Source: Actinocorallia herbida (GTDB lineage: Bacteria; Actinomycetota; Actinomycetes; Streptosporangiales; Streptosporangiaceae). Taken from it: 64,000 nt of DNA. The position numbers and the translations under genes were made by a program. Location: assembly GCF_003751225.1 (NCBI RefSeq), contig NZ_RJKE01000001.1, forward strand, positions 6,882,001 to 6,946,000, in the 5' to 3' direction. The notes under the pieces are model-generated. The model worked only from the letters and a program-made list of their open reading frames with translations. It was not told the DNA's origin and ran no database searches. Positions 1 to 64,000 of the stretch are shown in pieces. Each line of letters starts with the position of its first letter. Position 1 is the first letter of the stretch.

Positions 1-33
1 CCAGGACCCGTTCCCGCGCCCGGAGCCCTCCCC

Positions 34-1383
34 TCAGGCTCCGGGCGCGCCTGGGCGGGGCGCGGTCCGATGGGCCGCCCAGAACAGCAGCCCGACCGGG
101 AGCAGCAGCCAGCACGACAGCAGCCGGTAGACGAGGACGGCGGCGGCCGCCGGGGCCGCCGCGACCCCCACGGTGGTGAAGGCGAGCAGCAGCGCACCCT
201 CGATGACGCCGATGCCGCCCGGCGTCGTCGGGATCTGCCGGGCGAACTGGACGCCAAGGTAAGCGCCGGCCATGGCCGGCACCGACACCTCGAGCCCGAG
301 CGCCCGCACCGCGGCCACCAGGCAGGCCAGATCCGCCAGCCAGTTGAGCACGGCGAGGGCCAGCACACCCCCGCTCCGCGCCGCCCCGACCGTCCGAGCC
401 TGCCCCGCCGCCCCCCGCACCGCCCCCGCCGCCCGCCGCACCATCCCCTTCACCCACTCCCGCGCGCCCGGCCCCGCCTCCGCCTCCGCAGCCGAGCGCT
501 CATCCGGTGCCCTGTGCGGCGCGGGCGGGCGCGCCGCCAGGGGGAGGAAGGCGACGACGGCCACCACGGCGAGCAGCGCGACCGCGACGGGCACCGGCCA
601 TGGTGCGAAGGCCCACACGGCCGCGCTTCCCGCGTAGAGCACCGCGAGGCCCGCGGTCGACGCGGCGGCCGAAAGGGTCATCGCGGCCAACGCGACGTCC
701 TGTTCCGCCCCGCGCCCCCGGAACTGCCGGAACGCGTAACCCGCCGAGACCACCGATCCCGCGGGCAGCGCGATCGCCATCGCCGTCCGCGCATAGGCGA
801 GCCCGACCGCCCACCGCACCGGCGCCCGCACCCCGAACACCGCGAGCAGCCTCCGCTGCTGCAACCCGAACGCGGCCACCGACCCCACCTGGAAGCCCAC
901 CGCGGCGACCAGCCACGCCGGCTCGGCCTTTCGAAGCGCCGCCCAGGTCGCCCCCGCGCCAGGCAGGCTTCCCCGCAAGAGCATCCATGCCACCACCACG
1001 CTCCCCAGCAGCCCCACCCCCCGCAGAACCCGCCGCCCGACCCCCTGCCGCGCCCTCTCCCAGATCTCCCGCAGTACACCGAGCCGCGCTCCCCGCGCAC
1101 CGGTCCCACCCGCCGCGCCGCCCGTCTCCGCCGGGCCGACCCGTCCCGGACCCCGGGCGGCCGGCACCGACAGGCCGCCGCGCCCGTCACCGCCGCGCCC
1201 GCCTTCGCGCGCTTCGCCGCGCCCGTCGGCTCGGGCGGCATCGTCCCGCGCGCCGTCCCGGGCTTCGGCTCGGGCCTGCAGGCGGGCGCAGGCGTGGGCG
1301 GCCGGGAACCGGCGGGGGGCGGCGGCCGGGCGGGGCCGTGCCCGTGGACGGAGTCGCACGTTCGTCTTGCTCCTGTCTCCCAT
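34..1383 (-). CDS. Flippase-like / UPF0104 (lysylphosphatidylglycerol synthase TM-domain) membrane protein
   Basis: Integral membrane protein of 449 aa of the YbhN/AglD-like family, whose members have been linked to lipid or glycolipid translocation. The last ~340 residues hold many hydrophobic helices and the diagnostic PTTPGGIGVIEGALLLAFTT segment near residue 395. The first ~100 residues are Arg/Ala/Gly/Pro-rich and look disordered; the most upstream ATG has only a weak ribosome binding site, so part of this tail may not be translated. It starts 45 bp after the histidine kinase stop on the same strand, so it is probably co-transcribed with the two-component pair. The substrate is not evident. 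Confidence 0.8.
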   Translation of the reverse strand: MGDRSKTNVRLRPRARPRPAAAPRRFPAAHACARLQARAEARDGARDDAARADGRGEAREGGRGGDGRGGLSVPAARGPGRVGPAETGGAAGGTGARGARLGVLREIWERARQGVGRRVLRGVGLLGSVVVAWMLLRGSLPGAGATWAALRKAEPAWLVAAVGFQVGSVAAFGLQQRRLLAVFGVRAPVRWAVGLAYARTAMAIALPAGSVVSAGYAFRQFRGRGAEQDVALAAMTLSAAASTAGLAVLYAGSAAVWAFAPWPVPVAVALLAVVAVVAFLPLAARPPAPHRAPDERSAAEAEAGPGAREWVKGMVRRAAGAVRGAAGQARTVGAARSGGVLALAVLNWLADLACLVAAVRALGLEVSVPAMAGAYLGVQFARQIPTTPGGIGVIEGALLLAFTTVGVAAAPAAAAVLVYRLLSCWLLLPVGLLFWAAHRTAPRPGAPGA

Positions 1384-1428
1384 CCCGCGAAGATCGCGGC
1401 GGCGCTTAAGAGGGACCGGGGGGCCCGG

Positions 1429-2922
1429 TTAAGAGACGGGTAAGAGATCGGGGTGGGGCGGGAGGCACGGCAGGTGGACCGTCACCACGGTGCCGTTCGG
1501 GCTGTTCGGCCCGGCGGTGACGGTGCCGCCGTGCTGCGCGGTGGTCTGCGCGACGATGGCGAGGCCGAGGCCCGAGCCGGGGGTGCCGCGGGCGGCCGGA
1601 GCCCGGTAGAACCTGTCGAACACATGGGGCAGATCGCCGGGGTCGATGCCCGGACCGCCGTCCGCGACCGTCAGGACGCCGAGACCGGGGCCCTCGGCCC
1701 TGAGGCGGGTGTGCACCTCCCCGCCCGGCGGGCTCCACTTGGCCGCGTTGTCCAGCACGTTCAGCACCATCCGCTCCAGCTCGCCGGGGCGGCCCTCCAC
1801 CTGCACCGGCCAGAGGTCGGTGCGGAACGAGACCGCCGGCGCGCGGATGCGCACCCTGGCGATCGCGGTCTCGACCACCTCGGCGAGGTCGAGCGGTTCC
1901 GGCGCTTCGCGGGCCGCCTCCTCGCGGGCCAGTTCGACCAGCTCGGCGGTCAACGTGGTGAGCTCGACGATCTGGGCGTCGAGGTCGCACAGGAGCTGCG
2001 CCCGCTCCTCGGGGGGCAGCCGGTGGGCGAGCTCCGGTCGGCGTTCCACCGCCAGCAGCAGCTCGATGTTGGTCCTGATGCTGGTCAGCGGGGTGCGCAG
2101 CTCGTGACCCGCGTCCTCCACCAGCATGCGCTGCGCGCGCCGGGCGGTGTCGAGCGCGGCGAGCATCGTGTTGACCGACCGGGCCAGCCGCGCTATCTCG
2201 TCGTACCCGGCGGCGGGGATCGGCCGGCCGAGGTCCATCGTCACCGCCACCTCCTCCACCGCCTCGGTCAGCTCCCGCACGGGGGTCAGCCCCGCCCGCG
2301 CCACCGCCCACCCGAGCAGCGCAGCGGCCGCGACGCCGAGGGCACCGCCGAACAACAGGAGCAGCGCGAACGCGGTGAGGATCCGGCCGGTGAAGTGCTC
2401 GCTCACCGCGACCTGGACCGCGCCGCCCCCCTCCAGCGGCACGGTCATCATGCGGTACGCGTCGCCCGCGAGGACCACCTGTTCCTCGACGCGTTCGCTG
2501 CGCCCCTCGGCCACGGCGCGGGCGCCCGCGGTGACCGGCAGCGGATCGGAGGACTCACCGTCGACCTCGGCCTTCGCGGTCAGGAGCTGCCAACGCGTGC
2601 CCAGGTCGTGCCCGTGTCCGTGTCCGTGTTCGCCTCCCGCGCCTCCCGCGCCTCCCCCGTCCTCCTGCGGCGGACGCGCCGGCGCCGAGCGCCACTGGTC
2701 GGGCCGTCCGGCGATGGTCTGCGCGCTGGTGACGAGCTGGCTCTCCAACTGCCGGTCGATGATGACGTGCACCGAGGCCCAGGAGACCAGGGCGAACCCC
2801 AGCACCGCCACCGCGACCGCGCCGGTGACCAGCACCGCGAGGCGGGACCGCAGGGTCCCGCGCCGCCGCCACCGCGCCGACGCCCGCCGCGCGGCGCCGG
2901 GCCTCGGCCACGGCCCTCTCAC
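1429..2922 (-). CDS. Sensor histidine kinase (MprB/TcrY-like)
   Basis: Membrane histidine kinase of 497 aa. TM1 lies near residues 25-50, followed by an extracytoplasmic sensor loop, TM2 around residue 180, a HAMP-like linker, an H-box ([20 protein letters not shown]), an N-box ([11 protein letters not shown]) and a [10 protein letters not shown]2 box. The chosen GTG start at 2922 overlaps the response regulator stop as GTGA, which means translational coupling; the much longer upstream reading is a shadow of the regulator gene. The sensor loop carries an alternating His-Gly run (EHGHGHGHD), which could bind a metal; that is inference. The partner is the OmpR-type regulator immediately upstream. 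Confidence 0.92.
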
Positions 2923-3626
2923 AGCGGTTCCTCGCGCAGCACGAAGCCGACGCCGCGCACGGTGTGCAGCAGCCGGGGTTCGCCCTCGGCCTCGAGCTTG
3001 CGCCGCAGGTACCCGAGGTAGACGTTGATGCCGTTGGAGGCCTCTCCGAAGTCGTAGCCCCACACCTGCTCGAACAGCACGATCCGGGTCAGGACCTGCC
3101 TGGGGTGCCGCAGGAACACCTCGAGGAGGGAGAACTCGGTGCGGGTCAGCCGGAGCCGGCGCGGCCCGCGCGTCACCTCGCGGGTGCGCGGGTCGAGGCT
3201 CAGGTCGGCGAACTCCAGCACGCCCTCGCGCGCCGCCGGGGACGCCTCTCCCGCCCGGTTCCCCAGCGCCGTGCGGCGCAGCAGCGCGCGCACCCGCGCC
3301 TGGAGCTCCTGCAGCGCGAACGGCTTGATGAGGTAGTCGTCGGCGCCCGCGTCCAGCCCCGCCACCCGGTCTCCCACACTGTCGCGCGCGGTGAGCATCA
3401 GCACCGGCAGCGTCCGCCCGTCGGCCCTCAGCCGCCGGCACGCCTCGAGACCGTCCAGCCGCGGCATCCCCACATCGAGGATCATCGCGTCCGGCTCGCG
3501 CGCGCCGACCTCGACGAGCGCGGCCTCCCCGTCCGGCGCCGTCACCACCTCGTAGCCGTCGAACCGCAGTGTTCGCGCCAGCGAATCCCGCACCGCCGTG
3601 TCGTCGTCCACCACCAGAATCCGCAT
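2919..3626 (-). CDS. OmpR-family response regulator (MprA-like)
   Basis: Winged-helix response regulator of 235 aa. The N-terminal receiver begins MRILVVDDD with the phosphoacceptor Asp in [12 protein letters not shown] and the conserved Lys in DDYLIKPF. The C-terminal OmpR/PhoB DNA-binding domain ends with [13 protein letters not shown] and VRGVGFVLR. Of two adjacent ATGs, the one at 3626 lies about 6 nt from an AAGGAG site and is preferred. The first gene of a probable regulator-kinase-flippase operon, with 4 bp overlap to the kinase. Its targets are unknown; autoregulation is common in this family. Confidence 0.93.
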
Positions 3627-3946
3627 CATCCGCTCCTTCGCCACCCAGACCCCGGGCGACCACCGAGAGATACGAACGAACGACCCCGCACGCTTTCTCC
3701 CCCCCGCCCATGACCGGCCACCGCCGTCCACCCCGCACAGCCCCTCCCCTGCATCACTCCACGTGATCAGGGACCACGCTAAGCGCCCGCGGCCGCATCC
3801 CGCATCGTCCGATCGCAGCATTTCCCGACTACCGCGATCGTGGTATCCGGCCTCCACCCGGGCCGCACGTGCGGGCGGCGGGCACTCGCCGGGGCGCTTC
3901 CCGACGGCTCCGGCCTCGCCTGCCGAAGAACCAGGAGAAACAAGAA

Positions 3947-3975
3947 CGGCCCCCGGCGGAATCCGCCGGGGGCCG
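3947..3975 (-). terminator. Rho-independent terminator after the tRNA cluster
   Basis: A GC-rich inverted repeat (GGCCCCCGGCGG pairing with CCGCCGGGGGCC) lies just beyond the 3' end of tRNA-Val. Read on the minus strand it is followed by GTTCTTGTTTCT, a T-rich tail, so it should end the tRNA transcript. Confidence 0.75.
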
Positions 3976-3981
3976 TGCTGG

Positions 3982-4056
3982 TGGTGGACGATACTGGGAT
4001 TGAACCAGTGACCTCTTCCGTGTCAGGGAAGCGCTCTCCCGCTGAGCTAATCGTCC
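3982..4056 (-). tRNA. tRNA-Val (GAC)
   Basis: Cloverleaf read on the minus strand: acceptor GGACGAT paired with ATCGTCC, anticodon stem CTTCC/GGAAG around loop CTGACAC (anticodon GAC), T-arm with GGTTCAATCC. The CCA end is encoded. Last tRNA of a Gly-Cys-Val cluster. Confidence 0.96.
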
Positions 4057-4068
4057 GGGGGAAATGCG

Positions 4069-4139
4069 AGGTGGAGACGGGATTTGAACCCGTGTACACG
4101 GCTTTGCAGGCCGTTGCCTCGCCTCTCGGCCACTCCACC
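4069..4139 (-). tRNA. tRNA-Cys (GCA)
   Basis: Minus-strand cloverleaf: acceptor GGTGGAG/CTCCACC, anticodon stem ACGGC/GCCGT around CTGCAAA (anticodon GCA), T-loop GGTTCAAATCC, discriminator T as usual for tRNA-Cys. CCA is not encoded. It lies between tRNA-Gly and tRNA-Val. Confidence 0.96.
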
Positions 4140-4165
4140 GTGATCGACCCTCCAGGGCCGCTCCG

Positions 4166-4237
4166 AGCGGAAGACGGGATTCGAACCCGCGACCCTCACC
4201 TTGGCAAGGTGATGCTCTACCACTGAGCCACTTCCGC
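4166..4237 (-). tRNA. tRNA-Gly (GCC)
   Basis: Minus-strand cloverleaf: acceptor GCGGAAG/CTTCCGC, anticodon stem TCACC/GGTGA around TTGCCAA (anticodon GCC), T-loop GGTTCGAATCC. CCA is not encoded. First tRNA of the cluster. Confidence 0.96.
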
Positions 4238-4289
4238 GTGTCCTCCCCGGCCCTTCCGGCTTCCCGGCCGGTCCGTGGCGACGTGGAAA

Positions 4290-4319
4290 ACCATAGCCAA
4301 CTCTCGGGCCTAGTGCCAA
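4290..4319 (-). promoter_or_regulatory. Candidate sigma-70-type promoter of the tRNA cluster
   Basis: On the minus strand TTGGCA (-35, 4319-4314) and TATGGT (-10, 4295-4290) are separated by 18 bp. Transcription would begin about 45 nt before tRNA-Gly. Identified by eye only. Confidence 0.4.
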
Positions 4320-4395
4320 ACCGGAGCCGCGGAGAGGGTCCAGGGCCTGGTGAATCCGGGTGCGAGTGGTGGGTTCCGAGGGTGAAACTAGGGGT

Positions 4396-5370
4396 ATGGA
4401 TGCGTTCGCCCACGTGGGGGGTCTTCTGGCCACAGACCTGGCCGAGGTCTCCTCCGATCCCGCCGTGCTCGACGGGCGCGGCTGGTGGGCTGTGGCCGTC
4501 ACCTACGAGGGCAAGGTGACGTGCGCCCGGTTCGAGCACGTCCGTCCCGCTCCGCACCCGGACGGGCCGTGGCGGCCGCCGGGCCCGTGGCGCAGTTCGC
4601 TGGACCGCTCCGCCTACGAGCGGGGCGTCTCGGAGATCCGCGCCGCGATCGCCGACGGCCTCGTGTACCAGGCGAACCTGTGCCGGGTGCTCTCCGCACC
4701 GGCTCAGGACGGGATCACGGGACTGGGCCGCCGCCTCGCCGACGCCCACCCGGCCCCGTACGCGATGACGCTCAAGCTGCCGGGCCTGGAGGTCGCCTGC
4801 GCGAGCCCGGAGCTCTACCTCTCCCGTGACGGCGACGTCATCGCCTCCGGGCCGATCAAGGGCACCGGACGGACGGAAGCCGACCTTCTCCCCAAGGACC
4901 ACGCCGAGAACGTCATGATCGTCGATCTGGTCCGCAACGACCTGGGACGGGTGGCGCTGCCCGGCACCGTGGAGGTCCCGGCGCTGTGCGCGGTGGAGCA
5001 CCATCCGGGCCTGGTGCACCTCGTCTCGACGGTCCGCGCCCGGACGCCCGCGGGCTGGCCGGAGATCCTCGCCGCGACCTTTCCGCCCGGATCCGTGACG
5101 GGCGCGCCCAAGGCGTCGGCCCTGGAGCTGATCGAGCGGCTGGAGCCCGTGGCGCGCGGCCCGTACTGCGGCGCCATCGGCTGGGTGGACGCCGACCGGC
5201 GCGCGGCCTCCCTGGCGGTGGGCATCCGGACGTTCTGGATCGAGGACGGCCTCGTGCGCTTCGGCACGGGCGCCGGCATCACCTGGGGGTCCGATCCCGC
5301 GCGAGAATGGCGGGAGACGGAGTTGAAGGCCGAACGGCTACTGGAGGTGGCGGATGCTGGTCTGGACTGA
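4396..5370 (+). CDS. pabB: Aminodeoxychorismate synthase component I-like chorismate-binding enzyme
   Basis: Chorismate-utilising enzyme of 324 aa, shorter than classical PabB (~450 aa) because the N-terminal region is reduced. The conserved chorismate-binding half is present: GPIKGTGR, VDLVRNDLGRV, VSTVRAR, FPPGSVTGAPK and GITWGSDP near the C-terminus. It should aminate chorismate to 4-amino-4-deoxychorismate for folate; no glutamine amidotransferase gene is nearby. The ATG at 4396 was chosen over an upstream in-frame ATG because the protein family begins here. It overlaps the next gene by 17 bp, and that gene encodes the following enzyme. A para-aminobenzoate role in a specialised pathway cannot be excluded. 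Confidence 0.88.
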   Translation: MDAFAHVGGLLATDLAEVSSDPAVLDGRGWWAVAVTYEGKVTCARFEHVRPAPHPDGPWRPPGPWRSSLDRSAYERGVSEIRAAIADGLVYQANLCRVLSAPAQDGITGLGRRLADAHPAPYAMTLKLPGLEVACASPELYLSRDGDVIASGPIKGTGRTEADLLPKDHAENVMIVDLVRNDLGRVALPGTVEVPALCAVEHHPGLVHLVSTVRARTPAGWPEILAATFPPGSVTGAPKASALELIERLEPVARGPYCGAIGWVDADRRAASLAVGIRTFWIEDGLVRFGTGAGITWGSDPAREWRETELKAERLLEVADAGLD

Positions 5371-6163
5371 CGGCGAATTCGGGCGCGATCAGGTCAGCGT
5401 GGTCGACCACGGGATCACCGTGGGCGACGGCGTGTTCGAGACGATCAAGCTCGTGCGGGGAGTCCCGTTCGCCTTGACGCGGCACCTGCGCCGGCTCGCC
5501 TTCTCCGCCCGCGGCCTGGGCCTTCCCGAACCGGACGAGGGCTTCGTGCGCAAGGGCGTCGAGGAGGTGCTGGCCGAGGCGGACCCGTGGGAGCTGGGCC
5601 GCGTGCGGATCACCTATACGGGCGGCCCCGGGCCGCTCGGCTCCTCGCGCGGCGACCAGGGCACCACGACGATCGTGATCGCGAGCGAGCAGAAGCCGTT
5701 CGCTCCGACGTCCCGGGTGGCGACCGTCCCGTGGCCGCGTAACGAGCGGGGTCCTTTGACGGGCCTGAAGACCACCTCCTACGCCGACAACGTCATCGCG
5801 CTGGCGAAGGCCGCGGAGGTCGGCGGGGACGAGGCGATCTTCGGCAACCTGGCGGGGAACCTCTGCGAGGGCACAGGCTCGAACATCTTCGTCGTCGCGG
5901 GCGGGCGGCTGATCACGCCGACGCTGGAGAGCGGCTGCCTGGCGGGCGTCACGCGCGCGCTGGTACTGGAGTGGACCGACGCCGAAGAAGCCGACGTGCC
6001 TTTCGAGGCGCTCGGCACGGTGGAGGAGGCGTTCCTCACGTCGACGACCCGGGACGTCCAGCCGATCACCTGGATCGACGGGCGGGAGCTTCCGGTCGGT
6101 GAGCTGACCCGTGCCGCGGCCCGGGAGTTCGCGATCCGGTCGGCCGAAAAGGTCGATCCCTGA
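5354..6163 (+). CDS. pabC: Class IV aminotransferase, probable aminodeoxychorismate lyase
   Basis: PLP enzyme of 269 aa of fold type IV. It should split 4-amino-4-deoxychorismate into p-aminobenzoate and pyruvate, completing the step begun by the overlapping upstream gene. Visible motifs: [19 protein letters not shown] at the N-terminus, the PLP lysine in [25 protein letters not shown], and [11 protein letters not shown] near the C-terminus. Branched-chain or D-amino-acid aminotransferases share this fold, but the 17 bp overlap with a PabB-like gene favours PabC. Translationally coupled start. Confidence 0.88.
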
Positions 6164-6249
6164 TCCGTAAAGGGACGTTCTTCGGGGACCTCCCGCTTGT
6201 TACACGAAATGCCTTATTCCGGCGGCCGCCCCGGGTTCAGACTGATGCC

Positions 6250-7653
6250 GTGTACGACTTCGATCTCCTCGTGCTCGGATCAGGACCGGGCGGCCAGAAG
6301 GCCGCCATCGCCGCCGCCAAGCTCGGCAAGAAGGCCGCCGTCGTCGAGAAAAGGAACATGCTCGGCGGCGTTTGCATCAACACCGGGACAATTCCCTCAA
6401 AAACCCTGCGCGAGGCCGTGCTGTACCTGACCGGCCTCAGCCAGCGCGAACTCTATGGGCAGAGCTACCGGGTCAAGGACGAGATCACCGTCACCGATCT
6501 CGGCATGCGCACCCAGCACGTCATCGGCCGCGAGATCCAGGTGATCCGCAGCCAGCTCGGCCGCAACCACGTCCACCTGTTCGAGGGCACCGGACGCTTC
6601 CTCGACGCCCACACCATCGGCGTGTCGGGCGCCGAGGAGAAGAAGGTCACCGCCGAGAAGATCGTCATCGCCACGGGCACCTCCCCCGCCCGGCCGTCGA
6701 GCGTGGAGTTCGACGACCGCACCGTGATCGACTCCGACGCCATCCTCCACCTCGACCGGGTTCCCGAGACCCTCGTCGTCGTCGGCGCGGGCGTCATCGG
6801 CATCGAGTACGCCTCCATGTTCGCCGCGCTCGGCACCAAGGTGACCGTCGTCGAGCGGCGCGAGCGGATGCTGGAGTTCTGCGACCTGGAGATCGTCGAG
6901 GCGCTCAAGTACCACCTGCGCGACCTCGCCGTCACCTTCCGTTTCGGGGAGAGCGTCGCGGCGGTCGAACGCCGGCCGCGCGGGGCGATCACCGTCCTGG
7001 AGAGCGGCAAGAAGATCCCCGCCGACTGCGTGATGTACTCGGCGGGACGGCAGGGCAAGACCGCCGAGCTGTGCCTGGACGCCGCGGGCCTGGCCGCCGA
7101 CCCGCGCGGCCGCATCGAGGTGGACGAGCACTACCGCACCGAGGTCCCGCACATCTACGCGGTCGGCGACGTGATCGGCTTTCCCGCCCTCGCGGCCACC
7201 TCGATGGAGCAGGGCCGCCTCGCCGCCCAGCACGCCTTCGCCGAACCGGTCGCGGACATGCACGAGCTCCAGCCGATCGGGATCTACACCGTGCCGGAGA
7301 TCAGTTTCGTCGGGAAGTCCGAGGACGAGCTGACCCGCGAACGCGTCCCGTTCGAGGTCGGCATCTCCCGCTACCGCGAGCTGGCGCGCGGCCAGATCAT
7401 CGGGGACTCCTACGGCATGCTCAAGCTCCTGGTGTCCCCGGACACGCGCAGGCTCCTGGGCGTCCACGTCTTCGGCACCGGCGCGACCGAGCTCGTCCAC
7501 ATCGGCCAGACGGTGATGGGCTGCGGCGGCACCGTCGACTACCTCGTGAACACGGTGTTCAACTATCCGACGCTCGCCGAGTCCTACAAGGTCGCGGCCT
7601 TGGACGCGATGAACAAGATGCGGGCGATCGAGCGGCTCAACGCCGAGATCTGA
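6250..7653 (+). CDS. sthA: Soluble (Si-specific) NAD(P)+ transhydrogenase
   Basis: FAD-dependent enzyme of 467 aa of the pyridine nucleotide-disulfide oxidoreductase family; it moves hydride between NADPH and NAD+ in the cytosol. The N-terminal FAD motif is [16 protein letters not shown], followed by [19 protein letters not shown]. In this segment the second redox Cys of lipoamide dehydrogenase is replaced by Thr, which is typical of SthA. The NAD-binding motif [20 protein letters not shown] and the FAD motif [11 protein letters not shown] are present; the C-terminal dimerisation domain is complete. GTG start at 6250. The gene is monocistronic and ends at a hairpin facing ssgB. Confidence 0.95.
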
Positions 7654-7668
7654 TGAGTTGTGAGATGC

Positions 7669-7718
7669 GTGGAGCCCCGCGCGAGCCGGGTGTGGTCGCG
7701 GCCGGCGCAGGGCTCCAC
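7669..7718. terminator. Hairpin between convergent sthA and ssgB
   Basis: GTGGAGCCC (7669-7677) pairs with GGGCTCCAC (7710-7718) around a GC-rich internal hairpin. It lies in the 82 bp between two converging genes and could terminate both. No clear T-tract. Confidence 0.5.
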
Positions 7719-7735
7719 GGTCAGAGCGGGAGGTG

Positions 7736-8155
7736 TCAGGACGACCAGAGCAGATGCTCGAGTTCGGCGTCCATGTCGACGAACTCCGATTCGCGGCCGG
7801 CGGCCACTATGTCGTAGGTCTTGTGCAGGAAGTCCGCCATCGGCGTCAGCGGCACGTCGAAGAGCGCGTTGCCGAAGGGCGACGACAGGGCGAGATGCAA
7901 GGTCCGGTCGTTCTCCGGTCCCGCGGGCCACACCTGGACGTCGCCGTCGCCCGCCCGGCGCTCGATGCCGATCGTCAGCAGTTCCCGCGCGAAGATCCAT
8001 TCGACGGGGTCGTCATTGCCCACATGGAACGACATCCTGATCGCGTAGGGGTCGTCGGCTGCGTACTCCAGGGTCGCCAGAAGTGGCACTGTGGAGCGAT
8101 CGGGCACAACAAGCCGAAGGCCCAGCTCCGCGGAGACGGTGGTGCTGCCGTTCAT
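7736..8155 (-). CDS. ssgB: SsgA-like sporulation/cell-division regulator, SsgB type
   Basis: Protein of 139 aa of the SsgA-like family, found only in morphologically complex actinomycetes. SsgB in Streptomyces helps position FtsZ at sporulation septa. Family hallmarks: TTVSAELGLRLVVPDRSTVP at the N-terminus, DDPYAIRMSFH, VEWIFARELL, GDGDVQVWP, ALSSPFG and a C-terminal DAELEHLL. The ATG at 8155 sits 6-7 nt behind AAGGA; two upstream starts lack a properly spaced site. Whether it is the SsgB orthologue or another SALP paralogue cannot be settled by eye, but length and motifs fit SsgB best. Confidence 0.9.
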   Translation of the reverse strand: MNGSTTVSAELGLRLVVPDRSTVPLLATLEYAADDPYAIRMSFHVGNDDPVEWIFARELLTIGIERRAGDGDVQVWPAGPENDRTLHLALSSPFGNALFDVPLTPMADFLHKTYDIVAAGRESEFVDMDAELEHLLWSS

Positions 8156-8435
8156 CGCCATTCCTTCGCGTCGGGCCCGTTGCTCGAGCATGAGATGAGG
8201 ACTGCGCCTCAATGACGGGTGTCCCCCTGATCTATGACGCGTAACTGCGAGAACACGTCAGAACATTCCCAGCACCAGGCCACGAGAGACCCTGACCGAA
8301 CGTGACCAAAACCACTCTGACCTGCGAGAACGCCTACGGGCAGGGGCTGGGAAGTCTGACTCCCGAGTAAGGTTTGTCACCCGGCGGGACGTGGATCAGC
8401 CGTCGCGGGAAGGACTTTTCACGTAGGGTGAAACC

Positions 8436-8861
8436 GTGGCGATTGACCAGGAAAATGACCTCGAGGGCCGTGGGGGCCGCCTCGAGCGCTTCCGAGCGGT
8501 GATGCGCTCGAACCCCCTGCTCTACACGACCTGGCGCGTCGGTGTGTTCACCGTCGGCGTCGCGGTCCTCATCGCGGGACTGCTCATGATGGTCCTCCCA
8601 GGACCGGGCATCCTCGCGATCATCGTCGGCTTCGCGATCCTCGCGACGGAGTTCGTCTGGGCCCAGCGCGCCCTCGGCAAGGCCAAGGCCGCCGCGGAAC
8701 GCGCCAAGGAGAAGGCCCTCGACCCCCGTGCCCGCCGCCGCAACCTCATCTTGGCGATCATCGCGGGCATCCTCGTGGCGGCCCTCGTCGTCGCCTACCT
8801 CTATGTCATCGGCCTGCAACTCCCCTGGAACGCCGACTGGAGCAGCATCAACACCCGGTGA
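8436..8861 (+). CDS. PGPGW-family membrane protein
   Basis: Protein of 141 aa common in actinobacteria, function unknown. The first ~28 residues are charged and cytoplasmic. Two adjacent TM helices follow around residues 35-75; the family signature VLPGPGILAIIVGFAILATE lies between and within them. A basic Ala/Lys segment (GKAKAAAERAKEKA) comes next, then a third TM helix near residues 105-130. GTG start. It ends 15 bp before the converging nuclease-like gene. Confidence 0.85.
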   Translation: MAIDQENDLEGRGGRLERFRAVMRSNPLLYTTWRVGVFTVGVAVLIAGLLMMVLPGPGILAIIVGFAILATEFVWAQRALGKAKAAAERAKEKALDPRARRRNLILAIIAGILVAALVVAYLYVIGLQLPWNADWSSINTR

Positions 8862-8876
8862 CGCCGCCCGCGGTGC

Positions 8877-9944
8877 TCACCAGCCGATGCGGGCCGCCAC
8901 CGGCAGGTGGTCGCTGCCGGTGGCCGGCAGGGTCCACGCGCTCTCCGGTGCCACGCCCCGGACCAGGATCTGGTCGATCCGCACCACCGGGAACTTCGCC
9001 GGCCAGGTGAAGCCGAGGCCGTCGCCTGCCGCCTCCTGGGCCGAGCGCAGCCGCGAGGTGACGCCGTCGAACGCGCGGTCGTCCATGGTGCCGTTCAGGT
9101 CGCCGAGCAGCACCACGCGGTCGTTGCGCTCGGCGGCGAGCGCCTCGGCGAGCGCCTGGGCCCCTCGGTCGCGATGGGCCGTCCAGAACCCCTCCCGTGG
9201 GTTCACGCGCACGGACCCCAGGTGCGCCACGTACACCGCCAGCGGCCCCTGCGCCGTGGCCACCGTGGTGCGCAGCGCCCTGTTGTAGGTCAGCTTGACG
9301 TCGGCGGGCTTGGCGTCGCCCAGCGGCCCCGCGTCCATCTCGGTGTCGACCGGCCGGGTGTCCGACAGCGGCAGCCTGCTCCACAGCCCGACCGTGCCCT
9401 GCACCGTGTGGTACGGGTACGCGGTCGCCAGCTCCTTCTCGTACGTGCCCAGGACCTGCGGGGCCAGCTCCTCCAGCGCCAGCACGTCCGCTCCGGAGGC
9501 CGCCAGGTCGCGGGCGGTACCGGCCGGGTCGGGGTTGCCCGCGCCGACGTTGTGGCCGACCACGGTGAGGTCGCCGCCCGGGTGGGACCGGTCGCCGAGC
9601 AGCCCGCCGAAGAGGCTCAGCCACACCACGACGGGCAGCAGAAGGGCGACCGTCCCGGAGACGGAACGGCGCCAGAGCGCCCCGGCCAGCAGCACCGGGA
9701 TGAGCAGGCCGAACCACGGCAGGAAGGTCTCCACGAGGCTGCCGAGGCTCCAGATCCGGTTCGGGATCACCGCGTGCAGCAGCATCACCAGGCCGAGAAG
9801 CAACGCCGACGCCGCGAGGACGAGGCCGCGCCTCCAGGCCGCCGGCCTGGTCACCCGGCGGACGCGCGCGAGCCGGGCGCCGGAGCCGGTCTCCCGGAGG
9901 TCGGAGCCGCCCTGTCCGGTGGTTCGGGTCGAGGTTCTGGTCAT
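8877..9944 (-). CDS. Membrane-anchored endonuclease/exonuclease/phosphatase-family protein
   Basis: Protein of 355 aa. The N-terminal third is membrane embedded (three to four TM helices between residues ~30 and 115). The C-terminal EEP (DNase I-like) domain shows VVGHNVGAGN, LALEELAPQ (catalytic Glu), RVVLLGDLNGT and the closing ATGSDHLPVAARI with the catalytic Asp-His pair. This layout matches the VanJ-like family found in actinomycetes, some of which influence teicoplanin resistance; the substrate here is unknown. The ATG at 9944 is used because the more upstream TTG has no support. Confidence 0.85.
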   Translation of the reverse strand: MTRTSTRTTGQGGSDLRETGSGARLARVRRVTRPAAWRRGLVLAASALLLGLVMLLHAVIPNRIWSLGSLVETFLPWFGLLIPVLLAGALWRRSVSGTVALLLPVVVWLSLFGGLLGDRSHPGGDLTVVGHNVGAGNPDPAGTARDLAASGADVLALEELAPQVLGTYEKELATAYPYHTVQGTVGLWSRLPLSDTRPVDTEMDAGPLGDAKPADVKLTYNRALRTTVATAQGPLAVYVAHLGSVRVNPREGFWTAHRDRGAQALAEALAAERNDRVVLLGDLNGTMDDRAFDGVTSRLRSAQEAAGDGLGFTWPAKFPVVRIDQILVRGVAPESAWTLPATGSDHLPVAARIGW

Positions 9945-9985
9945 CCGGCAAGTCAAGCCGACAGGGTGTTGCCGGGGTGTATGCG

Positions 9986-10002
9986 GTCGGCGATATGCCG
10001 AC
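9986..10002. promoter_or_regulatory. Inverted repeat in the promoter region of the two-component operon
   Basis: GTCGGC and GCCGAC flank a 5 bp spacer, 30 bp before the regulator start. It could be an autoregulatory operator; there is no other support. Confidence 0.3.
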
Positions 10003-10031
10003 GATACGCGCGGGCTCGTAGCCTTGACGAC

Positions 10032-10727
10032 ATGCGTGTGCTGATCGTGGAGGACGAACCCTATCTGGCGGAGGCCATCCGTGACGGCCTGCGCCTGGAG
10101 GCGATCGCGGCCGACATCGCGGGCGACGGCGACACCGCTCTGGAACTGCTGGGCGTCAACGCCTACGACATCGCCGTCCTCGACCGCGACGTCCCCGGGC
10201 CGTCCGGCGACGAGATCGCCGAGCGCATCGTCGCGTCCGGCAGCGGTATGCCGATCCTCATGCTCACCGCGGCCGACCGGCTCGACGACAAGGCCTCAGG
10301 ATTCGGGCTCGGCGCCGACGATTACCTCACCAAACCCTTCGAGCTCCGGGAACTCGCGCTCAGGCTCAGAGCGCTCGACCGCCGGCGGGCCCACCACAGA
10401 CCGCCCGTCCGTGAGATCGCGGGGCTGCGGCTCGACCCGTTCCGCCGAGAGGTCCACCGGCACGGCCGCTACGTCGCGCTGACCAGGAAGCAGTTCGCGG
10501 TGCTCGAAGTCCTCGTCTCCGCCGACGGCGGTGTCGTCAGCGCCGAGGAACTCCTGGAACGCGCGTGGGACGAGAACGCCGACCCGCTCACCAACGCTGT
10601 GCGCATCACCGTCTCGGCGCTGCGCAAGCGCCTCGGCGAACCCTGGATCATCGCCACCGTGCCGGGCGTCGGCTACCGCATCGACACGGGACCGGGGACC
10701 GGACACGAGGGAAGAGACGGTGCGTAG
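10032..10727 (+). CDS. OmpR-family response regulator (CutR-like)
   Basis: Protein of 231 aa with a receiver domain (MRVLIVEDE, phosphoacceptor Asp in IAVLDRDVPG, Lys in DDYLTKPFELREL) and a C-terminal winged helix (LTRKQFAVLEVLVSADGGVVSAEELLERAWDE, VRITVSALRKRLG, VPGVGYRI). The VLDRDVPG form of the phosphorylation loop is typical of CutR of Streptomyces and its relatives. It overlaps the kinase gene by 8 bp. The convergent GlxA-type copper oxidase further downstream makes a copper or secretion-stress link attractive, but that is only positional. Confidence 0.92.
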   Translation: MRVLIVEDEPYLAEAIRDGLRLEAIAADIAGDGDTALELLGVNAYDIAVLDRDVPGPSGDEIAERIVASGSGMPILMLTAADRLDDKASGFGLGADDYLTKPFELRELALRLRALDRRRAHHRPPVREIAGLRLDPFRREVHRHGRYVALTRKQFAVLEVLVSADGGVVSAEELLERAWDENADPLTNAVRITVSALRKRLGEPWIIATVPGVGYRIDTGPGTGHEGRDGA

Positions 10728-11814
10728 GGCCCCCGGGCTCAGCGCTCGCCTCAAACTCACCCTCAGCTACACCGGATTCCTCCTGCTCGCCGGCGCCCTG
10801 CTGCTCGCCGCCTGGTCGGTGATCCTCCTGGGATTCCAGCGGCGGGCGATCGACGCGCAGGGGCTGGTCTTCGCGGTTCCGGGCGCCGGCCTCCTGCGCT
10901 CCTTCGCGCCGTCGGCGGCCGCGGTCATGGCGTTCCTGCTGGTGTTCGGCCTCTCGGGGGGATGGATCCTCGCCGGCCGCATGCTCGCCCCGCTGACCCA
11001 GATCACGGACGCCACCCGCGCGGCCGCGAACGGATCGCTGTCCCACCGGATCCGGCTGCCCGGCCGCAACGACGAGTTCCGCGAACTCGCCGACGCCTTC
11101 GACACGATGCTCACCCGGCTCGAGGCGCACGTCGCGGAACAGCGGAGATTCGCGGCCAACGCCTCCCACGAGCTGCGCACCCCGCTGGCGATCTCCAAGG
11201 CGCTCCTCGACGTGGCCCGCGCCGATCCGGCACACGACACCGGCGAGGTCATCGAGCGCCTCCGCAACGTCAACACCCGGGCGATCGACCTCACCGAGGC
11301 ACTGCTCCTGATCGGCCGGGCCGACCAGCGGTCCTTCGCCCGCGAGCCCGTCGACCTGTCCCTCATGGCGGAAGAGGCCACCGAGACGCTCCTCCCCCTC
11401 GCGGAGAAGCACGGCGTCGCCATCGAGACCTCCGGCGACATCGCCCCCACGAGCGGATCACCGGCCCTTCTGCTGCAGCTGGCCATGAACCTCGTGCACA
11501 ACGCGATCATCCACAACCTGCCGGCGCGGGGCACCGTGTGGGTCGGCACCGGCGTCCGCCCCGGGACGGTGGTCCTCACCGTCGAGAACACCGGCGAGCA
11601 GGTCGCCCCGAAGCTGGCCGCGACGCTCACCGAGCCCTTCCGCCGTGGCACGGAGCGCCTGCACACCGACCACGCGGGCGTCGGCCTGGGCCTGGCGATC
11701 GTCAAGACGATCACCCAGGCGCACGACGGAACCCTCACCCTGCTCCCCCGTCCCTCCGGCGGCATCCGCGTCACCGTCGAGCTCCCCCGGACGACCGCGC
11801 ACCCCGACGGCTGA
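10720..11814 (+). CDS. Sensor histidine kinase (CutS-like)
   Basis: Kinase of 364 aa. TM1 is at residues ~15-37, a short extracellular loop follows, TM2 at ~65-85, then HAMP (RMLAPLTQITDATRAAANG), H-box NASHELRTPLAISKALL, N-box LAMNLVHNAIIHN and the G-box GVGLGLAIVKTITQAHDG. The short sensor loop suggests an intramembrane or membrane-stress signal. The GTG start at 10720 lies inside the regulator's last codons, giving an 8 bp overlap. It ends before a perfect 15 bp hairpin. Confidence 0.92.
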   Translation: MRRAPGLSARLKLTLSYTGFLLLAGALLLAAWSVILLGFQRRAIDAQGLVFAVPGAGLLRSFAPSAAAVMAFLLVFGLSGGWILAGRMLAPLTQITDATRAAANGSLSHRIRLPGRNDEFRELADAFDTMLTRLEAHVAEQRRFAANASHELRTPLAISKALLDVARADPAHDTGEVIERLRNVNTRAIDLTEALLLIGRADQRSFAREPVDLSLMAEEATETLLPLAEKHGVAIETSGDIAPTSGSPALLLQLAMNLVHNAIIHNLPARGTVWVGTGVRPGTVVLTVENTGEQVAPKLAATLTEPFRRGTERLHTDHAGVGLGLAIVKTITQAHDGTLTLLPRPSGGIRVTVELPRTTAHPDG

Positions 11815-11878
11815 CCCTGCGGGAGCACACTTCCGCGGCCCTCCACCGGCGACGGCGAGCCTGTACCCGGGACGGAAC

Positions 11879-11922
11879 GCAGCGGTCGCAGCGCTCTCCG
11901 GGGAGGTGCTGCGACCGCTGCG
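11879..11922. terminator. Perfect 15 bp hairpin between convergent genes
   Basis: CGCAGCGGTCGCAGC (11879-11893) and its exact complement (11908-11922) enclose a 14 nt loop. It is placed between the kinase and the converging oxidase gene and probably terminates both. Confidence 0.65.
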
Positions 11923-11939
11923 GGCGGCGCTGTCGAGGA

Positions 11940-14117
11940 CTAGCCCACGTGGATCCATCTGGCGACGGAGGGCAGGCCCTTGGCGTCGGTGGCGAAGAGC
12001 ATGTACCAGCCGGGAGGGGCGATGCTGCTCTTGCCGGTGAGCTTGAACTTGACCGTCTTGCCGGTGACGGTGAGCTTCTCCGGGGCGACGGCGCGCTGGT
12101 TGGGGTCGGAGGAATGGGTGACGGCGGCCGGACGGATCAGCCAGGCGGTCTTGATCTTCCGGTTGGTCTTGAAGGTGTAGGTGTTGCCGTAGGCCCAGTA
12201 CCGAGTGCCGACCCCGGTGATCTTCGGGCGCGGGCCCTTGAAGAAGTAGGGCGGCTTGTAGATCGAGATCCGGGTGTCGTAGAAGTTACTGGCCGGGTTC
12301 GACCCCTGCGCCATGACGGCGCCGTTCGGCAGCAGGATCGAGGAGTTGTGGTAGGTCCGGCCGACGGGATCGGCGGCCATGGGCGTCCACTGGCCGGGCT
12401 TCTTCGGATCGAAGACGGAGGCCTCGTGGGTGTATCCGGCGCGGTTGCCGCGGGAGCCACCGGTCTCGAAGACCTTCCCGTCGGGGAGGATGACGGCCGA
12501 CAGGTACACCTTGGGCGTCAGCAGATCGGGGCCGCGCTTGAAGCCCGCCCCCGCGTCGTCGAGGTCGACGATGTCGGTGTGCTGGTGCGCGCCGTCCTGC
12601 TGGCCCTGAGCCGTGCCGTTGAAGTTCATGCCGCCGAGGACCATGACCTTCTGGTTCTGGGCGGGCGGCAGGAGCAGGCTGGCGGCCTGGTCGCGGGCGT
12701 GGTCCTGGCTGAGCCCGCCGACCGGGGTCCACTTCTTGGTCTTGATGTCGAGGAAGCCCGGGCCGAGGAACGGCTCGCCGTCGGAGTAGTTGTTGCCGTC
12801 GTTGTTGCCGGTGGGGTGGCCGAAGACGCTGGCGCCGGTGTAGAAGAGCCGGTTGTCCTGGGTGAGGATGAGCGAGGGGTAGGTGGCCCAGTTGATCCCG
12901 GTCTGCACGACCTGGTTCTCGGGCAGCCACTTGCCGCCGGTCTTGGAGTTCTTGTCGTACTTGAACAGCTCGGTGACACGCGAGATCTGCTGCCTTCCGC
13001 CCGCGTACTCACCCGCGTAACCGCCGACGGTGTAGACGTCGCCGTTGCCCAGGACCGTCGCCGACGGGTACCAGTGCCCGTCGCTCATGTCGTTCGTCTG
13101 GATGTACTTCTCGTCGAACGGGTCGAAGAGGTAGGAGCGCTCCTCGCCCAGCCAGCCGTCCTCCTGGGGAACGTAGTCCGGGTACTTCTTCGTCCCGCCC
13201 ATCACCAGGACGCGGCCGTCCGAGAGCTGGACGTGGCCCGCGCAGAACATGTCGGACGGGGTGCCGATCTTCTTGTACGTGTTCTTGATCGGGTCGTACA
13301 GCCAGCTGACGAGCCGGCCGGCTTCCAGGCGGTTGTCGAAGTTGGCGCGGTTGTTGCCCGATCCGGCGATGAGCAGGACCTTGCCGGTGACCAGGAGCAC
13401 GGCGTGCATGGCGCGCACGCCCTTCTTGAGGCCCGTGCCGCCGTCTCCCGTGTCGCCCTCGCCGTCCGGGACGGGGTCGCCGAACTCACGGACCGCCCAC
13501 TTGCCCTGGGTGCAGCCGTTCGGGTCGGTGCACACGCCGGTGACGCCCGGAGCCCGAACCGCCGTGTAGTCGTCCGTGGTGATCTTGCCCTTGCCCTCGA
13601 CGGCGAGGCCGAAGCGGATCGCGGTGGTGCCGTCGGGGGCGAAGGGCGTGCGGACCTCCACCCGCTTCCACTTGGCCGAGGCGCCGCCGACCGCGAGGTC
13701 CTTCCACTTGTGCCACTTGCCCTTGGCGTCCTTGCGGAAGGTCACCACCTTCATCTTGGCGGTGTCGCTCTTCAGGTAGAACGACAGGTCGAACCGCTTG
13801 CCGCCCGTCGTCTTGATCGCGCAGGCCGGGGTCTGCACCAGGGCGCGGGCGCCCGAGACCCGCACCTTCATGTCGATCTGGACGGCGCGCTTGCCTGAGC
13901 GGCCCGCGACGACCTTCGTCTTGGCGGTGTTGTGCCCGGTCGACCAGGTCGTCCAGCATTTGGGGAGCTTGCCCGCCATCGTTTCGAGCTTGGGGTTGGG
14001 GACGAGGTTCGGCGCCGCGCTCGCCGGCGCGGGGATCGCCGCCGGGACGGTGGCGGTCACCGCCACCGCCAGACCGGACAGCAGCGCGCGCACTCGCGGA
14101 TTGTGCGTCTTCATCAT
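11940..14117 (-). CDS. Secreted galactose/glyoxal oxidase-type copper-radical oxidase
   Basis: Protein of 725 aa with a Sec signal peptide (cleavage near APASAAP, residue ~35). Residues ~36-190 form a beta-rich carbohydrate-binding-like module, residues ~205-620 a kelch propeller, and the C-terminus an E-set domain. The active-site set of the galactose oxidase/GlxA family is intact: Cys292 (FCAGH) and Tyr350 (HWYPSATV) for the thioether cofactor, Tyr589-His590 (RTYHNSSILLPNG) and His668 (VTHSSDPNQR) as copper ligands. It should oxidise an alcohol or aldehyde to produce H2O2 outside the cell. Streptomyces GlxA acts with CslA on a surface glycan; no cslA gene is here. It follows the small gene at 14143 by 25 bp. 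Confidence 0.92.
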   Translation of the reverse strand: MMKTHNPRVRALLSGLAVAVTATVPAAIPAPASAAPNLVPNPKLETMAGKLPKCWTTWSTGHNTAKTKVVAGRSGKRAVQIDMKVRVSGARALVQTPACAIKTTGGKRFDLSFYLKSDTAKMKVVTFRKDAKGKWHKWKDLAVGGASAKWKRVEVRTPFAPDGTTAIRFGLAVEGKGKITTDDYTAVRAPGVTGVCTDPNGCTQGKWAVREFGDPVPDGEGDTGDGGTGLKKGVRAMHAVLLVTGKVLLIAGSGNNRANFDNRLEAGRLVSWLYDPIKNTYKKIGTPSDMFCAGHVQLSDGRVLVMGGTKKYPDYVPQEDGWLGEERSYLFDPFDEKYIQTNDMSDGHWYPSATVLGNGDVYTVGGYAGEYAGGRQQISRVTELFKYDKNSKTGGKWLPENQVVQTGINWATYPSLILTQDNRLFYTGASVFGHPTGNNDGNNYSDGEPFLGPGFLDIKTKKWTPVGGLSQDHARDQAASLLLPPAQNQKVMVLGGMNFNGTAQGQQDGAHQHTDIVDLDDAGAGFKRGPDLLTPKVYLSAVILPDGKVFETGGSRGNRAGYTHEASVFDPKKPGQWTPMAADPVGRTYHNSSILLPNGAVMAQGSNPASNFYDTRISIYKPPYFFKGPRPKITGVGTRYWAYGNTYTFKTNRKIKTAWLIRPAAVTHSSDPNQRAVAPEKLTVTGKTVKFKLTGKSSIAPPGWYMLFATDAKGLPSVARWIHVG

Positions 14118-14142
14118 GGCTCCGGGGAATTCTGGGGGCCCG

Positions 14143-14598
14143 CTAGTCGCAGGCGATCTTGTTCTTGTCGGGATCGAGGCGCTGCCGGTCGGTGCCCACG
14201 ACCCGCACTTCGCCGAACCCGTTGATCTTCAGCCAGAGGCATTTATCGGAGTACGCGGTGATGCCGTCGGGGAACACCCACGGCACGCACTGCGTCGGCT
14301 CCCCGTAAGCGGGGTCGCACCCGTCGTTCGATGTCCCGTCGGCCTTGGGGGAGGTCGACGGGAGTCGGGTCTCGCGCAGGTCCGTCGCCTGGGGTGTGAC
14401 GGCCTCGGCCGTCGGTGTCGTCTCCGGCGGCGTGGGCACGATGCCCTCCCCGTCGTCCGGTGCGAGGAGCGCGTCCGCCTTGGCGGGACCCTCCTGGCCG
14501 GGAAGCGCGTGCTGCGTGCCGAGATAGACGCCCGTGCCCGTGATGCCGAGTGCCACGACGCCCGCCGCGACGGCGATGCGAACGCGTTTGGTGCCCAT
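14143..14598 (-). CDS. Membrane-anchored/secreted small protein with Excalibur-like C-terminus
   Basis: Protein of 151 aa. One N-terminal TM or signal segment (residues ~7-27), a Pro/Thr/Ala-rich linker, then a Cys-containing C-terminus ending DRQRLDPDKNKIACD. This end resembles the Excalibur/nuclease-tail calcium motif (DxDxDGxACE), but with Lys/Asn replacing some acidic ligands, so calcium binding is uncertain. The ATG at 14598 directly precedes the hydrophobic segment; an earlier ATG would give an unusual tail. It is 25 bp upstream of the copper oxidase gene on the same strand, so the two may be co-expressed at the cell surface. Confidence 0.6.
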   Translation of the reverse strand: MGTKRVRIAVAAGVVALGITGTGVYLGTQHALPGQEGPAKADALLAPDDGEGIVPTPPETTPTAEAVTPQATDLRETRLPSTSPKADGTSNDGCDPAYGEPTQCVPWVFPDGITAYSDKCLWLKINGFGEVRVVGTDRQRLDPDKNKIACD

Positions 14599-14829
14599 TG
14601 TCGTGATCAAGCCCAACTTCGCCAGAATGCCGTGAAAGTTCCAGGCATGCCCAATGATCACCGGATGCTAGCACCGGCCCGCGCGGCTCCCGGGAGATCG
14701 TGATTGTTAAGTCAATTATCGTTATCACCCGGCCGCGGCAGGGCCGAGAAGCCGCCGTAGGCTCGCGAACCGGCGAACCCGAGGAAGGTCGAGGCGACGT
14801 CGCCGCCTCCGCCCCCCAGAGACGCCAAT

Positions 14830-14856
14830 GGCCGGTTTCCTTGACGGAAACCGGCC
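14830..14856 (-). terminator. Hairpin downstream of tRNA-Val(CAC)
   Basis: GGCCGGTTTCC and GGAAACCGGCC form a perfect 11 bp stem with a 5 nt loop, 24 bp past the tRNA 3' end. Probable terminator or processing signal. Confidence 0.7.
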
Positions 14857-14879
14857 TCTGACCTGCTGATCAATCCGGG

Positions 14880-14951
14880 TGGGCGATACTGGGTTCGAAC
14901 CAGTGACCTCTTCGGTGTGAACGAAGCGCTCTCCCACTGAGCTAATCGCCC
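14880..14951 (-). tRNA. tRNA-Val (CAC)
   Basis: Minus-strand cloverleaf: acceptor GGGCGAT/ATCGCCC, anticodon stem CTTCG/CGAAG around TTCACAC (anticodon CAC), T-loop GGTTCGAACCC. CCA is not encoded. Confidence 0.95.
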
Positions 14952-15065
14952 GGGTGATCGTCCCGGGCTGCCCCGGCAACGGGGTTAAGACTAGCGTGTT
15001 TCGGGGGTGGTTCGCACATCGATTGGGGAAGGGGCGGGGAGGCGGGGTTTCCGGGTGTTTCCGGG

Positions 15066-15398
15066 CTAGACGGTGAGGGTGCGGCAGCCCAGGGCGGAGG
15101 CCAGGGTGCGGGCCGCGGAGGCGGCGGCGGATACGGGGGCCAGGCGGCGGGGGTGGGGCCACAGCCAGAGGTAGTGCCAGCCGGCCTCCGGATCCAGGCG
15201 GCAGGAGACCTCCTCCCGGGCGTCGGCGCGGGTGACCGCGAGACGTTCTGGGCGGCCCGCTTCGGGGGGGAGGAGTTCGGTGCGCAGTTCGGGCCAGCCG
15301 CGCCGGACGGCCTGGGCCAGCGCCGCCAGGTGGGCCGTACCGGGGTCGGGGGAGCCGGGGGCCGGCGGCTCCGCGGCCTCCGTGATGTCCATGCTCAT
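15066..15398 (-). CDS. Hypothetical protein
   Basis: Predicted 110 aa soluble protein from ATG 15398. The reading frame is open further upstream, but the Arg-rich extension there looks non-coding. Features: acidic/Pro-rich N-terminus, AQAVRRGWPELRTELLP, DPEAGWHYLWLWPHPRRLAP and an Ala-rich helix at the end. No family recognised. It sits downstream of the CvnB-like gene, where a complete conservon would carry CvnC (DUF742), but it does not resemble CvnC. Confidence 0.5.
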   Translation of the reverse strand: MSMDITEAAEPPAPGSPDPGTAHLAALAQAVRRGWPELRTELLPPEAGRPERLAVTRADAREEVSCRLDPEAGWHYLWLWPHPRRLAPVSAAASAARTLASALGCRTLTV

Positions 15399-15564
15399 AA
15401 CGGTGACGGTAGAGGCGCGCGGGCTCCCCGGTCCATCATGTTTCGCGGCGTTGCTCGCAGGAAAATCGAGAGATCCGGTCCGGCGCCCCGATCGTGGTGC
15501 TTCCACAGCTTCCATCCCCTTTGACAGATCACGTGGATCACGCGGATCCATCCTGGAACGGCGA

Positions 15565-15592
15565 AGCCGCGCCCCCTGCGGGGAACGCGGCT
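15565..15592 (-). terminator. Hairpin after the CvnAB pair
   Basis: AGCCGCG and CGCGGCT enclose a second CCCC/GGGG stem, 16 bp beyond the roadblock gene stop. Candidate terminator separating this pair from the hypothetical gene. Confidence 0.5.
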
Positions 15593-15607
15593 CCACGGTG
15601 ACCCGGA

Positions 15608-15991
15608 TCAGGTCGTGCGGGCCGCGGCCGTGAGGTGGCGGCTGACGCGCTTGATGAGGAGGGCCATCTCGTAGGCGACCTGGGCGGCCTGGGCGCCCGC
15701 GTCGCTGAGCACGGCGAGGCAGGTGCCGGTTCCCGCGGGCAGGACGAAGAAGAGCCTGTCGTCCAGCTCGATCACCGCCTGGTTGACCCGCTCGGCCGAG
15801 TAATGCTCGGCGGCTCCCCGCGCCAGGCTGTGGAAGCCCGACGACAGGGCGGCGAGGAACTGGGCGTCCTCGGAGGACATGTTGCGGGACGCGGCCATGA
15901 CGAGGCCGTCGCGGGAGAGCAGGAGGGCGTGGTGGACGGGGATCACCCGGTCCACCAGGTCGTCGAGCAGCCAGTTGAGTTCGCCGGTCAC
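15608..15991 (-). CDS. Roadblock/LC7-domain protein (CvnB-like)
   Basis: Protein of 127 aa with the roadblock/LC7 fold (GELNWLLDDLVDRVIPVHHALLLSRDGLVMAAS near the start). Such proteins partner CvnA kinases and CvnD GTPases in actinomycete conservons, in which they relay morphological or osmotic signals at the membrane. GTG start overlaps the CvnA stop by 4 bp (GTGA), so translation is coupled. Confidence 0.9.
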   Translation of the reverse strand: MTGELNWLLDDLVDRVIPVHHALLLSRDGLVMAASRNMSSEDAQFLAALSSGFHSLARGAAEHYSAERVNQAVIELDDRLFFVLPAGTGTCLAVLSDAGAQAAQVAYEMALLIKRVSRHLTAAARTT

Positions 15992-18243
15992 GGTCTGTTC
16001 CGTTCGTCAGTCGGGTCGTCGCCCTGGCCGTCGCGTCCGCGCGCCCAGCCGTACTGGAGCGAGGACATGAGGGCGCGGCTGGACTCGGGGTCTGGTTCCT
16101 CGAAGTCGTCCTCGACAGGGGGCGGCGTGGTCTCCGTGCGCAACTGCGGGGCCATGCTCTGCTGCTTGCGGCGGCGTGGAAGCCGTCCGGCCTGCTCGGG
16201 GGTGGCGTCCGGTTCGAAGCGGTTGTCGGCCGCGCGCGCCGGGGCGGCGAGCGGGACGGGGCGCCGTTCCGGGGCCGCCATGACGGCCGGGGAAGGGGGC
16301 GGCGCGGAGCGGGGCGCGTTGACGGCGGGCCGGGACGGTGCGTCCTGGACGGTCAAGCCGGAGGGGATGAGGACGACGGCGGTCGTGCCGCCGTAGGCGG
16401 AGGGCTGGAGGGCGACTCGGATACCGTGCCGGGCGGCGAGCCGCGCGACGACGAAGAGGCCGAGCCGGTCGGAGTCGGCGAGGTCGAACTCGGGCGGCTC
16501 GGCCAGGCGGCGGTTCAGCTCCGCGAGCTGGTCGGGGTAGAGGCCGAGACCCCGGTCGATGACCTCCACGGCGAGCCCGTTCGCGACGGCCTCCGCCTTG
16601 ACCAGTACCTCGGTGCCGGGCGGGGAGAACACCGTGGCGTTCTCGATCAGTTCGGCGAGCAGGTGGATGACGTCGGCGACGACCGCGCCGGTGACCGACG
16701 ACGAGCGCGCGACCGCGGGCTCGACGCGGGTGTAGTCCTCCACCTCGCCGATGGCGGCGCGGACGACGTCCTCGATGGGGACGGGATGGTCGAAAGCACG
16801 CACGGTCGGCTCCCCGGACAGGATCACCAGGCCCTCGGCGTGTCGCCGCATCCGGGTCGTCAGGTGATCGAGTTTGAACAGGTCGTCCAGCTCCTCGGGG
16901 CTGGAGGCGCGCCGCTCCATGGTGTCCAGCAACTGGAGCTGACGCTGCAGGAGGCCCTGGCTGCGCCAGGACAGGTTCACGAAGACCCGGCCGATGCTGC
17001 GCCGCAGCCTCGCCTCGCCGATGGCGACGTCGACCGCGGTGTGCTGGACGGTGGCGAAGGCGTCGGCGACGGACCCGACCTCCTTGGTCCGCGCGCCGCC
17101 GGGCAGGGGCTGTTCGGCGAGGGAGACGTCGATGTTCTCGCCGGCGCGCAGCCGGGCGACCACCTCGGGCAGGCGTTCGTCGGCGAGTGTGTGCGCGGCG
17201 CGTTCCAGTACCCGCAGGTCGCCGGTCATGCTGCGGGCGAAGCGGACGGACAGCAGCAGTGAGGCGATCACGGCGATGAGGCCGATGCCTCCGGCGGCGT
17301 AGAAGCGCAGCATGATCTGGTCGCCGACGGGCGCGATCTGCTCGTCGAGCATCACGCTGACCGCGCCCATGTTGGCGTACCAGGCGGGTTCCACGTTCGC
17401 GACGGCCTGCTGCCACTGGGCCGAGGTCGCCCCCGTCTTGCCCGCGTTGATGCCGCCGTTCCGGATCTGGCCCTCGAGCTGGACATAGCGGCCGAACGGC
17501 TCGGAGTCCGCGAACTCTGTGACCTTGGCGCGGAGGTCCTCGTCCAGGGTCGCGATGCCGAGGCGGAAGAACTTGTCGCGGCTGTCGGCCCACCCGCTGA
17601 ACGCCATGCGGCCGGCGTTGTCGAGTTTGCCGCCGGTGGGCAGCGCGCCGATCAGGGCGGCTTCACGGAGCATGAGGTCGTGCGAGCTGAGCACGTGGAT
17701 GACCGCGTTGCTGTTGCGGTAGGCGGAGACGTCGTCGACGCTCACCATGCCGCTGAGGAGCTGGATGACGGTGTCGACGATGGTGCTGTACTCGTCGATG
17801 ATCTGGACGCTCGAGGCGTCGGCGGCGACCTTGCCGCGCAGCCCGGTGAGGGTGCCGAAGGCGTCGTCCAGCGCGCTGACCTGGGTCTTGGACAGGTCGT
17901 CCATCGCGTCCTGGGTCTCTTCGGAGAACGCCGCGGTGCGGAACGCGGTCACCGTGCCGTCGGTGTACTGGGTCTGCTCGGCGAACTTCGGCGAGTGGTC
18001 GGCGGCCGCGGTGCGTTCCTTCTGGATCGCGTCGAGGACGGCGGCTGTCTGCAGGCCCATGTTGTCGTACTGGGTGTCGAAGTCGAACTTCTTGAGCGCC
18101 GCCGTCAGTGTCGTGGTGGCCGCGAAGGCCCACAGGAGGATCAACGACGCCAGCGGCAGGGCAAGCAGGATGGCGAGTCTTCCACTGACAGGGAGGGCCC
18201 GGGGGGCACTCCCCCCTCTCGCCGACGAACGTCTACCGCGCAC
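15988..18243 (-). CDS. Nitrate-sensor-domain histidine kinase-like protein (CvnA-like)
   Basis: Protein of 751 aa. TM1 at ~22-45, a large extracytoplasmic NIT-like sensor (residues ~50-310, including DAIQKERTAAA), TM2 near 315-340, then a region with conserved NLSWRSQGLLQRQLQLLD. A GHKL ATPase domain follows (LLAELIENATVFSPPGTEV, VEVIDRGLGL, SDRLGLFVVARLA), and a Pro-rich disordered tail. The usual phosphoacceptor H-box is not obvious, as expected for CvnA proteins. GTG start. It is followed by CvnB only; the CvnC and CvnD genes of a full conservon are missing at this locus. The AT-rich 18244-18368 stretch probably holds its promoter. Confidence 0.9.
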   Translation of the reverse strand: MRGRRSSARGGSAPRALPVSGRLAILLALPLASLILLWAFAATTTLTAALKKFDFDTQYDNMGLQTAAVLDAIQKERTAAADHSPKFAEQTQYTDGTVTAFRTAAFSEETQDAMDDLSKTQVSALDDAFGTLTGLRGKVAADASSVQIIDEYSTIVDTVIQLLSGMVSVDDVSAYRNSNAVIHVLSSHDLMLREAALIGALPTGGKLDNAGRMAFSGWADSRDKFFRLGIATLDEDLRAKVTEFADSEPFGRYVQLEGQIRNGGINAGKTGATSAQWQQAVANVEPAWYANMGAVSVMLDEQIAPVGDQIMLRFYAAGGIGLIAVIASLLLSVRFARSMTGDLRVLERAAHTLADERLPEVVARLRAGENIDVSLAEQPLPGGARTKEVGSVADAFATVQHTAVDVAIGEARLRRSIGRVFVNLSWRSQGLLQRQLQLLDTMERRASSPEELDDLFKLDHLTTRMRRHAEGLVILSGEPTVRAFDHPVPIEDVVRAAIGEVEDYTRVEPAVARSSSVTGAVVADVIHLLAELIENATVFSPPGTEVLVKAEAVANGLAVEVIDRGLGLYPDQLAELNRRLAEPPEFDLADSDRLGLFVVARLAARHGIRVALQPSAYGGTTAVVLIPSGLTVQDAPSRPAVNAPRSAPPPSPAVMAAPERRPVPLAAPARAADNRFEPDATPEQAGRLPRRRKQQSMAPQLRTETTPPPVEDDFEEPDPESSRALMSSLQYGWARGRDGQGDDPTDERNRP

Positions 18244-18368
18244 CTCGTACCCCGTCCTCCGTTTAGAAGCGCATTCTTGTACGAGGCAACGTAGTTCTCG
18301 GACGGCCGTTGGACCACCGGTTTGCCCGACTTAACCCTAAATCGAAAGCAAAATTAGATCTTCGTGCA

Positions 18369-19418
18369 TCAAGTGAGACGGTCGACAAGTCCCCAGGCCA
18401 ACGCGGTTTCCACGGTCACGGGGGCGTTCGACAGCGCCAGGTGCAGGGTCCGCCAGCGGCCGATGCGGCGCGGGAGGCTCACCGTGCCGCCCGCGCCGGG
18501 GATCAGGCCCATGGCGACCTCCGGCAGCCGGAACGTCGTCCCCGGCGCGGCCAGCACCGTGCCCGCGAACGCCGGAAGCTCCACGCCCGCGCCGACGCAG
18601 GTGCCGTGGACCTGCACCGTGACGCGGTCGCGCAGCCGGTGCAAAGGCAGCGCCGCACCCGCGCGCGTACGCAGGAAGTGAGCGGCGGCCAGGTCGTGGG
18701 CGGTGCCGAACTCGGCGAGGTCGCCGCCCGCGGAGAAGACGGGACCCGCTCCCGTCACGAGGACGCGGCGGACCGTCGGATCGAGTTCCGCGACGGTGAG
18801 CGCCTCGACGAAGGCGTCCCTGAGCCGGCTGCCGTAGGCGTTGCGCCGCTCTGGACGGTTGAGGGTGATGAAGAGGCGGTCGCCTTCCCTACGGAGCAGG
18901 ACGGGCTCGGCCACCTCGGGAGGTGCCTGGGCGGCTCCCCTGGAGGCGAGCCACGCTGCGAACTCACGTCCGGAGAGAAGGGTCGAGTAGGCGAACGACT
19001 CGAGGTCGAGCGCCTGCCGGACGTCCAGGTGCGCGCCCGCGCGCAGCACGCCGCCCAGCGTGAACGCCGCCTGCGGGTTCGCCTCAGCCTGCTCCTGAAG
19101 GAGTGCGAGTTCGGCGCGCGGGTCGGGCACCCCCACGTACGGACGGGGAAGGGCACGTCCCGAACGCACGAGCGTGAGGTCCAGGTAAGGGGCGAGCACA
19201 CGGGCCGTCTCCAGAGGAGTGGCGCCTTCGATGAGGCCGACGAGGACCCGGTCATGCGCGGCGAGACGCTCGACGGCCCTGCCGAGCGCGCCCGGCTTGC
19301 GCGGGCCGTCCAGGTCGACGCCGACGACCGGGGAGACGGGCATCCCGTCCTCCCCCAGCACCCCGGCGTCCGCCGCGCCGTCGGCCAGTTCCTCCACGGA
19401 CATGACCGCGCCGACCAT
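18369..19418 (-). CDS. Enoyl-CoA hydratase/isomerase-family protein with N-terminal extension
   Basis: Protein of 349 aa. The crotonase domain occupies roughly residues 165-349: LFITLNRPERRNAYGSRLRD, VLVTGAGPVFSAGGDLAEFG and GTCVGAGVELPAFAGTVLA (oxyanion-hole region), then LPEVAMGLIPGAGGTVSLPR with the catalytic Glu-type segment. The N-terminal ~160 residues are unusual for this family; they are acidic and partly repetitive of a degenerate crotonase-like half (VVGVDLDGPRKPGALGRAVE). ATG 19418 lies behind GAGGGAGGG. It is divergent from a CoA-transferase gene 225 bp away, so a shared acyl-CoA pathway is likely; the substrate is unknown. Confidence 0.8.
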   Translation of the reverse strand: MVGAVMSVEELADGAADAGVLGEDGMPVSPVVGVDLDGPRKPGALGRAVERLAAHDRVLVGLIEGATPLETARVLAPYLDLTLVRSGRALPRPYVGVPDPRAELALLQEQAEANPQAAFTLGGVLRAGAHLDVRQALDLESFAYSTLLSGREFAAWLASRGAAQAPPEVAEPVLLRREGDRLFITLNRPERRNAYGSRLRDAFVEALTVAELDPTVRRVLVTGAGPVFSAGGDLAEFGTAHDLAAAHFLRTRAGAALPLHRLRDRVTVQVHGTCVGAGVELPAFAGTVLAAPGTTFRLPEVAMGLIPGAGGTVSLPRRIGRWRTLHLALSNAPVTVETALAWGLVDRLT

Positions 19419-19642
19419 GGACCCTCCCTCAAGATCGTCGCCGCGGCCGAGTCTAGCGCCGGGCCCGCGCGGACCTTCTGGCGGTCCGCCCCGCTCACCG
19501 GGGAAGGATCTCGTTAGGCTCACCGCCATGCTCCGCGCGGCTTCGGATACCCGCAGGGCAAGGGGCATGTTCGGCTCGCCCCACGGGGTCGTCAGCACGA
19601 TCCCGCGAGGGGCGCGAAGGCTCGGCTGTCAGGGAGGTGCGT

Positions 19643-20860
19643 GTGGAGGACGTCGGAGATGAGGTCGGGGCTTGGGCGCGCAGCGGCGTGGTCGCCCTGA
19701 CGGGCCGGAACGTTCCGCTGGTACCGCCCGGAACAGGCGCCCGGACTGCTTACGCGCTCGGAAGGCGGTTCACGGAGGCGACCGGAGTGGCCGTCGACGG
19801 AGGGCGGCTGCTGTCCGAGCGGGCCGCCTACACCGGCTCCGGACGGCGCGGAAGCGTCTCGGCCGGGGGAAGCTGCCGTCTTCTGCCGTGCCTGGACGGC
19901 TGGGCCGCGGTCTCGTCGGCGCGGGCCGACGACCCGGCGCTGCTCGGCGCGCTGGCGTTCGCCGAGCCCGGCGAGGACCCTTGGACCGCCACGGCGCGCT
20001 GGCTGCGCGGGCACACCGGCGGGGAACTCGACGCGCGGGCCGCGCTCCTCGGCGTCGCCGCGGGCGCGGTGGCCCGCCCGGAGGCACCGCACCTGCCCGA
20101 GGCGGGAAGGCCGCGGCCCGTGGCGGGCATGCTCGTGGTGGATTTCAGCGCGCTCTGGGCGGGGCCCCTGTGCGCTCACCTCCTCGGCTCGGCCGGCGCC
20201 CGCGTCGTGAAGGTCGAGACCCCTACGCGGCCGGACGGCGCCCGCGGCGGCGACGCGGCCTTCTACGGCCTCCTCCATGCCGGGCACTCGTCGGTGGTGC
20301 TCGATCCGGAGACCCCCGGCGGGAGACGCGCCCTGGCCGCGCTGGTGGCCGCCGCCGACATCGTCATCGAGGCCTCACGGCCGCGCGCGCTGGCCCGCTG
20401 GGGGCTCGACGCCGAGGCCGCCGCCGCGTCGGGGAAGACGTGGGTGTCGATCACCGCGCACGGGCGCGCCTCGGACCGGGTGGGCTTCGGCGATGACGTC
20501 GCGGCCTCCGCGGGCCTGGTCGCACGTGACCCCTCCGGTCCCGTCTTCGTGGGCGACGCCTTCGCCGACCCCCTGACCGGGCTGACGGCCGCCGTCTTGG
20601 CCGCGTCGGAGCCGCCCGCCGGTGCGGGGGTTCTCTGGGACCTGTCCATGACGGACGTCGTCGCGTCCACCCTGCCCGAGTCGCCTACCGGCCTCTCCCC
20701 GCAGGCCGTCTCCACCTCTTCGGGATGGGTCGTGGAGACGCCCGACGGTCCGGTCCCCGTGGCTGCGCCCGCCCGGCGGACGGGCCCTACCGGGGCCGCC
20801 TCCGCGTCCGGTGCCGACACCGCCTCCGTCCTCGGCTCTCTGGGGATCGCCCTTCCCTGA
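19643..20860 (+). CDS. Class III (CaiB/BaiF-type) CoA-transferase family protein
   Basis: Protein of 405 aa. The family core begins at residue ~155 with VAGMLVVDFSALWAGPLCAHLLGSAG, followed by ARVVKVETPTRPDGARG and FYGLLHAGHSSVVLD. The expected active-site segment is near DRVGFGDDVAASAGLV. The first 150 residues resemble a second, degenerate CoA-transferase half rather than the usual start, so this may be a two-domain or shortened form. GTG 19643 was chosen 5 nt behind GGGAGG. It is divergent from the enoyl-CoA hydratase-like gene and probably works with it and with the downstream TesB on CoA esters. Confidence 0.75.
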   Translation: MEDVGDEVGAWARSGVVALTGRNVPLVPPGTGARTAYALGRRFTEATGVAVDGGRLLSERAAYTGSGRRGSVSAGGSCRLLPCLDGWAAVSSARADDPALLGALAFAEPGEDPWTATARWLRGHTGGELDARAALLGVAAGAVARPEAPHLPEAGRPRPVAGMLVVDFSALWAGPLCAHLLGSAGARVVKVETPTRPDGARGGDAAFYGLLHAGHSSVVLDPETPGGRRALAALVAAADIVIEASRPRALARWGLDAEAAAASGKTWVSITAHGRASDRVGFGDDVAASAGLVARDPSGPVFVGDAFADPLTGLTAAVLAASEPPAGAGVLWDLSMTDVVASTLPESPTGLSPQAVSTSSGWVVETPDGPVPVAAPARRTGPTGAASASGADTASVLGSLGIALP

Positions 20861-21010
20861 CGCATGAGGCGCCCGCCTGTCCGGCTCCGTCGGTGAGAAC
20901 CTTCCGCCCTCCCGGCTTTCCTGACGAGCGGGGCGCTCAGGACCGGCCCGCACGCGCGGCACGCGGCGGGCTCGGACGCGGCGTGCGGTGCCTGCCCGTA
21001 AGGTGAACGC

Positions 21011-22402
21011 GTGGATGGGCGGGGGACGCTGCTGCGGGACGCCGAGGTCGACGGGCTCCGGCACGCGGACGTGCGGCTCAGGAACGGCTTCGTCCACGAG
21101 GTCGGGCCCGCTCTCGCGCGGGACGGCGACGAGGTCGTCGACTGCGGCGGAAGAGCCCTCATCCCCGGCCTTTGCGACCACCACGTCCATCTCCTCGCCC
21201 TGGCCGCGGCCCGGCGCTCGGTGGCCTGCGGCCCGCCGGGCGTCGGCGATCCGGCGGCCCTGCGGGCGGCGCTCGGCGCCGCCGCCCCCGGCCGGGACGG
21301 GTGGATCCGCGGCGTCGGATACGTCGAGACCGTCGCGGGCGACCTCGACGCGGCGGCACTCGACGGGTTCCGCGCCGACGTGCCCGTCCGGCTCCAGCAC
21401 CGCAGCGGCGCGCTGTGGACGCTGAACTCCGCGGCGGTCCGCGCCGCGGGCCTGGCGTCAGGCGACCATCCCGGTATCGAACGGGACGATCGGGGCACCC
21501 CGACCGGGCGGCTCTGGCGGGCCGACGGGTGGCTGCGCACCCGTCTGCCGGACGAGGGCGGCACGGAGCTCGCCGAGGTGGGCGCGGCGCTCACCGCGGC
21601 GGGCATCACCTCGGTCACCGACGCCACGCCCGATCTCGCGCCCGAGGCGGTCGCCCTGCTCGCGCGGGCCAGGGCGACGGGCGTTCTTCCGCAGCGCGTC
21701 CGCCTGCTCGGGGCGGCCGGGCCGCTGCCCGGCGGGCTCACCTCGGGACCGGAGAAGATCGTCATCGCCGACTCCGCGCTGCCCTCGCTGGACGCCCTCA
21801 CGGCGCGGATCGCCGCGGCCCACGCCGCAGGACGCCCGGTCGCCGCCCACTGCGTCACCTATGCGGCTCTCGTTCTGTTCCTTGTGGCCATCGAGGCCGC
21901 GGGCGCCCTGCCCGGCGACCGGATCGAGCACGCCGCGCTCGTCCCGGCCGACCTCCTCGGCACCATCCGGCGGCTCGGCCTGCGGGTGGTCACCCAGCCC
22001 GGCTTCCTGGCCGACCGGGGCGACGACTACCTGCGCGACATCCCTTCGGCCGACCACGCCGACCTCTACCGCTGCGCCTCCCTGACGGCCGCCGGCATCC
22101 CCCTGGCCCTGTCCAGCGACGCCCCGTACGGGCCGCTCGACCCCTGGACGGTGATCGACGCCGCGGTCCGCCGCCGGACCCGCGCGGGGGCCGTGGCGGG
22201 GGCCCCTGAGCGTCTCGGCGCCCGTGACGCGCTGGACCGCTACCTCGCGCCCTCCGACGACCCCGGCGGCCCGCCCCGCCGCGTCAGGCCCGGCGAGCCG
22301 GCCGACCTGCTGATCCTGCGGACGCCGTTGGCCGACGCGCTCGCCGCGCTGCCCGCCTCGCCGGTCGATGCCGTGTTCCTGGACGGGCATCGCACCCAGT
22401 AG
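21011..22402 (+). CDS. YtcJ-like amidohydrolase family protein
   Basis: Metal-dependent hydrolase of 463 aa. Metal-binding motif CDHHVHLLALA near residue 55, VAAHCVTYAAL and RIEHAALVP in the middle (His ligands), SSDAPYGPLDPW near the C-terminus (Asp ligand) and PGEPADLLIL, typical of the amidohydrolase_3/YtcJ group. GTG start behind AAGGTG. The substrate cannot be predicted. It is downstream of the CoA-transferase with a 150 bp gap. Confidence 0.85.
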   Translation: MDGRGTLLRDAEVDGLRHADVRLRNGFVHEVGPALARDGDEVVDCGGRALIPGLCDHHVHLLALAAARRSVACGPPGVGDPAALRAALGAAAPGRDGWIRGVGYVETVAGDLDAAALDGFRADVPVRLQHRSGALWTLNSAAVRAAGLASGDHPGIERDDRGTPTGRLWRADGWLRTRLPDEGGTELAEVGAALTAAGITSVTDATPDLAPEAVALLARARATGVLPQRVRLLGAAGPLPGGLTSGPEKIVIADSALPSLDALTARIAAAHAAGRPVAAHCVTYAALVLFLVAIEAAGALPGDRIEHAALVPADLLGTIRRLGLRVVTQPGFLADRGDDYLRDIPSADHADLYRCASLTAAGIPLALSSDAPYGPLDPWTVIDAAVRRRTRAGAVAGAPERLGARDALDRYLAPSDDPGGPPRRVRPGEPADLLILRTPLADALAALPASPVDAVFLDGHRTQ

Positions 22403-22526
22403 CCAACAAACACCCCACCCAGCAGCAAATCACCGCTTATCTCTTGGCTAGGGTCGCAGACGTAAGACAGGCGTTCCGTACGGCACCGCGGCCGATCGGG
22501 ACAGGCGAGAAGGCGAGGGGGCCTAC

Positions 22527-23384
22527 ATGGGCGCACTGCGGGAGACCCTCGATCTCGAGCGGCTCGACGACCTGCTCTTCCGGAGCGGTTCGGCCGCCAC
22601 CCGCAACACCCGCGTCTTCGGCGGCGAGGTCGCCGCCCAGGCCCTCATGGCCGCGGGCCGCACCGTGCCCGGCGACCGGCACGTCCACTCCCTGCACGCC
22701 TACTTCCTGCGCCCCGGCGACCCCGGCAGCCCGATCGTCTACCAGGTGGACCCGATCCGCGACGGAGGCAGCTTCACCACCCGCCGCACCGTCGCCGTCC
22801 AGCACGGCAAGCCGATCTTCCACCTGTCGGCCTCGTTCCACCGGCCGGAGGAAGGCTACTCCCACCAGCCGCCCAAGACCGAGCGGCCCGAGCCGGAGGA
22901 CCTGCTCCCGGGCGAGGAGGTCATCGCCGCCGCCGACCCCGCCACCCGCGAGTGGTTCGACCGGGTCCATGGCGACAGCCCCCTGGAGATCCGGTTCGCG
23001 GAGGAACTGCCCAGGTTCGCGGCATTGCGCGGAGAAAGCGCCCCGCCCATCCAGCGGTTCTGGTTCCGCACCCACGAGACGCTCCCCGAGGACGACCCCC
23101 TGCTCCACGCCTGCGCCGTCGCCTACGCCTCGGACCTCCTGCTGCTGTGCAGCTCCGTCGCACCCCACGCCAGGACCCTGGACGGAGGCGACTTCCAGTT
23201 CGCCAGCCTCGACCACACCCTGTGGCTGCACGGGGTCCCGCGCGCCGACGACTGGATCTTCTACGACCAGGAGGGCATGTGGGCCGGAGGCGCCCGCGCC
23301 CTGTGCCGCGGATCCCTCTCCGACCGGTCCCACCGGCTCATCGGGAGCGTCGTGCAGGAGGGGCTTATCCGTCCCGTGGGCTGA
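22527..23384 (+). CDS. tesB: Acyl-CoA thioesterase II
   Basis: Double-hotdog thioesterase of 285 aa that hydrolyses medium- and long-chain acyl-CoA. Typical TesB segments: RVFGGEVAAQALMAAGRTV, VHSLHAYFLRPGD, VDPIRDGGSFTTRRTVAVQH, HACAVAYASDLLLL, SLDHTLWLHG and the C-terminal YDQEGMWAGGARALCRGSL. The active-site Asp (ASDLLLL), Thr and Gln are in place. The start ATG is well placed behind GGGGGCC; an AT-richer segment before it may hold its promoter. It converges with the next gene, 4 bp apart. Confidence 0.95.
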   Translation: MGALRETLDLERLDDLLFRSGSAATRNTRVFGGEVAAQALMAAGRTVPGDRHVHSLHAYFLRPGDPGSPIVYQVDPIRDGGSFTTRRTVAVQHGKPIFHLSASFHRPEEGYSHQPPKTERPEPEDLLPGEEVIAAADPATREWFDRVHGDSPLEIRFAEELPRFAALRGESAPPIQRFWFRTHETLPEDDPLLHACAVAYASDLLLLCSSVAPHARTLDGGDFQFASLDHTLWLHGVPRADDWIFYDQEGMWAGGARALCRGSLSDRSHRLIGSVVQEGLIRPVG

Positions 23385-23388
23385 GCCG

Positions 23389-24297
23389 TCAGGCGGAACC
23401 ATAGGCCCGGAGCGTCAGCAGGGCGGCAAGGGTGACGCCTGGACGCGCCTCGAAAGCCGTCGCCGGAGACCACTGCGCCCAGGGGAGCGGCCATCCGCCG
23501 TCCTCCTCCTGGACGGCCACCAAGTGCTGGAGGCTCCGGTCCATCTCCGCGTCGGTGAACCAGGCGCGCGCGACGCTCCCGGGCGAGGCCGCGTAGTCGT
23601 GCGGCAGATGGAACTCGCCCGGTGCGTACCCGGGCGCCGGACGGGCCTCCCCTGGTTTCTCCGGGTCCAGGAGCACGATCCGCTGCTCGCGCACGAGAGA
23701 GCCCAGCCGGACGCCCTGACGTGCCGCCCAGGCCCGGTCGCGCACCCCGTCCAGGAACGCGACCACGGCGCCCGCCTCGTACGGGTGGGTCTCCTCCAGC
23801 GCCTCGATCGCGGCCCGGCAGAACCGTTCGGCCGCGCGCAGCCAGGGATGCTCGGTCCCGTGTCGCAGCAGCGGGCCCGCGATCTGCCCGGTGGTGAGCA
23901 GATCGCCCCGGGGGTCGTCGGCGACGGGCATGAACGGCGGGTGCGGGAAGGGCCGCAGACTCGGCAGGACCGCCGGCACTCCCCCATCGGGGTCCGTTCG
24001 TTCGGCGAGCCAGTCGCAGAGCGGAACGAGCCGCTCCGGGACCATCCGCCCGGCCTCCTCCAGCACCCGCAGCGCGGCCGGGACGGCGATGGGCTGGCCC
24101 AGGGGACCACGGATGTCGGGCTCGAGGCCGAACGCGTAGCCGCCCTCCTCGTCCGCGTAGGCGTCCAGGGCGGCGAGGACGCCCGAGGCGGTGCCCGACC
24201 CGAACAGGTGGGCGAACCTGCGCTGCTCCAGCACCCGGCCCGACGTCCACAGGAAGCGCGCGGCCTTCTCGAGCACGGTCTCGGTCAGCAATCCCAT
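23389..24297 (-). CDS. Hypothetical protein with prenyltransferase/terpene-cyclase-like alpha-toroid repeats
   Basis: Protein of 302 aa, from ATG 24297 (MGLLTETVLEKAARFLWTSG). Several repeats resemble the QW-type helical repeats of squalene cyclase-like proteins (DEEGGYAFGLEPD, TDPDGGVPAVLPS, EEDGGWPLPWAQWSP). There is no DXDD-type or other cyclase active site, so it is probably a structural relative rather than a cyclase. Similar hypothetical proteins are common in actinomycetes. No partner suggested by context. Confidence 0.7.
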   Translation of the reverse strand: MGLLTETVLEKAARFLWTSGRVLEQRRFAHLFGSGTASGVLAALDAYADEEGGYAFGLEPDIRGPLGQPIAVPAALRVLEEAGRMVPERLVPLCDWLAERTDPDGGVPAVLPSLRPFPHPPFMPVADDPRGDLLTTGQIAGPLLRHGTEHPWLRAAERFCRAAIEALEETHPYEAGAVVAFLDGVRDRAWAARQGVRLGSLVREQRIVLLDPEKPGEARPAPGYAPGEFHLPHDYAASPGSVARAWFTDAEMDRSLQHLVAVQEEDGGWPLPWAQWSPATAFEARPGVTLAALLTLRAYGSA

Positions 24298-24443
24298 ACG
24301 TCGCACGCTAGACCGCGGCGCGTCATGGCCGCCTCCCTTCCCCGCCATGCCCGGTCCCGGGCCCGGCCCAGCGGCGGAGATCCCCGGCGGGGACCCCCGC
24401 CGCGCCCGGGTGACCGGCGGGTAAGGCGGCGCACGCCGCGGGC

Positions 24444-24638
24444 TCAGTGGCCGTCGAATCCCCAGCCGGTGAAGGCGTCCTGGTCGTGGCAGCCCGGCAG
24501 AGGCGGGAAGACGAACGAGCACTCGCCGGTGGCCGCGGCCGGAGCGGCGGACGCCGAGGCGGCGGGCAGTCCGAGCCACAGACCGGCGGCGACGATCGTT
24601 CCGGCCGCGATCCGGCGGCCCCTACGCGCACTACGCAT
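24444..24638 (-). CDS. Small secreted peptide with two cysteines
   Basis: Predicted 64 aa precursor. A basic n-region (MRSARRGRRIAAG) and hydrophobic core end at an AXA-type site (SASAAPA); the mature part is ~30 residues with GECSFVFPPLPGCHDQDAF and ends in GWGFDGH. ATG 24638 has an excellent site (GGAGGAG, 5 nt). No family recognised. Its neighbour at 24867 has the same plan (signal peptide, two Cys, Trp/Gly-rich end), so the pair may be related. Confidence 0.6.
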   Translation of the reverse strand: MRSARRGRRIAAGTIVAAGLWLGLPAASASAAPAAATGECSFVFPPLPGCHDQDAFTGWGFDGH

Positions 24639-24723
24639 TGAAACTCCTCCATTACACAGAGTGGCCATTGCGGTCAGTATGTCACCCGCTTCCGCATTGT
24701 CGGAGGCGGCCCCCGGGCAGCAG

Positions 24724-24753
24724 AAAACCCCTCCCTTGAGGGAGGGGCCTTTT
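24724..24753. terminator. Bidirectional rho-independent terminator
   Basis: AAAACCCCTCCC-TTGA-GGGAGGGG-CCTTTT: an 8 bp stem, 4 nt loop and A/T tracts on both sides. It separates the two small secreted-peptide genes. Confidence 0.85.
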
Positions 24754-24866
24754 CTGGTTTTCCCACTCTCGGGGTGCGGTCTCCGGAGACCGGGGTCCGG
24801 GAGGGCGACACCGATGTGCATGACGCTCAGGCGCACCGGCGGCCCTCGTTCAGGAAGGGCGCTGTA

Positions 24867-25085
24867 TCACCAGCCGCCCCAGCCCCAACCGTCGTCGCCG
24901 TACCACCAGTCACCGAAGTCGCAGTCGTAGGAGTCCCCCCAGCCGTCGTCGCACCAGTACGGGCCGTCGTGCGTCGGAGCCGTCGAAACCGACGCTGCCG
25001 CGGAAGCGGCCGGCCCGGCCACCATGGCCCCGCCTACGAGCACGCCCGCGACAGCCAACCCGCGAGCGAAGCGCGATGAACTCAT
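24867..25085 (-). CDS. Small secreted Trp/Gly/Asp-rich peptide
   Basis: Predicted 72 aa precursor with signal peptide (RFARGLAVAGVLVGGAMVAG, cleavage near ASAAA). The mature part is very rich in Trp, Asp, Gly and Tyr (YWCDDGWGDSYDCDFGDWWY, ending GWGWGGW) with two Cys. GGAGG lies 7 nt before ATG 25085; a GTG one codon earlier is possible. Not recognised; the composition suggests a cell-surface or amyloid-like peptide, which is speculation. The strong terminator follows. Confidence 0.6.
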   Translation of the reverse strand: MSSSRFARGLAVAGVLVGGAMVAGPAASAAASVSTAPTHDGPYWCDDGWGDSYDCDFGDWWYGDDGWGWGGW

Positions 25086-25341
25086 CACTAAGCCTCCTCA
25101 AATCACTTGGAGTGACCATCACCTCCACTGTCACACGACGCCCCGTGATCAACACAAGCAAAACGAACCACCCAAACCACCACATAAGCCGTATTTGCCA
25201 CAAACCACGCATATCGCCCAGCACACCCCCCTTCCCGTTGCCCTCCGCCGACCCGCCCGCACCCCGGACGAACCCCGTTCGGCCGCCCCGGAACAAGAGG
25301 CATCCACACGGCCATGGACGCGCAGAGGCTTCCGCCCGCAG

Positions 25342-25389
25342 CCAGGCGGCCAGGCGGCCAGGCGGCCAGGCGGCCAGGCGGCCAGGCGG
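25342..25389. repeat. Tandem repeat, 6 copies of CCAGGCGG
   Basis: Six perfect head-to-tail copies of an 8 bp unit fill 48 bp of intergenic DNA. A simple-sequence tract of this kind can change copy number by slippage. Any role is unknown. Confidence 0.95.
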
Positions 25390-25482
25390 AAACGATCACA
25401 GGGGCCAAGGATGCGGGTGTTCGGGCGGAAGTCCGCCGGAACGGGGCGTTCCGGTGACCGAGCCGGTGAAAGGCGTGGGAGG

Positions 25483-25513
25483 CCGGGGCGGGCGGCGGGA
25501 CCGCCCGCCCCGG
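25483..25513 (-). terminator. Terminator of the DoxX gene
   Basis: CCGGGGCGGGCGG and its exact complement form a 13 bp stem with a 5 nt loop, starting 6 bp past the doxX stop. No T-tract, as is common in high-GC actinomycetes. Confidence 0.65.
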
Positions 25514-25518
25514 GCCGG

Positions 25519-26043
25519 TCAGGACTCGGGGGTCTCCGCGGGTGCCTTAGGACGCCAGAAGACGGCGAGGAGGGCCGCGGCGCCCACGGCGCCGGCGCCC
25601 GCGGTGATGGCCAGGCCGATCGGGCCGGACAGGTCGTCCTCGACGCCGAGAACGGAGTCGAGGGAGTACGCGCCGCCGCCGAGGACGCCGAGGGCGCACG
25701 CGGTGAGGATCAGCACGGCGACGTACTCGTAGCCCTGGCCGGGACGGAAGATGAAAAAGCCGTTGCGCAGATGCGCGGTGATCAGCGCGACCGCCATCGT
25801 GCCGACGGCGCCCGCCGCGGCGAGCGGCGTGAGCAGGCCGAGCAGCAGCAGGAGCCCGGCGCCCAGTTCGGTGCCGGTGGCGGCGAGCGCGTGCAGCATG
25901 CCGGGGCGCAGGCCCATCGACTCGAACCAGCCGGCGGTGCCGGGCAGCTTGCCGCCGCCGAAGGCGTGGTTCCAGCCGTGTGCGATGAGGACGATGCCCA
26001 GGGTTGCCCTGAGGATCGCGGACGCAAGGTCGATGCTCTCCAT
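25519..26043 (-). CDS. DoxX-family membrane protein
   Basis: Protein of 174 aa with four TM helices. Family features: AILRATLGIVLIAHGWNHAF at the start, GWFESMGL, ALAATGTELGAGLLLLLGLL and the C-terminal helix before a Pro-rich tail. DoxX proteins are linked to quinone or thiol redox chemistry, mostly without a defined activity. Divergent from the SDR gene 118 bp away. Confidence 0.85.
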   Translation of the reverse strand: MESIDLASAILRATLGIVLIAHGWNHAFGGGKLPGTAGWFESMGLRPGMLHALAATGTELGAGLLLLLGLLTPLAAAGAVGTMAVALITAHLRNGFFIFRPGQGYEYVAVLILTACALGVLGGGAYSLDSVLGVEDDLSGPIGLAITAGAGAVGAAALLAVFWRPKAPAETPES

Positions 26044-26161
26044 GTGACCTCGTTCGGGGGGAGAAGGCGGATGGGTCAGCGCGGGCGAACGTGATCCAGA
26101 TTACGCCGAACCCGCCAGGGGCCCTTCTACGGCCCCCGGCCTCGGTGTTAGCGTCGCGCGC

Positions 26162-27022
26162 ATGCGACAGCGACGCACACCCTCGCTGCGCGGGCGGCGG
26201 GTGCTCATCACCGGCGCGGCGCGCGGGATCGGCGCGGCACTCGCGCTCCGGCTGCACGAGCGCGGGGCACGGGTCGTCCTCGCCGGACTGGAACCCGGAC
26301 CGCTCGCCGAGGTCGCCGCGGCCTGCGGCGACGCGCCCTTCCGTCCCGTCGACGTCACCGCGCGCGAGGACCTCGCCGAGGCGGTCGCGGACCTCGCGGG
26401 CCCGCTGGGCGGCCTCGACACGGTGGTGGCCAACGCCGGAATAGCCCGCCAGTGGCCGGTCGCGGAAGGCGACCCGGCGATCCTCGCCAAGACACTCGAG
26501 GTGAACGTCCTCGGCACGGTGCACACCCTCCAGGCCGCGATCCCGCACCTCTCCCACCCGCGCGGCTACGCCCTGCTCGTCTCCTCTCTCGCCGCCGCCG
26601 TCCACGCCCCTCTACTCGGCGCCTACAGCGCTTCGAAGGCAGCCGTGGAAGCCCTCGGGAACACCCTCCGCGAAGAACTGGCCCCTACCGGCGCCCGTGT
26701 CGGCGTCGCCTACTTCGCCGAGCTGGACACCGACATGACCCACCGAGGCTTCGGCACCGAGGCCGCCTCCCTGCTGCGCACCCCCACTTCCGTCCTCTCC
26801 GGCGTCACGCCCCTCCCCGTCGCCATCGACGCCCTCGAATCCGGCATCGCCTGGCGCTCCCGCACCATCTGCTGCCCCCGCTGGGTGGCCCCCCTCCTCC
26901 CCTTCCGCGCCATCGCCCAACGCGTCCTGGAAGCCTCCCTCCCCCCGACCCTCCCCCACGCCCTGGCCCTCGCCGCCACCGAAGACGCCCCCTTCACCAC
27001 CCCCCAACCCACCCGAGACTGA
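26162..27022 (+). CDS. Short-chain dehydrogenase/reductase
   Basis: Classical SDR of 286 aa. Cofactor motif GAARGIGAALALRL near residues 18-31, NAG at VVANAGIARQ, catalytic Ser in LLVSSLAAAV and YSASKAAVEAL with the Tyr-Lys pair. The C-terminus has a hydrophobic, Pro-rich extension. The substrate is unknown. Divergent from doxX. Confidence 0.92.
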   Translation: MRQRRTPSLRGRRVLITGAARGIGAALALRLHERGARVVLAGLEPGPLAEVAAACGDAPFRPVDVTAREDLAEAVADLAGPLGGLDTVVANAGIARQWPVAEGDPAILAKTLEVNVLGTVHTLQAAIPHLSHPRGYALLVSSLAAAVHAPLLGAYSASKAAVEALGNTLREELAPTGARVGVAYFAELDTDMTHRGFGTEAASLLRTPTSVLSGVTPLPVAIDALESGIAWRSRTICCPRWVAPLLPFRAIAQRVLEASLPPTLPHALALAATEDAPFTTPQPTRD

Positions 27023-27288
27023 CCCTCCCCAACCGCGAAGACACCGCCCGATCGCACCGCGGCCCCGCGCCTGCGAAGGCGCCGTCAGGTTGGGCCACTC
27101 CATGCCCCGGTCCCGTGAAGGCGGCGGCCCGCCCGATGGCGCCATGGGGCCCCACTCCGGCGATGGCGACGGCATGCGCCACCGCCTCGCCACCGGGCAC
27201 GGCGGTCACGGGCCGGGGACCATGACATGGAGGACGGTTCGGTTGCGGGGGTGGGTGGGTTCGGGGTGGCGGATGACGGGTGGGCGGG

Positions 27289-28794
27289 TCAGAGGGATTT
27301 GAGGAAGGCGGCGGCTATGGGGGCGGCGGCGGTGGCGCCGTCGCCGCCGCCCGGGACGAGGACGGCGAAGGCCAGGTCTGCGCGGTAGCCGATGAACCAG
27401 GCGTGGGTGCCGCTGGAGCCGGTCTCGGCGGTGCCGGTCTTGCCGAAGGTGCCCGCGGGCAGGCCGGCGGACGCGGCGGTGCCCGAGGCGACCACGGCCG
27501 CCATCATCGGGCGCAGCGCGGTGAGGACGGCCTGGGGAAGCGGGCGGGGGGCGGGGACCGCTTCGCCGTTGGCCGTGTAGGACGCGGCGGGGAACATCAC
27601 CGGCGAGCGCCACGTTCCCGAGGCGACGGCGGCGGCCACCGCCGCCATGTTGAGCGGCGAGGCGGTGACCCTGCCCTGCCCGATGCTCGCCTCGGCGAGG
27701 TCGGCGGTGCCGGACGGCGCGGGGAAACCCGGCCGCTCCGCGTTCACCGCGAACGGCTTGTTGAAGCCGAACAGCTCGGCGGCCGTCGTCATGCCCGCGG
27801 CCTTCGCCCGGTTCACACCGAGGGAGGCGAACGTGGTGTTGCAGGACTTCGCGAACGCCGTCTGGAGCGAGGTGGAGCCGAGCGCGAGGCCGTCGTGGTT
27901 GGGGATGGTGCGTTCGCCGAGCAGGACGGTGGCCGGGCAGGAGACCCCGGAGGACGGGGCCAGCCCCGAGGTGATGAGCGCCGCCGCCGTGACGATCTTG
28001 AACGTCGAACCCGGCGGGTAGACGCCATGGCTGGCGGCCCGGGAGCCGACCCGGTCGGCGATGGCCACGATCGCACCGGTGGAGGGCTTCAGCGCCACCA
28101 GGACCGCGGGCTTGGCCGCACCCGCGACGGCTTTGTCCGCGGCGGCCTGCGGCCCGGATTCCAGGGTCGTCGGCCGAGCGGCCGCCGTCGCCTCGCTGAA
28201 GACCTTGACGGGGGTGTCGTCGAGGAAGATCCCCCAGCCGGGCTTCGCCTCGCCCGAGGTGTACTGCCCGCCGAGCGCGTCGAGGTACTGCCTGGCCCCG
28301 GACGTGCCGGGGATCTCCGTGCCGTCGGCGAAGGTGACCGCCCCCACCGCGCCGGCGGAGGTCTCCCGCAGCTGGAGCAGACCGCCGTTCGCCAGTTCCG
28401 GCGCGAGGGTCGCCGGGGTCCAGACGACCCGCCAGCGGCGGTCGACGACCTTCATCCGCAGGGTCGCCTCGACGGTCCACTTGCCGGGCGGCAGGGTGCG
28501 CTCGGCCGTGAAGTCCGCCCTCGCCTCGGTCTCGGTGGGCCGGACGACGGGCTCGGGCAGGAGGTCGAGGGCCGAGACCTGGAGCGCCTTGCCGAACGCC
28601 CGGTGCTGCTCCACGAAATCGGCGGGCGGCGCCGCCGTCAGACTCCGCATCGCCTGGAAGTCCCCGGCCTGCCAGTAGGCGAAATAGGAGGCCGCCAGCT
28701 CCTTGGGGTCGCCCTTGACCCGCAGGTGCAGGTAGAGGCCGCCGCCCGTACCCGCCAGCAGCAGGGTGCCCAGGATGATCGCCAGCCACCGCAC
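27289..28794 (-). CDS. Penicillin-binding protein with NTF2-like N-terminal domain
   Basis: Class B-type transpeptidase of 501 aa anchored by an N-terminal TM helix (residues ~4-22). Residues ~30-130 are an NTF2-like domain (ELAASYFAYWQAGDFQAMRS), as in PBP2a-type proteins. A dimerisation-like middle part follows, then the penicillin-binding domain with SxxK (PPGSTFKIV), SxN (AKSCNTTFASLG) and KTG (FGKTGTAETGSSG). It should crosslink peptidoglycan outside the membrane. GTG start behind GGAGG. Proteins of this layout are common in actinomycetes and some have low beta-lactam affinity; resistance is not implied by sequence alone. Confidence 0.92.
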   Translation of the reverse strand: MRWLAIILGTLLLAGTGGGLYLHLRVKGDPKELAASYFAYWQAGDFQAMRSLTAAPPADFVEQHRAFGKALQVSALDLLPEPVVRPTETEARADFTAERTLPPGKWTVEATLRMKVVDRRWRVVWTPATLAPELANGGLLQLRETSAGAVGAVTFADGTEIPGTSGARQYLDALGGQYTSGEAKPGWGIFLDDTPVKVFSEATAAARPTTLESGPQAAADKAVAGAAKPAVLVALKPSTGAIVAIADRVGSRAASHGVYPPGSTFKIVTAAALITSGLAPSSGVSCPATVLLGERTIPNHDGLALGSTSLQTAFAKSCNTTFASLGVNRAKAAGMTTAAELFGFNKPFAVNAERPGFPAPSGTADLAEASIGQGRVTASPLNMAAVAAAVASGTWRSPVMFPAASYTANGEAVPAPRPLPQAVLTALRPMMAAVVASGTAASAGLPAGTFGKTGTAETGSSGTHAWFIGYRADLAFAVLVPGGGDGATAAAPIAAAFLKSL

Positions 28795-28954
28795 GTCGGA
28801 CCTCCGGCTCTGAGAAGTTCAGCGCACGCAATCTAGGACACCGCACCCCCATTCGGACAGGGATCATGGAAATCTCTCGAAGGACTCCGGCTTTCCCTGC
28901 CTTCCGGACCGCTGCCATACGATGGCGGAAGCAAAAGCCCACGGAGGGGATGGA

Positions 28955-29488
28955 ATGTCGGGGAACGCACGGCCGATCACACTCATCGGGGACCCGGTCC
29001 TCCACCGGTCGCTGAAGGAGGTGACGGAGTTCGACGACGCGCTGCGGGAGCTGGCCGACGACATGTTCGCCAGCATGTACGCCGCCAACGGGGTCGGGCT
29101 CGCCGCCAACCAGATCGGCGTGGACCTGCGGATCTTCGTCTACGACTGCACCGACGACCACGGGGAGCAGCAGAAGGGCGTCGTGGTGAACCCGACCATC
29201 GAGTTCCCCGACCGCAACCGGACGCTGGACAACGACTCCGAAGGCTGCCTTTCGGTCCCGGGGCCGTACGCCGAGGTCGCGCGCGTGGACCACGTGCACT
29301 GCCACGGGTTCGACCTCGAGGGCAACCCGATCTCGCTGCACGGCACCGGCCAGCTCGCGCGCTGCTTCCAGCACGAGGCCGACCACCTCGACGGCAAGCT
29401 CTACGTCGACCGCATCCCGGCGAAGGCGCGCAAGCAGGTGATCCGGGAGTACGAGGCGCGCAAGGCCGAGGCCGAAGCGGCCTCCTGA
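28955..29488 (+). CDS. def: Peptide deformylase
   Basis: Metalloenzyme of 177 aa that removes the N-formyl group from nascent proteins. All three motifs are present: GVGLAANQIG, EGCLSVPG (metal Cys) and QHEADHLDG (metal His pair and catalytic Glu). ATG 28955 has GGAGG 7 nt upstream; an earlier ATG lacks it. Divergent from the penicillin-binding protein gene. Last clear housekeeping gene before the mobile region. Confidence 0.96.
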   Translation: MSGNARPITLIGDPVLHRSLKEVTEFDDALRELADDMFASMYAANGVGLAANQIGVDLRIFVYDCTDDHGEQQKGVVVNPTIEFPDRNRTLDNDSEGCLSVPGPYAEVARVDHVHCHGFDLEGNPISLHGTGQLARCFQHEADHLDGKLYVDRIPAKARKQVIREYEARKAEAEAAS

Positions 29489-29509
29489 GCCCTTCGAGGC
29501 GCGTGCCCT

Positions 29510-29983
29510 TCAGCCGGGCGAAAGGGTCTCGCGCAGCATCCGCGTGAGGCCCTCGACCCGCTCCAGCGACTGCTGGAACAGGGCGCGCGCCTCCTCCAGC
29601 TGCTCCAGGGCGGCGCCTATCGGCGCGTCGTCATCGGCGAGCAGGATCTCGGCGAAGAGCACCTCGGTGGCGGCGAGGACGCCCGTCGCCGCGCCGCGCG
29701 CGATGCCGCCCCTCATCTCGGTGAGCTGGCGCACCGTGCGCATCAGCCGTTTGAGCACCATCGTGGGGTGCTGGCCCGGCGGCGCCGCCGAGCGGTAGCC
29801 CGCGTCGAAGCGCGCCCAGTCGCGGTACATCCCGCCGGGCCCGGCGAGCTGCTCGACGGTGGCCAGCAGCCGCCCGAGCGCGTACGCCGGATCGCCCGGC
29901 GCCGGAGGCCGCTCGGCGGGCCGCAGCAGGCCGAGCGCGCCCCGCACCGCCCGTGACTCTCGTTCGGCTCTCTCATGCTTCAT
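29510..29983 (-). CDS. Hypothetical alpha-helical protein
   Basis: Protein of 157 aa from ATG 29983 (GAAGGG site, 6-7 nt). Predicted all-helical. The middle (DPAYALGRLLATVEQLAG, then YRSAAPPGQHPTMVLKRLMR and VRQLTEMRGG) faintly recalls the C-terminal helical part of Cas8c/Csd1 proteins, but no CRISPR array or cas gene is in the window, so the resemblance is only an observation. The C-terminal ~45 residues look like a coiled coil. It marks the left host flank of the integrated elements. Confidence 0.6.
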   Translation of the reverse strand: MKHERAERESRAVRGALGLLRPAERPPAPGDPAYALGRLLATVEQLAGPGGMYRDWARFDAGYRSAAPPGQHPTMVLKRLMRTVRQLTEMRGGIARGAATGVLAATEVLFAEILLADDDAPIGAALEQLEEARALFQQSLERVEGLTRMLRETLSPG

Positions 29984-30056
29984 CTCGATCCCTTCCTCGG
30001 CTCGACCGCCCCCATCCTCGCCGCCTCGCACCCGCCCGAACCGACCGAACCACATT

Positions 30057-30064
30057 CTGTGGAT
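30057..30064. repeat. Short sequence CTGTGGAT at the left flank
   Basis: The same 8 bp begins the 11 bp repeat CTGTGGATAAC found at 45054 and 53782. It might be a worn third copy of one attachment site, but 8 bp is short. Confidence 0.25.
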
Positions 30065-30135
30065 TGGTGCAGGTGGTGTCTTTTCATGCCTGCGACCAGG
30101 CACTTTGTGTGTTCTGTCCGGTCTTCGGAGGGTTC

Positions 30136-30154
30136 GGCCCCCGTATGGCCCCCG
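30136..30154. repeat. Candidate attachment site attL of the AICE
   Basis: GGCCCCCGTATGGCCCCCG matches the 19 bp at 44890-44908 at 17 positions, with the last 11 bp (TATGGCCCCCG) identical. It lies 17 bp from the integrase stop, the expected place for an att core. Confidence 0.45.
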
Positions 30155-30170
30155 GATTTCCGAGGGCCGG

Positions 30171-31568
30171 TCAGGCCGCTTCCGGCTCGCCGTAGACGTC
30201 ATCGAGCGCGAGGTTGGCCGCTTCTGCCTGATCTGTGAGCCAGTGGGCGTAGGTGGTGAGGAGCATTTGGATGCTGTGGCCGAGGCGACGGGCGATCTCG
30301 GCTACGGGGATGCGCTTGGTGAGCATGAGGGAAGCGCAGCCGTGCCGGAGGTCATAGGGCCGCCGCGCGACCGGGGAGGCGTCCGCCGCCTTACCGAAGG
30401 CCGACGCGCGAACACGCTTCCAGGTCGCGCGGTATTGCTGCGCGGTGACGGGCGCGTGGTCGCTGCTGTCGTAGGCCCAGAACAGCCGCCCGTCAGGTGC
30501 CGTCCCGTACAGGGCGATGTGGTCGCGCAGGATGGTCACGAGCGCCGGGGGGATGGGCACCGGCCGGATTTCCCCGTTCGCCCTGTGCTTGAGCGCTTTG
30601 TCGTCGAAGCGTCCGCCGTCTTCGGTCCACTGTCCGCCGACGTCCGCGAGCGCCCCGCCGAGCGTGAGCTGACCCCACCCCGTGGCGGGAAGGTGGCAGT
30701 CCTCCGAGCGGAGCCGCCGCACCTCACCGGGACGGCATCCGGCGTAGTACATGACGGCGAACCAGGCGTGAAGGTGCTTGTCCCGGTTGTGCGCCAGCTT
30801 GGCCGCAGCCGCCAGGAGGGACCGGGACTGTTCGAGGGTCGGCACGGTGCGGGGGTCCACCTGATCAACGACGCGCCGACGCCGGGACGTCCGGACTCCC
30901 GTCAGCGGGTTGGTGGACAGGAGTTTGCGTTCCACCGCGTGGTCGAGCGCCCCGTACAGCGCCGAGCGTCGGAGCCGGATCGAGGCATTGCCCAACGTCT
31001 GCCCCTTTGTTCCCGTCGCCAGCGCGGCCAAGACGGCCCGGATTACGGACGCGTCGGTCAGGTGGCCGATCGGACGGGACGCCGCATCGACCCATGCCAG
31101 CGTCTTCGCGATGTCTTCCGGCATGGGCTTGTCCCACGAGGGCGGGTAGAGCGCCCAGTCGCGCAGCGCCGTCCGCAGGAGCTTGGTTTCCGGACGGCCC
31201 CGCTTTCGCTCATTGAGCGTCGCTTCCACGACCGGGATGAGGGCGAGGACCAGGGACTTGCGGGAAGAGGCCGCAAGGCCGTCCTTCCACCGGTTCCCGA
31301 CGTAGACCCGCAGGTGGACATACACAGACTCGTTGTCCTGCGCCCAGCTCACCGGCAGCCCGGTGAGCATCGAGAACGCCTCACCCTTCCGGTACGCCCT
31401 CATCAGCGAGCCCCGGTGGATCTCCGCAGGCGCCTTCTCTGAGAAGGACTTCGACGGCTCGTACTTCATGCCACCGGGCCCGTTGCAGGTCCATCGAACC
31501 TCGTACTTCTGCCGCCGGTCAGGCCGAACCCTGATCGGCCGCTCGAAACTCACCGAGATTGCTTCCAT
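30171..31568 (-). CDS. int: Tyrosine site-specific integrase of the AICE
   Basis: Phage-type integrase of 465 aa that inserts and, with the excisionase, removes the element. The catalytic C-terminal half shows Arg279 (YYAGCRPGEVRRL), Arg408-His409 (PYDLRHGCASLML), His431 (RRLGHSIQ) and the nucleophile Tyr440 (TTYAHW). The first His of the HxxR box is Tyr405 here. The N-terminal arm- and core-binding domains occupy residues ~1-240. The start lies 2 nt after the excisionase stop, so xis and int are one transcript. The C-terminal end abuts the putative attL. Confidence 0.95.
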   Translation of the reverse strand: MEAISVSFERPIRVRPDRRQKYEVRWTCNGPGGMKYEPSKSFSEKAPAEIHRGSLMRAYRKGEAFSMLTGLPVSWAQDNESVYVHLRVYVGNRWKDGLAASSRKSLVLALIPVVEATLNERKRGRPETKLLRTALRDWALYPPSWDKPMPEDIAKTLAWVDAASRPIGHLTDASVIRAVLAALATGTKGQTLGNASIRLRRSALYGALDHAVERKLLSTNPLTGVRTSRRRRVVDQVDPRTVPTLEQSRSLLAAAAKLAHNRDKHLHAWFAVMYYAGCRPGEVRRLRSEDCHLPATGWGQLTLGGALADVGGQWTEDGGRFDDKALKHRANGEIRPVPIPPALVTILRDHIALYGTAPDGRLFWAYDSSDHAPVTAQQYRATWKRVRASAFGKAADASPVARRPYDLRHGCASLMLTKRIPVAEIARRLGHSIQMLLTTYAHWLTDQAEAANLALDDVYGEPEAA

Positions 31569-31570
31569 GT

Positions 31571-31768
31571 CTACCTTTCCTCACTTTCGAGCTTGTGTAG
31601 CCATTCTTTCAAATCCGACTCGCGAAATCGAATGCCACCATTGGGCAGTCGAATAAACTTTGGACCCCTCCCAGTCGCCAGCCACACATACAGCGTGGAG
31701 CGAGCTATCCCCAGCTCAGAGACCACATCAGCGACCGTCAGATACGCTTTCCCCACCGATACCACCAC
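31571..31768 (-). CDS. xis: Excisionase-like helix-turn-helix protein
   Basis: Protein of 65 aa with an AlpA/MerR-type HTH (YLTVADVVSELGIARSTLYV, GIRFRESDLKEWL). It should bend attachment-site DNA and favour excision. It lies directly upstream of the integrase, as in pSAM2-type AICEs. The start is one of several in-frame GTGs. Confidence 0.88.
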   Translation of the reverse strand: MVVSVGKAYLTVADVVSELGIARSTLYVWLATGRGPKFIRLPNGGIRFRESDLKEWLHKLESEER

Positions 31769-31896
31769 CCCTCACGGAGCCATTCAGGAGCCCTCAGGCG
31801 CACCCGATAAATGCGCCGAGAATGCCGGACGCGCGACCACAACCGGCCCTATGAATTGCGTAGAAATGGTTGACGAATGCGCGGAGCTTACGGGCA

Positions 31897-31930
31897 GCGG
31901 CTCCCCGGCAGAACATGCCAGGGGAGCCGC
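31897..31930 (-). terminator. Strong hairpin after the rep/spd operon
   Basis: GCGGCTCCCC and GGGGAGCCGC flank an inner GGCA/TGCC stem. It lies 5 bp past the stop of the 54-aa gene and should separate the conjugation/replication operon from xis-int. Confidence 0.7.
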
Positions 31931-31935
31931 GGCCC

Positions 31936-32100
31936 TCACCTCAGCGACAGGACGCGGTGCGCCGGGGCAGGAGCGCCCGTGTCACTGGCTGGCAGCCGCG
32001 CGCCGGGATGACGGTGCAGGTCAGCGCTGTGCGCGGCCGCCGGCCCGTTCCCCGATGCGCACCAGTGGCCACCCTCCGGGCACAGGGTCGGGGCGGTCAC
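31936..32100 (-). CDS. Small Cys/His protein (54 aa) at the end of the AICE operon
   Basis: Short gene whose GTG overlaps the preceding stop as GTGA. The translation begins VTAPTLCPEGGHWCASG and contains HSADLHRHPG; the C-x6-C spacing with nearby His suggests a small zinc-binding fold. The coupling, the clean frame and the terminator right after the stop support it as a real gene. Function unknown; tiny Cys-containing proteins of this type often close AICE rep operons. Confidence 0.6.
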   Translation of the reverse strand: MTAPTLCPEGGHWCASGNGPAAAHSADLHRHPGARLPASDTGAPAPAHRVLSLR

Positions 32101-32684
32101 GGCCACGGCTCACGGTGACCCGCGCCGTCCCACAAACCCCCGCCCCCCGCCCCTTCTGAGGGCCCGCTACGCGGGTCTGTGCCCATGGGGCCGTTGGCCC
32201 GGCTAGATCGGTCGCTGCGCGGCTGACCTTCCGGGGCGCGCACTCCCGCCGCACCGACCCCGTCCGTGCGCAAGGGGCTGTCTCCGTTCGGCGTGCCATC
32301 CCACAAGCCCCCGCCCCCCGCCCCCCAGATCTCGCCACTTCGTGGCATTGCGCCAGAGGCCGGGGACCCCGATTGCCGTCGCACGTCCGGCCGGGTGTCA
32401 CCCGATGGCCGAGGCCCCGTCCGAACCCACCGGATCAGCACCATCTCCGCGCAGACCCGCACCGCCAGCAGGCCGCCCAGACCCCCCGCCAGCGTTACGG
32501 GCAGCATGAAGTACCACATCCACCCGAACCAGCTCGCGAGCCAGATCCACCACATGAACGCGACCAGGACCAGCAGGCCGCCCGCCCACAGCGTGAGCAG
32601 GTAAATCGTGCGGATGATCAGAGGGGTGATCCACGTGTCGAACCGGGTGTCGAGCAGCGCCCGCCCGATCGGGGTGCGCCTCAC
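32097..32684 (-). CDS. DUF4282-like membrane protein of the AICE
   Basis: Predicted 195 aa protein. An N-terminal basic segment is followed by two TM helices (TIYLLTLWAGGLLVLVAFMW and WYFMLPVTLAGGLGGLLAV) separated by a Trp-rich turn, then VRVCAEMVLI, which fits DUF4282. The C-terminal ~100 residues are Gly/Pro/Arg-rich and disordered, with an imperfect repeat (GAGGGGLWDG twice). The GTG at 32684 overlaps the upstream stop (GTGA). AICE and plasmid spread (Spd) proteins often look like this; a role in intermycelial plasmid spread is inference. Confidence 0.75.
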   Translation of the reverse strand: MRRTPIGRALLDTRFDTWITPLIIRTIYLLTLWAGGLLVLVAFMWWIWLASWFGWMWYFMLPVTLAGGLGGLLAVRVCAEMVLIRWVRTGPRPSGDTRPDVRRQSGSPASGAMPRSGEIWGAGGGGLWDGTPNGDSPLRTDGVGAAGVRAPEGQPRSDRSSRANGPMGTDPRSGPSEGAGGGGLWDGAGHREPWP

Positions 32685-32869
32685 CACGCGTGCCCCGTGA
32701 CCGCCGCGACGACCCACACCACAGCCGTCAGAACGCCCAGGAGCAGCACCAGCCCCGACACCCCGCCGCCCTCACCACCGACCCGCGCCCGTGACTGCGA
32801 CCTCAGCGTCACACCCGCCGCTTTCCCGATCAGCCACAGCGACAACAGCACCGCAAAAATCGCTACCAT
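32681..32869 (-). CDS. Small two-TM membrane protein, Spd-like
   Basis: Protein of 62 aa consisting of two TM helices (MVAIFAVLLSLWLIGKAAG and GLVLLLGVLTAVVWVVAAVTG) joined by a short basic loop. GGAGGAGG precedes ATG 32869. It overlaps the rep stop by 7 bp and the next gene by 4 bp. Resembles small spread proteins of actinomycete plasmids by size and context only. Confidence 0.65.
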   Translation of the reverse strand: MVAIFAVLLSLWLIGKAAGVTLRSQSRARVGGEGGGVSGLVLLLGVLTAVVWVVAAVTGHAW

Positions 32870-34305
32870 CCCGCCTCCTCCTCACCGTCGACCAACCGCA
32901 CCACCGCCACGTCATGCACCCGCCGAGCCGCCCGCACCTGCTGTTCCTGCCGGTAGAGCTGACCCGCCACCTCCGCATCGCCCGCAGTCCGGTAGCCCAG
33001 GCCGACCAGCCGCCAATCACCCACCACCACCGCGCCCAGATCCGCCCACACGTCGCCGTTCGACCGGCGCGCCCGCCACGACCGCCGCGCCTCACTCAGC
33101 GCCAGCATCGTCATGGAGTACATCGGGCTCTTACTCGCGTAATGGCCGCCGTACCCCATCTGGTGAACCCTCTCCGCCAAATGGGAGAGATCCGGATACC
33201 GCCGCGCGAGCCGCAGGCACGTCCCCGCCAGCATCAGCAGATGCCACGACACCCCGCGCGCCCGCATCCTGTCCATCTCCAACGGGCCGAACGCCCGCAT
33301 CGGCCAGCCGGGCAACGTGTCGCCCGCGACCTTGGTCGAGTACTTCGCGAGGTACCGGGCAGCCGCAGACGGGTTCGTGATCGGTGAGACGTCGAGCTGT
33401 GATCCCCACACCGCCGACCGCGCCACCCCGTCTGGAGCGGGCATCGACACCGACGCCGACAGCGCCGCATCCCGCACCGCCGCCGCCAGCAGGTCACGCC
33501 CCGCCCAAGCCGGAGGAGCCGCCGCTACATCCCCGTCCGACCGGCCATCCAGCCGGACCACCGCGTGAACGTGAAGCGCGCCCCGTCGCTGCCACTCCAC
33601 CACCCGCGCGAAACGCGGCCGCAGAAGCGCGGTGATCTCCTTCACCGTCCGATGCGTCCCCGTCACCGGCCCCGACTGGCGAGCCAGCGCCCGAGGCAGA
33701 CCGACCACCGTCCGCCGCCACAGCTCAGGCATCGACGCGTGCCACAGCACATGATCGGTGTAGCCGTAGCACGAGACGCACATCGCGTCGCCGACCTGCC
33801 GACCATCGGCATGCACCAGGTTGCACCACCGCGCCGTACCGTGCTCGCACACCGGCCGCCCGCGCGACGGGTGACACGCCCCGTCTTGCGACCGGACCCG
33901 ATGCACCCGACCCCACGAAGGAGCCGTAAGAGTCGCGAACACCGCCGGATGCGCGCTCACCGAACCGGGCACCCGCACCGGCCAGCCCGCACCGGCCGAC
34001 CCGTCCAGGCCCATCACGATGATCCGCCACAGGTTCGCCCGGTACCGGGCCGAACACGGCGGACACACCCCCGCCCGGCGATCACCGCACGCGATCAGAA
34101 GCGACCCGTCCGGCTCCCCCTGCGAGTCGTACGCCGCCAGCACCTCACCCGTTCCCGGATGCACCGCCGCCGCACCGCCCATCACCCGAACCGGCCGCAC
34201 ACACCACCCGGCCCGTTCCACCAGCCCCTCCCACGCGGGGAAGTCCTCCCGGAGCCGACGCTCCATCATCTGCGCCGCAGCGCCCACCGGCCGAGGCCCG
34301 CTCAC
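32863..34305 (-). CDS. repSA: RepSA-like rolling-circle replication initiator
   Basis: HUH-superfamily initiator of 480 aa. It should nick the element's double-strand origin so that the excised circle replicates as in pSAM2. Seen: zinc-finger-like CGDRRAGVCPPCSARYRANL, AVFATLTAPSWGRVH, the HUH motif RGALHVHAVVRLD and the Tyr motif AARYLAKYSTKVAGDTLPG. A Cys cluster (RWCNLVHADG, CVSCYGYTDHVLW) lies between. The GTG at 34305 overlaps the upstream stop (GTGA); more upstream in-frame starts are not coupled. Confidence 0.9.
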   Translation of the reverse strand: MSGPRPVGAAAQMMERRLREDFPAWEGLVERAGWCVRPVRVMGGAAAVHPGTGEVLAAYDSQGEPDGSLLIACGDRRAGVCPPCSARYRANLWRIIVMGLDGSAGAGWPVRVPGSVSAHPAVFATLTAPSWGRVHRVRSQDGACHPSRGRPVCEHGTARWCNLVHADGRQVGDAMCVSCYGYTDHVLWHASMPELWRRTVVGLPRALARQSGPVTGTHRTVKEITALLRPRFARVVEWQRRGALHVHAVVRLDGRSDGDVAAAPPAWAGRDLLAAAVRDAALSASVSMPAPDGVARSAVWGSQLDVSPITNPSAAARYLAKYSTKVAGDTLPGWPMRAFGPLEMDRMRARGVSWHLLMLAGTCLRLARRYPDLSHLAERVHQMGYGGHYASKSPMYSMTMLALSEARRSWRARRSNGDVWADLGAVVVGDWRLVGLGYRTAGDAEVAGQLYRQEQQVRAARRVHDVAVVRLVDGEEEAGW

Positions 34306-34553
34306 CGCAGACCATCCCGAACCCTGCCGACCGGCGCGCCCATCGTGAACCGGACCAGCACCCACATCAGCGCGTACCAGTCGGGAGACTCCCCTTCAAT
34401 CACCGGCCAGCCGTGCGCGGCCAGCACATCGGCCACGTCCCGCACCAGACCGTCACCCACCCGACCAGCGCCCACCGCATCCCGCTCCACCGGATACTCC
34501 CGACCCGCCGTCCGCACCACACACAAGCACTCCGCTTTCCTGATCCCGCTCAT
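34302..34553 (-). CDS. Small unknown protein upstream of rep
   Basis: Predicted 83 aa from ATG 34553 (AAAGGAG, 8 nt); an ATG two codons earlier is too close to the site. Soluble, with RKAECLCVVRTAGREYPVER and DWYALMWVLVRFTMG. Not recognised. Its stop overlaps the rep start as GTGA, so it may tune Rep expression by coupling. Confidence 0.6.
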   Translation of the reverse strand: MSGIRKAECLCVVRTAGREYPVERDAVGAGRVGDGLVRDVADVLAAHGWPVIEGESPDWYALMWVLVRFTMGAPVGRVRDGLR

Positions 34554-34617
34554 CCGCATTTCTCCTTTCAGCGCCCACCAGGCGCACGCACCACCAACCA
34601 CCACCGCGACACCACCG

Positions 34618-36000
34618 TCAGCCCCGCCGCACACCCCGCCGCAGCTCCGCACCACGAGCCGCCACCCCCTCCACCTCCCCATCCGACAGATAGAAGCTCC
34701 GGCACCTGACCGGCTCTGCCTGACCCTCACCCAGCAGGAGGCCGACCCCGCGAGTGCCCACCGGGACCGTTGCGGCCGAGTGCCCCAGCGACGCCCAGCC
34801 CGCGCCCAAGATCGTGTCTGACGCGTCCCGAGTGTTCGACCTCAGTGCCCAGCGGTACCCGAAAAGATCCCGGAGCGAGGTGGGCACCACGTCCGCCGAC
34901 GGCTTCTGAGTCGCCGCCACCACGGGAAAACCGGCCGCCCTGCCGCGCGCGACCAGATCGATCAACAAGCCGTTGAAGTGCTCCCGCGCCACGCGGTCTG
35001 GGTGCGCGGTGTAGAACCTCAGCTCATCCACCACCACGACCGTCAACCGCGCGTAGGACGGCACCTTGCGCAGGCGCTCCGCCGCCATCCGCTCATAGAC
35101 CGAGTCCATGTCCGAGATCACGGACTCAAGAAGCGCTATCGCGTCGTCCATCTTCGCGAACGCCACCTGATCGAAGCAGGGTTGCCACAGCGACAACTCA
35201 AGCCTCTTCGCATCCAGGCCGACGAGGGTGACCCACGGGTCCAGGGCCGCCGCCGCGATGAGCTGAGTCATCGCCGCGCTCTTGCCCGCCTCAGGCTCCC
35301 CGCCCAGCAGCAGATTCCGCCCCGGCAGCGTGAGCGTCACCAGGTCGCCAACCTCATCCAAACCGACCGGCACCGGCTCCCACAGCCGGGACTGCGGGCG
35401 TTCCAGCCACGGCCACGGCACCGGACCCGCCGACTCCCACGGGTCCCTCCGCCGCAGCAGCACACTCGCGAGATCCGCCCGTGAAGGCTCCCGCCGCACC
35501 TCCACACCCCGGATCCGCAGATCCGCCGCCAACTGCTCCGTAGCAGCCTCCAACTCGCTCACAGTCGAGCCGCGCGGCATCCGCACCCGCAGGCGCTCAC
35601 CCACCGGAACCCGCTGGATCTTGAGCACTCTCGGTATCCGGTCATTGGACGTGGTCAGCCCGGCGAACCGACATCCTCGGTCCCACCGCCGCTTGAGACG
35701 GCCACCAGCCAGCCAGCCGCCCAGCAGGGCCCGCGTGCCCGGCACCGCCAGGGACGACAGCAGCACCAGCGGCAGACCCAGCCCGACCAGGCCCAGCCGC
35801 CACCAGCCAGCCGCCCCCGCCCCGACCAGCACCAGACCGAGGAGGTATTCGCGCCTCCACAGCCACGCCGGACGGATGACCAGGATCGCTAGCCACGCGC
35901 CCGCCGTCCGAGGAGCCCGCACCGGGATATCGGGAAGCTCACGGACCGGGGGCAGGCCCACGCCCACCCCCGGCACCTGAGCCGAAGCTCGCCATTTCAC
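34618..36000 (-). CDS. traSA: FtsK/SpoIIIE-type DNA translocase (TraB/TraSA-like)
   Basis: Conjugative motor of 460 aa. Two TM helices (residues ~45-100) anchor it; the ATPase domain has Walker A GGEPEAGKSAAM, Walker B LTVVVVDELRFY and the FtsK-type VARGRAAGFPVVAATQKPSA. A C-terminal winged-helix-like end probably reads short repeats in the transferred DNA. In actinomycetes such a protein alone moves double-stranded plasmid DNA between hyphae. The GTG at 36000 overlaps the upstream stop (GTGA). Confidence 0.92.
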   Translation of the reverse strand: MKWRASAQVPGVGVGLPPVRELPDIPVRAPRTAGAWLAILVIRPAWLWRREYLLGLVLVGAGAAGWWRLGLVGLGLPLVLLSSLAVPGTRALLGGWLAGGRLKRRWDRGCRFAGLTTSNDRIPRVLKIQRVPVGERLRVRMPRGSTVSELEAATEQLAADLRIRGVEVRREPSRADLASVLLRRRDPWESAGPVPWPWLERPQSRLWEPVPVGLDEVGDLVTLTLPGRNLLLGGEPEAGKSAAMTQLIAAAALDPWVTLVGLDAKRLELSLWQPCFDQVAFAKMDDAIALLESVISDMDSVYERMAAERLRKVPSYARLTVVVVDELRFYTAHPDRVAREHFNGLLIDLVARGRAAGFPVVAATQKPSADVVPTSLRDLFGYRWALRSNTRDASDTILGAGWASLGHSAATVPVGTRGVGLLLGEGQAEPVRCRSFYLSDGEVEGVAARGAELRRGVRRG

Positions 36001-36485
36001 GACCGGCGACCCCTCCGCCGACGAGGAGCGTTCAGACCCGCCGCGATCCGACGAGCCGAGATCCGCTCCCACACCTCCTCACCGATCAGCCGTTCCACGT
36101 CGCCGACGACCCCCCAGCCGCCCCACGACCCGCCCTCATCGAGCGCGCCCCACCGGCGCACCCCGTCCACCATCACCATCACCCACGGGCCCCACGTCTG
36201 CCGAGGCTCCAGGGACGACGCTCCCCGGTCCGGCAGGCCCGACGCCGTCGCCGACGCCCACAGCGCCAACCGCGCGGCATCGCCCACCGAGCACCGGTCC
36301 AGGTGCATCCGACCGTCCGCCGTGATCTGGTACATCAACCGCAACGGACCCGACGCCGACACCGTCACCACCGACCCCGCCACCGCACCCATCACCGGCA
36401 GCGCGATCGACAGAGTGAAGTCCGGCACCCCCAGCAGCCGCAGTTCCGCCCCGCCCGAGACAGGCGGCCCGCTCACCGCCGTCAC
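35997..36485 (-). CDS. AICE protein upstream of traSA, unknown function
   Basis: Protein of 162 aa. Beta-rich start (ELRLLGVPDFTLSIALPVMG), LMYQITADGRMHLDRCSVGD, and a Trp-rich stretch (DEGGSWGGWGVVGDVERL) before an Arg-rich tail. GTG start overlaps the SCO3933-like gene stop; its own stop overlaps traSA (both GTGA). Position next to traSA is usual for small AICE accessory genes. No domain recognised. Confidence 0.65.
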   Translation of the reverse strand: MTAVSGPPVSGGAELRLLGVPDFTLSIALPVMGAVAGSVVTVSASGPLRLMYQITADGRMHLDRCSVGDAARLALWASATASGLPDRGASSLEPRQTWGPWVMVMVDGVRRWGALDEGGSWGGWGVVGDVERLIGEEVWERISARRIAAGLNAPRRRRGRRS

Positions 36486-36835
36486 TGAGCACCACCGGCC
36501 TTACCGCGCGCCGGAGCCGGAGCCGGAGCCGCCGCCGCATCGCCGTCCGCTTCGAACCCGTCGCAGGTCCACCACGTCATGACCTCACCGCGACGGCTCG
36601 TCATGTTGAGCGCCGGGGCCACGGGCTTCACGATCTGCCCCTGCACCACACCCGGATCGCCCGCCACGCTCACACGCACCGGAAGCCACTCCGCGCCGTC
36701 CAACAGCGCCAGCTCCACACTCATGACCTGCACGCCGTCCTTCACGACCGGCATTTTCGTCTCGAAATCGACCCGCTCTCTCGGTGCTCCGAGCACCAAG
36801 AACTTCGCTTCGTTCAGATCCAGAGGGATCTTCAC
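36482..36835 (-). CDS. SCO3933-family regulatory protein
   Basis: Protein of 117 aa matching the family found upstream of traB in AICEs: KIPLDLNEAKFLVLGAPRE, VDFETKMPVVKDGVQVMSVE, LPVRVSVAGDPGVVQGQIV and VAPALNMTSRRGEVMTWWTC, followed by an Ala/Pro tail. GTG 36835 is behind AGGAGGTGG. First gene of the GTGA-linked conjugation operon; the repeat-rich region at 36884-36965 lies just upstream and may be its operator. Confidence 0.8.
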   Translation of the reverse strand: MKIPLDLNEAKFLVLGAPRERVDFETKMPVVKDGVQVMSVELALLDGAEWLPVRVSVAGDPGVVQGQIVKPVAPALNMTSRRGEVMTWWTCDGFEADGDAAAAPAPAPARGKAGGAQ

Positions 36836-37163
36836 GCCACCACCTCCTGATTGCTTGTGACAGCAATGCTCCGCCAAAGGTGGGGGTGCGTAACAAGTGC
36901 GGTAACCACCCACATTTCAGGGGTGGTGAGAGGGGTCATAAGGGGGTGCGTAAGAGGGTGCGTAAGAGGGGGGATTAGCGGTAAACCGCAGCTCAGAGCC
37001 CACGTTCAGCGGGCCGGTGAACCGCCGTGGCCGGATCGTGCCACTACCGGAAATCACACGCCGGACGGTCGAAATACGCGCCGCAACCACGGCATGATCC
37101 CTCCCACGACCACAGAATCGGCGTCGCGATCAGACCGTTAACGCGAACCGCAAGAGGAGTGTC
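36836..37163. promoter_or_regulatory. Divergent control region with direct repeats
   Basis: About 330 bp between the conjugation operon and the kinase module. GGGTGCGTAA occurs three times (36884-36893, 36944-36953, 36956-36965); the last two form a 12 bp tandem GGGTGCGTAAGA. Iteron-like spacing suggests a regulator-binding or transfer (clt-like) site. No gene seen here. Confidence 0.5.
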
Positions 37164-37631
37164 ATGGCCAGACGCAGTCGCATTCTCCGCACCTTCACCC
37201 CGACCCCCGAGCAGCCCACCCGTCTCGACACCACGACGCTTCAAGAAGGGCTTGCCCAGCTCCTCTACTCCGGAGCGCGCATGGGCCACCTGCTCACCCC
37301 GGCGGGTGTGCATCCATGGGTCGATCTCATCGCCCCCCGCGCAGCCGGAGACACCCCCTACGGAGGCAGCCGAGCCATCGCCGCCGAGGAGATCGTCACC
37401 ACCGCCATCGCCGCCGTAGGAGGCACCCACGGCCAGGCCATGGAGATCCTGCTCCAGATCGCCCCCGGCACATCCGGCCTCTCCCTTTCCGAACGCCGCG
37501 AAATGTGCGCAGATATTTTCGGCATATCCGTCGAGACATTCGTCAAAACCGACAAATACGAGAAAGGAATCATGCGGATACTCCTCATGGAGATATACCG
37601 CATCCTCGCGGCCCGAGGGCGCATGGCATGA
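37164..37631 (+). CDS. Unknown protein preceding the membrane kinase
   Basis: Protein of 155 aa; start behind AGAGGAG. Mostly helical and soluble: TLQEGLAQLLYSGARMGHL, RAIAAEEIVTTAIAAVGG, SLSERREMCADIFGISVETF. No family recognised. Its stop overlaps the kinase start (ATGA), so the two are made together and it may be a substrate, adaptor or inhibitor. The 3' part uses many A/T-ending codons unlike its surroundings, a sign of different origin. Confidence 0.65.
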   Translation: MARRSRILRTFTPTPEQPTRLDTTTLQEGLAQLLYSGARMGHLLTPAGVHPWVDLIAPRAAGDTPYGGSRAIAAEEIVTTAIAAVGGTHGQAMEILLQIAPGTSGLSLSERREMCADIFGISVETFVKTDKYEKGIMRILLMEIYRILAARGRMA

Positions 37632-39565
37632 GCTACACCATCACCCGGTGGAGCGTCCCCGGATACACAGAAATCCGAGAACTCGGCAGAGGCGGACAAG
37701 GAATCGTCTTCCTCGCACGGGACGAAGACGACGAACTCGCCGCCATCAAATACATCGAGCCCCGTCTACTCGAAACACAATTCGCCGACCTTTTCCGAGC
37801 CGAAGCCGAAATCCTTTCCCGGCTGGACGATCCGAACATCGCACGCATCAAAGCGTACGTCGAAGACGACCACGGCGCGGCGATCGTCATGGAATATGTA
37901 CAGGGTGCGACTCTCCGGCATATTCTCGACCACGGCCATCCTAAAGGGCTGACCCCACAAGCCGCACTGACGATCCTTAAAGGCTCACTGAAAGGTCTTT
38001 CCGCCGCGCACAAGGCTGGCCTTGTCCACCGCGACTACAAACCGAAGAACATTGTGGTCAAGGACACCGGGGCGTCCAAGCTCATTGACTTCGGAATCGC
38101 CGCACTTTCCGGCGAGGCCGGATATCTGGGCACGCCGGAATACATGGCGCCGGAGCAATGGAAAGGCGGCCCCGCCTCACCTGCTACCGACGTCTACGCC
38201 GCCACCTGTGTTTTCTATGAGTGCGTGACCGGGCACCGCCCCTACGAATCGCGCACCACGCGATCAGGGACCCGCACCCTTGAGGCTCAGCACACGAGGG
38301 CGCGCATTCCCACGCGCAGAATTCCGCGCAAACTACGCTCTCTCGTAATGGCGGGAATGGCGAAATCGCCAGCCAGCCGGCCGACCAATGCCGACGCATT
38401 TATCGACCATTTGGAAATGGTCGCCGTAGCCGCCTACGGGCCTGACTGGGAAAAGGCTGGACGGATCGCTCTGAGGACCGCCGCAACCGTCGCACTCATG
38501 ACGCTGCCCGTCCTAGCACCCCATGTCATCGCCTCCATCACAGCTCAGGGCACGCGCGTCGGGGCGAGAGCGAAGGCGGCCGGGGCATCCGTCGCCGGAA
38601 TCGGCATCGCCGCAGCCGCGATTCTCGTCTTTCGGGACCCCGCTCCCGCGATCACCCACGCCGAGGCTCGGCAAGCCCTAGCCCACTACATCGCCACGGC
38701 CAACGCCGCAGCGAAGAGCCTTGACACCGAAAAACTCAAGTCCGTCCAGTCCGGACCGGAAATGGATATTGCCGCCACGTACTACAAGTACGCGCGAGAA
38801 CACAGGCACCGGCCCGCTGGAACAATCGACATTCGCGAACCCACTTTCTGGATACCCCGAGAATTCACCAACGGCCACAAATGGTTTGTCGTGGAAGCCG
38901 GGGAGGGGTCAGCGATTCCTTGGATGTTCGCCAACGGCACCAGCTTGAGCGACCCGAATTTGTCCGCGATTTTTAGCCACGGCACCATGGTCTTTTCCAT
39001 GGAAGGCGGGTCGTGGAAAGTCGTCATGACCATCAATGGCCCCGTAGACGGGAAATACCCCGCCCCGGTCCTTGATGAAGACGGGTACGCCACCGAGCTA
39101 GCCGACGCCGCAACCGGTTACACCGTTCCGCCTCAGGGCATCCCAGATCTGATCCTGAAATCCGAGGATGATGAGGACACCCTTGGCGAAACCCGCTGCA
39201 CGATCCGCACCCAAACCCCGAAGGATGCGACAGCAGGCGCGTCCCTATCGGTCACAGGATGGAAATTCGACTCCAAAGCACGGCCAACCGGAGAGCCGGT
39301 ATACGCGCTGAAAACACGAGACTCGGCACTCGTATGGGCCAGTACCTCCCTGCTCCAGACCGGCAGGAAGATCCGAAAGACTGGGTGGACGTACGGCCCC
39401 CCATTTACCGCCAACAAACACAAGCATTTCATCTTCTACCCCAACACCCTGACGACCGATCGCATGAAAACATGGGCAGTGGTCTCCCCCGCATCCAGCC
39501 CAGCCAAAGCACGGCCGTACACCATCGGATGCCGAGTCGGCCTCACCTCATACTCCGGAACCTGA
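37628..39565 (+). CDS. Membrane-anchored Ser/Thr protein kinase (AICE cargo)
   Basis: Hanks-type kinase of 645 aa. The kinase domain spans ~11-265 with all key residues: glycine loop GRGGQGIVF, Lys41 (AAIKYIE), Glu60, His134-Arg135-Asp136 (HRDYKPKN), Asp154-Phe-Gly and APE at 174-176. Two hydrophobic segments follow (~281-303 and ~318-335). The C-terminal ~300 residues are a beta-rich unknown domain in two parts (HAEARQALAHYIATANAAAK; GWKFDSKARPTGEPVY). If both helices cross the membrane the C-terminus is cytoplasmic; if only one does, it is an outside sensor. GC is below that of the host genes. Possible roles are defence, entry exclusion or element control; undetermined. Confidence 0.9.
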   Translation: MSYTITRWSVPGYTEIRELGRGGQGIVFLARDEDDELAAIKYIEPRLLETQFADLFRAEAEILSRLDDPNIARIKAYVEDDHGAAIVMEYVQGATLRHILDHGHPKGLTPQAALTILKGSLKGLSAAHKAGLVHRDYKPKNIVVKDTGASKLIDFGIAALSGEAGYLGTPEYMAPEQWKGGPASPATDVYAATCVFYECVTGHRPYESRTTRSGTRTLEAQHTRARIPTRRIPRKLRSLVMAGMAKSPASRPTNADAFIDHLEMVAVAAYGPDWEKAGRIALRTAATVALMTLPVLAPHVIASITAQGTRVGARAKAAGASVAGIGIAAAAILVFRDPAPAITHAEARQALAHYIATANAAAKSLDTEKLKSVQSGPEMDIAATYYKYAREHRHRPAGTIDIREPTFWIPREFTNGHKWFVVEAGEGSAIPWMFANGTSLSDPNLSAIFSHGTMVFSMEGGSWKVVMTINGPVDGKYPAPVLDEDGYATELADAATGYTVPPQGIPDLILKSEDDEDTLGETRCTIRTQTPKDATAGASLSVTGWKFDSKARPTGEPVYALKTRDSALVWASTSLLQTGRKIRKTGWTYGPPFTANKHKHFIFYPNTLTTDRMKTWAVVSPASSPAKARPYTIGCRVGLTSYSGT

Positions 39566-39671
39566 CCGCCGCCCCTCGTTCAGGCAGCGGCTTACCCGGC
39601 ACAGTCGTGCCCTCCCTGACAGCCGCGGCCCTTCCCATCCCGGAGGGGCACACCCGCCCCGCTCCGCTGGA

Positions 39672-39723
39672 CCGGCCACCTCAGCCAGCACCAAATGATC
39701 TTGGTGCGGGGCGAGGTGGCCGG
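39672..39723. terminator. Nested hairpin between convergent genes
   Basis: An outer 11 bp stem (CCGGCCACCTC, GAGGTGGCCGG) encloses an inner 7 bp stem (GCACCAA, TTGGTGC). Located between the kinase gene and the converging small gene; probably a bidirectional terminator. Confidence 0.65.
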
Positions 39724-39744
39724 CGCGCTCCCCAGGCGCGGACC

Positions 39745-40182
39745 TCACCCCATCGCGACATCGCCGAACCACGGCTCTCTGCCTCTCTGGCACCACGCCG
39801 CCCGCCATGTCCGCAGCGAGGGCCGCCCCAGCCAGGACACAGGCCGCACTACAGATGCTCCGTAGCTCTCGCAGTCGATCCAGACCTCAACGGGAGGCGC
39901 ACCCGTCCGCCCCGCCTCAACCCCCCGGACGTAGCGGAGCAGCGCCCGCACCCCGTCCACCGTGCACAGGGCCATCACCGACGCCGCGACCGCATCCGGG
40001 TCGCCGCCCAGGCCGATATCCGCCTCCCCAGGACCCGCGACCCAGAACCCACCGTCCCTACGGCGGACGCTCACCCCGAAGGCCGACCCGGAACGCCGGA
40101 CGTTCAGATAGACCCCGCGTGCACCCTCCCGCACCCGCACATCAGCACCCAGAGCCCGCAGCCGCACCGCCAACTCATCCAC
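39745..40182 (-). CDS. AICE small protein, unknown
   Basis: Predicted 145 aa from GTG 40182, 6 nt behind GAGAGG. Seen: VDELAVRLRALGADVRVREG, a beta-rich middle (VYLNVRRSGSAFGVSVRR, GGFWVAGPG) and PVEVWIDCESYGASVVRPVSWLG. Not recognised. Codon pattern is host-like. Its ribosome binding site lies just after the terminator hairpin of the upstream gene. Confidence 0.6.
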   Translation of the reverse strand: MDELAVRLRALGADVRVREGARGVYLNVRRSGSAFGVSVRRRDGGFWVAGPGEADIGLGGDPDAVAASVMALCTVDGVRALLRYVRGVEAGRTGAPPVEVWIDCESYGASVVRPVSWLGRPSLRTWRAAWCQRGREPWFGDVAMG

Positions 40183-40201
40183 TTCGGCCCTCTCGTTAAA
40201 A

Positions 40202-40244
40202 GGGGTGCGGCTGGCCCGAGGGGGAAGTAGACCAGCCGCACCCC
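40202..40244 (-). terminator. Terminator/attenuator hairpin between AICE small genes
   Basis: GGGGTGCGGCTGG and CCAGCCGCACCCC form a perfect 13 bp stem. On the minus strand it is followed at once by TTTT. A similar hairpin is at 40774. Confidence 0.75.
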
Positions 40245-40312
40245 CTGTCAGGGATGGCACGAGTTGGAAACCCGCACCAGGCACGCCCATGCAGGAGAGC
40301 GCCACTGACAGG

Positions 40313-40741
40313 TCATTCAGGGTTCGCGGGCTTGGGGGCTTGGGCCGATTCGAAGCGCCGCAGCCTCTCACGCAAGGTGGACAACTCGCGCTTCAGCTCC
40401 TCCCTCTCCGCATACAACGCCCGGATCTGCCGGGCCGCGAGCGCCGACTCCCGCGCCATGGCCGCAGGTCCGTCGCACATCTCCTGCTGGGACGACGGCA
40501 ACCCATGAGCCTGCAACCGCTCGCTGATGAGTCGGGCCGCAGCCGTGCCGATGTCGCGGAGGCGCTCCAGGTCACCCATGTAAATCGTGGCCAACAGCAT
40601 CTGGACGGACAGGACTTTCTCCCATTTCAGGGCGCTGACGACCCGGAGCGGCAGACCCAGGCAGACCACCTCACAGTCCACCGTCACCCGGTGGCCGTCC
40701 ACGGCAGACACCCCCGAACCGGCGTCGTTGATCAGTTCCAT
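40313..40741 (-). CDS. AICE protein with C-terminal coiled coil
   Basis: Protein of 142 aa; ATG behind AAAGGGAG. The N-terminal half is mixed (VSAVDGHRVTVDCEVVCLGL, VSALKWEKVLSVQMLLAT). The last ~60 residues are a heptad-rich coiled coil (RQIRALYAEREELKRELST, LRERLRRFES). Not recognised. Confidence 0.65.
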   Translation of the reverse strand: MELINDAGSGVSAVDGHRVTVDCEVVCLGLPLRVVSALKWEKVLSVQMLLATIYMGDLERLRDIGTAAARLISERLQAHGLPSSQQEMCDGPAAMARESALAARQIRALYAEREELKRELSTLRERLRRFESAQAPKPANPE

Positions 40742-40773
40742 GTCACTCCCTTTCGCATCGGACCGGTGAAGGG

Positions 40774-40814
40774 GGTGCGGCCGGTCTGGGGAAGGTGACC
40801 GACCGACCGCACCC
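40774..40814 (-). terminator. Second GGGTGCGG-type hairpin
   Basis: GGGTGCGGCCGGTC pairs with GACCGACCGCACCC with one mismatch. It sits between two minus-strand genes and mirrors the hairpin at 40202, but has no T-tract and may act as an attenuator or processing site. Confidence 0.5.
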
Positions 40815-40878
40815 GATGGCCTGTGGAACCGTCACTCCCGCGCGCAGGAGCGCAGCCGACAGGCCCTCAGATAAGCCA

Positions 40879-41121
40879 TCACGCCGCTCGGCTCCCCGCA
40901 GCGGCCGGAGCAGCGTGGGACCGCAACGCGCGTGCCATGCCGCCCGGCGATTGCGCCTCCAAGAGGAAGCCGATCCCGCCGTCCGGGATGTAGGCCCACC
41001 ATGCCTTGGTGGCCTCGCCCCACCAGACCATCGAGCCCGGCAGCAGCGCAGCCAGATAGGCCGCAGTCGTCGTCACGTCCCGCTCGCGTCGAGCGTTCGC
41101 GTCCCTGCTGAGCAGCAGCAT
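40879..41121 (-). CDS. AICE small protein, unknown
   Basis: Predicted 80 aa. ATG 41121 overlaps the preceding stop as TGATG. Contains SMVWWGEATKAWWAYIPDGG and IGFLLEAQSPGGMARALRSH. The Trp-rich segment recalls small proteins that accompany XRE-DUF5753 regulators in actinomycetes; no function is known. Confidence 0.6.
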   Translation of the reverse strand: MLLLSRDANARRERDVTTTAAYLAALLPGSMVWWGEATKAWWAYIPDGGIGFLLEAQSPGGMARALRSHAAPAAAGSRAA

Positions 41122-41429
41122 CACGAACCCCCCTCCCGCCGGACGTAGGCGTTCGCCGCCGCAGCAGCCGACGTCTCCCAGACCAGCAGACCGAGCAGGG
41201 CCCGCAGGTCCTCGCACGGACACACCGCGTCCCGGACCAGGAACACGAAGCCGTCCGGCCCCGACTCCACCCGCACCAGCACCCGGACCGCCGATGACGG
41301 ACGGCCCGCGCTCAGGAACGGATCGGCATCGGTGCTCAGGTCGAGATGCGACTCAACCCCCACCACCTCCAGCATCCGCATCAGCGGCAAGAGCAGGTTG
41401 ACCCGCACCGTGTCCCGCTCCGCGCTCAT
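41121..41429 (-). CDS. AICE small protein, unknown
   Basis: Protein of 102 aa. Overlaps the upstream gene (ATGA) and the downstream one (TGATG). Segments: VRVNLLLPLMRMLEVVGVES, VRVLVRVESGPDGFVFLVRD, CEDLRALLGLLVWETSAA. Soluble; no domain recognised. Confidence 0.6.
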   Translation of the reverse strand: MSAERDTVRVNLLLPLMRMLEVVGVESHLDLSTDADPFLSAGRPSSAVRVLVRVESGPDGFVFLVRDAVCPCEDLRALLGLLVWETSAAAAANAYVRREGGS

Positions 41430-41833
41430 GACGCCGACTCAGGAAAGAAGAGCGGCACCAGGCGCGAGCCCCCGTGAAACTCCGTCAGCTCCGCCGACAC
41501 GGCCCTGACCATGCCCGCCTCGGACGTCTCTTCCCGCACCAGGTCCACCACGCCCAGCACGTCACGACAACGCGCCCACGCCCGACCGCCCACGCGCAGG
41601 GACGTCCCGACATAGAACACGCGCTGCCCATGCCGAGCCCGCGCGACCACCTCCGTACCCACCGAGCCGCCACGCCGGACAGCCACCAGATACGGCATCG
41701 GCCCATCCCACCGCAGACGCGTCACCACCCCCACCAGGGCCAGCGGCACCCGCAGCACCATCAACGCCCAGTACGGGCTGAACACCAGGGAGACGGCGAT
41801 GAGCCGCACCCTCCTGCCACTACCCTTGCCCAC
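41426..41833 (-). CDS. AICE small membrane-associated protein, unknown
   Basis: Protein of 135 aa from GTG 41833. Residues ~10-35 form one hydrophobic helix (LIAVSLVFSPYWALMVLRV); the rest is soluble (RHGQRVFYVGTSLRVGGRAW, DLVREETSEAGMVRAVSAE). First gene of a three-gene overlapping set, divergent from the XRE regulator. Confidence 0.6.
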   Translation of the reverse strand: MGKGSGRRVRLIAVSLVFSPYWALMVLRVPLALVGVVTRLRWDGPMPYLVAVRRGGSVGTEVVARARHGQRVFYVGTSLRVGGRAWARCRDVLGVVDLVREETSEAGMVRAVSAELTEFHGGSRLVPLFFPESAS

Positions 41834-41926
41834 AGTCGGAACCTCGATTTCCGATCAGGCCCCGCGCCCGGTGCTCTGCCAAGTACACCGGCCGGGGCTG
41901 CTTTCGCTCTGGCGTTTCGCCATCGG

Positions 41927-42040
41927 GAAACTAGGCAGTTTCTCGCGTTCCTGCCGCGCACCTGCTACCCAACGTGCCAATCTGATCCCAGAATGAAGCA
42001 CCACCGCCTTCTTGGCAACACCCCATTGGCAATTCGCCAA
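41927..42040. promoter_or_regulatory. Operator-like repeats between divergent AICE operons
   Basis: GAAACT-AGGC-AGTTTC is an inverted repeat (41927-41942). Nearer the regulator start lie two TTGGCAA (42012, 42026) and an inverted TTCGCCAA (42033-42040). They sit between the small-gene operon and the XRE regulator and could be its operators. Confidence 0.4.
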
Positions 42041-42063
42041 AACATCTGAGGGGATGATCATCG

Positions 42064-42933
42064 ATGTCTGTGAGGCCGAGTCCTACCGTCCGAAGTAAGC
42101 GGTTGGCCCGAGAGCTACGACGGCTCAGGGAAGAAGCAGGTCAGACGATTGAGCAGGTTTGTTCCCGGGCGGGGAACGGCTGGAGCCCCAGCACCCTGGC
42201 CCGCTGGGAGGTGGGCGACCGGCGAATCCAACCGGCTGACCTCAAGAGCCTGCTTGGTGTGTACCAAGTAGATGATGAGACGGCGGAGGTCCTACTGAAC
42301 CTCTCCCGCGAGGCTCGGCAGCGTGGATGGTGGCAGGCGTACGGGGATGTTCTCCCGTCGGAGTACAGCACCTACATCGGGCTGGAGACCGAGGCCAACG
42401 TCCTGTTGAGCTATCAACAGCAGCTTGTTGCCGGGATCGTTCAAACCGAGAGGTATGCCCGAGCCGTTATCAGGGCGGCTCGACCAGATGATGATGCAGC
42501 CTCCATCGAGCGACGCGTCGAGCTGAGGATGGATCGCCAACGAGTCCTTGCCGGTGACGATCCCTTGCGTCCGTGGATCATCTTGGACGAGGGCGCAGTG
42601 CGGCGGATGGTCGGTGGCCCGGATGTGATGGCCGAACAGCTCGATTGGCTCGCCGAAGTTGCCGATCGACCGGGTATTCACGTTCAAGTGATGCCCTACA
42701 GCGCTGGAGAGCACGCCGCGATGGCCTCATCGTTCGTGGTCTTGGCCTTCAACGACCCAGATCCCGACGTTGTTTACATCGATGCGGGGACCAGTGCCCT
42801 GTTCGTGGAGGAACCAGCCGAGGTCGGGACCTATAGACTGACATTCGACCACTTGAGAGCGTCCGCGCTGTCTCCTATCGAGTCAACGAGGCTCCTTCGT
42901 GCGCTCGCTAAGGAGATGCGCAAGGCCGTGTGA
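42064..42933 (+). CDS. XRE-family regulator with DUF5753 domain
   Basis: Protein of 289 aa. N-terminal HTH (LARELRRLREEAGQTIEQVC, WSPSTLARWEVGDRRIQPAD), then the DUF5753 ligand-like domain (YQQQLVAGIVQTERYARAVI, VELRMDRQRVL, PGIHVQVMPYSAGEHAAM). Such regulators are abundant in Streptomyces and relatives and pair with DUF397 proteins in morphology or antibiotic control (WhiJ-like systems). The DUF397 gene follows 14 bp downstream. Confidence 0.92.
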   Translation: MSVRPSPTVRSKRLARELRRLREEAGQTIEQVCSRAGNGWSPSTLARWEVGDRRIQPADLKSLLGVYQVDDETAEVLLNLSREARQRGWWQAYGDVLPSEYSTYIGLETEANVLLSYQQQLVAGIVQTERYARAVIRAARPDDDAASIERRVELRMDRQRVLAGDDPLRPWIILDEGAVRRMVGGPDVMAEQLDWLAEVADRPGIHVQVMPYSAGEHAAMASSFVVLAFNDPDPDVVYIDAGTSALFVEEPAEVGTYRLTFDHLRASALSPIESTRLLRALAKEMRKAV

Positions 42934-42947
42934 ACGAAGGAGATCCG

Positions 42948-43148
42948 ATGACAGCGGACATCTCCCCTGGATGGCGCGCGAGCAGCCGGAGCAGTGGCAA
43001 CGGCGAGTGCGTCGAGGTCGCCGAGATCCCATCGGCAATCGGGGTTCGGGACAGCAAGAACCCCCGCCTTCCCTACCTCAGGGTCGCTGCCCCTGCGTTC
43101 CGCCGTCTCATCAGCCAGGTGAAAGCCGGGCGGCATGATCTAGCGTGA
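42948..43148 (+). CDS. DUF397-domain protein
   Basis: Protein of 66 aa with the DUF397 pattern: WRASSRSSGNGECVEVAEIP, GVRDSKNPRLPYLRVAAPAF, FRRLISQVKAG. ATG 42948 lies 5 nt behind GAAGGAG. In WhiJ-type loci the DUF397 protein counteracts the adjacent XRE-DUF5753 regulator. Confidence 0.92.
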   Translation: MTADISPGWRASSRSSGNGECVEVAEIPSAIGVRDSKNPRLPYLRVAAPAFRRLISQVKAGRHDLA

Positions 43149-43170
43149 TGACTTTCCCTTAGAGATCGAG

Positions 43171-43195
43171 GGGACCGCCGCTACGCGGCGGTCCC
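43171..43195 (+). terminator. Terminator hairpin after the DUF397 gene
   Basis: GGGACCGCCG and CGGCGGTCCC enclose a 5 nt loop, 23 bp past the stop. Confidence 0.65.
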
Positions 43196-43210
43196 GAACA
43201 ACGCCCAATC

Positions 43211-43238
43211 GGGCGTCCGGCGCAAGCGCCGGACGCCC
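43211..43238 (+). terminator. Second hairpin in tandem
   Basis: GGGCGTCCGGCGC and GCGCCGGACGCCC form a 12-13 bp stem. With the preceding hairpin it makes a double terminator. Confidence 0.65.
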
Positions 43239-43625
43239 GTTGTGCTGTTCGGGCCACCGCTCACGGCGGTCGATCCTCAGCAGCGCTTCATCACCCCCTC
43301 ACCGGCCGGAGGACCACCAGGGCCACGGCGCGCCCTGTCGCAGGAGAACGGCGGTCATCTCCCAGCCGTGGCCAGGCGGCCCACCGCTCCGGCTCACCAT
43401 CGCGGGTTGATCGACTCACGCAAGGTGGGACGACCGCATTGCACACGGCCCTGACTCGGCGGGGATCATGGTGCCCTCCCGGCTACGTGGATCGCCGAGG
43501 CGAGCCCAACTCACTCCCTGCGTCAAGGACACATTCTGTGCCGCTTCGCGGTGAGCTTCGCTCATCCTGGACTCCGGTCCCTCCTTGGGCTGAGCGGAGC
43601 TCATCCACTACACCAGGAGGGCACC

Positions 43626-43835
43626 ATGAGTCTCCCCACCAACGTCAGGTCCGCGTGCAACGCGGCCGTCCTGCGTGAGCCGACCAACCCGCAGTGGTTC
43701 GCCTACGCGGTGGGCCGCCTGACCACTCCCGAGGACTGGGAGATGACCGCCGTCCTCCTGCTTGAAACCGGGCACGCCGAGTCCCTGGTGGTCCTCCTTC
43801 AAGCATCCGGCGAGCGTGTGACGAATCCCTTCTAA
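43626..43835 (+). CDS. AICE small protein, unknown
   Basis: Protein of 69 aa with a very good ribosome site (CAGGAGG, 5 nt). PTNPQWFAYAVGRLTTPEDW and MTAVLLLETGHAESLVVLLQ. No family recognised. Convergent with the Myb-like gene (3 bp apart). Confidence 0.6.
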   Translation: MSLPTNVRSACNAAVLREPTNPQWFAYAVGRLTTPEDWEMTAVLLLETGHAESLVVLLQASGERVTNPF

Positions 43836-43838
43836 GAA

Positions 43839-44192
43839 TCAAGGAGTCCCCGAACCGGCCCTAGGCGGCAGACCGAGCTTCTTAGCCCGCGCCTTGATCC
43901 CCGACCACCGCCGCCCCAGCGCCGACACCATCGCCGGGATCTCCGCACCCCGCTCCCACATCTCCCGCAACGCCGCCTCCTCATCGGCCGTCCACGCCGA
44001 ATAGGCCCGAGGCTGCACCGTCCGGATAGCCGCCACGAGGTTCGCCGGAAGGTCCCCGCTCGTCAGGATCGACAGATCCGACGCCGCGACGTTCAAGACC
44101 CGCTCACCGCCCCTCAACCCGATCACGTGATCCAGCCGCACCGCCCCATGCACCAGTTGCTCACCCCCCACCCACTGAGGGCCCTTGAACAT
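43839..44192 (-). CDS. Myb/SANT-like DNA-binding protein
   Basis: Predicted 117 aa; start uncertain (ATG 44192 or GTG 44195 behind CAGGAG). C-terminal half: RAYSAWTADEEAALREMWER, GAEIPAMVSALGRRWSGIKA, RAKKLGL, a Myb-like tri-helical pattern. The N-terminal half (EQLVHGAVRLDHVIGLRGGE) is unknown. It could bind element DNA. Confidence 0.6.
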   Translation of the reverse strand: MFKGPQWVGGEQLVHGAVRLDHVIGLRGGERVLNVAASDLSILTSGDLPANLVAAIRTVQPRAYSAWTADEEAALREMWERGAEIPAMVSALGRRWSGIKARAKKLGLPPRAGSGTP

Positions 44193-44889
44193 CACCCTGA
44201 ACTCCTGCTCCGACGACACTGCCACCTCCGAGACGACGAACCACCGGTCTCCACTGGCGAACCACGACCACCGCCCAGCGCAACAACCGCGCCAAGGCAC
44301 ACCCCCGATTGTCCCCCGAAGCGATCAACGGAACCCGACCCCAAGGCAGCGATGGCGAGCGGCCGCCCGGCACGCGACGCCCGCCCCGCCGCCGCACCCG
44401 CCGCCGCACCCGCCACCCCACGGGATCGCCGACGACCACCCCGCAGCGACGGCCAGGGCGATCCCACAACCCGCAGCCCGAGGGGGCTCCGGTTTACCGA
44501 TAGGCGGACCGCTCCAGGCGCTCCCACCGGTCACCGGGTGCCGCCCAGCCCGCACCCGCACCACACCACCGCGCACCCTTCACCGGTACAGGAATCCGAC
44601 CACCAGCAGGGGCTCCCGCCCCCGCACCCCCGGCCCCACATCCGGCCCATTCGGCCGCCTACCCACTCAGGGACCGGGCGCGCGACCCTCCCCGCACCAA
44701 CGCGCCATCCAGCGCGCCCAACCCCACCCAGCGCGCCCCGGCACACACCCGACGGCAGGCAGAGCCCAAGATCACGGCTCTGCCGGCCTCTCCACCACAG
44801 ACGCCAGAAAAAGACTCCCCACCACCCGGGCGAGTGATCGAAACTCGTGCACCACGCGTCCGCTGACCAGGCAAAACGCCCTGACCATT

Positions 44890-44908
44890 GGCCCCTCTAT
44901 GGCCCCCG
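44890..44908. repeat. Candidate attachment site attR of the AICE
   Basis: GGCCCCTCTATGGCCCCCG, matching 30136-30154 at 17 of 19 positions in the same orientation. Confidence 0.45.
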
Positions 44909-45053
44909 AACAGCTGATCACAACCATCACCAGCCGGACGCCACCGGACAAGATCACGCCACCACGACCCGAATCCGCAGGTCAGCACCACCCCCCAGAA
45001 GCGAGGAAGCGGCCCCGGAGATCATCCGGAGCCGCCTGGGAGTCATCGTTTAT

Positions 45054-45064
45054 CTGTGGATAAC
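45054..45064. repeat. Left copy of CTGTGGATAAC (candidate attL of element 2; also a DnaA box)
   Basis: Identical 11 bp occur at 53782-53792, flanking element 2. The core is also a perfect DnaA box (TTATCCACA on the other strand). It lies 145 bp before the integrase. Confidence 0.45.
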
Positions 45065-45151
45065 CCGCTTGCGGGGCCCTGGCCTGGCCTTACGTAAGTG
45101 GGCGAGCCTTGCTTACACCGCGCGTACACCGGCCGGTTCGGGATAACCCGC
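45058..45151. repeat. GGATAACCCGC direct repeats
   Basis: Two identical 11 bp copies (45058-45068, 45141-45151) upstream of the integrase, in the same orientation. Possible arm-type integrase sites or regulator sites. Confidence 0.4.
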
Positions 45152-45209
45152 CTGAGCTGGGAGTATGTGGTGTGGGAGGGGTCGCCCGCTCGTTGGCTAG
45201 GAGGCCGGA

Positions 45210-46382
45210 GTGGCGCAGGACCCGAAGATCAACAAGTTGCCGAACGGCAAGTGGCGGATGCGGTGGAACAACGGCTCCAAGTCGTTCACCGCCGACACCC
45301 GTGATGAAGTCGTGGCGTTCAAGGCGGCGCTGCTGGCGGGCGGGATGGTGGACCCGCGTGCGGTCGTGGCCCCGGTGGCGGGAGGCCGGACGTTCCGCAA
45401 GGTCGCCAACGACTACATAGTGATGAAGAAGAAGAAGGGGCTGGCGCCGGGCACCATCGAGGGGTACGAGCGTGACCTCCGCTTGTATGTGCTGCCGGAG
45501 ATCGGCGGCATGGACATCAACGAGGTGCGGCCCCCGCACATCCGGGCGGTGCTGGAGCGGGCAGGGAAGCGGCGTACGCCTGGGTCGCTGCGCAAGATGC
45601 ACTCCAGCGTTCTGTACCCGATCTTCAAGTGGGCGATCGGGAACGAGTGGCGCGAGCGCGCGAACCCCTGCGAGATCACCGCGCAGGAACTGTCCCAGGA
45701 GACCCGCGAGCAGGGCGCGCTCCTGCCCGATGACGCCCCGATGTTCCTGGACTGCGGCTACGCGATCGCCGAGCCCGACGACGACGGGAAGGTTCTCGAC
45801 CCGGACGGGCTGGCGGGGGACTTCTTCACCCTGCTGTACGGGACGGGTCTGCGCTGGCAGGAGGCCGCCGCGCTCGATGTGGGGTCGGTGGACTGGAAGC
45901 GGCGCGTGGTTGTGGTCAAGCAGGTGATCCGTCTGCACGTGGGCGTCGCGAAGGACAAGGGCAAGTCCCGGTACGCCTTCCGCGACATCCCGCTTCCCGC
46001 CGCCGACGACGACCCGTTGGTGGTGATGCTGCGGGCGCGGACCCGGGGCCGGTTCGCTTCCGAGCCGCTGTTCGTCACCGGCGCGGGCCGCAGGGTCTAC
46101 AGCTCGGTCGCGCGGCGGCTCCTGCGTCACACGCTGGAGCTGGCCAAGAAGCTTCACGGGTACGCCGAGCAGTTCGGGTTCCACGGGTTCCGGCGCGGGT
46201 TCGCCACCGCCATGGAGGACCGCGAGATCCCCGAGCGCTCGCTGAAGCTCCTGCTCGGCCATGCCCGCCACACCGGCGCGACCAAGGCGTACGTGAAGCT
46301 CACCGCCAAGCAGGTCGAGAACATCCGCCCGTACGTGGGCGGGATGTGCTGGCGCGCCTCGGAACTCGCTCTGGCGGCCTGA
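45210..46382 (+). CDS. int: Tyrosine integrase of element 2
   Basis: Integrase of 390 aa. AP2-like arm domain at the start (MAQDPKINKLPNGKWRMRWN), a core-binding SAM-like domain (~60-155), and a complete catalytic domain: Arg215 (GTGLRWQEAA), His325-x-x-Arg328 (HGFRRGFAT), His351 (LLLGHARH) and Tyr361 (KAYVKL). GTG start behind TAGGAGG. Only distantly like the AICE integrase, so the two elements have different target specificity. It is transcribed towards the interior. Confidence 0.95.
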   Translation: MAQDPKINKLPNGKWRMRWNNGSKSFTADTRDEVVAFKAALLAGGMVDPRAVVAPVAGGRTFRKVANDYIVMKKKKGLAPGTIEGYERDLRLYVLPEIGGMDINEVRPPHIRAVLERAGKRRTPGSLRKMHSSVLYPIFKWAIGNEWRERANPCEITAQELSQETREQGALLPDDAPMFLDCGYAIAEPDDDGKVLDPDGLAGDFFTLLYGTGLRWQEAAALDVGSVDWKRRVVVVKQVIRLHVGVAKDKGKSRYAFRDIPLPAADDDPLVVMLRARTRGRFASEPLFVTGAGRRVYSSVARRLLRHTLELAKKLHGYAEQFGFHGFRRGFATAMEDREIPERSLKLLLGHARHTGATKAYVKLTAKQVENIRPYVGGMCWRASELALAA

Positions 46383-46740
46383 CCGGCTGGTCGTGTGGGT
46401 GCGGGGCCTGCTCGACCCCGCACCCTATCTATGTGAGCTGAGTCACATTTGGCCCGGAATTCCGGCTCGGCCGATGAAGCCATTTCCTTGACATTGGTCT
46501 GAGGGTGAAATCGCCGGATCCCTTGTGTCGTCGTGGCTTGTGTCAGTAAGCGGTTGACGACTTTCTAGGCTTCTACCTCGCAAAGAATGGGGGATGAAGG
46601 GGATGAAACCTGCAAAGTCGCAGGTGACAGGAGGTTTCGGATGTTCTAGAACTGTTCCCGGCAGATATCGAGTCGCTGCCGAAGGACCCCCAGGGCGGCC
46701 CCTCCCGACCTGCCCGGGATCTGTTGAGAAGGAGATTTCC
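46383..46740. promoter_or_regulatory. Control region between integrase and excisionase
   Basis: About 360 bp, less GC-rich than its surroundings, without a gene. A GTGA-N6-TCAC dyad near 46432 and two -35-like boxes (TTGACA 46488, TTGACG about 46552) are visible, but no well-spaced -10. Probably holds the early promoter of element 2. Confidence 0.4.
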
Positions 46741-46953
46741 ATGCCGCTGCCCGACCCGGATCTGTACATCACCGAGAAGGAGCTGACCGAGCGGTTCGGG
46801 GTGTCCCAGAACTACCTGGGCACCTTGCGCCGGGCCGGGAAGCTGACCGGCTGGCTGAAGTTCGGGCACCGCTACGTCTACCGGCGCGCGGACCTGGACC
46901 GCATCGAGCAGGTCTTCGCGACCCAGTGGGCCAGCCGCCGCGACGCGGCCTGA
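46741..46953 (+). CDS. Excisionase-like HTH protein of element 2
   Basis: Protein of 70 aa; ATG 46741 is 6 nt behind GAAGGAG. HTH_17/AlpA-like: LYITEKELTERFGVSQNYLG, TLRRAGKLTGWLKFGHRYVY, RRADLDRIEQVF. It may be the excision factor or the activator of the downstream genes, as AlpA-like proteins are in satellites. Confidence 0.85.
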   Translation: MPLPDPDLYITEKELTERFGVSQNYLGTLRRAGKLTGWLKFGHRYVYRRADLDRIEQVFATQWASRRDAA

Positions 46954-47239
46954 CTTCCTCTGCTCGACTCACAACTCACGATCTGTCGTTGGCGGCCCGC
47001 GTAGTCCAGGCGGCGCGCGGGGGTTCATCCGCCACGGGGAGCGCACCAGGGGTGCGGAGCCCGAGACACCAGCCAACTCGCACGCCGGGTCGGCCCCGGG
47101 ACTCGGGTGCCGCACCCTTGCTCTTGCACGAGGAACGCATGACTCAACGACAAGGCCGCCCGGAACCCACATCCCGGACGGCCCCTCACACGATGCTCCC
47201 CACCAGCGTATCCGGTCCCCGCCATGCGGGCCGCTGCTG

Positions 47240-48097
47240 ATGGTCTGGTTCAGGGTGGATGACGGCTTCCACTCCAGCCTCGACATGTTCGACGCCCCTG
47301 ACTGCGCGGTCGCGCTGTGGGTGAAGGCCGGTTCGTGGTGCGCGGAGAAACTGACCGACGGGCGTGTCCCGGAGACGATGCCCTCGCGGCTGTGCGAGGA
47401 CCCCGAGCGCGCCGTCGAGGAGCTGATCCGCCGCAAGGTGTGGAAGCGCACCAGAGACGGCTACAAGTTCATCCATTGGGCACCCGCGCAGAAACTCAAG
47501 AAGGACGTCGAGGGCGAGCGCGCGGCGTGGAGAGCCAAGAAGGAAAATCAGCGAGGAGACAAGAAGCCGCAGGCCAGAGGCGAAAACGCCCCGGATGTGT
47601 CCCCGGGGGACACCCGCCGAGACGCCCCGGGGGACGCACCCCGGACGCCCTCTGGGAGTCCCGCCGGTGTCCTGGATACCTCTTCCTCTTCCGGTTCCTC
47701 TTCCAGTCCGAAGGACGATCCTCCCCCCTCACCCCCCACCGACCGGGGGGAGCCGGATGGACGGGAGGACGATCCTGCTGCGCGGCACGACGAGACCGAC
47801 CTGATAGCGGCGGTTGCCGAGGTGATCGGCGAAGTGTGCGGGCGGCCCGCGAGCCGTGAGCACGCCCGCAAGGTGTGCAGGCAGATCCTCGACGGCCGCG
47901 AGGTACGGCACCCGCTCCGGTACGTCACGACCGCGATCCGCAAGGACCCCGCCCTGTACGCGCCGCCCGCCGTCCGCCCGTCCGAACGTCCGCCGTCCGA
48001 GGCGATCGCGCCGGGACAGTGCGGGCACGGAGCGGCCAACGCCGCCGAGTGCGCGCTGTGCCGACGCGGCATGACCGCCTACGAACCCACTTCATGA
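47240..48097 (+). CDS. Phage-type replication/replisome-organizer-like protein
   Basis: Protein of 285 aa. The N-terminus (WFRVDDGFHSSLDMFDAPDC, AVALWVKAGSWCAEKLTDGR, VPETMPSRL) matches the winged-helix start of actinophage and prophage replication proteins. A long Pro/Ser/Asp-rich linker follows, then a helical DnaD-like C-part (IAAVAEVIGEVCGRPASREH, ARKVCRQILDG, YVTTAIRKDP) and a Cys-rich end (CGHGAANAAECALCRRG). It probably initiates replication of the excised element. Confidence 0.75.
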   Translation: MVWFRVDDGFHSSLDMFDAPDCAVALWVKAGSWCAEKLTDGRVPETMPSRLCEDPERAVEELIRRKVWKRTRDGYKFIHWAPAQKLKKDVEGERAAWRAKKENQRGDKKPQARGENAPDVSPGDTRRDAPGDAPRTPSGSPAGVLDTSSSSGSSSSPKDDPPPSPPTDRGEPDGREDDPAARHDETDLIAAVAEVIGEVCGRPASREHARKVCRQILDGREVRHPLRYVTTAIRKDPALYAPPAVRPSERPPSEAIAPGQCGHGAANAAECALCRRGMTAYEPTS

Positions 48098-48122
48098 TCA
48101 GTACGCAGCGAAAGCAGGAACG

Positions 48123-48581
48123 ATGACCGACGCGCCCACCCCCGAACCCATCACCGAGACCGTCACCGAACCGGCCGGCGCGCCTGAGGCCGTGCCCGAG
48201 ACGGGTGGTCCGGACAAGCTCCGCAGCGAGGCCGCCCGGTACCGGCGTGCGCTGCGCGAGGCCGAGACCGACCGCGAGCGCCTGACGGGGCAGGTCGAAG
48301 CACTCCAGCGCGCCGAAGTCGCCCGGCTCGCGGGCGAACGGCTGGCCGACCCCGCCGACCTGTGGCGGGCCGGGACGCTGACGGTAGCTGACATGCTCAC
48401 CGACAACGGAACCGTGGACGCTGCGAAGGTCTCCACCGCCGTGGAAGCCGTCCTGGCCGAACACCCGCACTGGCAGCGGCAGGTCATCCCGACCGCGAGG
48501 GAGGTCGGGCTCGGCGGAGCCGGGAACGACCCCGATCCGGTCGCCGATTTCGCCTCGTTCATCCGCAGGTCAGCGCAGTGA
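48123..48581 (+). CDS. Phage scaffolding-like protein
   Basis: Protein of 152 aa, acidic N-terminus (PITETVTEPAGAPEAVPETG), a long coiled coil (KLRSEAARYRRALREAETDR, ERLTGQVEALQRAEVARLAG), then a helical tail with PHWQRQVIPTAREVGLGG. The layout and its place immediately before the capsid gene match scaffolding proteins of actinophages. The capsid lacks a built-in delta domain, so a separate scaffold is expected. Confidence 0.7.
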   Translation: MTDAPTPEPITETVTEPAGAPEAVPETGGPDKLRSEAARYRRALREAETDRERLTGQVEALQRAEVARLAGERLADPADLWRAGTLTVADMLTDNGTVDAAKVSTAVEAVLAEHPHWQRQVIPTAREVGLGGAGNDPDPVADFASFIRRSAQ

Positions 48582-48598
48582 TCGGCACGCGGTAGCCT

Positions 48599-48651
48599 GG
48601 TACGTGAGGGCGGTGTCCTCCGGCCGTGCCGGACCCCGCCCCTCACGTACC
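48599..48651 (+). promoter_or_regulatory. Large hairpin between scaffold and capsid genes
   Basis: GGTACGTGAGGG (48599-48610) pairs perfectly with CCCTCACGTACC (48640-48651); a CCGGC/GCCGG hairpin fills the loop. It could be a partial terminator, an RNA processing site or a translational control element for capsid. Confidence 0.55.
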
Positions 48652-48755
48652 GGGCCCCAGGCGGGCCAGCGGGATCGAGCAGCGCTCTCCCGCCTCCGCA
48701 GTGCACACCGCCCCCTCGTGCGCGGCGCGTGTGCCTCCGCCTGGAGGCCCCTCCT

Positions 48756-49607
48756 TTGGCTCCGCTGCTCACCTCCTCCGCGCCCACCGGCGTCTCCCTC
48801 ACCCCGTCCGGTCAGGCCGCGCTCGTCCTCGGCCCGCTGGAACGCATCTCCACCGCCCTGACCACCGCCACCGTCCTACGGACCAACACCGCCGAGACCC
48901 ACGTCCCCTACCTGGGCACTGACGTGCCGACCGCATTCGTTGCCGAGGGCGAGGAACTGCCGACCGGAGAACCCGAGGTCCTCACCCTCAAGCTCCGCCC
49001 GGTCAAGATCGCCGCCCTGTCGAAGCTGTCGCGCGAGCTGGCAGGCGACTCCACCCCCGGCGCGGTCGAACTCGTCGGCCAGTCCATCGCTCGCAGCGTC
49101 CGCAAGACCCTCGACACCGCGTTCCTCAACGCACCCGGCACCGGCCTTCCCCCGCGCGGCGTCCTGGCCACCGCCGGGATCATCGACGGCGGCCAGATCA
49201 CCGGCAACCTCGACCCGCTCGCCGACGCCATCGCCACCGTCCAAGACGCGGGCGGCAACGCCAGCCAGCTCGTCATGGCACCCAAGACGTTCTCCGCGCT
49301 GGTCAAGCTCAAGACCGCCGCCGGGTCCAACCAGAGCCTCCTCGGGGCACCGGCCGAAGCCCCCGCCTCCGCGTTCGCCCGCACCCTGCACGGCGTCCCG
49401 GTCACCCTGGACCCCGTCTGCCCGCCCGACACCATCGGCCTGTGGGACAAGACCGCCGTCGTCACCGTCTTGCGCGAAGACGCCACCATCGCTGTCTCCA
49501 ACGACCACTACTTCGACTCCGACAGCATCGCCGTCCGCACCACCCTGCGCGCCATCTGGGCCGTCCTCGACCCCGCCCGCGTGGTCAAGCTGACCTACGG
49601 CACCTGA
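48756..49607 (+). CDS. HK97-fold phage major capsid protein
   Basis: Protein of 283 aa, nearly the length of the mature HK97 capsid. Typical P22/HK97-type sequence: GPLERISTALTTATVLRTNT near the N-terminus, ETHVPYLGTDVPTAFVAEGE, LTLKLRPVKIAALSKLSREL, GDSTPGAVELVGQSIARSVR (spine helix), GNASQLVMAPKTFSALVKLK and HGVPVTLDPVCPPDTIGLWD. The TTG at 48756 is 8 nt behind GGAGG and gives a start right before the N-arm; a GTG nine codons earlier has no site. Intact frame. No capsid protease gene nearby. Confidence 0.9.
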   Translation: MAPLLTSSAPTGVSLTPSGQAALVLGPLERISTALTTATVLRTNTAETHVPYLGTDVPTAFVAEGEELPTGEPEVLTLKLRPVKIAALSKLSRELAGDSTPGAVELVGQSIARSVRKTLDTAFLNAPGTGLPPRGVLATAGIIDGGQITGNLDPLADAIATVQDAGGNASQLVMAPKTFSALVKLKTAAGSNQSLLGAPAEAPASAFARTLHGVPVTLDPVCPPDTIGLWDKTAVVTVLREDATIAVSNDHYFDSDSIAVRTTLRAIWAVLDPARVVKLTYGT

Positions 49608-49759
49608 CCCGCGCATCCCCACCCCCGGCAACCAGGCACCACCCCCGGCGATGCCCCTGCGAAGGGGTGGGGAGTCACCCCCTCCTCGTCCTGCTGGCTC
49701 ACCGGCGGGTAGGCCCGCATGTGCGTGCCAAGCCTTTGAAGACCCGCCAGGAGGCGAAA

Positions 49760-50086
49760 GTGACCGGTGAAACGTTTCCCTGCCGCACCTGCGGCAACCC
49801 GGCCGTCCAACCGGCGACGGGACGGCCCCGCCGCTACTGCTCGCCCGCGTGCAAGCGGCGCACCGAGCAGAACATCCGGGCCGCGCGCAGGCGGCTTCGC
49901 CGGGCCGAGCGCGCCGTGTCGGCCTGGCACGCGGCGGTCACCGGGCAAGACCCGCTGGCCGGGCTGATCGGCACCCCCGAGGACGACGTGCGGCAATGGC
50001 AAGACGCCTGCGCCCGCCGCGACCAGGCACACGCCGATCTAGCCGCCCTGCTCCGCGGCAATGTGGCGCACGCCTCACCGGTGTAG
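49760..50086 (+). CDS. Small zinc-ribbon protein
   Basis: Protein of 108 aa; GTG behind CAGGAGG. The N-terminus carries CRTCGNPAVQPATG followed by RRYCSPACKRRTEQ, a four-Cys ribbon; the rest is helical (RRRLRRAERAVSAWH, DVRQWQDACARRDQAHADLA). Not recognised. Part of the forward element-2 transcript. Confidence 0.65.
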   Translation: MTGETFPCRTCGNPAVQPATGRPRRYCSPACKRRTEQNIRAARRRLRRAERAVSAWHAAVTGQDPLAGLIGTPEDDVRQWQDACARRDQAHADLAALLRGNVAHASPV

Positions 50087-50224
50087 CCGGCGGGGTGAAC
50101 CCGGACCCCATCGGCGAGGATGCCCGCCCGCTGCGGCGTCTTCGCCGATGGCGGGCTTCTTGGAGGTGCCCGATGCCTGGATTGAGGGTGGTCACGCACC
50201 AACCACCCGACGAAAGGCACCACG

Positions 50225-50668
50225 ATGGCCACCACCAACCGCACCACCACCGCCAAGGCCGCGACCACCAAGCGCCCGCAGGCCCCGCGCACCACCACCG
50301 GCAAGGCCAACACCCCGGCCGCCGCCCCCGCCCCCGCACCGGCCGCCACGGGGTCGCCCGCGCCCGACCAGGCCACCCCCACCGCACCGGCCCCGGCCGC
50401 CACGGTCAAGGCCCCGCAGCCCTACATCCGCAAGGACCGCACCCGCCGCGCCACCGGCAGCCGCGTCCAGGTCCTCGACCTGCGCGCCGCCGACGCCCCC
50501 GCCGACGCCATCGCCCCCGCCGAAGGCGACGGCAAGCCGCTGAACTACGCCGCCCGGTGCGTCACCCACGAGCAGCACCAGCACTTCGCCACCTACGCGC
50601 AGGCGTACGCAGCGGCGAAGTCCTCAGCCGACTGGTGTGGCACCTGCAAGCCCACCGAGCAGGAGTAG
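50225..50668 (+). CDS. Ala/Pro/Thr-rich basic protein with Cys pair
   Basis: Protein of 147 aa. Residues 1-70 are a Thr/Ala/Pro/Lys-rich disordered tail; the C-terminus has AARCVTHEQHQHFATYAQAY and SSADWCGTCKPTE, a Cys-His-Cys-Cys set that could bind zinc. The tail resembles low-complexity DNA-binding proteins, and a role inside the particle is possible but unproven. Ends at a strong terminator. Confidence 0.6.
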   Translation: MATTNRTTTAKAATTKRPQAPRTTTGKANTPAAAPAPAPAATGSPAPDQATPTAPAPAATVKAPQPYIRKDRTRRATGSRVQVLDLRAADAPADAIAPAEGDGKPLNYAARCVTHEQHQHFATYAQAYAAAKSSADWCGTCKPTEQE

Positions 50669-50680
50669 CCCCACGCAGTC

Positions 50681-50715
50681 GGCGGCCCGGCTTCCCACCT
50701 GGGAGCCGGGCCGCC
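50681..50715. terminator. Strong bidirectional hairpin between opposing element-2 operons
   Basis: GGCGGCCCGGCT and AGCCGGGCCGCC form a perfect 12 bp stem extended by an inner TCCC/GGGA stem. It ends the capsid operon and the reverse operon. Confidence 0.8.
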
Positions 50716-50734
50716 GAACGCACCGGGACGATGT

Positions 50735-50953
50735 TCAGGCAGCCAGGGAAGAGCCCGACCACCGCCCTGCCTCTCCTCCCGACGGGGAAGCCTCCAGCAC
50801 CCCGAGAAGGTCTTGAGGAGCAGTCGCACGATAGAACTCGCTGCGCCCCCGGACGGCCAGCCAGTCACCGCGCCACGGGTCGTAGATGATCCCCCAACTG
50901 GTGAAGCGGTCCCGCAGCCGGGCCAACCACGCGGTGACCTCGCCGGGGCTCAT
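50735..50953 (-). CDS. Small unknown protein, element 2
   Basis: Protein of 72 aa; ATG 50953 overlaps the preceding stop (TGATG). VTAWLARLRDRFTSWGIIYD and RSEFYRATAPQDLLGVLEAS. Probably last in the reverse operon. No family recognised. Confidence 0.6.
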   Translation of the reverse strand: MSPGEVTAWLARLRDRFTSWGIIYDPWRGDWLAVRGRSEFYRATAPQDLLGVLEASPSGGEAGRWSGSSLAA

Positions 50954-51297
50954 CACTCGCCCCCAAGAGCTGCCTTGATCGCCATCAGCGCGCCGGTGAC
51001 GTCCTCGGCTTCAGCGAGCGGCTTGCCCCCGGCGAAGGTGAACCACAACCTACCGCCGTCGTCGGCACGAGGCCCGCACCAGACCTCCACCACCACGGGC
51101 GGAATTGCCCCCGGGGGACCGACCATCAGCCCCTTGGACATCCGCCGGACCACGAACCCTTGGCCCTCCAGCAGGTTCCCGAGTTGGAACAGCGCAGCGG
51201 CCTCAGGCGCGACCATGGGAACGGTCTCATCCGGCCGGTCCCCCGGGACGACCGTCCCGTCCAGCGCCTCGCGGCTTCGTCTGCGGTCAAGCGCCAC
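50953..51297 (-). CDS. Small unknown protein, element 2
   Basis: Predicted 114 aa from GTG 51297, overlapping the upstream gene by 11 bp; the Arg/Ser-rich longer frame upstream is a shadow. Soluble, LFQLGNLLEGQGFVVRRMSK, VVVEVWCGPRADDGGRLWFT and EDVTGALMAIKAALG. The plan (beta sheet with Trp and acid residues) resembles the neighbouring gene at 51287. Confidence 0.6.
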   Translation of the reverse strand: MALDRRRSREALDGTVVPGDRPDETVPMVAPEAAALFQLGNLLEGQGFVVRRMSKGLMVGPPGAIPPVVVEVWCGPRADDGGRLWFTFAGGKPLAEAEDVTGALMAIKAALGGE

Positions 51298-51619
51298 GGC
51301 CAGCCACCTGCCGGTTCTGGAACAACCAGCCCTGTACGTCCCGGCTGGCCGCCTCCAGGTTGCCCACGGGGCAGATCGAGCCGTTCCACGAGGAGTACCA
51401 GAACCACGACGCTCCCTGCTCCGGGTGCTCCCGCACCACGACCCGGCAGGACAGCTCGGGCCGCTTCGGGTTATGCACGCGCAGGCTGGAAGCCCCCTCA
51501 CGCTCCCCCAGCTCGATGATCAGACCCGCGTCCTGCAGCAGAACACCGAGCCTGGCGAGGTCGCTGCTTCCGCGCGGGTTGGTCGATGGCCGCTCCAGCG
51601 GCCTGTCCAAGAACGTCAC
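51287..51619 (-). CDS. Small unknown protein, element 2
   Basis: Predicted 110 aa. GTG 51619 is 6 nt behind AAGGAG; an earlier GTG is less well placed. RLGVLLQDAGLIIELGEREG, LSCRVVVREHPEQGASWFWY and LEAASRDVQGWLF. Similar in plan to the next gene, perhaps by duplication. Function unknown. Confidence 0.6.
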   Translation of the reverse strand: MTFLDRPLERPSTNPRGSSDLARLGVLLQDAGLIIELGEREGASSLRVHNPKRPELSCRVVVREHPEQGASWFWYSSWNGSICPVGNLEAASRDVQGWLFQNRQVAGRGA

Positions 51620-51709
51620 GGGGATCTCCTTGACGGTAGGCACTTTGGCTTACCCGCAAGCTAGGTCTCGTGGTCGGCTTGGTCCCAGCAGTGTGCGTCA
51701 GTTTGCTCG

Positions 51710-52603
51710 TCAATTCGGCGGGGCGTCCAATGCCTCCAAAGCCCCGGTGATCAGGGATCGAGCTCGCGGCCCGTAGACCGCGCTTTCGCTTAGCTCGGCA
51801 AACGCCTTCGTGTAGATGCCGATCTCGCGGGGCTGGGTGATGGCGAGCTCGGCGGAGGGCGTCTCGACCAGGACGCGCCCTTCATCGAAGATCCAGAAGC
51901 CGGACATGGGCCAGATGACGCGGTCGATGCTCGCCGGGATGATGCCGAGGCTGACGTTCGGTTGAGAGGCCAGCGTGAGCAGGTGGCCGAGCTGCCCCGC
52001 CATGACGTCAGCACCGCCGATGCGGGCACGGAGGGCCGCTTCTTCGAGGACGACGGCGAACCTGTGGACTCCGGCTTTGACGACCTTCTGGCGATCCATA
52101 CGGGCCGCGACCGCTTCGTCGGCGTCGTCGGGGATGCCTCGGAACGTGATGACCGCGCTCATGAGGGCGTGGGCGTACTCGCGGGTCTGGAACAGGCCGG
52201 GGACGAGCGACGGCTCGTAGATGCGGAACCGGGCCGTGCGCTCGTACAGGGGGACGGCTGATTGCTGGTGCTTGCGCATCCCCGTGCGCTGAACTCTGCG
52301 CCACTCGGTGTACATCTCGTCGATGGCGCGCAGCGACTCGACGAGGTCGGCCGCTTGGTCCTCCACGCCGCAGTGCAGGCACCAGATGCGAAGGTCGGCT
52401 TCGCTGGGTACCTGCCTGCCGTATTCGATCTTGCTGATCTTGGAAGAGTGCCAGCCTGCCAGACGGCCGAGGTCGCGGCCTGACAGGCTGGCGTCGGTTC
52501 GGATCTCGCGCAGGCGCGCGCCGAGGGCTCTGCGGGCGCGCTCTACGGCGGACGAGGGCGGAGTCACCGGAGGCCGGCGGGGACGGAGAGGAGCTGGCTT
52601 CAA
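51710..52603 (-). CDS. XRE-family regulator with DUF5753 domain, element 2
   Basis: Protein of 297 aa. HTH (LGARLREIRTDASLSGRDLG, GWHSSKISKIEYGRQVP) then DUF5753 (RFRIYEPSLVPGLFQTREYA, RMDRQKVV, SQPNVSLGIIPASI). The TTG start overlaps the DUF6879-like stop (TTGA); a downstream GTG is an alternative. It probably sets lysogeny-like or excision control; the operator region at 53588-53710 is two genes upstream. Confidence 0.9.
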   Translation of the reverse strand: MKPAPLRPRRPPVTPPSSAVERARRALGARLREIRTDASLSGRDLGRLAGWHSSKISKIEYGRQVPSEADLRIWCLHCGVEDQAADLVESLRAIDEMYTEWRRVQRTGMRKHQQSAVPLYERTARFRIYEPSLVPGLFQTREYAHALMSAVITFRGIPDDADEAVAARMDRQKVVKAGVHRFAVVLEEAALRARIGGADVMAGQLGHLLTLASQPNVSLGIIPASIDRVIWPMSGFWIFDEGRVLVETPSAELAITQPREIGIYTKAFAELSESAVYGPRARSLITGALEALDAPPN

Positions 52604-53142
52604 GCGGTCCGGTACTCCTCGTGGGCCGTAGCCAGATGCCAGACCGCGTCGAACGCCGAACTACACAGGTCGGTGATCTCCGGGTCCTTCGTCCACTCGA
52701 CCCCGGCCCAGTCGCCTACGCCGTTGAAGTGGTTGAACATGACGCGCTCGCCGTCGAGGAGCCAGAAGTCACAGCCGGGCAGCGCCAGCGGAGCGGCCTT
52801 TCGCCGAGGGAGCCAGCGCACCTGTTCGCCCGCCAGGACGTTGGTGAACGTCATGTCGTACTCGAATCGGATGTACTCGGTGACCGGTTCGGACACGATG
52901 CGCGCCCGCCGCACCTCGACGCCCCTGCTGACGGCCTCCTCGACCAACCCGAGCCAGGGCCGCCACCAAGACGCCCGGTCTTCCGGGTCGTCGCGGTGCC
53001 CGGCCTTCCAAGCGTTGAACAGGGCGTCTTCGCTGGACACCCAGTAGGTGTCCCGCATCTCCAAGTGGACGGCCGACCTGGTGCACTCGCGGAACATCTG
53101 GGTCCACTGTTCAAACGTGGGCGGTCCTGCGGTCCACTCCAT
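52600..53142 (-). CDS. DUF6879-like protein
   Basis: Protein of 180 aa; ATG 53142 behind GGAGG. Pattern common beside XRE-DUF5753 genes: FRECTRSAVHLEMRDTYWVS, WWRPWLGLVEEAVSRGVEVR, EPVTEYIRFEYDMTFTNVLA, LPGCDFWLLDGERVMFNHFN and ITDLCSSAFDAVWHLATAHE. Function unknown; it may transmit a signal to the regulator. Confidence 0.8.
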   Translation of the reverse strand: MEWTAGPPTFEQWTQMFRECTRSAVHLEMRDTYWVSSEDALFNAWKAGHRDDPEDRASWWRPWLGLVEEAVSRGVEVRRARIVSEPVTEYIRFEYDMTFTNVLAGEQVRWLPRRKAAPLALPGCDFWLLDGERVMFNHFNGVGDWAGVEWTKDPEITDLCSSAFDAVWHLATAHEEYRTA

Positions 53143-53491
53143 CAACTGCCTCCGTGAGGTCGTCCTTGGGCACTTCGATGACGGTCTCGTGGTCGGGCAG
53201 GTGGAGTTGCGCCAAGACGGCGGGGTCGGTGACCTTCGGCCCCTTCAACACGTACATGGTCCCGGTGTCGAACAGCATGTGGCAGCCGGGCCGCAGGCGC
53301 ACGCCGTCCGGCAGATGGTCCATCAGCGTCTTGTGCACTTCCACCAGAGCTTCGCCGTCTTCTAGCTCGAAGTGTGCCAGGGCCGCCATGTTCAGGACGA
53401 TATAGCCCTGAATCACCCAGGTGTCTCCGTGGTCGTAGAGGGTCGGCGACCCACCGTCGATCGTCTCTTTTCCGAGGAACCGTAGCGGCAT
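53111..53491 (-). CDS. Small protein upstream of the DUF6879-like gene
   Basis: Protein of 126 aa; ATG 53491. TIDGGSPTLYDHGDTWVIQG, YIVLNMAALAHFELEDGEAL, VLAQLHLPDHETVIEVPKDD. Overlaps the next gene by 32 bp. Similar short genes often open XRE-DUF5753 operons. Function unknown; first gene of the reverse operon, next to the operator-like repeats. Confidence 0.65.
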   Translation of the reverse strand: MPLRFLGKETIDGGSPTLYDHGDTWVIQGYIVLNMAALAHFELEDGEALVEVHKTLMDHLPDGVRLRPGCHMLFDTGTMYVLKGPKVTDPAVLAQLHLPDHETVIEVPKDDLTEAVDGVDRRTAHV

Positions 53492-53587
53492 CGCCGCCCC
53501 CTTCGCCGAAGGTGTGCGCTGGATTGCTTACCCAGCACCCACCTAGTGCCCCAACACGCAAACCCAAAAGCACACATGGCCGCAGGC

Positions 53588-53720
53588 GGTCACCCCAGTA
53601 GAAGGTCACCCCAGGTGAGAGCAGGGTCACCAGGTGACGGGCCGCGCACATGTACGGCGGTGTAACCCTTACACCCACCCCCGTGCACGCACGTTGGTCA
53701 CCGTGCACCCGTGTGCACTA
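53588..53720. promoter_or_regulatory. Repeat-rich operator/origin-like region of element 2
   Basis: GGTCACC occurs four times (53588, 53604, 53625, 53697), one in a palindrome GTCACC-A-GGTGAC (53626-53638). GGTGTAA-CCC-TTACACC is a 7 bp inverted repeat (53659-53675). GTGCAC recurs three times after 53680. All lie upstream of the reverse operon; likely operator for the XRE regulator or an origin. Confidence 0.5.
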
Positions 53721-53781
53721 ACGTGCGCCCCTAGCTGGGCCCGTTTGCCCAGCTCCAGGCCAGGGCCCCGCCCCTAGGTAA

Positions 53782-53792
53782 CTGTGGATAAC
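53782..53792. repeat. Right copy of CTGTGGATAAC (candidate attR of element 2)
   Basis: Identical in sequence and orientation to 45054-45064. Host genes resume 177 bp further on. Also contains a DnaA box. Confidence 0.45.
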
Positions 53793-53968
53793 TTTCTGCG
53801 GTCTTTCTCGCACAGGAAGTCATCGTCGGCCGCGCTGTTCGCCGGTCGCCCCGCGCCGCCCGGCCGGGGAGGCGCCCGGCACCCGGAAGCCGAGGAAAGC
53901 TAGGGTGTGACGCGTCCGCGGCGAGGTCCGCGGCAGCAGAGCAGGTTCAGTCGCAGGGGGTTCGCAAC

Positions 53969-54352
53969 GTGGTCGAGTTCGGTCCGGAGGCCGTCGAGTT
54001 CTGGCGGGAGTACCACATCTGCACCTTGACGACGCTGCGGCCGGACGGGACCCCTCACGTCGTCCCCGTGGGCGTGACCCTCGACCCGGAGGCGGGCGTC
54101 GCCCGGGTGATCTGCGACGGCGGATCGCGCAAGGCGCGCAACGCCGCGCTGCCCGGTGCCCGCGCCGTCGTCTGCCAGGTCGACAAGGGCAGGTACACCA
54201 CGTTGGAGGGCGTCTCCTCGGTTCTGGCGGACGGGGCCGCGGTGGCCGACGCGGTGCGCCGCTACACCGAGCGCTACCGCGAACCGCGCGTGAACCCGAA
54301 CCGCGTGGTCATCGAGATCGCGATCGACCGGGTGATCGGCACCGTCAAGTGA
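53969..54352 (+). CDS. PPOX-class (F420/FMN-binding) family protein
   Basis: Split-barrel protein of 127 aa. Motifs: EYHICTLTTLRPDGTPHVVP, VICDGGSRKARNA, ARAVVCQVDKGRYTTLEGVS and VRRYTERYREPRVNPNRVVI, typical of small F420-dependent members. GTG start; its stop overlaps cobM (GTGA). The overlap suggests a link with corrinoid or tetrapyrrole metabolism, but the reaction is unknown. Confidence 0.85.
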   Translation: MVEFGPEAVEFWREYHICTLTTLRPDGTPHVVPVGVTLDPEAGVARVICDGGSRKARNAALPGARAVVCQVDKGRYTTLEGVSSVLADGAAVADAVRRYTERYREPRVNPNRVVIEIAIDRVIGTVK

Positions 54353-55092
54353 CGGTCTACTTCATCGGGGCAGGGCCCGGCGCGCCCGACCTCATCACCG
54401 TGCGCGCCCAGCGGATCATCGCGAAGGCCCCGGTCTGCCTGTACGCGGGGGCTCTCGTGCCGCCGGAGCTGCTGGAGGACTGCCCGGACGGGGCGCGCAA
54501 GGTGGACACCGCGGATCTCGACCTCGACCGGATCCTCGCCGAACTGACCGCCGCCCACGCGGCGGGACTGGACGTCGCCCGCCTGCACTCGGGCGACCCC
54601 TCGGTGTTCAGCGCGATGGCCGAGCAGATGCGCCGCCTCGACGCCGCGGGCGTCCCCTATGAGGTCGTGCCGGGCGTACCGGCGTTCGCCGCGGCGGCCG
54701 CCTCCCTGCGCCGGGAGCTGACGGTTCCCGGCGTGGGCCAGACCGTCGTCCTCACGCGGACCTCCGCGCGCGCCACTCCGATGCCCGAAGGCGAGGACCT
54801 GCCTTCGCTCGCGCGCAGCCGCTCGACGATGGTGCTGCACCTCGCCGTGCAGCGGATCGACGAGGTGGTGGCCGACCTGGTGCCCTCCTATGGCCCGGAC
54901 TGCCCCGCCGCCGTCGTCGCCCACGCCTCGCGCCCCGCGGAGGTCATCCTGCGCGGCCGCCTCGCCGACCTGCCCGCCCTCGTCCACGAGGCGGGCATCA
55001 AGCGCACCGCCGTCATCATCGTCGGCCAGGTCCTCACCGCCCACGACTTCCCCGACAGCCACCTGTACTCGACCGCCCGCCCCCGCCACTGA
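54349..55092 (+). CDS. cobM: Precorrin-4 C11-methyltransferase
   Basis: SAM-dependent class III methyltransferase of 247 aa. It adds the C11 methyl to precorrin-4 on the way to cobalamin. Visible: VYFIGAGPGAPDLITVRAQR, YAGALVPPELLE, ARLHSGDPSVFSAMAEQMRR, VVPGVPAFAAAAASL, LTRTSARATPMPEGEDL and HASRPAEVILRGRL. GTG start coupled to the preceding gene. Converges with cbiD; a 12 bp tandem repeat lies between. Confidence 0.95.
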   Translation: MTVYFIGAGPGAPDLITVRAQRIIAKAPVCLYAGALVPPELLEDCPDGARKVDTADLDLDRILAELTAAHAAGLDVARLHSGDPSVFSAMAEQMRRLDAAGVPYEVVPGVPAFAAAAASLRRELTVPGVGQTVVLTRTSARATPMPEGEDLPSLARSRSTMVLHLAVQRIDEVVADLVPSYGPDCPAAVVAHASRPAEVILRGRLADLPALVHEAGIKRTAVIIVGQVLTAHDFPDSHLYSTARPRH

Positions 55093-55148
55093 CCGCCCCG
55101 GCCGCGTCCGGCCACGGCTCCGCCGCAGCCCTGGCCGGACACCCCGCC

Positions 55149-55184
55149 GAACACGGGGCCGAACACGGGGCCGAACACGGGGCC
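55149..55184. repeat. Tandem repeat, 3 copies of a 12 bp unit
   Basis: GAACACGGGGCC repeated three times without change, between the converging cobM and cbiD. Intergenic; with the upstream CCCCGCC it may fold into a weak hairpin. Confidence 0.95.
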
Positions 55185-55195
55185 GAAAAGCACGC

Positions 55196-56275
55196 TCAGG
55201 CTCTTCCCACGATGGTTCCGGCTCGGTCGATGACGACGACGTCGACGGCCACGGGGGCTTCGCGGAGGACAGAGAGGGCGGTCCGGCGGGCGTGGCGGGC
55301 GACGAGGTCGCCCAAGGGGATGTCGGCCTCCTGGCAGAGCTGGAGGGCGGCGAGGGCGGTGTTGGCGTGGGTCAGGCGGGCCGCCAGGGCGTCGGTGGCG
55401 CCGGCGTCGGCGGCCAGGCGGGCGAGGAAGTCCTTGTCGACCTGGGAGCGGCTGGAGTGCAGGTCGAGGTGGCCGTCGGCGAGTTTGGCGAGTTTGCCGA
55501 TGCCGCCCGCGATGGTGAGGCGCGGGACGGGGTGGCGGCGCAGGTATTTCAGGACCGCTCCGGCGAAGTCGCCCATGTCCAGGAGCGCCTCGTCGGGCAG
55601 CCCGTAGAGGCCGCGCACGACCTGCTCGGAGGTGCTCCCGGTACATCCCGCGACGTGCTCGTGGCCGAGGGCGCGGGCGACGTCCACGCCCCGGCGGATG
55701 CTGTCGATCCAGGCCGAGCAGGAGTAGGGCACGACGACGCCCGTGGTGCCGAGCACGGACAGGCCGCCGAGGATGCCGAGCCGGGGGTTCCACGTCTTGC
55801 GCGCGATCTCTTCGCCGTTCTCGATGGACACCTCCACCTCGACGTCCCCCGTGCCTCCGTACCGGGCGGCCGTCTCCGCGACGTGTTCGGTCATCATCTT
55901 GCGCGGCACGGGGTTGATCGCGGGTTCGCCGACGGCCAGCGGAAGCCCCGGCTTGGTGACGGTCCCGACACCGGGTCCCGCCGCGAACCGCACGCCCGTC
56001 CCGGGCTCCCCGAGGCGGACCGTGGCCATGACGACGGCCCCGTGCGTCACGTCGGGATCGTCTCCGGCGTCCTTGACGACGCCCGCCATCGCCCGGCCCG
56101 GGGCGAGTTCCTCGCGGTCGAGCGCGAACGCCGGGCGCTGCCCCCGGGGCAGCACGATCTCCACCGGGTCGGGGAACTCCCCGGTCAGCAGCGCCGTGTA
56201 CGCCGCCGTGGTGGCGGCCGTGGCGCAGGCTCCGGTGGTCCATCCGTAGCGCAGGCCTGATTGGGTTGAGGACAT
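55196..56275 (-). CDS. cbiD: Cobalt-precorrin-5B C1-methyltransferase
   Basis: Protein of 359 aa with the CbiD signature at its very start (RYGWTTGACATAATTAAYTA), AINPVPRKMMTEHV, RLGILGGLSVLGTTGVVVPY, GCTGSTSEQVVRGLYGLPDE and RLTIAGGIGKLAKLADGHLD. CbiD methylates C1 in the oxygen-independent pathway; no cobF is in the window. It begins at ATG 56275, whose codon overlaps the start codon of cobK on the other strand. Confidence 0.93.
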   Translation of the reverse strand: MSSTQSGLRYGWTTGACATAATTAAYTALLTGEFPDPVEIVLPRGQRPAFALDREELAPGRAMAGVVKDAGDDPDVTHGAVVMATVRLGEPGTGVRFAAGPGVGTVTKPGLPLAVGEPAINPVPRKMMTEHVAETAARYGGTGDVEVEVSIENGEEIARKTWNPRLGILGGLSVLGTTGVVVPYSCSAWIDSIRRGVDVARALGHEHVAGCTGSTSEQVVRGLYGLPDEALLDMGDFAGAVLKYLRRHPVPRLTIAGGIGKLAKLADGHLDLHSSRSQVDKDFLARLAADAGATDALAARLTHANTALAALQLCQEADIPLGDLVARHARRTALSVLREAPVAVDVVVIDRAGTIVGRA

Positions 56276-57011
56276 GAGATCCGTACTCGTGCTCGGTGGA
56301 ACGGGCGAAGCCAGGCGGCTGGCTGACGTGCTCTCCGCCGTGCCCCGCCTGCGGACAGTGTCCTCCCTCGCAGGGCGGGTCGCCCAACCGGCCCTGCCGT
56401 CGGGCGAGGTCAGGACCGGCGGGTTCGGCGGCGCGGACGGGCTGGCGGCCTGGCTGCGGGACGAAGGCATCGACCTCGTCGTGGACGCCACCCACCCGTT
56501 CGCGTCGGGGATGACGGCTTCCGCCGCGGAGGCCGCCGCCCGTACGGGCGTGCCGTTGCTCGTGCTGCGCAGGCCCGGATGGCACCCGGTGGAGGGCGAC
56601 CGCTGGCACTGGGCGGCGGACGTCGCCGAGGCGGTCAGGATGCTTCCGGACCTCGGGAGCCGGGTCTTCCTCACCACGGGCCGCCAGACGATCGGCGAGT
56701 TCGCCCACCTGGACGACCTGTGGTTCCTCGCCCGTTCGGTGGACGCCCCCGCCCCGCCCGTACCGCGCGGCCTCCACGTCGTGCTGGACCGCGGGCCCTT
56801 CACGTTCGACGGCGAGCTCGCCCTCATGCGCGAGCACGGCGTGGACGTCCTGGTGACCAAGGACAGCGGCGGGCCCATGACGTCGGCGAAGCTCGCCGCG
56901 TCCCGGGCGCTCTCCTTGCCGGTCCTGCTCGTGCGCCGTCCTGCGCTGCCCGAGGGCCTGCCCGTCGTCTCCACCGTGGAGGAGGCGGCGGCGTGGGTCC
57001 GCGGGAGCTGA
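56274..57011 (+). CDS. cobK: Precorrin-6A reductase
   Basis: NADPH-dependent reductase of 245 aa (CobK/CbiJ family). SVLVLGGTGEARRLADVLSA at the N-terminus, DLVVDATHPFASGMTASAAE, VFLTTGRQTIGEF, DVLVTKDSGGPMTSAKLAAS. Divergent from cbiD with overlapping start codons (CATG), so each promoter must lie in the other's coding region, unless one uses an internal start. A GAGG site lies close to the ATG. Convergent with cobIJ. Confidence 0.92.
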   Translation: MRSVLVLGGTGEARRLADVLSAVPRLRTVSSLAGRVAQPALPSGEVRTGGFGGADGLAAWLRDEGIDLVVDATHPFASGMTASAAEAAARTGVPLLVLRRPGWHPVEGDRWHWAADVAEAVRMLPDLGSRVFLTTGRQTIGEFAHLDDLWFLARSVDAPAPPVPRGLHVVLDRGPFTFDGELALMREHGVDVLVTKDSGGPMTSAKLAASRALSLPVLLVRRPALPEGLPVVSTVEEAAAWVRGS

Positions 57012-57024
57012 CCCACGCCGGTGC

Positions 57025-58539
57025 TCAGGCCGGGTAGCGGCGCGGCGTGTAGACGACGGGGCCGCCCGGCCGGTCGACCGCGCGGGTCGTCGACGAACCG
57101 ATGATCACCAGGGTGCGCATGTCCACGTCGGCCGGGACGAAGTCGGCGAGGGTGGTCACGGTGAGGCGCTCCCCCGGGCCGCCGACGTCCCTGCCGAGGA
57201 CGACCGGGGTCGTCGGCGCGCGGTGCTCGAGGAACAGCGCCCGGGTCTTCTCGATCTGCTCGCGGCGGGTCTTCGACGCCGGGTTGTACAGCGCGACGAC
57301 CAGGTCCGCCCGGGCCGCGGCGGTGAGTCGCTCCGCGACGACCTCCCACGGCTTCAGGATGTCCGACAGCGAGATGACGCAGAAGTCGTGGCCGAGCGGC
57401 GCCCCCACGCGGGACGCGACGGCCTGCGCGGCGGTGAGGCCCGGCACGACCCGGACGGGCACGCCCGCGAACCGCTCCTCCTCCGCGACCTCCAGGACGG
57501 CGCTCGCCATGGCGAAGACGCCCGGATCGCCCGAGGACACGACGGCCACGCGCGCGCCTTCGAGGGCGAGTTCCAGCGCGTGGGCCGCGCGTTCGGCCTC
57601 GACGCGGTTGTCGGTCGGGAAGCGGCGCTGCCTCGGGTTCGGGGGGACGCGGTCCAGGTAGGGGCCGTAGCCGATGAGGGTGTCCGCGGCGGCGAGCGCG
57701 TCCTGCGCCTCGGGGGTCAGCCACGGGCGTCCTGCGGGCCCGAGCCCTACGACGACGACTTCGCCGGCGCCCTTGGCCGCGCGTGACGGCGTCAGTTCCT
57801 GCCGGACGGGCACGTGCTCGTTCATCGGGCTGGGCAGGAGCGCGAGGGAGAAGTACGGGGCGGAGGCCGGGTCGACGTCGGCGAGGCGTTCGATCCGTTC
57901 GGCCCCGGTGGTCGCGCGCTCCACGTACCAGGCCTCGTCGAGCCGTCCGGCGCGCTCGAGCGCGGCCCGGACCTTGGGGAACGTCCTGCCGAGCTTGAGC
58001 ACCGCGACGGCGTCGCCGCCGGACAGGTGCGCGGCGAGGGTGTCCTCGGGCAGGGTGCCCGGTAGGACCGTCAGGGTCTCTTCGCCTTCCACCAGGGGCT
58101 TGCCCAGCGCCGCGGAGGCGCCGCTCACGGAGGTGACCCCGGGCACGACCTCGGCCTCGTAGGTGTGCGCGAGCCGCTTGTGGAGGTGCATGTACGAGCC
58201 GTAGAAGAGCGGGTCTCCTTCGGCGAGCACCACGACATCGCGTCCGGCGTCCAGATGGGCGGCCAGCCTTATGGCGCACTCCTCGTAGAACTCCTCCAGC
58301 GCGCCCCTGTAGCCGCCGGGATGATCGGTCGTCTCCGTGGTGACGGGGTAGAGCAGGAGCTCCTCGACCTGGCCGGGCCGCAGATAGGGGGCGGCGACGG
58401 ACCTGGCGATGCTGCGCCCGTGCCGCGCGGCGTGGTAGGCGATCACCTCCGCCGAGCCGATGAGCCGGGCGGCCTTGACCGTCACCAGTTCGGGGTCTCC
58501 CGGCCCCAGGCCCACCCCGTAGAGCTTGCCGGTGCGCAT
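57025..58539 (-). CDS. cobIJ: CobI-CobJ fusion: precorrin-2 C20- and precorrin-3B C17-methyltransferase
   Basis: Fusion of 504 aa. Residues ~1-240 are CobI (KLYGVGLGPGDPELVTVKAA, VVVLAEGDPLFYGSYMHLHK, EVVPGVTSVSGASAAL). Residues ~260-504 are CobJ (EVVVVGLGPAGRPWLTPEAQ, VAVVSSGDPGVFAMASAVLE, VVPGLTAAQAVASRVGAPLG, LVVALYNPASKTRREQIEKT and VVLGRDVGGPGERL). The fusion is common in actinomycetes. ATG 58539 overlaps the cobH stop (TGATG). Confidence 0.95.
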   Translation of the reverse strand: MRTGKLYGVGLGPGDPELVTVKAARLIGSAEVIAYHAARHGRSIARSVAAPYLRPGQVEELLLYPVTTETTDHPGGYRGALEEFYEECAIRLAAHLDAGRDVVVLAEGDPLFYGSYMHLHKRLAHTYEAEVVPGVTSVSGASAALGKPLVEGEETLTVLPGTLPEDTLAAHLSGGDAVAVLKLGRTFPKVRAALERAGRLDEAWYVERATTGAERIERLADVDPASAPYFSLALLPSPMNEHVPVRQELTPSRAAKGAGEVVVVGLGPAGRPWLTPEAQDALAAADTLIGYGPYLDRVPPNPRQRRFPTDNRVEAERAAHALELALEGARVAVVSSGDPGVFAMASAVLEVAEEERFAGVPVRVVPGLTAAQAVASRVGAPLGHDFCVISLSDILKPWEVVAERLTAAARADLVVALYNPASKTRREQIEKTRALFLEHRAPTTPVVLGRDVGGPGERLTVTTLADFVPADVDMRTLVIIGSSTTRAVDRPGGPVVYTPRRYPA

Positions 58540-59156
58540 CACTCCTCCTCGCTGGCGATGGCGTTGACGGCGGCGACGGCCATGGCGCTGCCGCCGCGCC
58601 TTCCGTGGACGACGACGTAAGGCAGGTCGCTCGCTGCGAGCGCCTGCTTGGACTCGGCGGCGCCGATGAACCCGACGGGCACGCCGATGACGAGGGCGGG
58701 CCGTCCGGCGCCCGCCTCGATGAGCTCAAGGAGCCGGAACAGCGCGGTCGGCGCGTTGCCGATGGCCACGACCGCGCCCTCCAGGCGGTCGCCCCACAGG
58801 TCGAGTGCGGCGGCGCTGCGCGTATTGCCGAGGCGGGCGGCCAGGGCGGGCACGGACGGGTCGTCGAGCGTGCAGACGATCGCGTTGTCGGCGGGCAGCC
58901 TGCGGCGGGTGATGCCGGAGGCGACCATCTTGGCGTCGCAGAGCACGGGCGCGCCGCCGAGCAGCGCGGCCCTGCCGGACGCGACCGCGCCGGGCGACCA
59001 GGCGACGTCGCCGACGAGGTCGGTCATGCCGCAGGTGTGGATCATGCGGACGATGACGCGGGCCACGTCGTCCGGCAGCCCCGCGAGGTCCGCCTCGGCG
59101 CGGATCGTCGCGAACGACCGCCGGTAGATCTCCGCGCCGTCGCGGATGTAGTCCAT
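58539..59156 (-). CDS. cobH: Precorrin-8X methylmutase
   Basis: Protein of 205 aa that migrates the C11 methyl to C12, giving hydrogenobyrinate. Seen: [40 protein letters not shown] (with the His of the family active site), [29 protein letters not shown] and [18 protein letters not shown] 59156; a GTG just before it touches the cobG stop. Confidence 0.95.
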
Positions 59157-59159
59157 CAC

Positions 59160-60566
59160 TCAGCCCCTTCGTGCCGCCGTGACGGCGGCCCCCGCCGTCA
59201 CGAGCGAGGACAGTACCGGCCCTTCGGACACCCGGTAGCCATCGGGCACCGCGACGACGTCCACGACGGAGCCCTCGGGCCTTCCGCAGCGGCGGTCGCA
59301 TCCGGACCAGTGCACCCGCTCCCGGCCCGCGGTCATGACCGCGAGCGCGTCGGCCCGGACGTCGGCGAGAGCCTTGCCGCAACCTGGACGTCCCGTGCAC
59401 GCGGTCACCCCGGCGAGGGCGTCACGCGGGTCCACGACGAACCCGTGACGCGCGAGTTCTTCGACGATCTCAGGTCCGCCCGTCACGACGACGCTGCGCC
59501 AAGGCGTCACGACGATCCGCTCCCACGCGGTGAGCGCCTCGGCTTGGGCGACGGAAAGGCGGCCGAGGGGAGCTCCGGCCACCCAGACGCCGTCGGCCAC
59601 GCGGCCCACCGGGACCGGCCCGGCGTCCGCGCTCTGTGCCGGGTCTTCGGGAAGCCCACGCGTCACGAAGGACAGGTCTCCCAGCGCGCGCACGACGCCC
59701 GGGACGGCTTCGGGCAGCTCCGTGAGCCGCCACGCGGTGGATCCCAGGACCGCCCGCTCGACGAGGAATGCCTCGGCGGAGGCGAGCAGCGCGGGCACGA
59801 CGTCCGCAGCGCCGACCGCCAGTCCGGTGGAGGCTCCGGCCAGGTGGAGCACGAAGGTGTCCGGCCCGAGGGCGCGGGCCGAGACGTCGGCCCGCGGGAG
59901 CCGGTGGTCCCCGCCGTCGTCCAGGGCGAACAGGAACCGGCCGGGCAGCTCCGCCAGGCCGGGCGTCGCGCACAGCGCCCGGTCCAGCGCCCCCACCAGC
60001 ACCCCGACATCGGCCCGCCCTCCCCCGGCGAAACCCCCGCCGCCGACGCCTCCGCGCCCACCCTGGCCACCGAGACCGGGGAGACCGCCGGAACCGGTGG
60101 GGCCGCCTGAGCCGTGGCGACCGCCGGGTTCTTCGCGCAAGCCGCGGTCGCCGGGACCGGTGAGGCCACCAGGACCGCCCGGTCCGCCAGTGCCGATGAG
60201 GCCGCCGGGTTCTTCGCGCAAGCCGCGGTCGCCCGGCCCGGCGGGAACGCCGAGGGCGCTCAGGGGGGAGGCGAGGATGTTGCGCACCCGTTCGTGGGTG
60301 GGGGACGGCAGGAGGCCCGCCGCGGCGAGGCGGGCGGCGAGTTCGGGGACCCGGTCGGGGTCGACGCCGCGCACCTGGACGTTGGCCCGCGAGGTCAGTT
60401 CGAGCTCGCCGGAGCCGAGCTCGCCGGCGGCCTCGGCGAGTGCCCGGACCTGCGCGGACGTGGCGATACCGCCCGGCAGCCGGACCCGCGCGAGGGCGCC
60501 GTCGGCGGCGGTGTGCGGTCGGAGCGCGCCGGGGCAGGCGTCCGGACGGTCACGTCGGGTGGTCAT
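59160..60566 (-). CDS. cobG: Precorrin-3B synthase with Gly-rich insertion
   Basis: Sulfite/nitrite-reductase-like protein of 468 aa, the oxygen-dependent enzyme that makes precorrin-3B. Half 1: VRLPGGIATSAQVRALAEAA, LELTSRANVQVRGVD. Half 2: GVTACTGRPGCGKALADVRA and VHWSGCDRRCGRPEGSVVDV supply the four Cys for the 4Fe-4S/siroheme site. Between residues ~105 and 185 a Gly/Pro-rich insert contains the duplicated GPGDRGLREEPGG; this is not in typical CobG. ATG 60566, divergent from cobN across the riboswitch. Confidence 0.85.
   Translation of the reverse strand: MTTRRDRPDACPGALRPHTAADGALARVRLPGGIATSAQVRALAEAAGELGSGELELTSRANVQVRGVDPDRVPELAARLAAAGLLPSPTHERVRNILASPLSALGVPAGPGDRGLREEPGGLIGTGGPGGPGGLTGPGDRGLREEPGGRHGSGGPTGSGGLPGLGGQGGRGGVGGGGFAGGGRADVGVLVGALDRALCATPGLAELPGRFLFALDDGGDHRLPRADVSARALGPDTFVLHLAGASTGLAVGAADVVPALLASAEAFLVERAVLGSTAWRLTELPEAVPGVVRALGDLSFVTRGLPEDPAQSADAGPVPVGRVADGVWVAGAPLGRLSVAQAEALTAWERIVVTPWRSVVVTGGPEIVEELARHGFVVDPRDALAGVTACTGRPGCGKALADVRADALAVMTAGRERVHWSGCDRRCGRPEGSVVDVVAVPDGYRVSEGPVLSSLVTAGAAVTAARRG
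60121..60233. repeat. 32 bp direct repeat inside cobG
   Basis: The same 32 bp occur at 60121-60152 and 60202-60233, 81 bp apart (27 codons), so the reading frame is kept. They encode the duplicated Gly-rich block. Confidence 0.95.
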
Positions 60567-60615
60567 GGCGCCATGGTGCCACTTGCCAGCGAACCGCCCG
60601 AAACCGGTAATGTCA

Positions 60616-60712
60616 CCTGAGACGAGTCGTGTGAGGAAACCGGTGCGAACCCGGTGCTGTCCCGCAACTGTGATCGGAAGCCGCGAGGCACCCGAGAGTC
60701 AGACACTCCCGC
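60616..60712 (+). ncRNA. Cobalamin riboswitch
   Basis: The leader of cobN carries the adenosylcobalamin riboswitch core: GGTGCGAACCCGG, GCTGTCCCGCAACTGTGAT and, further on, AGTCAGACACTC as B12-box equivalent. It should repress cobN when B12 is plentiful, by terminating or by hiding the start. The 5' limit is approximate. Confidence 0.9.
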
Positions 60713-60763
60713 CCGTCGACCGACCGACGACCGGGGCGCGGACCCCGAGGGAGGACCGTCGCC

Positions 60764-64000
<3,237 letters not shown>

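Follow-up and report, generated by a model that had tools for sequence, protein, structure and literature searches.

The island at positions 45054–53792 of the window (the whole 64-kb stretch of DNA that was analysed) is probably a 'shell-only' phage satellite: judging by its gene content, it would make its own scaffold and coat protein and take portal, motor, connector and tail from a helper phage.

Results

Borders and genes of the island

The island spans 8,739 bp and is bounded exactly by two CTGTGGATAAC repeats, of which no third copy was found in the 64-kb window at one mismatch or fewer (0.23 expected). In a genome of the same genus (G075, locus L154) the orthologous site is empty and a single CTGTGGATAAG stands where the flanks join, these flanks being window positions 26082–30064 on the left and from 53968 onwards on the right. 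In the window the site is occupied by two tandem elements, an AICE-like element and the island. The neighbour (30064–45054) qualifies as AICE-like by its RepSA-type initiator and FtsK/TraB-type transfer gene, neither of which had a match among the island proteins scanned against Pfam and PHROGs. Furthermore, the island carries a 17-bp terminal inverted repeat, whose two copies were reached in none of 100 shuffles and which is possibly an integrase arm site. The features of the island are as follows.

45054..45064, + strand: left direct repeat CTGTGGATAAC, att core and border with the neighbouring element (repeat search and empty site in L154)
45071..45087, + strand: left arm of the 17-bp terminal inverted repeat (repeat search, shuffles)
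45210..46382, + strand: tyrosine integrase, 390 aa (PF00589 5.2e-17, phrog_1 8.8e-42)
46741..46953, + strand: HTH_17 excisionase/AlpA-like protein, 70 aa (PF12728 2.7e-6, phrog_66 2.1e-6; ORF scanned as 46738–46953)
47240..48097, + strand: replication initiation protein, 285 aa (phrog_2447 1.6e-33)
48123..48581, + strand: head scaffolding protein, 152 aa (phrog_4708 7.1e-7; no Pfam match)
48599..48651, + strand: strong hairpin in the scaffold-capsid spacer (spacer z -5.3)
48756..49607, + strand: HK97-fold major capsid protein, 283 aa (PF05065 2e-26; ORF scanned as 48729–49607)
49760..50086, + strand: small zinc-finger-like protein, predicted ORF (weak HNH-type PHROG matches, ~0.002)
50225..50668, + strand: low-complexity protein (no family match in Pfam or PHROGs)
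50735..50956, - strand: ORF8 (relatives in L016)
50953..51216, - strand: ORF9 (relatives in L016 and L058)
51287..51643, - strand: ORF10 (ORF list)
51710..52603, - strand: XRE-type regulator with DUF5753 (PF19054 1.2e-37, PF13560 7e-14, phrog_9908 DNA binding protein 3.2e-44)
52600..53145, - strand: DUF6879 protein (PF21806 2.1e-57)
53111..53491, - strand: ORF13 (relative in L016)
53755..53771, - strand: right arm of the 17-bp terminal inverted repeat (repeat search, shuffles)
53782..53792, + strand: right direct repeat CTGTGGATAAC, att core (repeat search; in G075 the matching position ahead of the following gene reads CTGTGGATAAG)

The gene set of a PICI in the broad sense is present, comprising integrase, excisionase/AlpA-like protein and replication initiator, with lysis and tail genes absent. 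The island integrase found no match in the plasmid collection, and the two Rfam matches were both far below the gathering score.

The scaffold-capsid pair

The capsid gene starts either at TTG 48756 (283 aa; GGAGG upstream, judged by eye) or at GTG 48729 (292 aa). From the letters alone the capsid had been taken to be intact and of mature size at 283 aa; its profile indeed matches mature HK97 gp5 at the full mature HK97 length, and the structure prediction proposed at that time gave an AF2 model (pLDDT 81.4) matching the HK97 prohead fold. The related capsids are under purifying selection, as judged from dN<dS in all 13 pairs of relatives. A trend towards the spacer hairpin was also seen in relatives.

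Encapsulins share the HK97 fold as well, and packaging genes went unrecognised in the island. The capsid could thus be a nanocompartment or defence particle of an island that is not packaged, a reading that we consider highly improbable: the capsid is found together with a scaffold gene, an integrase, an excisionase-like protein and a replication initiator, helper-type cos sites occur in relatives (see below), and PADLOC, run on the 8 accessory proteins, returned weak helix-turn-helix hits for the XRE protein (2.5e-4, 4.5e-4) and nothing else.

Head, packaging and tail genes

Among the island proteins scanned, Pfam and PHROGs gave no match to terminase, portal or tail families, and neither a protease nor connectors were recognised; TerL (large terminase) and portal seeds taken from related loci found no match in the island either. 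Concerning the own genome of the island, its only PF05065 capsid is the island's, and PF03354 terminase, phrog_12 and PF05133 portal were all absent at the thresholds used, so that by these three families there is no resident helper, which counts against the satellite reading. In all five TerL-bearing relatives scanned the gene beside the portal matches the head maturation protease phrog_1522 (E 2e-10 to 7e-4), and the absence of a protease from the proteins scanned in the island is a real difference from these relatives. The idea that a protease is never used in this capsid lineage was dropped, since the gene between portal and scaffold or capsid matches head maturation protease in 5 of 5 TerL loci.

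The sequence-only reading had described an 8.7-kb element encoding integrase, excisionase, replication protein, scaffold and HK97-fold capsid, and lacking terminase, portal, protease, connector and tail. The exact repeat ends and the family matches bear out the first part and the Pfam and PHROGs scans of the island proteins the second, and the empty site in G075 confirms that the element varies between genomes.

Recurrence of the minimal module

The comparison covered 46 loci: 43 obtained by searching, the window itself, and the named records L010 and L011; L016 (a capsid fragment) and a 165-aa frame in G1053 were left out of the count, and L042/L043 and L012/L018 are near copies. In 31 of the 46, window included, neither large terminase nor portal was recognisable by a search that may miss other types and smaller ORFs, the absence being weak in L018, L019 and L058 owing to their short contigs. 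This search employed seeds from the loci themselves, followed by Pfam and PHROGs on 87 proteins hand-picked among the 188 ORFs that measure 190 aa or more in 30 loci (25 of 96 and 25 of 95 families listed); in 29 of the 87 proteins, with all 13 Pfam families listed, there was no terminase or portal.

A scaffold match was obtained in 20 of these 31 loci, 7 of which had themselves supplied rows of the scaffold profile, and among 40 viral contigs a TerL seed match was found in 12 and a scaffold match in only 2. Seeds matched an integrase in 20 of the 31 loci, that of L058 and L127 lying solely on the downstream side of the capsid; two serine integrase seeds, from L139 and L012, were wrong ORFs. 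Of the remaining 11 loci, L010 carries an annotated integrase and L129 one matched by PHROGs. The distance from the upstream seed-matched integrase to the capsid was 3.5–7.9 kb in loci without TerL versus 7.9–8.9 kb in loci with TerL, except for two embedded loci at 2.6 kb and leaving out the AICE integrase of the window, 18.6 kb off. Pattern scans with the window capsid (genome and viral contigs) and with the L015 capsid (viral contigs) confirmed no relative. Family f4, home of many relatives, is presumed to be mycobacterial.

The window capsid is 25–34% identical to the relatives compared. In the capsid tree, which omits ten viral capsids that are apparent near copies, ten capsids, all from loci without TerL and portal, form one clade (SH-aLRT 99). 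The window capsid lies inside no starred branch and its placement lacks good support; the branch connecting it with this clade (93) also includes L137, a locus with TerL and portal, and the nearest capsid in the tree by identity (35%) is L091 from a viral contig with a TerL match. The label 'no TerL' takes five changes on the tree and hence does not mark one lineage, with L132 labelled as TerL plus portal on a 198-aa portal-like ORF and L044 as lacking TerL with its portal present.

These loci bear on the possibility of a decayed tailed prophage, from which terminase, portal, protease and tail disappeared while the remainder was kept by chance. TerL and portal seeds each match 13 of the 46 loci, those scanned have a protease-like gene as well, and L016 demonstrates that such remnants exist. 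Nevertheless, we judge decay to be improbable. If the sequence-only reading was wrong, relatives should always contain terminase and portal, and the 31 loci with neither recognised weaken the decay reading. Moreover, at least two families and one Tsukamurella record show the same minimal set, which Mycolicibacterium records have with extra genes; the island genes are intact and the related capsids selected; the empty site fits a precise insertion; and remnants of terminase, portal or tail, as expected of a decayed prophage, were not recognised in the island.

Shared cos sites in related records

Phage records matching the window capsid (12 of 50,697) and the scaffold (11, of which 4 annotate the homologue as "scaffolding protein") were exclusively ~10.9-kb Mycolicibacterium aichiense 'phages', which may stem from mixed lysates. 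WillG, Suzzy and Alyssa1 carry adaptor, stopper, tape measure and an annotated terminase of 97–134 aa (in WillG the small subunit); neither a portal nor a major tail protein is annotated in them. All 12 records start or finish within or next to a cos motif shared with Herbertwm, a 51.5-kb phage that has the same host species; the ends of Suzzy and Herbertwm share a perfect 24-bp match and a second block at identical spacing. The 24-mer recurs in the relatives L041, L126, L158 and L162 with 0, 2, 1 and 1 mismatches, and shuffling the same 1.73 Mb ten times yielded no match below 5 mismatches. This shared cos sequence suggests that in the related satellites the shell comes from the satellite and motor, portal and tail from the helper. 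Probably, the island likewise borrows packaging motor, portal and tail from a helper phage.

In the island the cos motif is absent, the only window match (6 mismatches, at 29000) lying outside it, and among the matches listed (20 of 24; a minority of 270 records) none indicated a cos or pac site at a phage record end. Reliance on a helper, as originally proposed, is thus supported by the cos DNA of relatives, and no such match extends it to the island copy. An adaptor is additionally present in the satellites with a cos, as are, in WillG, Suzzy and Alyssa1, a small-sized terminase, stopper and tape measure, which makes the window island more reduced. Matches of 90–95% identity to mycobacteriophages, among those listed, fall mainly on 32 bases of the excisionase gene (46771–46802; E 0.3) and were dismissed as chance.

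Discussion

Proposed mechanism

As a shell-only satellite, the island would integrate and excise by its own integrase and excisionase-like protein and, upon arrival of a helper phage, would replicate from its own initiator. Its scaffold and HK97-fold coat protein would then assemble a small head fit for ~9 kb of DNA, the helper would provide portal, motor, connector and tail, and the helper terminase would cut the satellite DNA at a site imitating the helper's own. If this holds true, owning only the shell suffices for a satellite to control head size, with portal, motor, protease and tail all foreign, and how a foreign coat protein fits a helper portal becomes a testable assembly question. 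The shared cos also identifies concrete material for direct testing: named satellite records together with a named phage of their host species.

We lean slightly towards a broader picture, in which shell-only satellites are widespread in Actinobacteria and stand between SaPI-like elements, with no own head, and cf-PICIs, with whole head and packaging: a head of own scaffold and coat would form around a helper portal and be filled by the helper terminase through a copied cos. The window island would be among the most reduced of them.

Comparison with known satellites

According to the available parts of PMC10111431, PMC6092414 and PMC10654092, both capsid-gene PICIs and candidate PICIs from mycobacteria have already been published, and the island is a variant. 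The contrast with known satellites drawn in the sequence-only reading was therefore overstated, as capsid-gene satellites without a full head module are described there; that cf-PICIs carry more head genes agrees with PMC10690885.

SaPIbov5 Ccm, an HK97-like coat homologue, is described in PMC5052747 as required for small capsids, acting on the helper coat protein and forming no capsids by itself, and PMC10111431 reports GN-PICI capsid genes as present in 21 of 29 reference PICIs and dispensable for transfer. By analogy, capsid and scaffold of the island might mainly poison or shrink the helper head by mixing with its coat protein instead of building an own head, which we regard as unlikely, since a scaffold gene next to that of the capsid is what would be expected of a complete shell set, and the capsid reaches the full mature HK97 length. 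The island resembles these elements in having an HK97-type coat homologue without a full head module (PMC6092414, PMC10111431, PMC5052747); in those elements the homologue either reshapes the helper capsid or can be dispensed with, whereas the island adds a scaffold gene.

The shell-only satellite proposed here shares integration machinery and a major capsid gene with the Mycobacterium candidate PICIs, phage-like regions including phiRv1/phiRv2, some of which also carry terminase and scaffold genes and whose induction by phage is, per the available text of PMC10654092, yet to be demonstrated. Unlike these, it sits in another family (f1) and has an XRE/DUF6879 module. With the ~10.9-kb M. aichiense records it has in common a homologous scaffold-capsid pair, an integrase and the lack of a recognised or annotated portal and major tail protein, but those records have a serine integrase, adaptor, stopper and tape measure, and ends at or beside a helper-type cos.

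Like the cf-PICIs, the island encodes its own major capsid protein; as far as PMC10690885 was accessible, these encode portal, protease, connectors and both terminase subunits, none of which was recognised in the island. The same source describes the Streptomyces satellites MulchRoom and MiniFlayer, with heads of ~43 nm, which are likewise actinomycete elements with their own capsid and scaffold but, unlike the island as far as recognised, encode both terminase subunits and a portal.

Insertion site and gene content of the island

The island proposed in the sequence-only reading at window positions 45054-53792 (8,739 bp) is real, and its coordinates proved to be the exact outer limits of two copies of CTGTGGATAAC, the only two found within the window by a repeat search allowing up to 1 mismatch. 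Each end is followed inwards by one arm of a perfect 17-bp inverted repeat. On the plus strand the island encodes, in this order, an integrase, an HTH_17 excisionase-like protein, a replication initiator, the scaffold, the capsid and two small ORFs; six ORFs lie on the minus strand, among them ORF13 and the genes for an XRE/DUF5753 regulator and a DUF6879 protein. Gene content and relatives point to an actinomycete as host.

In the same-genus genome G075 (locus L154) the left and right flanks of the window join at one CTGTGGATAAG. The left flank (window 26082-30064) is ~79-82% identical to G075 in two blocks and the right flank (window 53968-55101) 85%. Because the flanks join in G075 and a variant of the repeat occurs at ~30057, the insertion in the window relative to G075 amounts to ~23.7 kb. 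It holds two elements in tandem at one attachment site:

30064-45054, AICE-like element with a tyrosine integrase (named from its sequence and its match to integrase seeds), a RepSA initiator (PF20199, 1.5e-121) and an FtsK/SpoIIIE gene
45054-53792, capsid island

Both same-genus genomes searched (G016 and G075) were devoid of a capsid match. The XRE/DUF6879 region (window 51767-53083) shares 65.6% DNA identity with Streptomyces phage Kromp. At another locus (L016, 9859-14821) a capsid fragment (63% over 63 aa) was found near the same module of XRE, DUF6879, ORF13, ORF8 and ORF9, and this stretch is probably a decayed relative of the island.

The capsid and its relatives

The structure prediction of the capsid proposed in the sequence-only reading was carried out with AlphaFold2 (pLDDT 81.4, pTM 0.76), and HK97 prohead I was the top PDB fold match of the model (E 2.7e-17). 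A profile search matched the capsid to mature HK97 gp5 (282 aa) with E about 4e-23. It is the one PF05065 capsid in its own genome.

The window capsid matched 9 of 297 same-family genomes and, as a profile at E 1e-25, 12 of 396 genomes of the phylum, 12 of 345 of the order and 24 of 394 of the class, each count including the window's own genome and the genome sets overlapping. Among 46 loci (the window, two named records and 43 loci from the genome searches), seeds for the large terminase (TerL) and for the portal matched 13 each, 14 loci combined; with an additional portal in L044, 31 of the 46 therefore show neither. Of the 31, 20 gave a scaffold match (E < 1e-3), including 7 that are rows of the scaffold profile itself. 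Scans for protein families at loci lacking a TerL match returned, among the families listed, integrases, serine recombinases, primases, one tape measure and one portal (that of L044). At the TerL loci the gene between portal and scaffold/capsid matched a head maturation protease in all five scanned. Forty viral contigs outside the 46, found via the capsid of L012, gave seed matches to TerL in 12 and to the portal in 1, and a scaffold match in 2; L082 and L083 among these contigs are the counterparts of L012 and L018, and the others were judged by these matches alone. A small-terminase-like protein (phrog_2538, 7.9e-6) is encoded at L058 7968-8357, near a scaffold-capsid module without TerL or portal matches.

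In the capsid tree, built by a quick method without bootstrap, ten capsids from two families group in a single clade (SH-aLRT 99), and every one of them comes from a locus that matched neither TerL nor portal. The branch uniting the window with this clade has support 93 and also contains L137, a long row with TerL and portal. The window lies inside no starred branch, and by identity it is closest (35%) to L091, for which a TerL match was obtained on the contig. To account for the label 'no TerL' the tree requires 5 changes, and starred branches force at least 3 of them. For the capsid, dN was below dS in every one of 13 pairs (e.g. 0.008 vs 0.10 and 0.137 vs 0.67) and for the scaffold in 11 of 12, as estimated by a simple method from pairs that share loci and comprise relatives alone, the window being too diverged.

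A cos sequence shared with a larger phage

A search of 50,697 phage records gave 12 matches to the capsid of the window (E 1e-5) and 11 to its scaffold (E 1e-3), every match being a Mycolicibacterium aichiense record of 10.9-11.1 kb. The three that were opened (WillG, Suzzy and Alyssa1) are annotated with a 'terminase' (97, 97 and 134 aa), adaptor, stopper, serine integrase, capsid and tape measure; neither a portal nor a major tail protein is annotated in them, and TerL and portal seeds found no match. PHROGs assigned the WillG terminase to the small subunit (2.2e-18). Herbertwm, a 51.5-kb phage isolated on M. aichiense, encodes a large terminase, portal, protease, scaffold, capsid and tail genes. 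The tape measure of the opened records matches 1,719 records, Herbertwm among them (39.7%) though not as the top match.

When the ends of Herbertwm are joined, the junction contains a stretch of 24 bases that recurs with zero mismatches at the end of the Suzzy record, and a second block of 17 bases (94%) lies at the same spacing from this 24-mer in both. A 55-base Suzzy junction query matched the ends of 12 of the 12 M. aichiense records; two contain the whole 24-mer and the others start or stop within or just before it. The same query also matched larger mycobacteriophages, e.g. SWU1, weakly (E 0.3 to 4), at the right end of their genomes or close to it. The motif was also found in four genome loci, with the upstream block visible:

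Positions of the 24-mer in genome loci
L041, 6891, 0 mismatches
L126, 7740, 2 mismatches
L158, 2787, 1 mismatch
L162, 3984, 1 mismatch

L041 and L126 each encode scaffold, capsid and a head-tail adaptor with no TerL or portal match. L158 and L162, each 3-4 kb in length, were recognised solely through a DNA match to the WillG scaffold-capsid region. The scaffold-capsid satellites L010, L164 and L165 carry the Herbertwm cos motif, whole or in part. In the real sequence (1.73 Mb) the 24-mer had 5 matches with 0-2 mismatches and 9 with 5-6, vs 0 under 5 mismatches and 47 with 5-6 in ten shuffles of that sequence. Because satellites and relatives share this cos sequence with Herbertwm, members of the scaffold-capsid family are probably packaged by a helper terminase.

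For the island itself, none of the listed matches to phage records pointed to a cos site, its own genome gave no helper by PF03354, phrog_12 and PF05133 at the thresholds used, and the island proteins scanned included no terminase-like gene; for this reason we infer its mechanism from the relatives.

A hairpin at window 48599-48651, between the scaffold and capsid genes, gives its spacer a z of -5.3. Values of z <= -3.5 recur in 8 of 20 scaffold-capsid spacers vs 3 of 39 control spacers (Mann-Whitney p 5e-5), several spacers being related to each other and one control reaching -6.3. The hairpin may tune the relative amounts of scaffold and capsid protein.

An element inside a prophage terminase gene

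At L012 (6472-14014) the large-terminase gene of a prophage is split by a scaffold-capsid element of ~5.7 kb with a serine integrase, and an SPP1-type portal follows. The upstream and downstream pieces cover 5-244 and 241-342 of phrog_19179 and thus abut, so that little of the terminase seems lost. The element lies among the genes of a likely helper. L018 (1391-5818) repeats the upstream part of this arrangement on a shorter contig.

Comparison with known satellites

Our literature search, which lay mostly outside subscription journals, returned no satellite with scaffold and coat, without TerL and portal, and with a helper cos, and no paper naming WillG, Alyssa1, Suzzy, OR387121 or Herbertwm or any M. 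aichiense satellite. Capsid genes in PICIs (PMC10111431, PMC6092414), Ccm (PMC5052747), cf-PICIs (PMC10690885) and mycobacterial candidate PICIs (PMC10654092) are already published. Helper-embedded PICIs are likewise described in PMC10111431; the L012 element resembles them in its position inside helper genes and carries a serine integrase.
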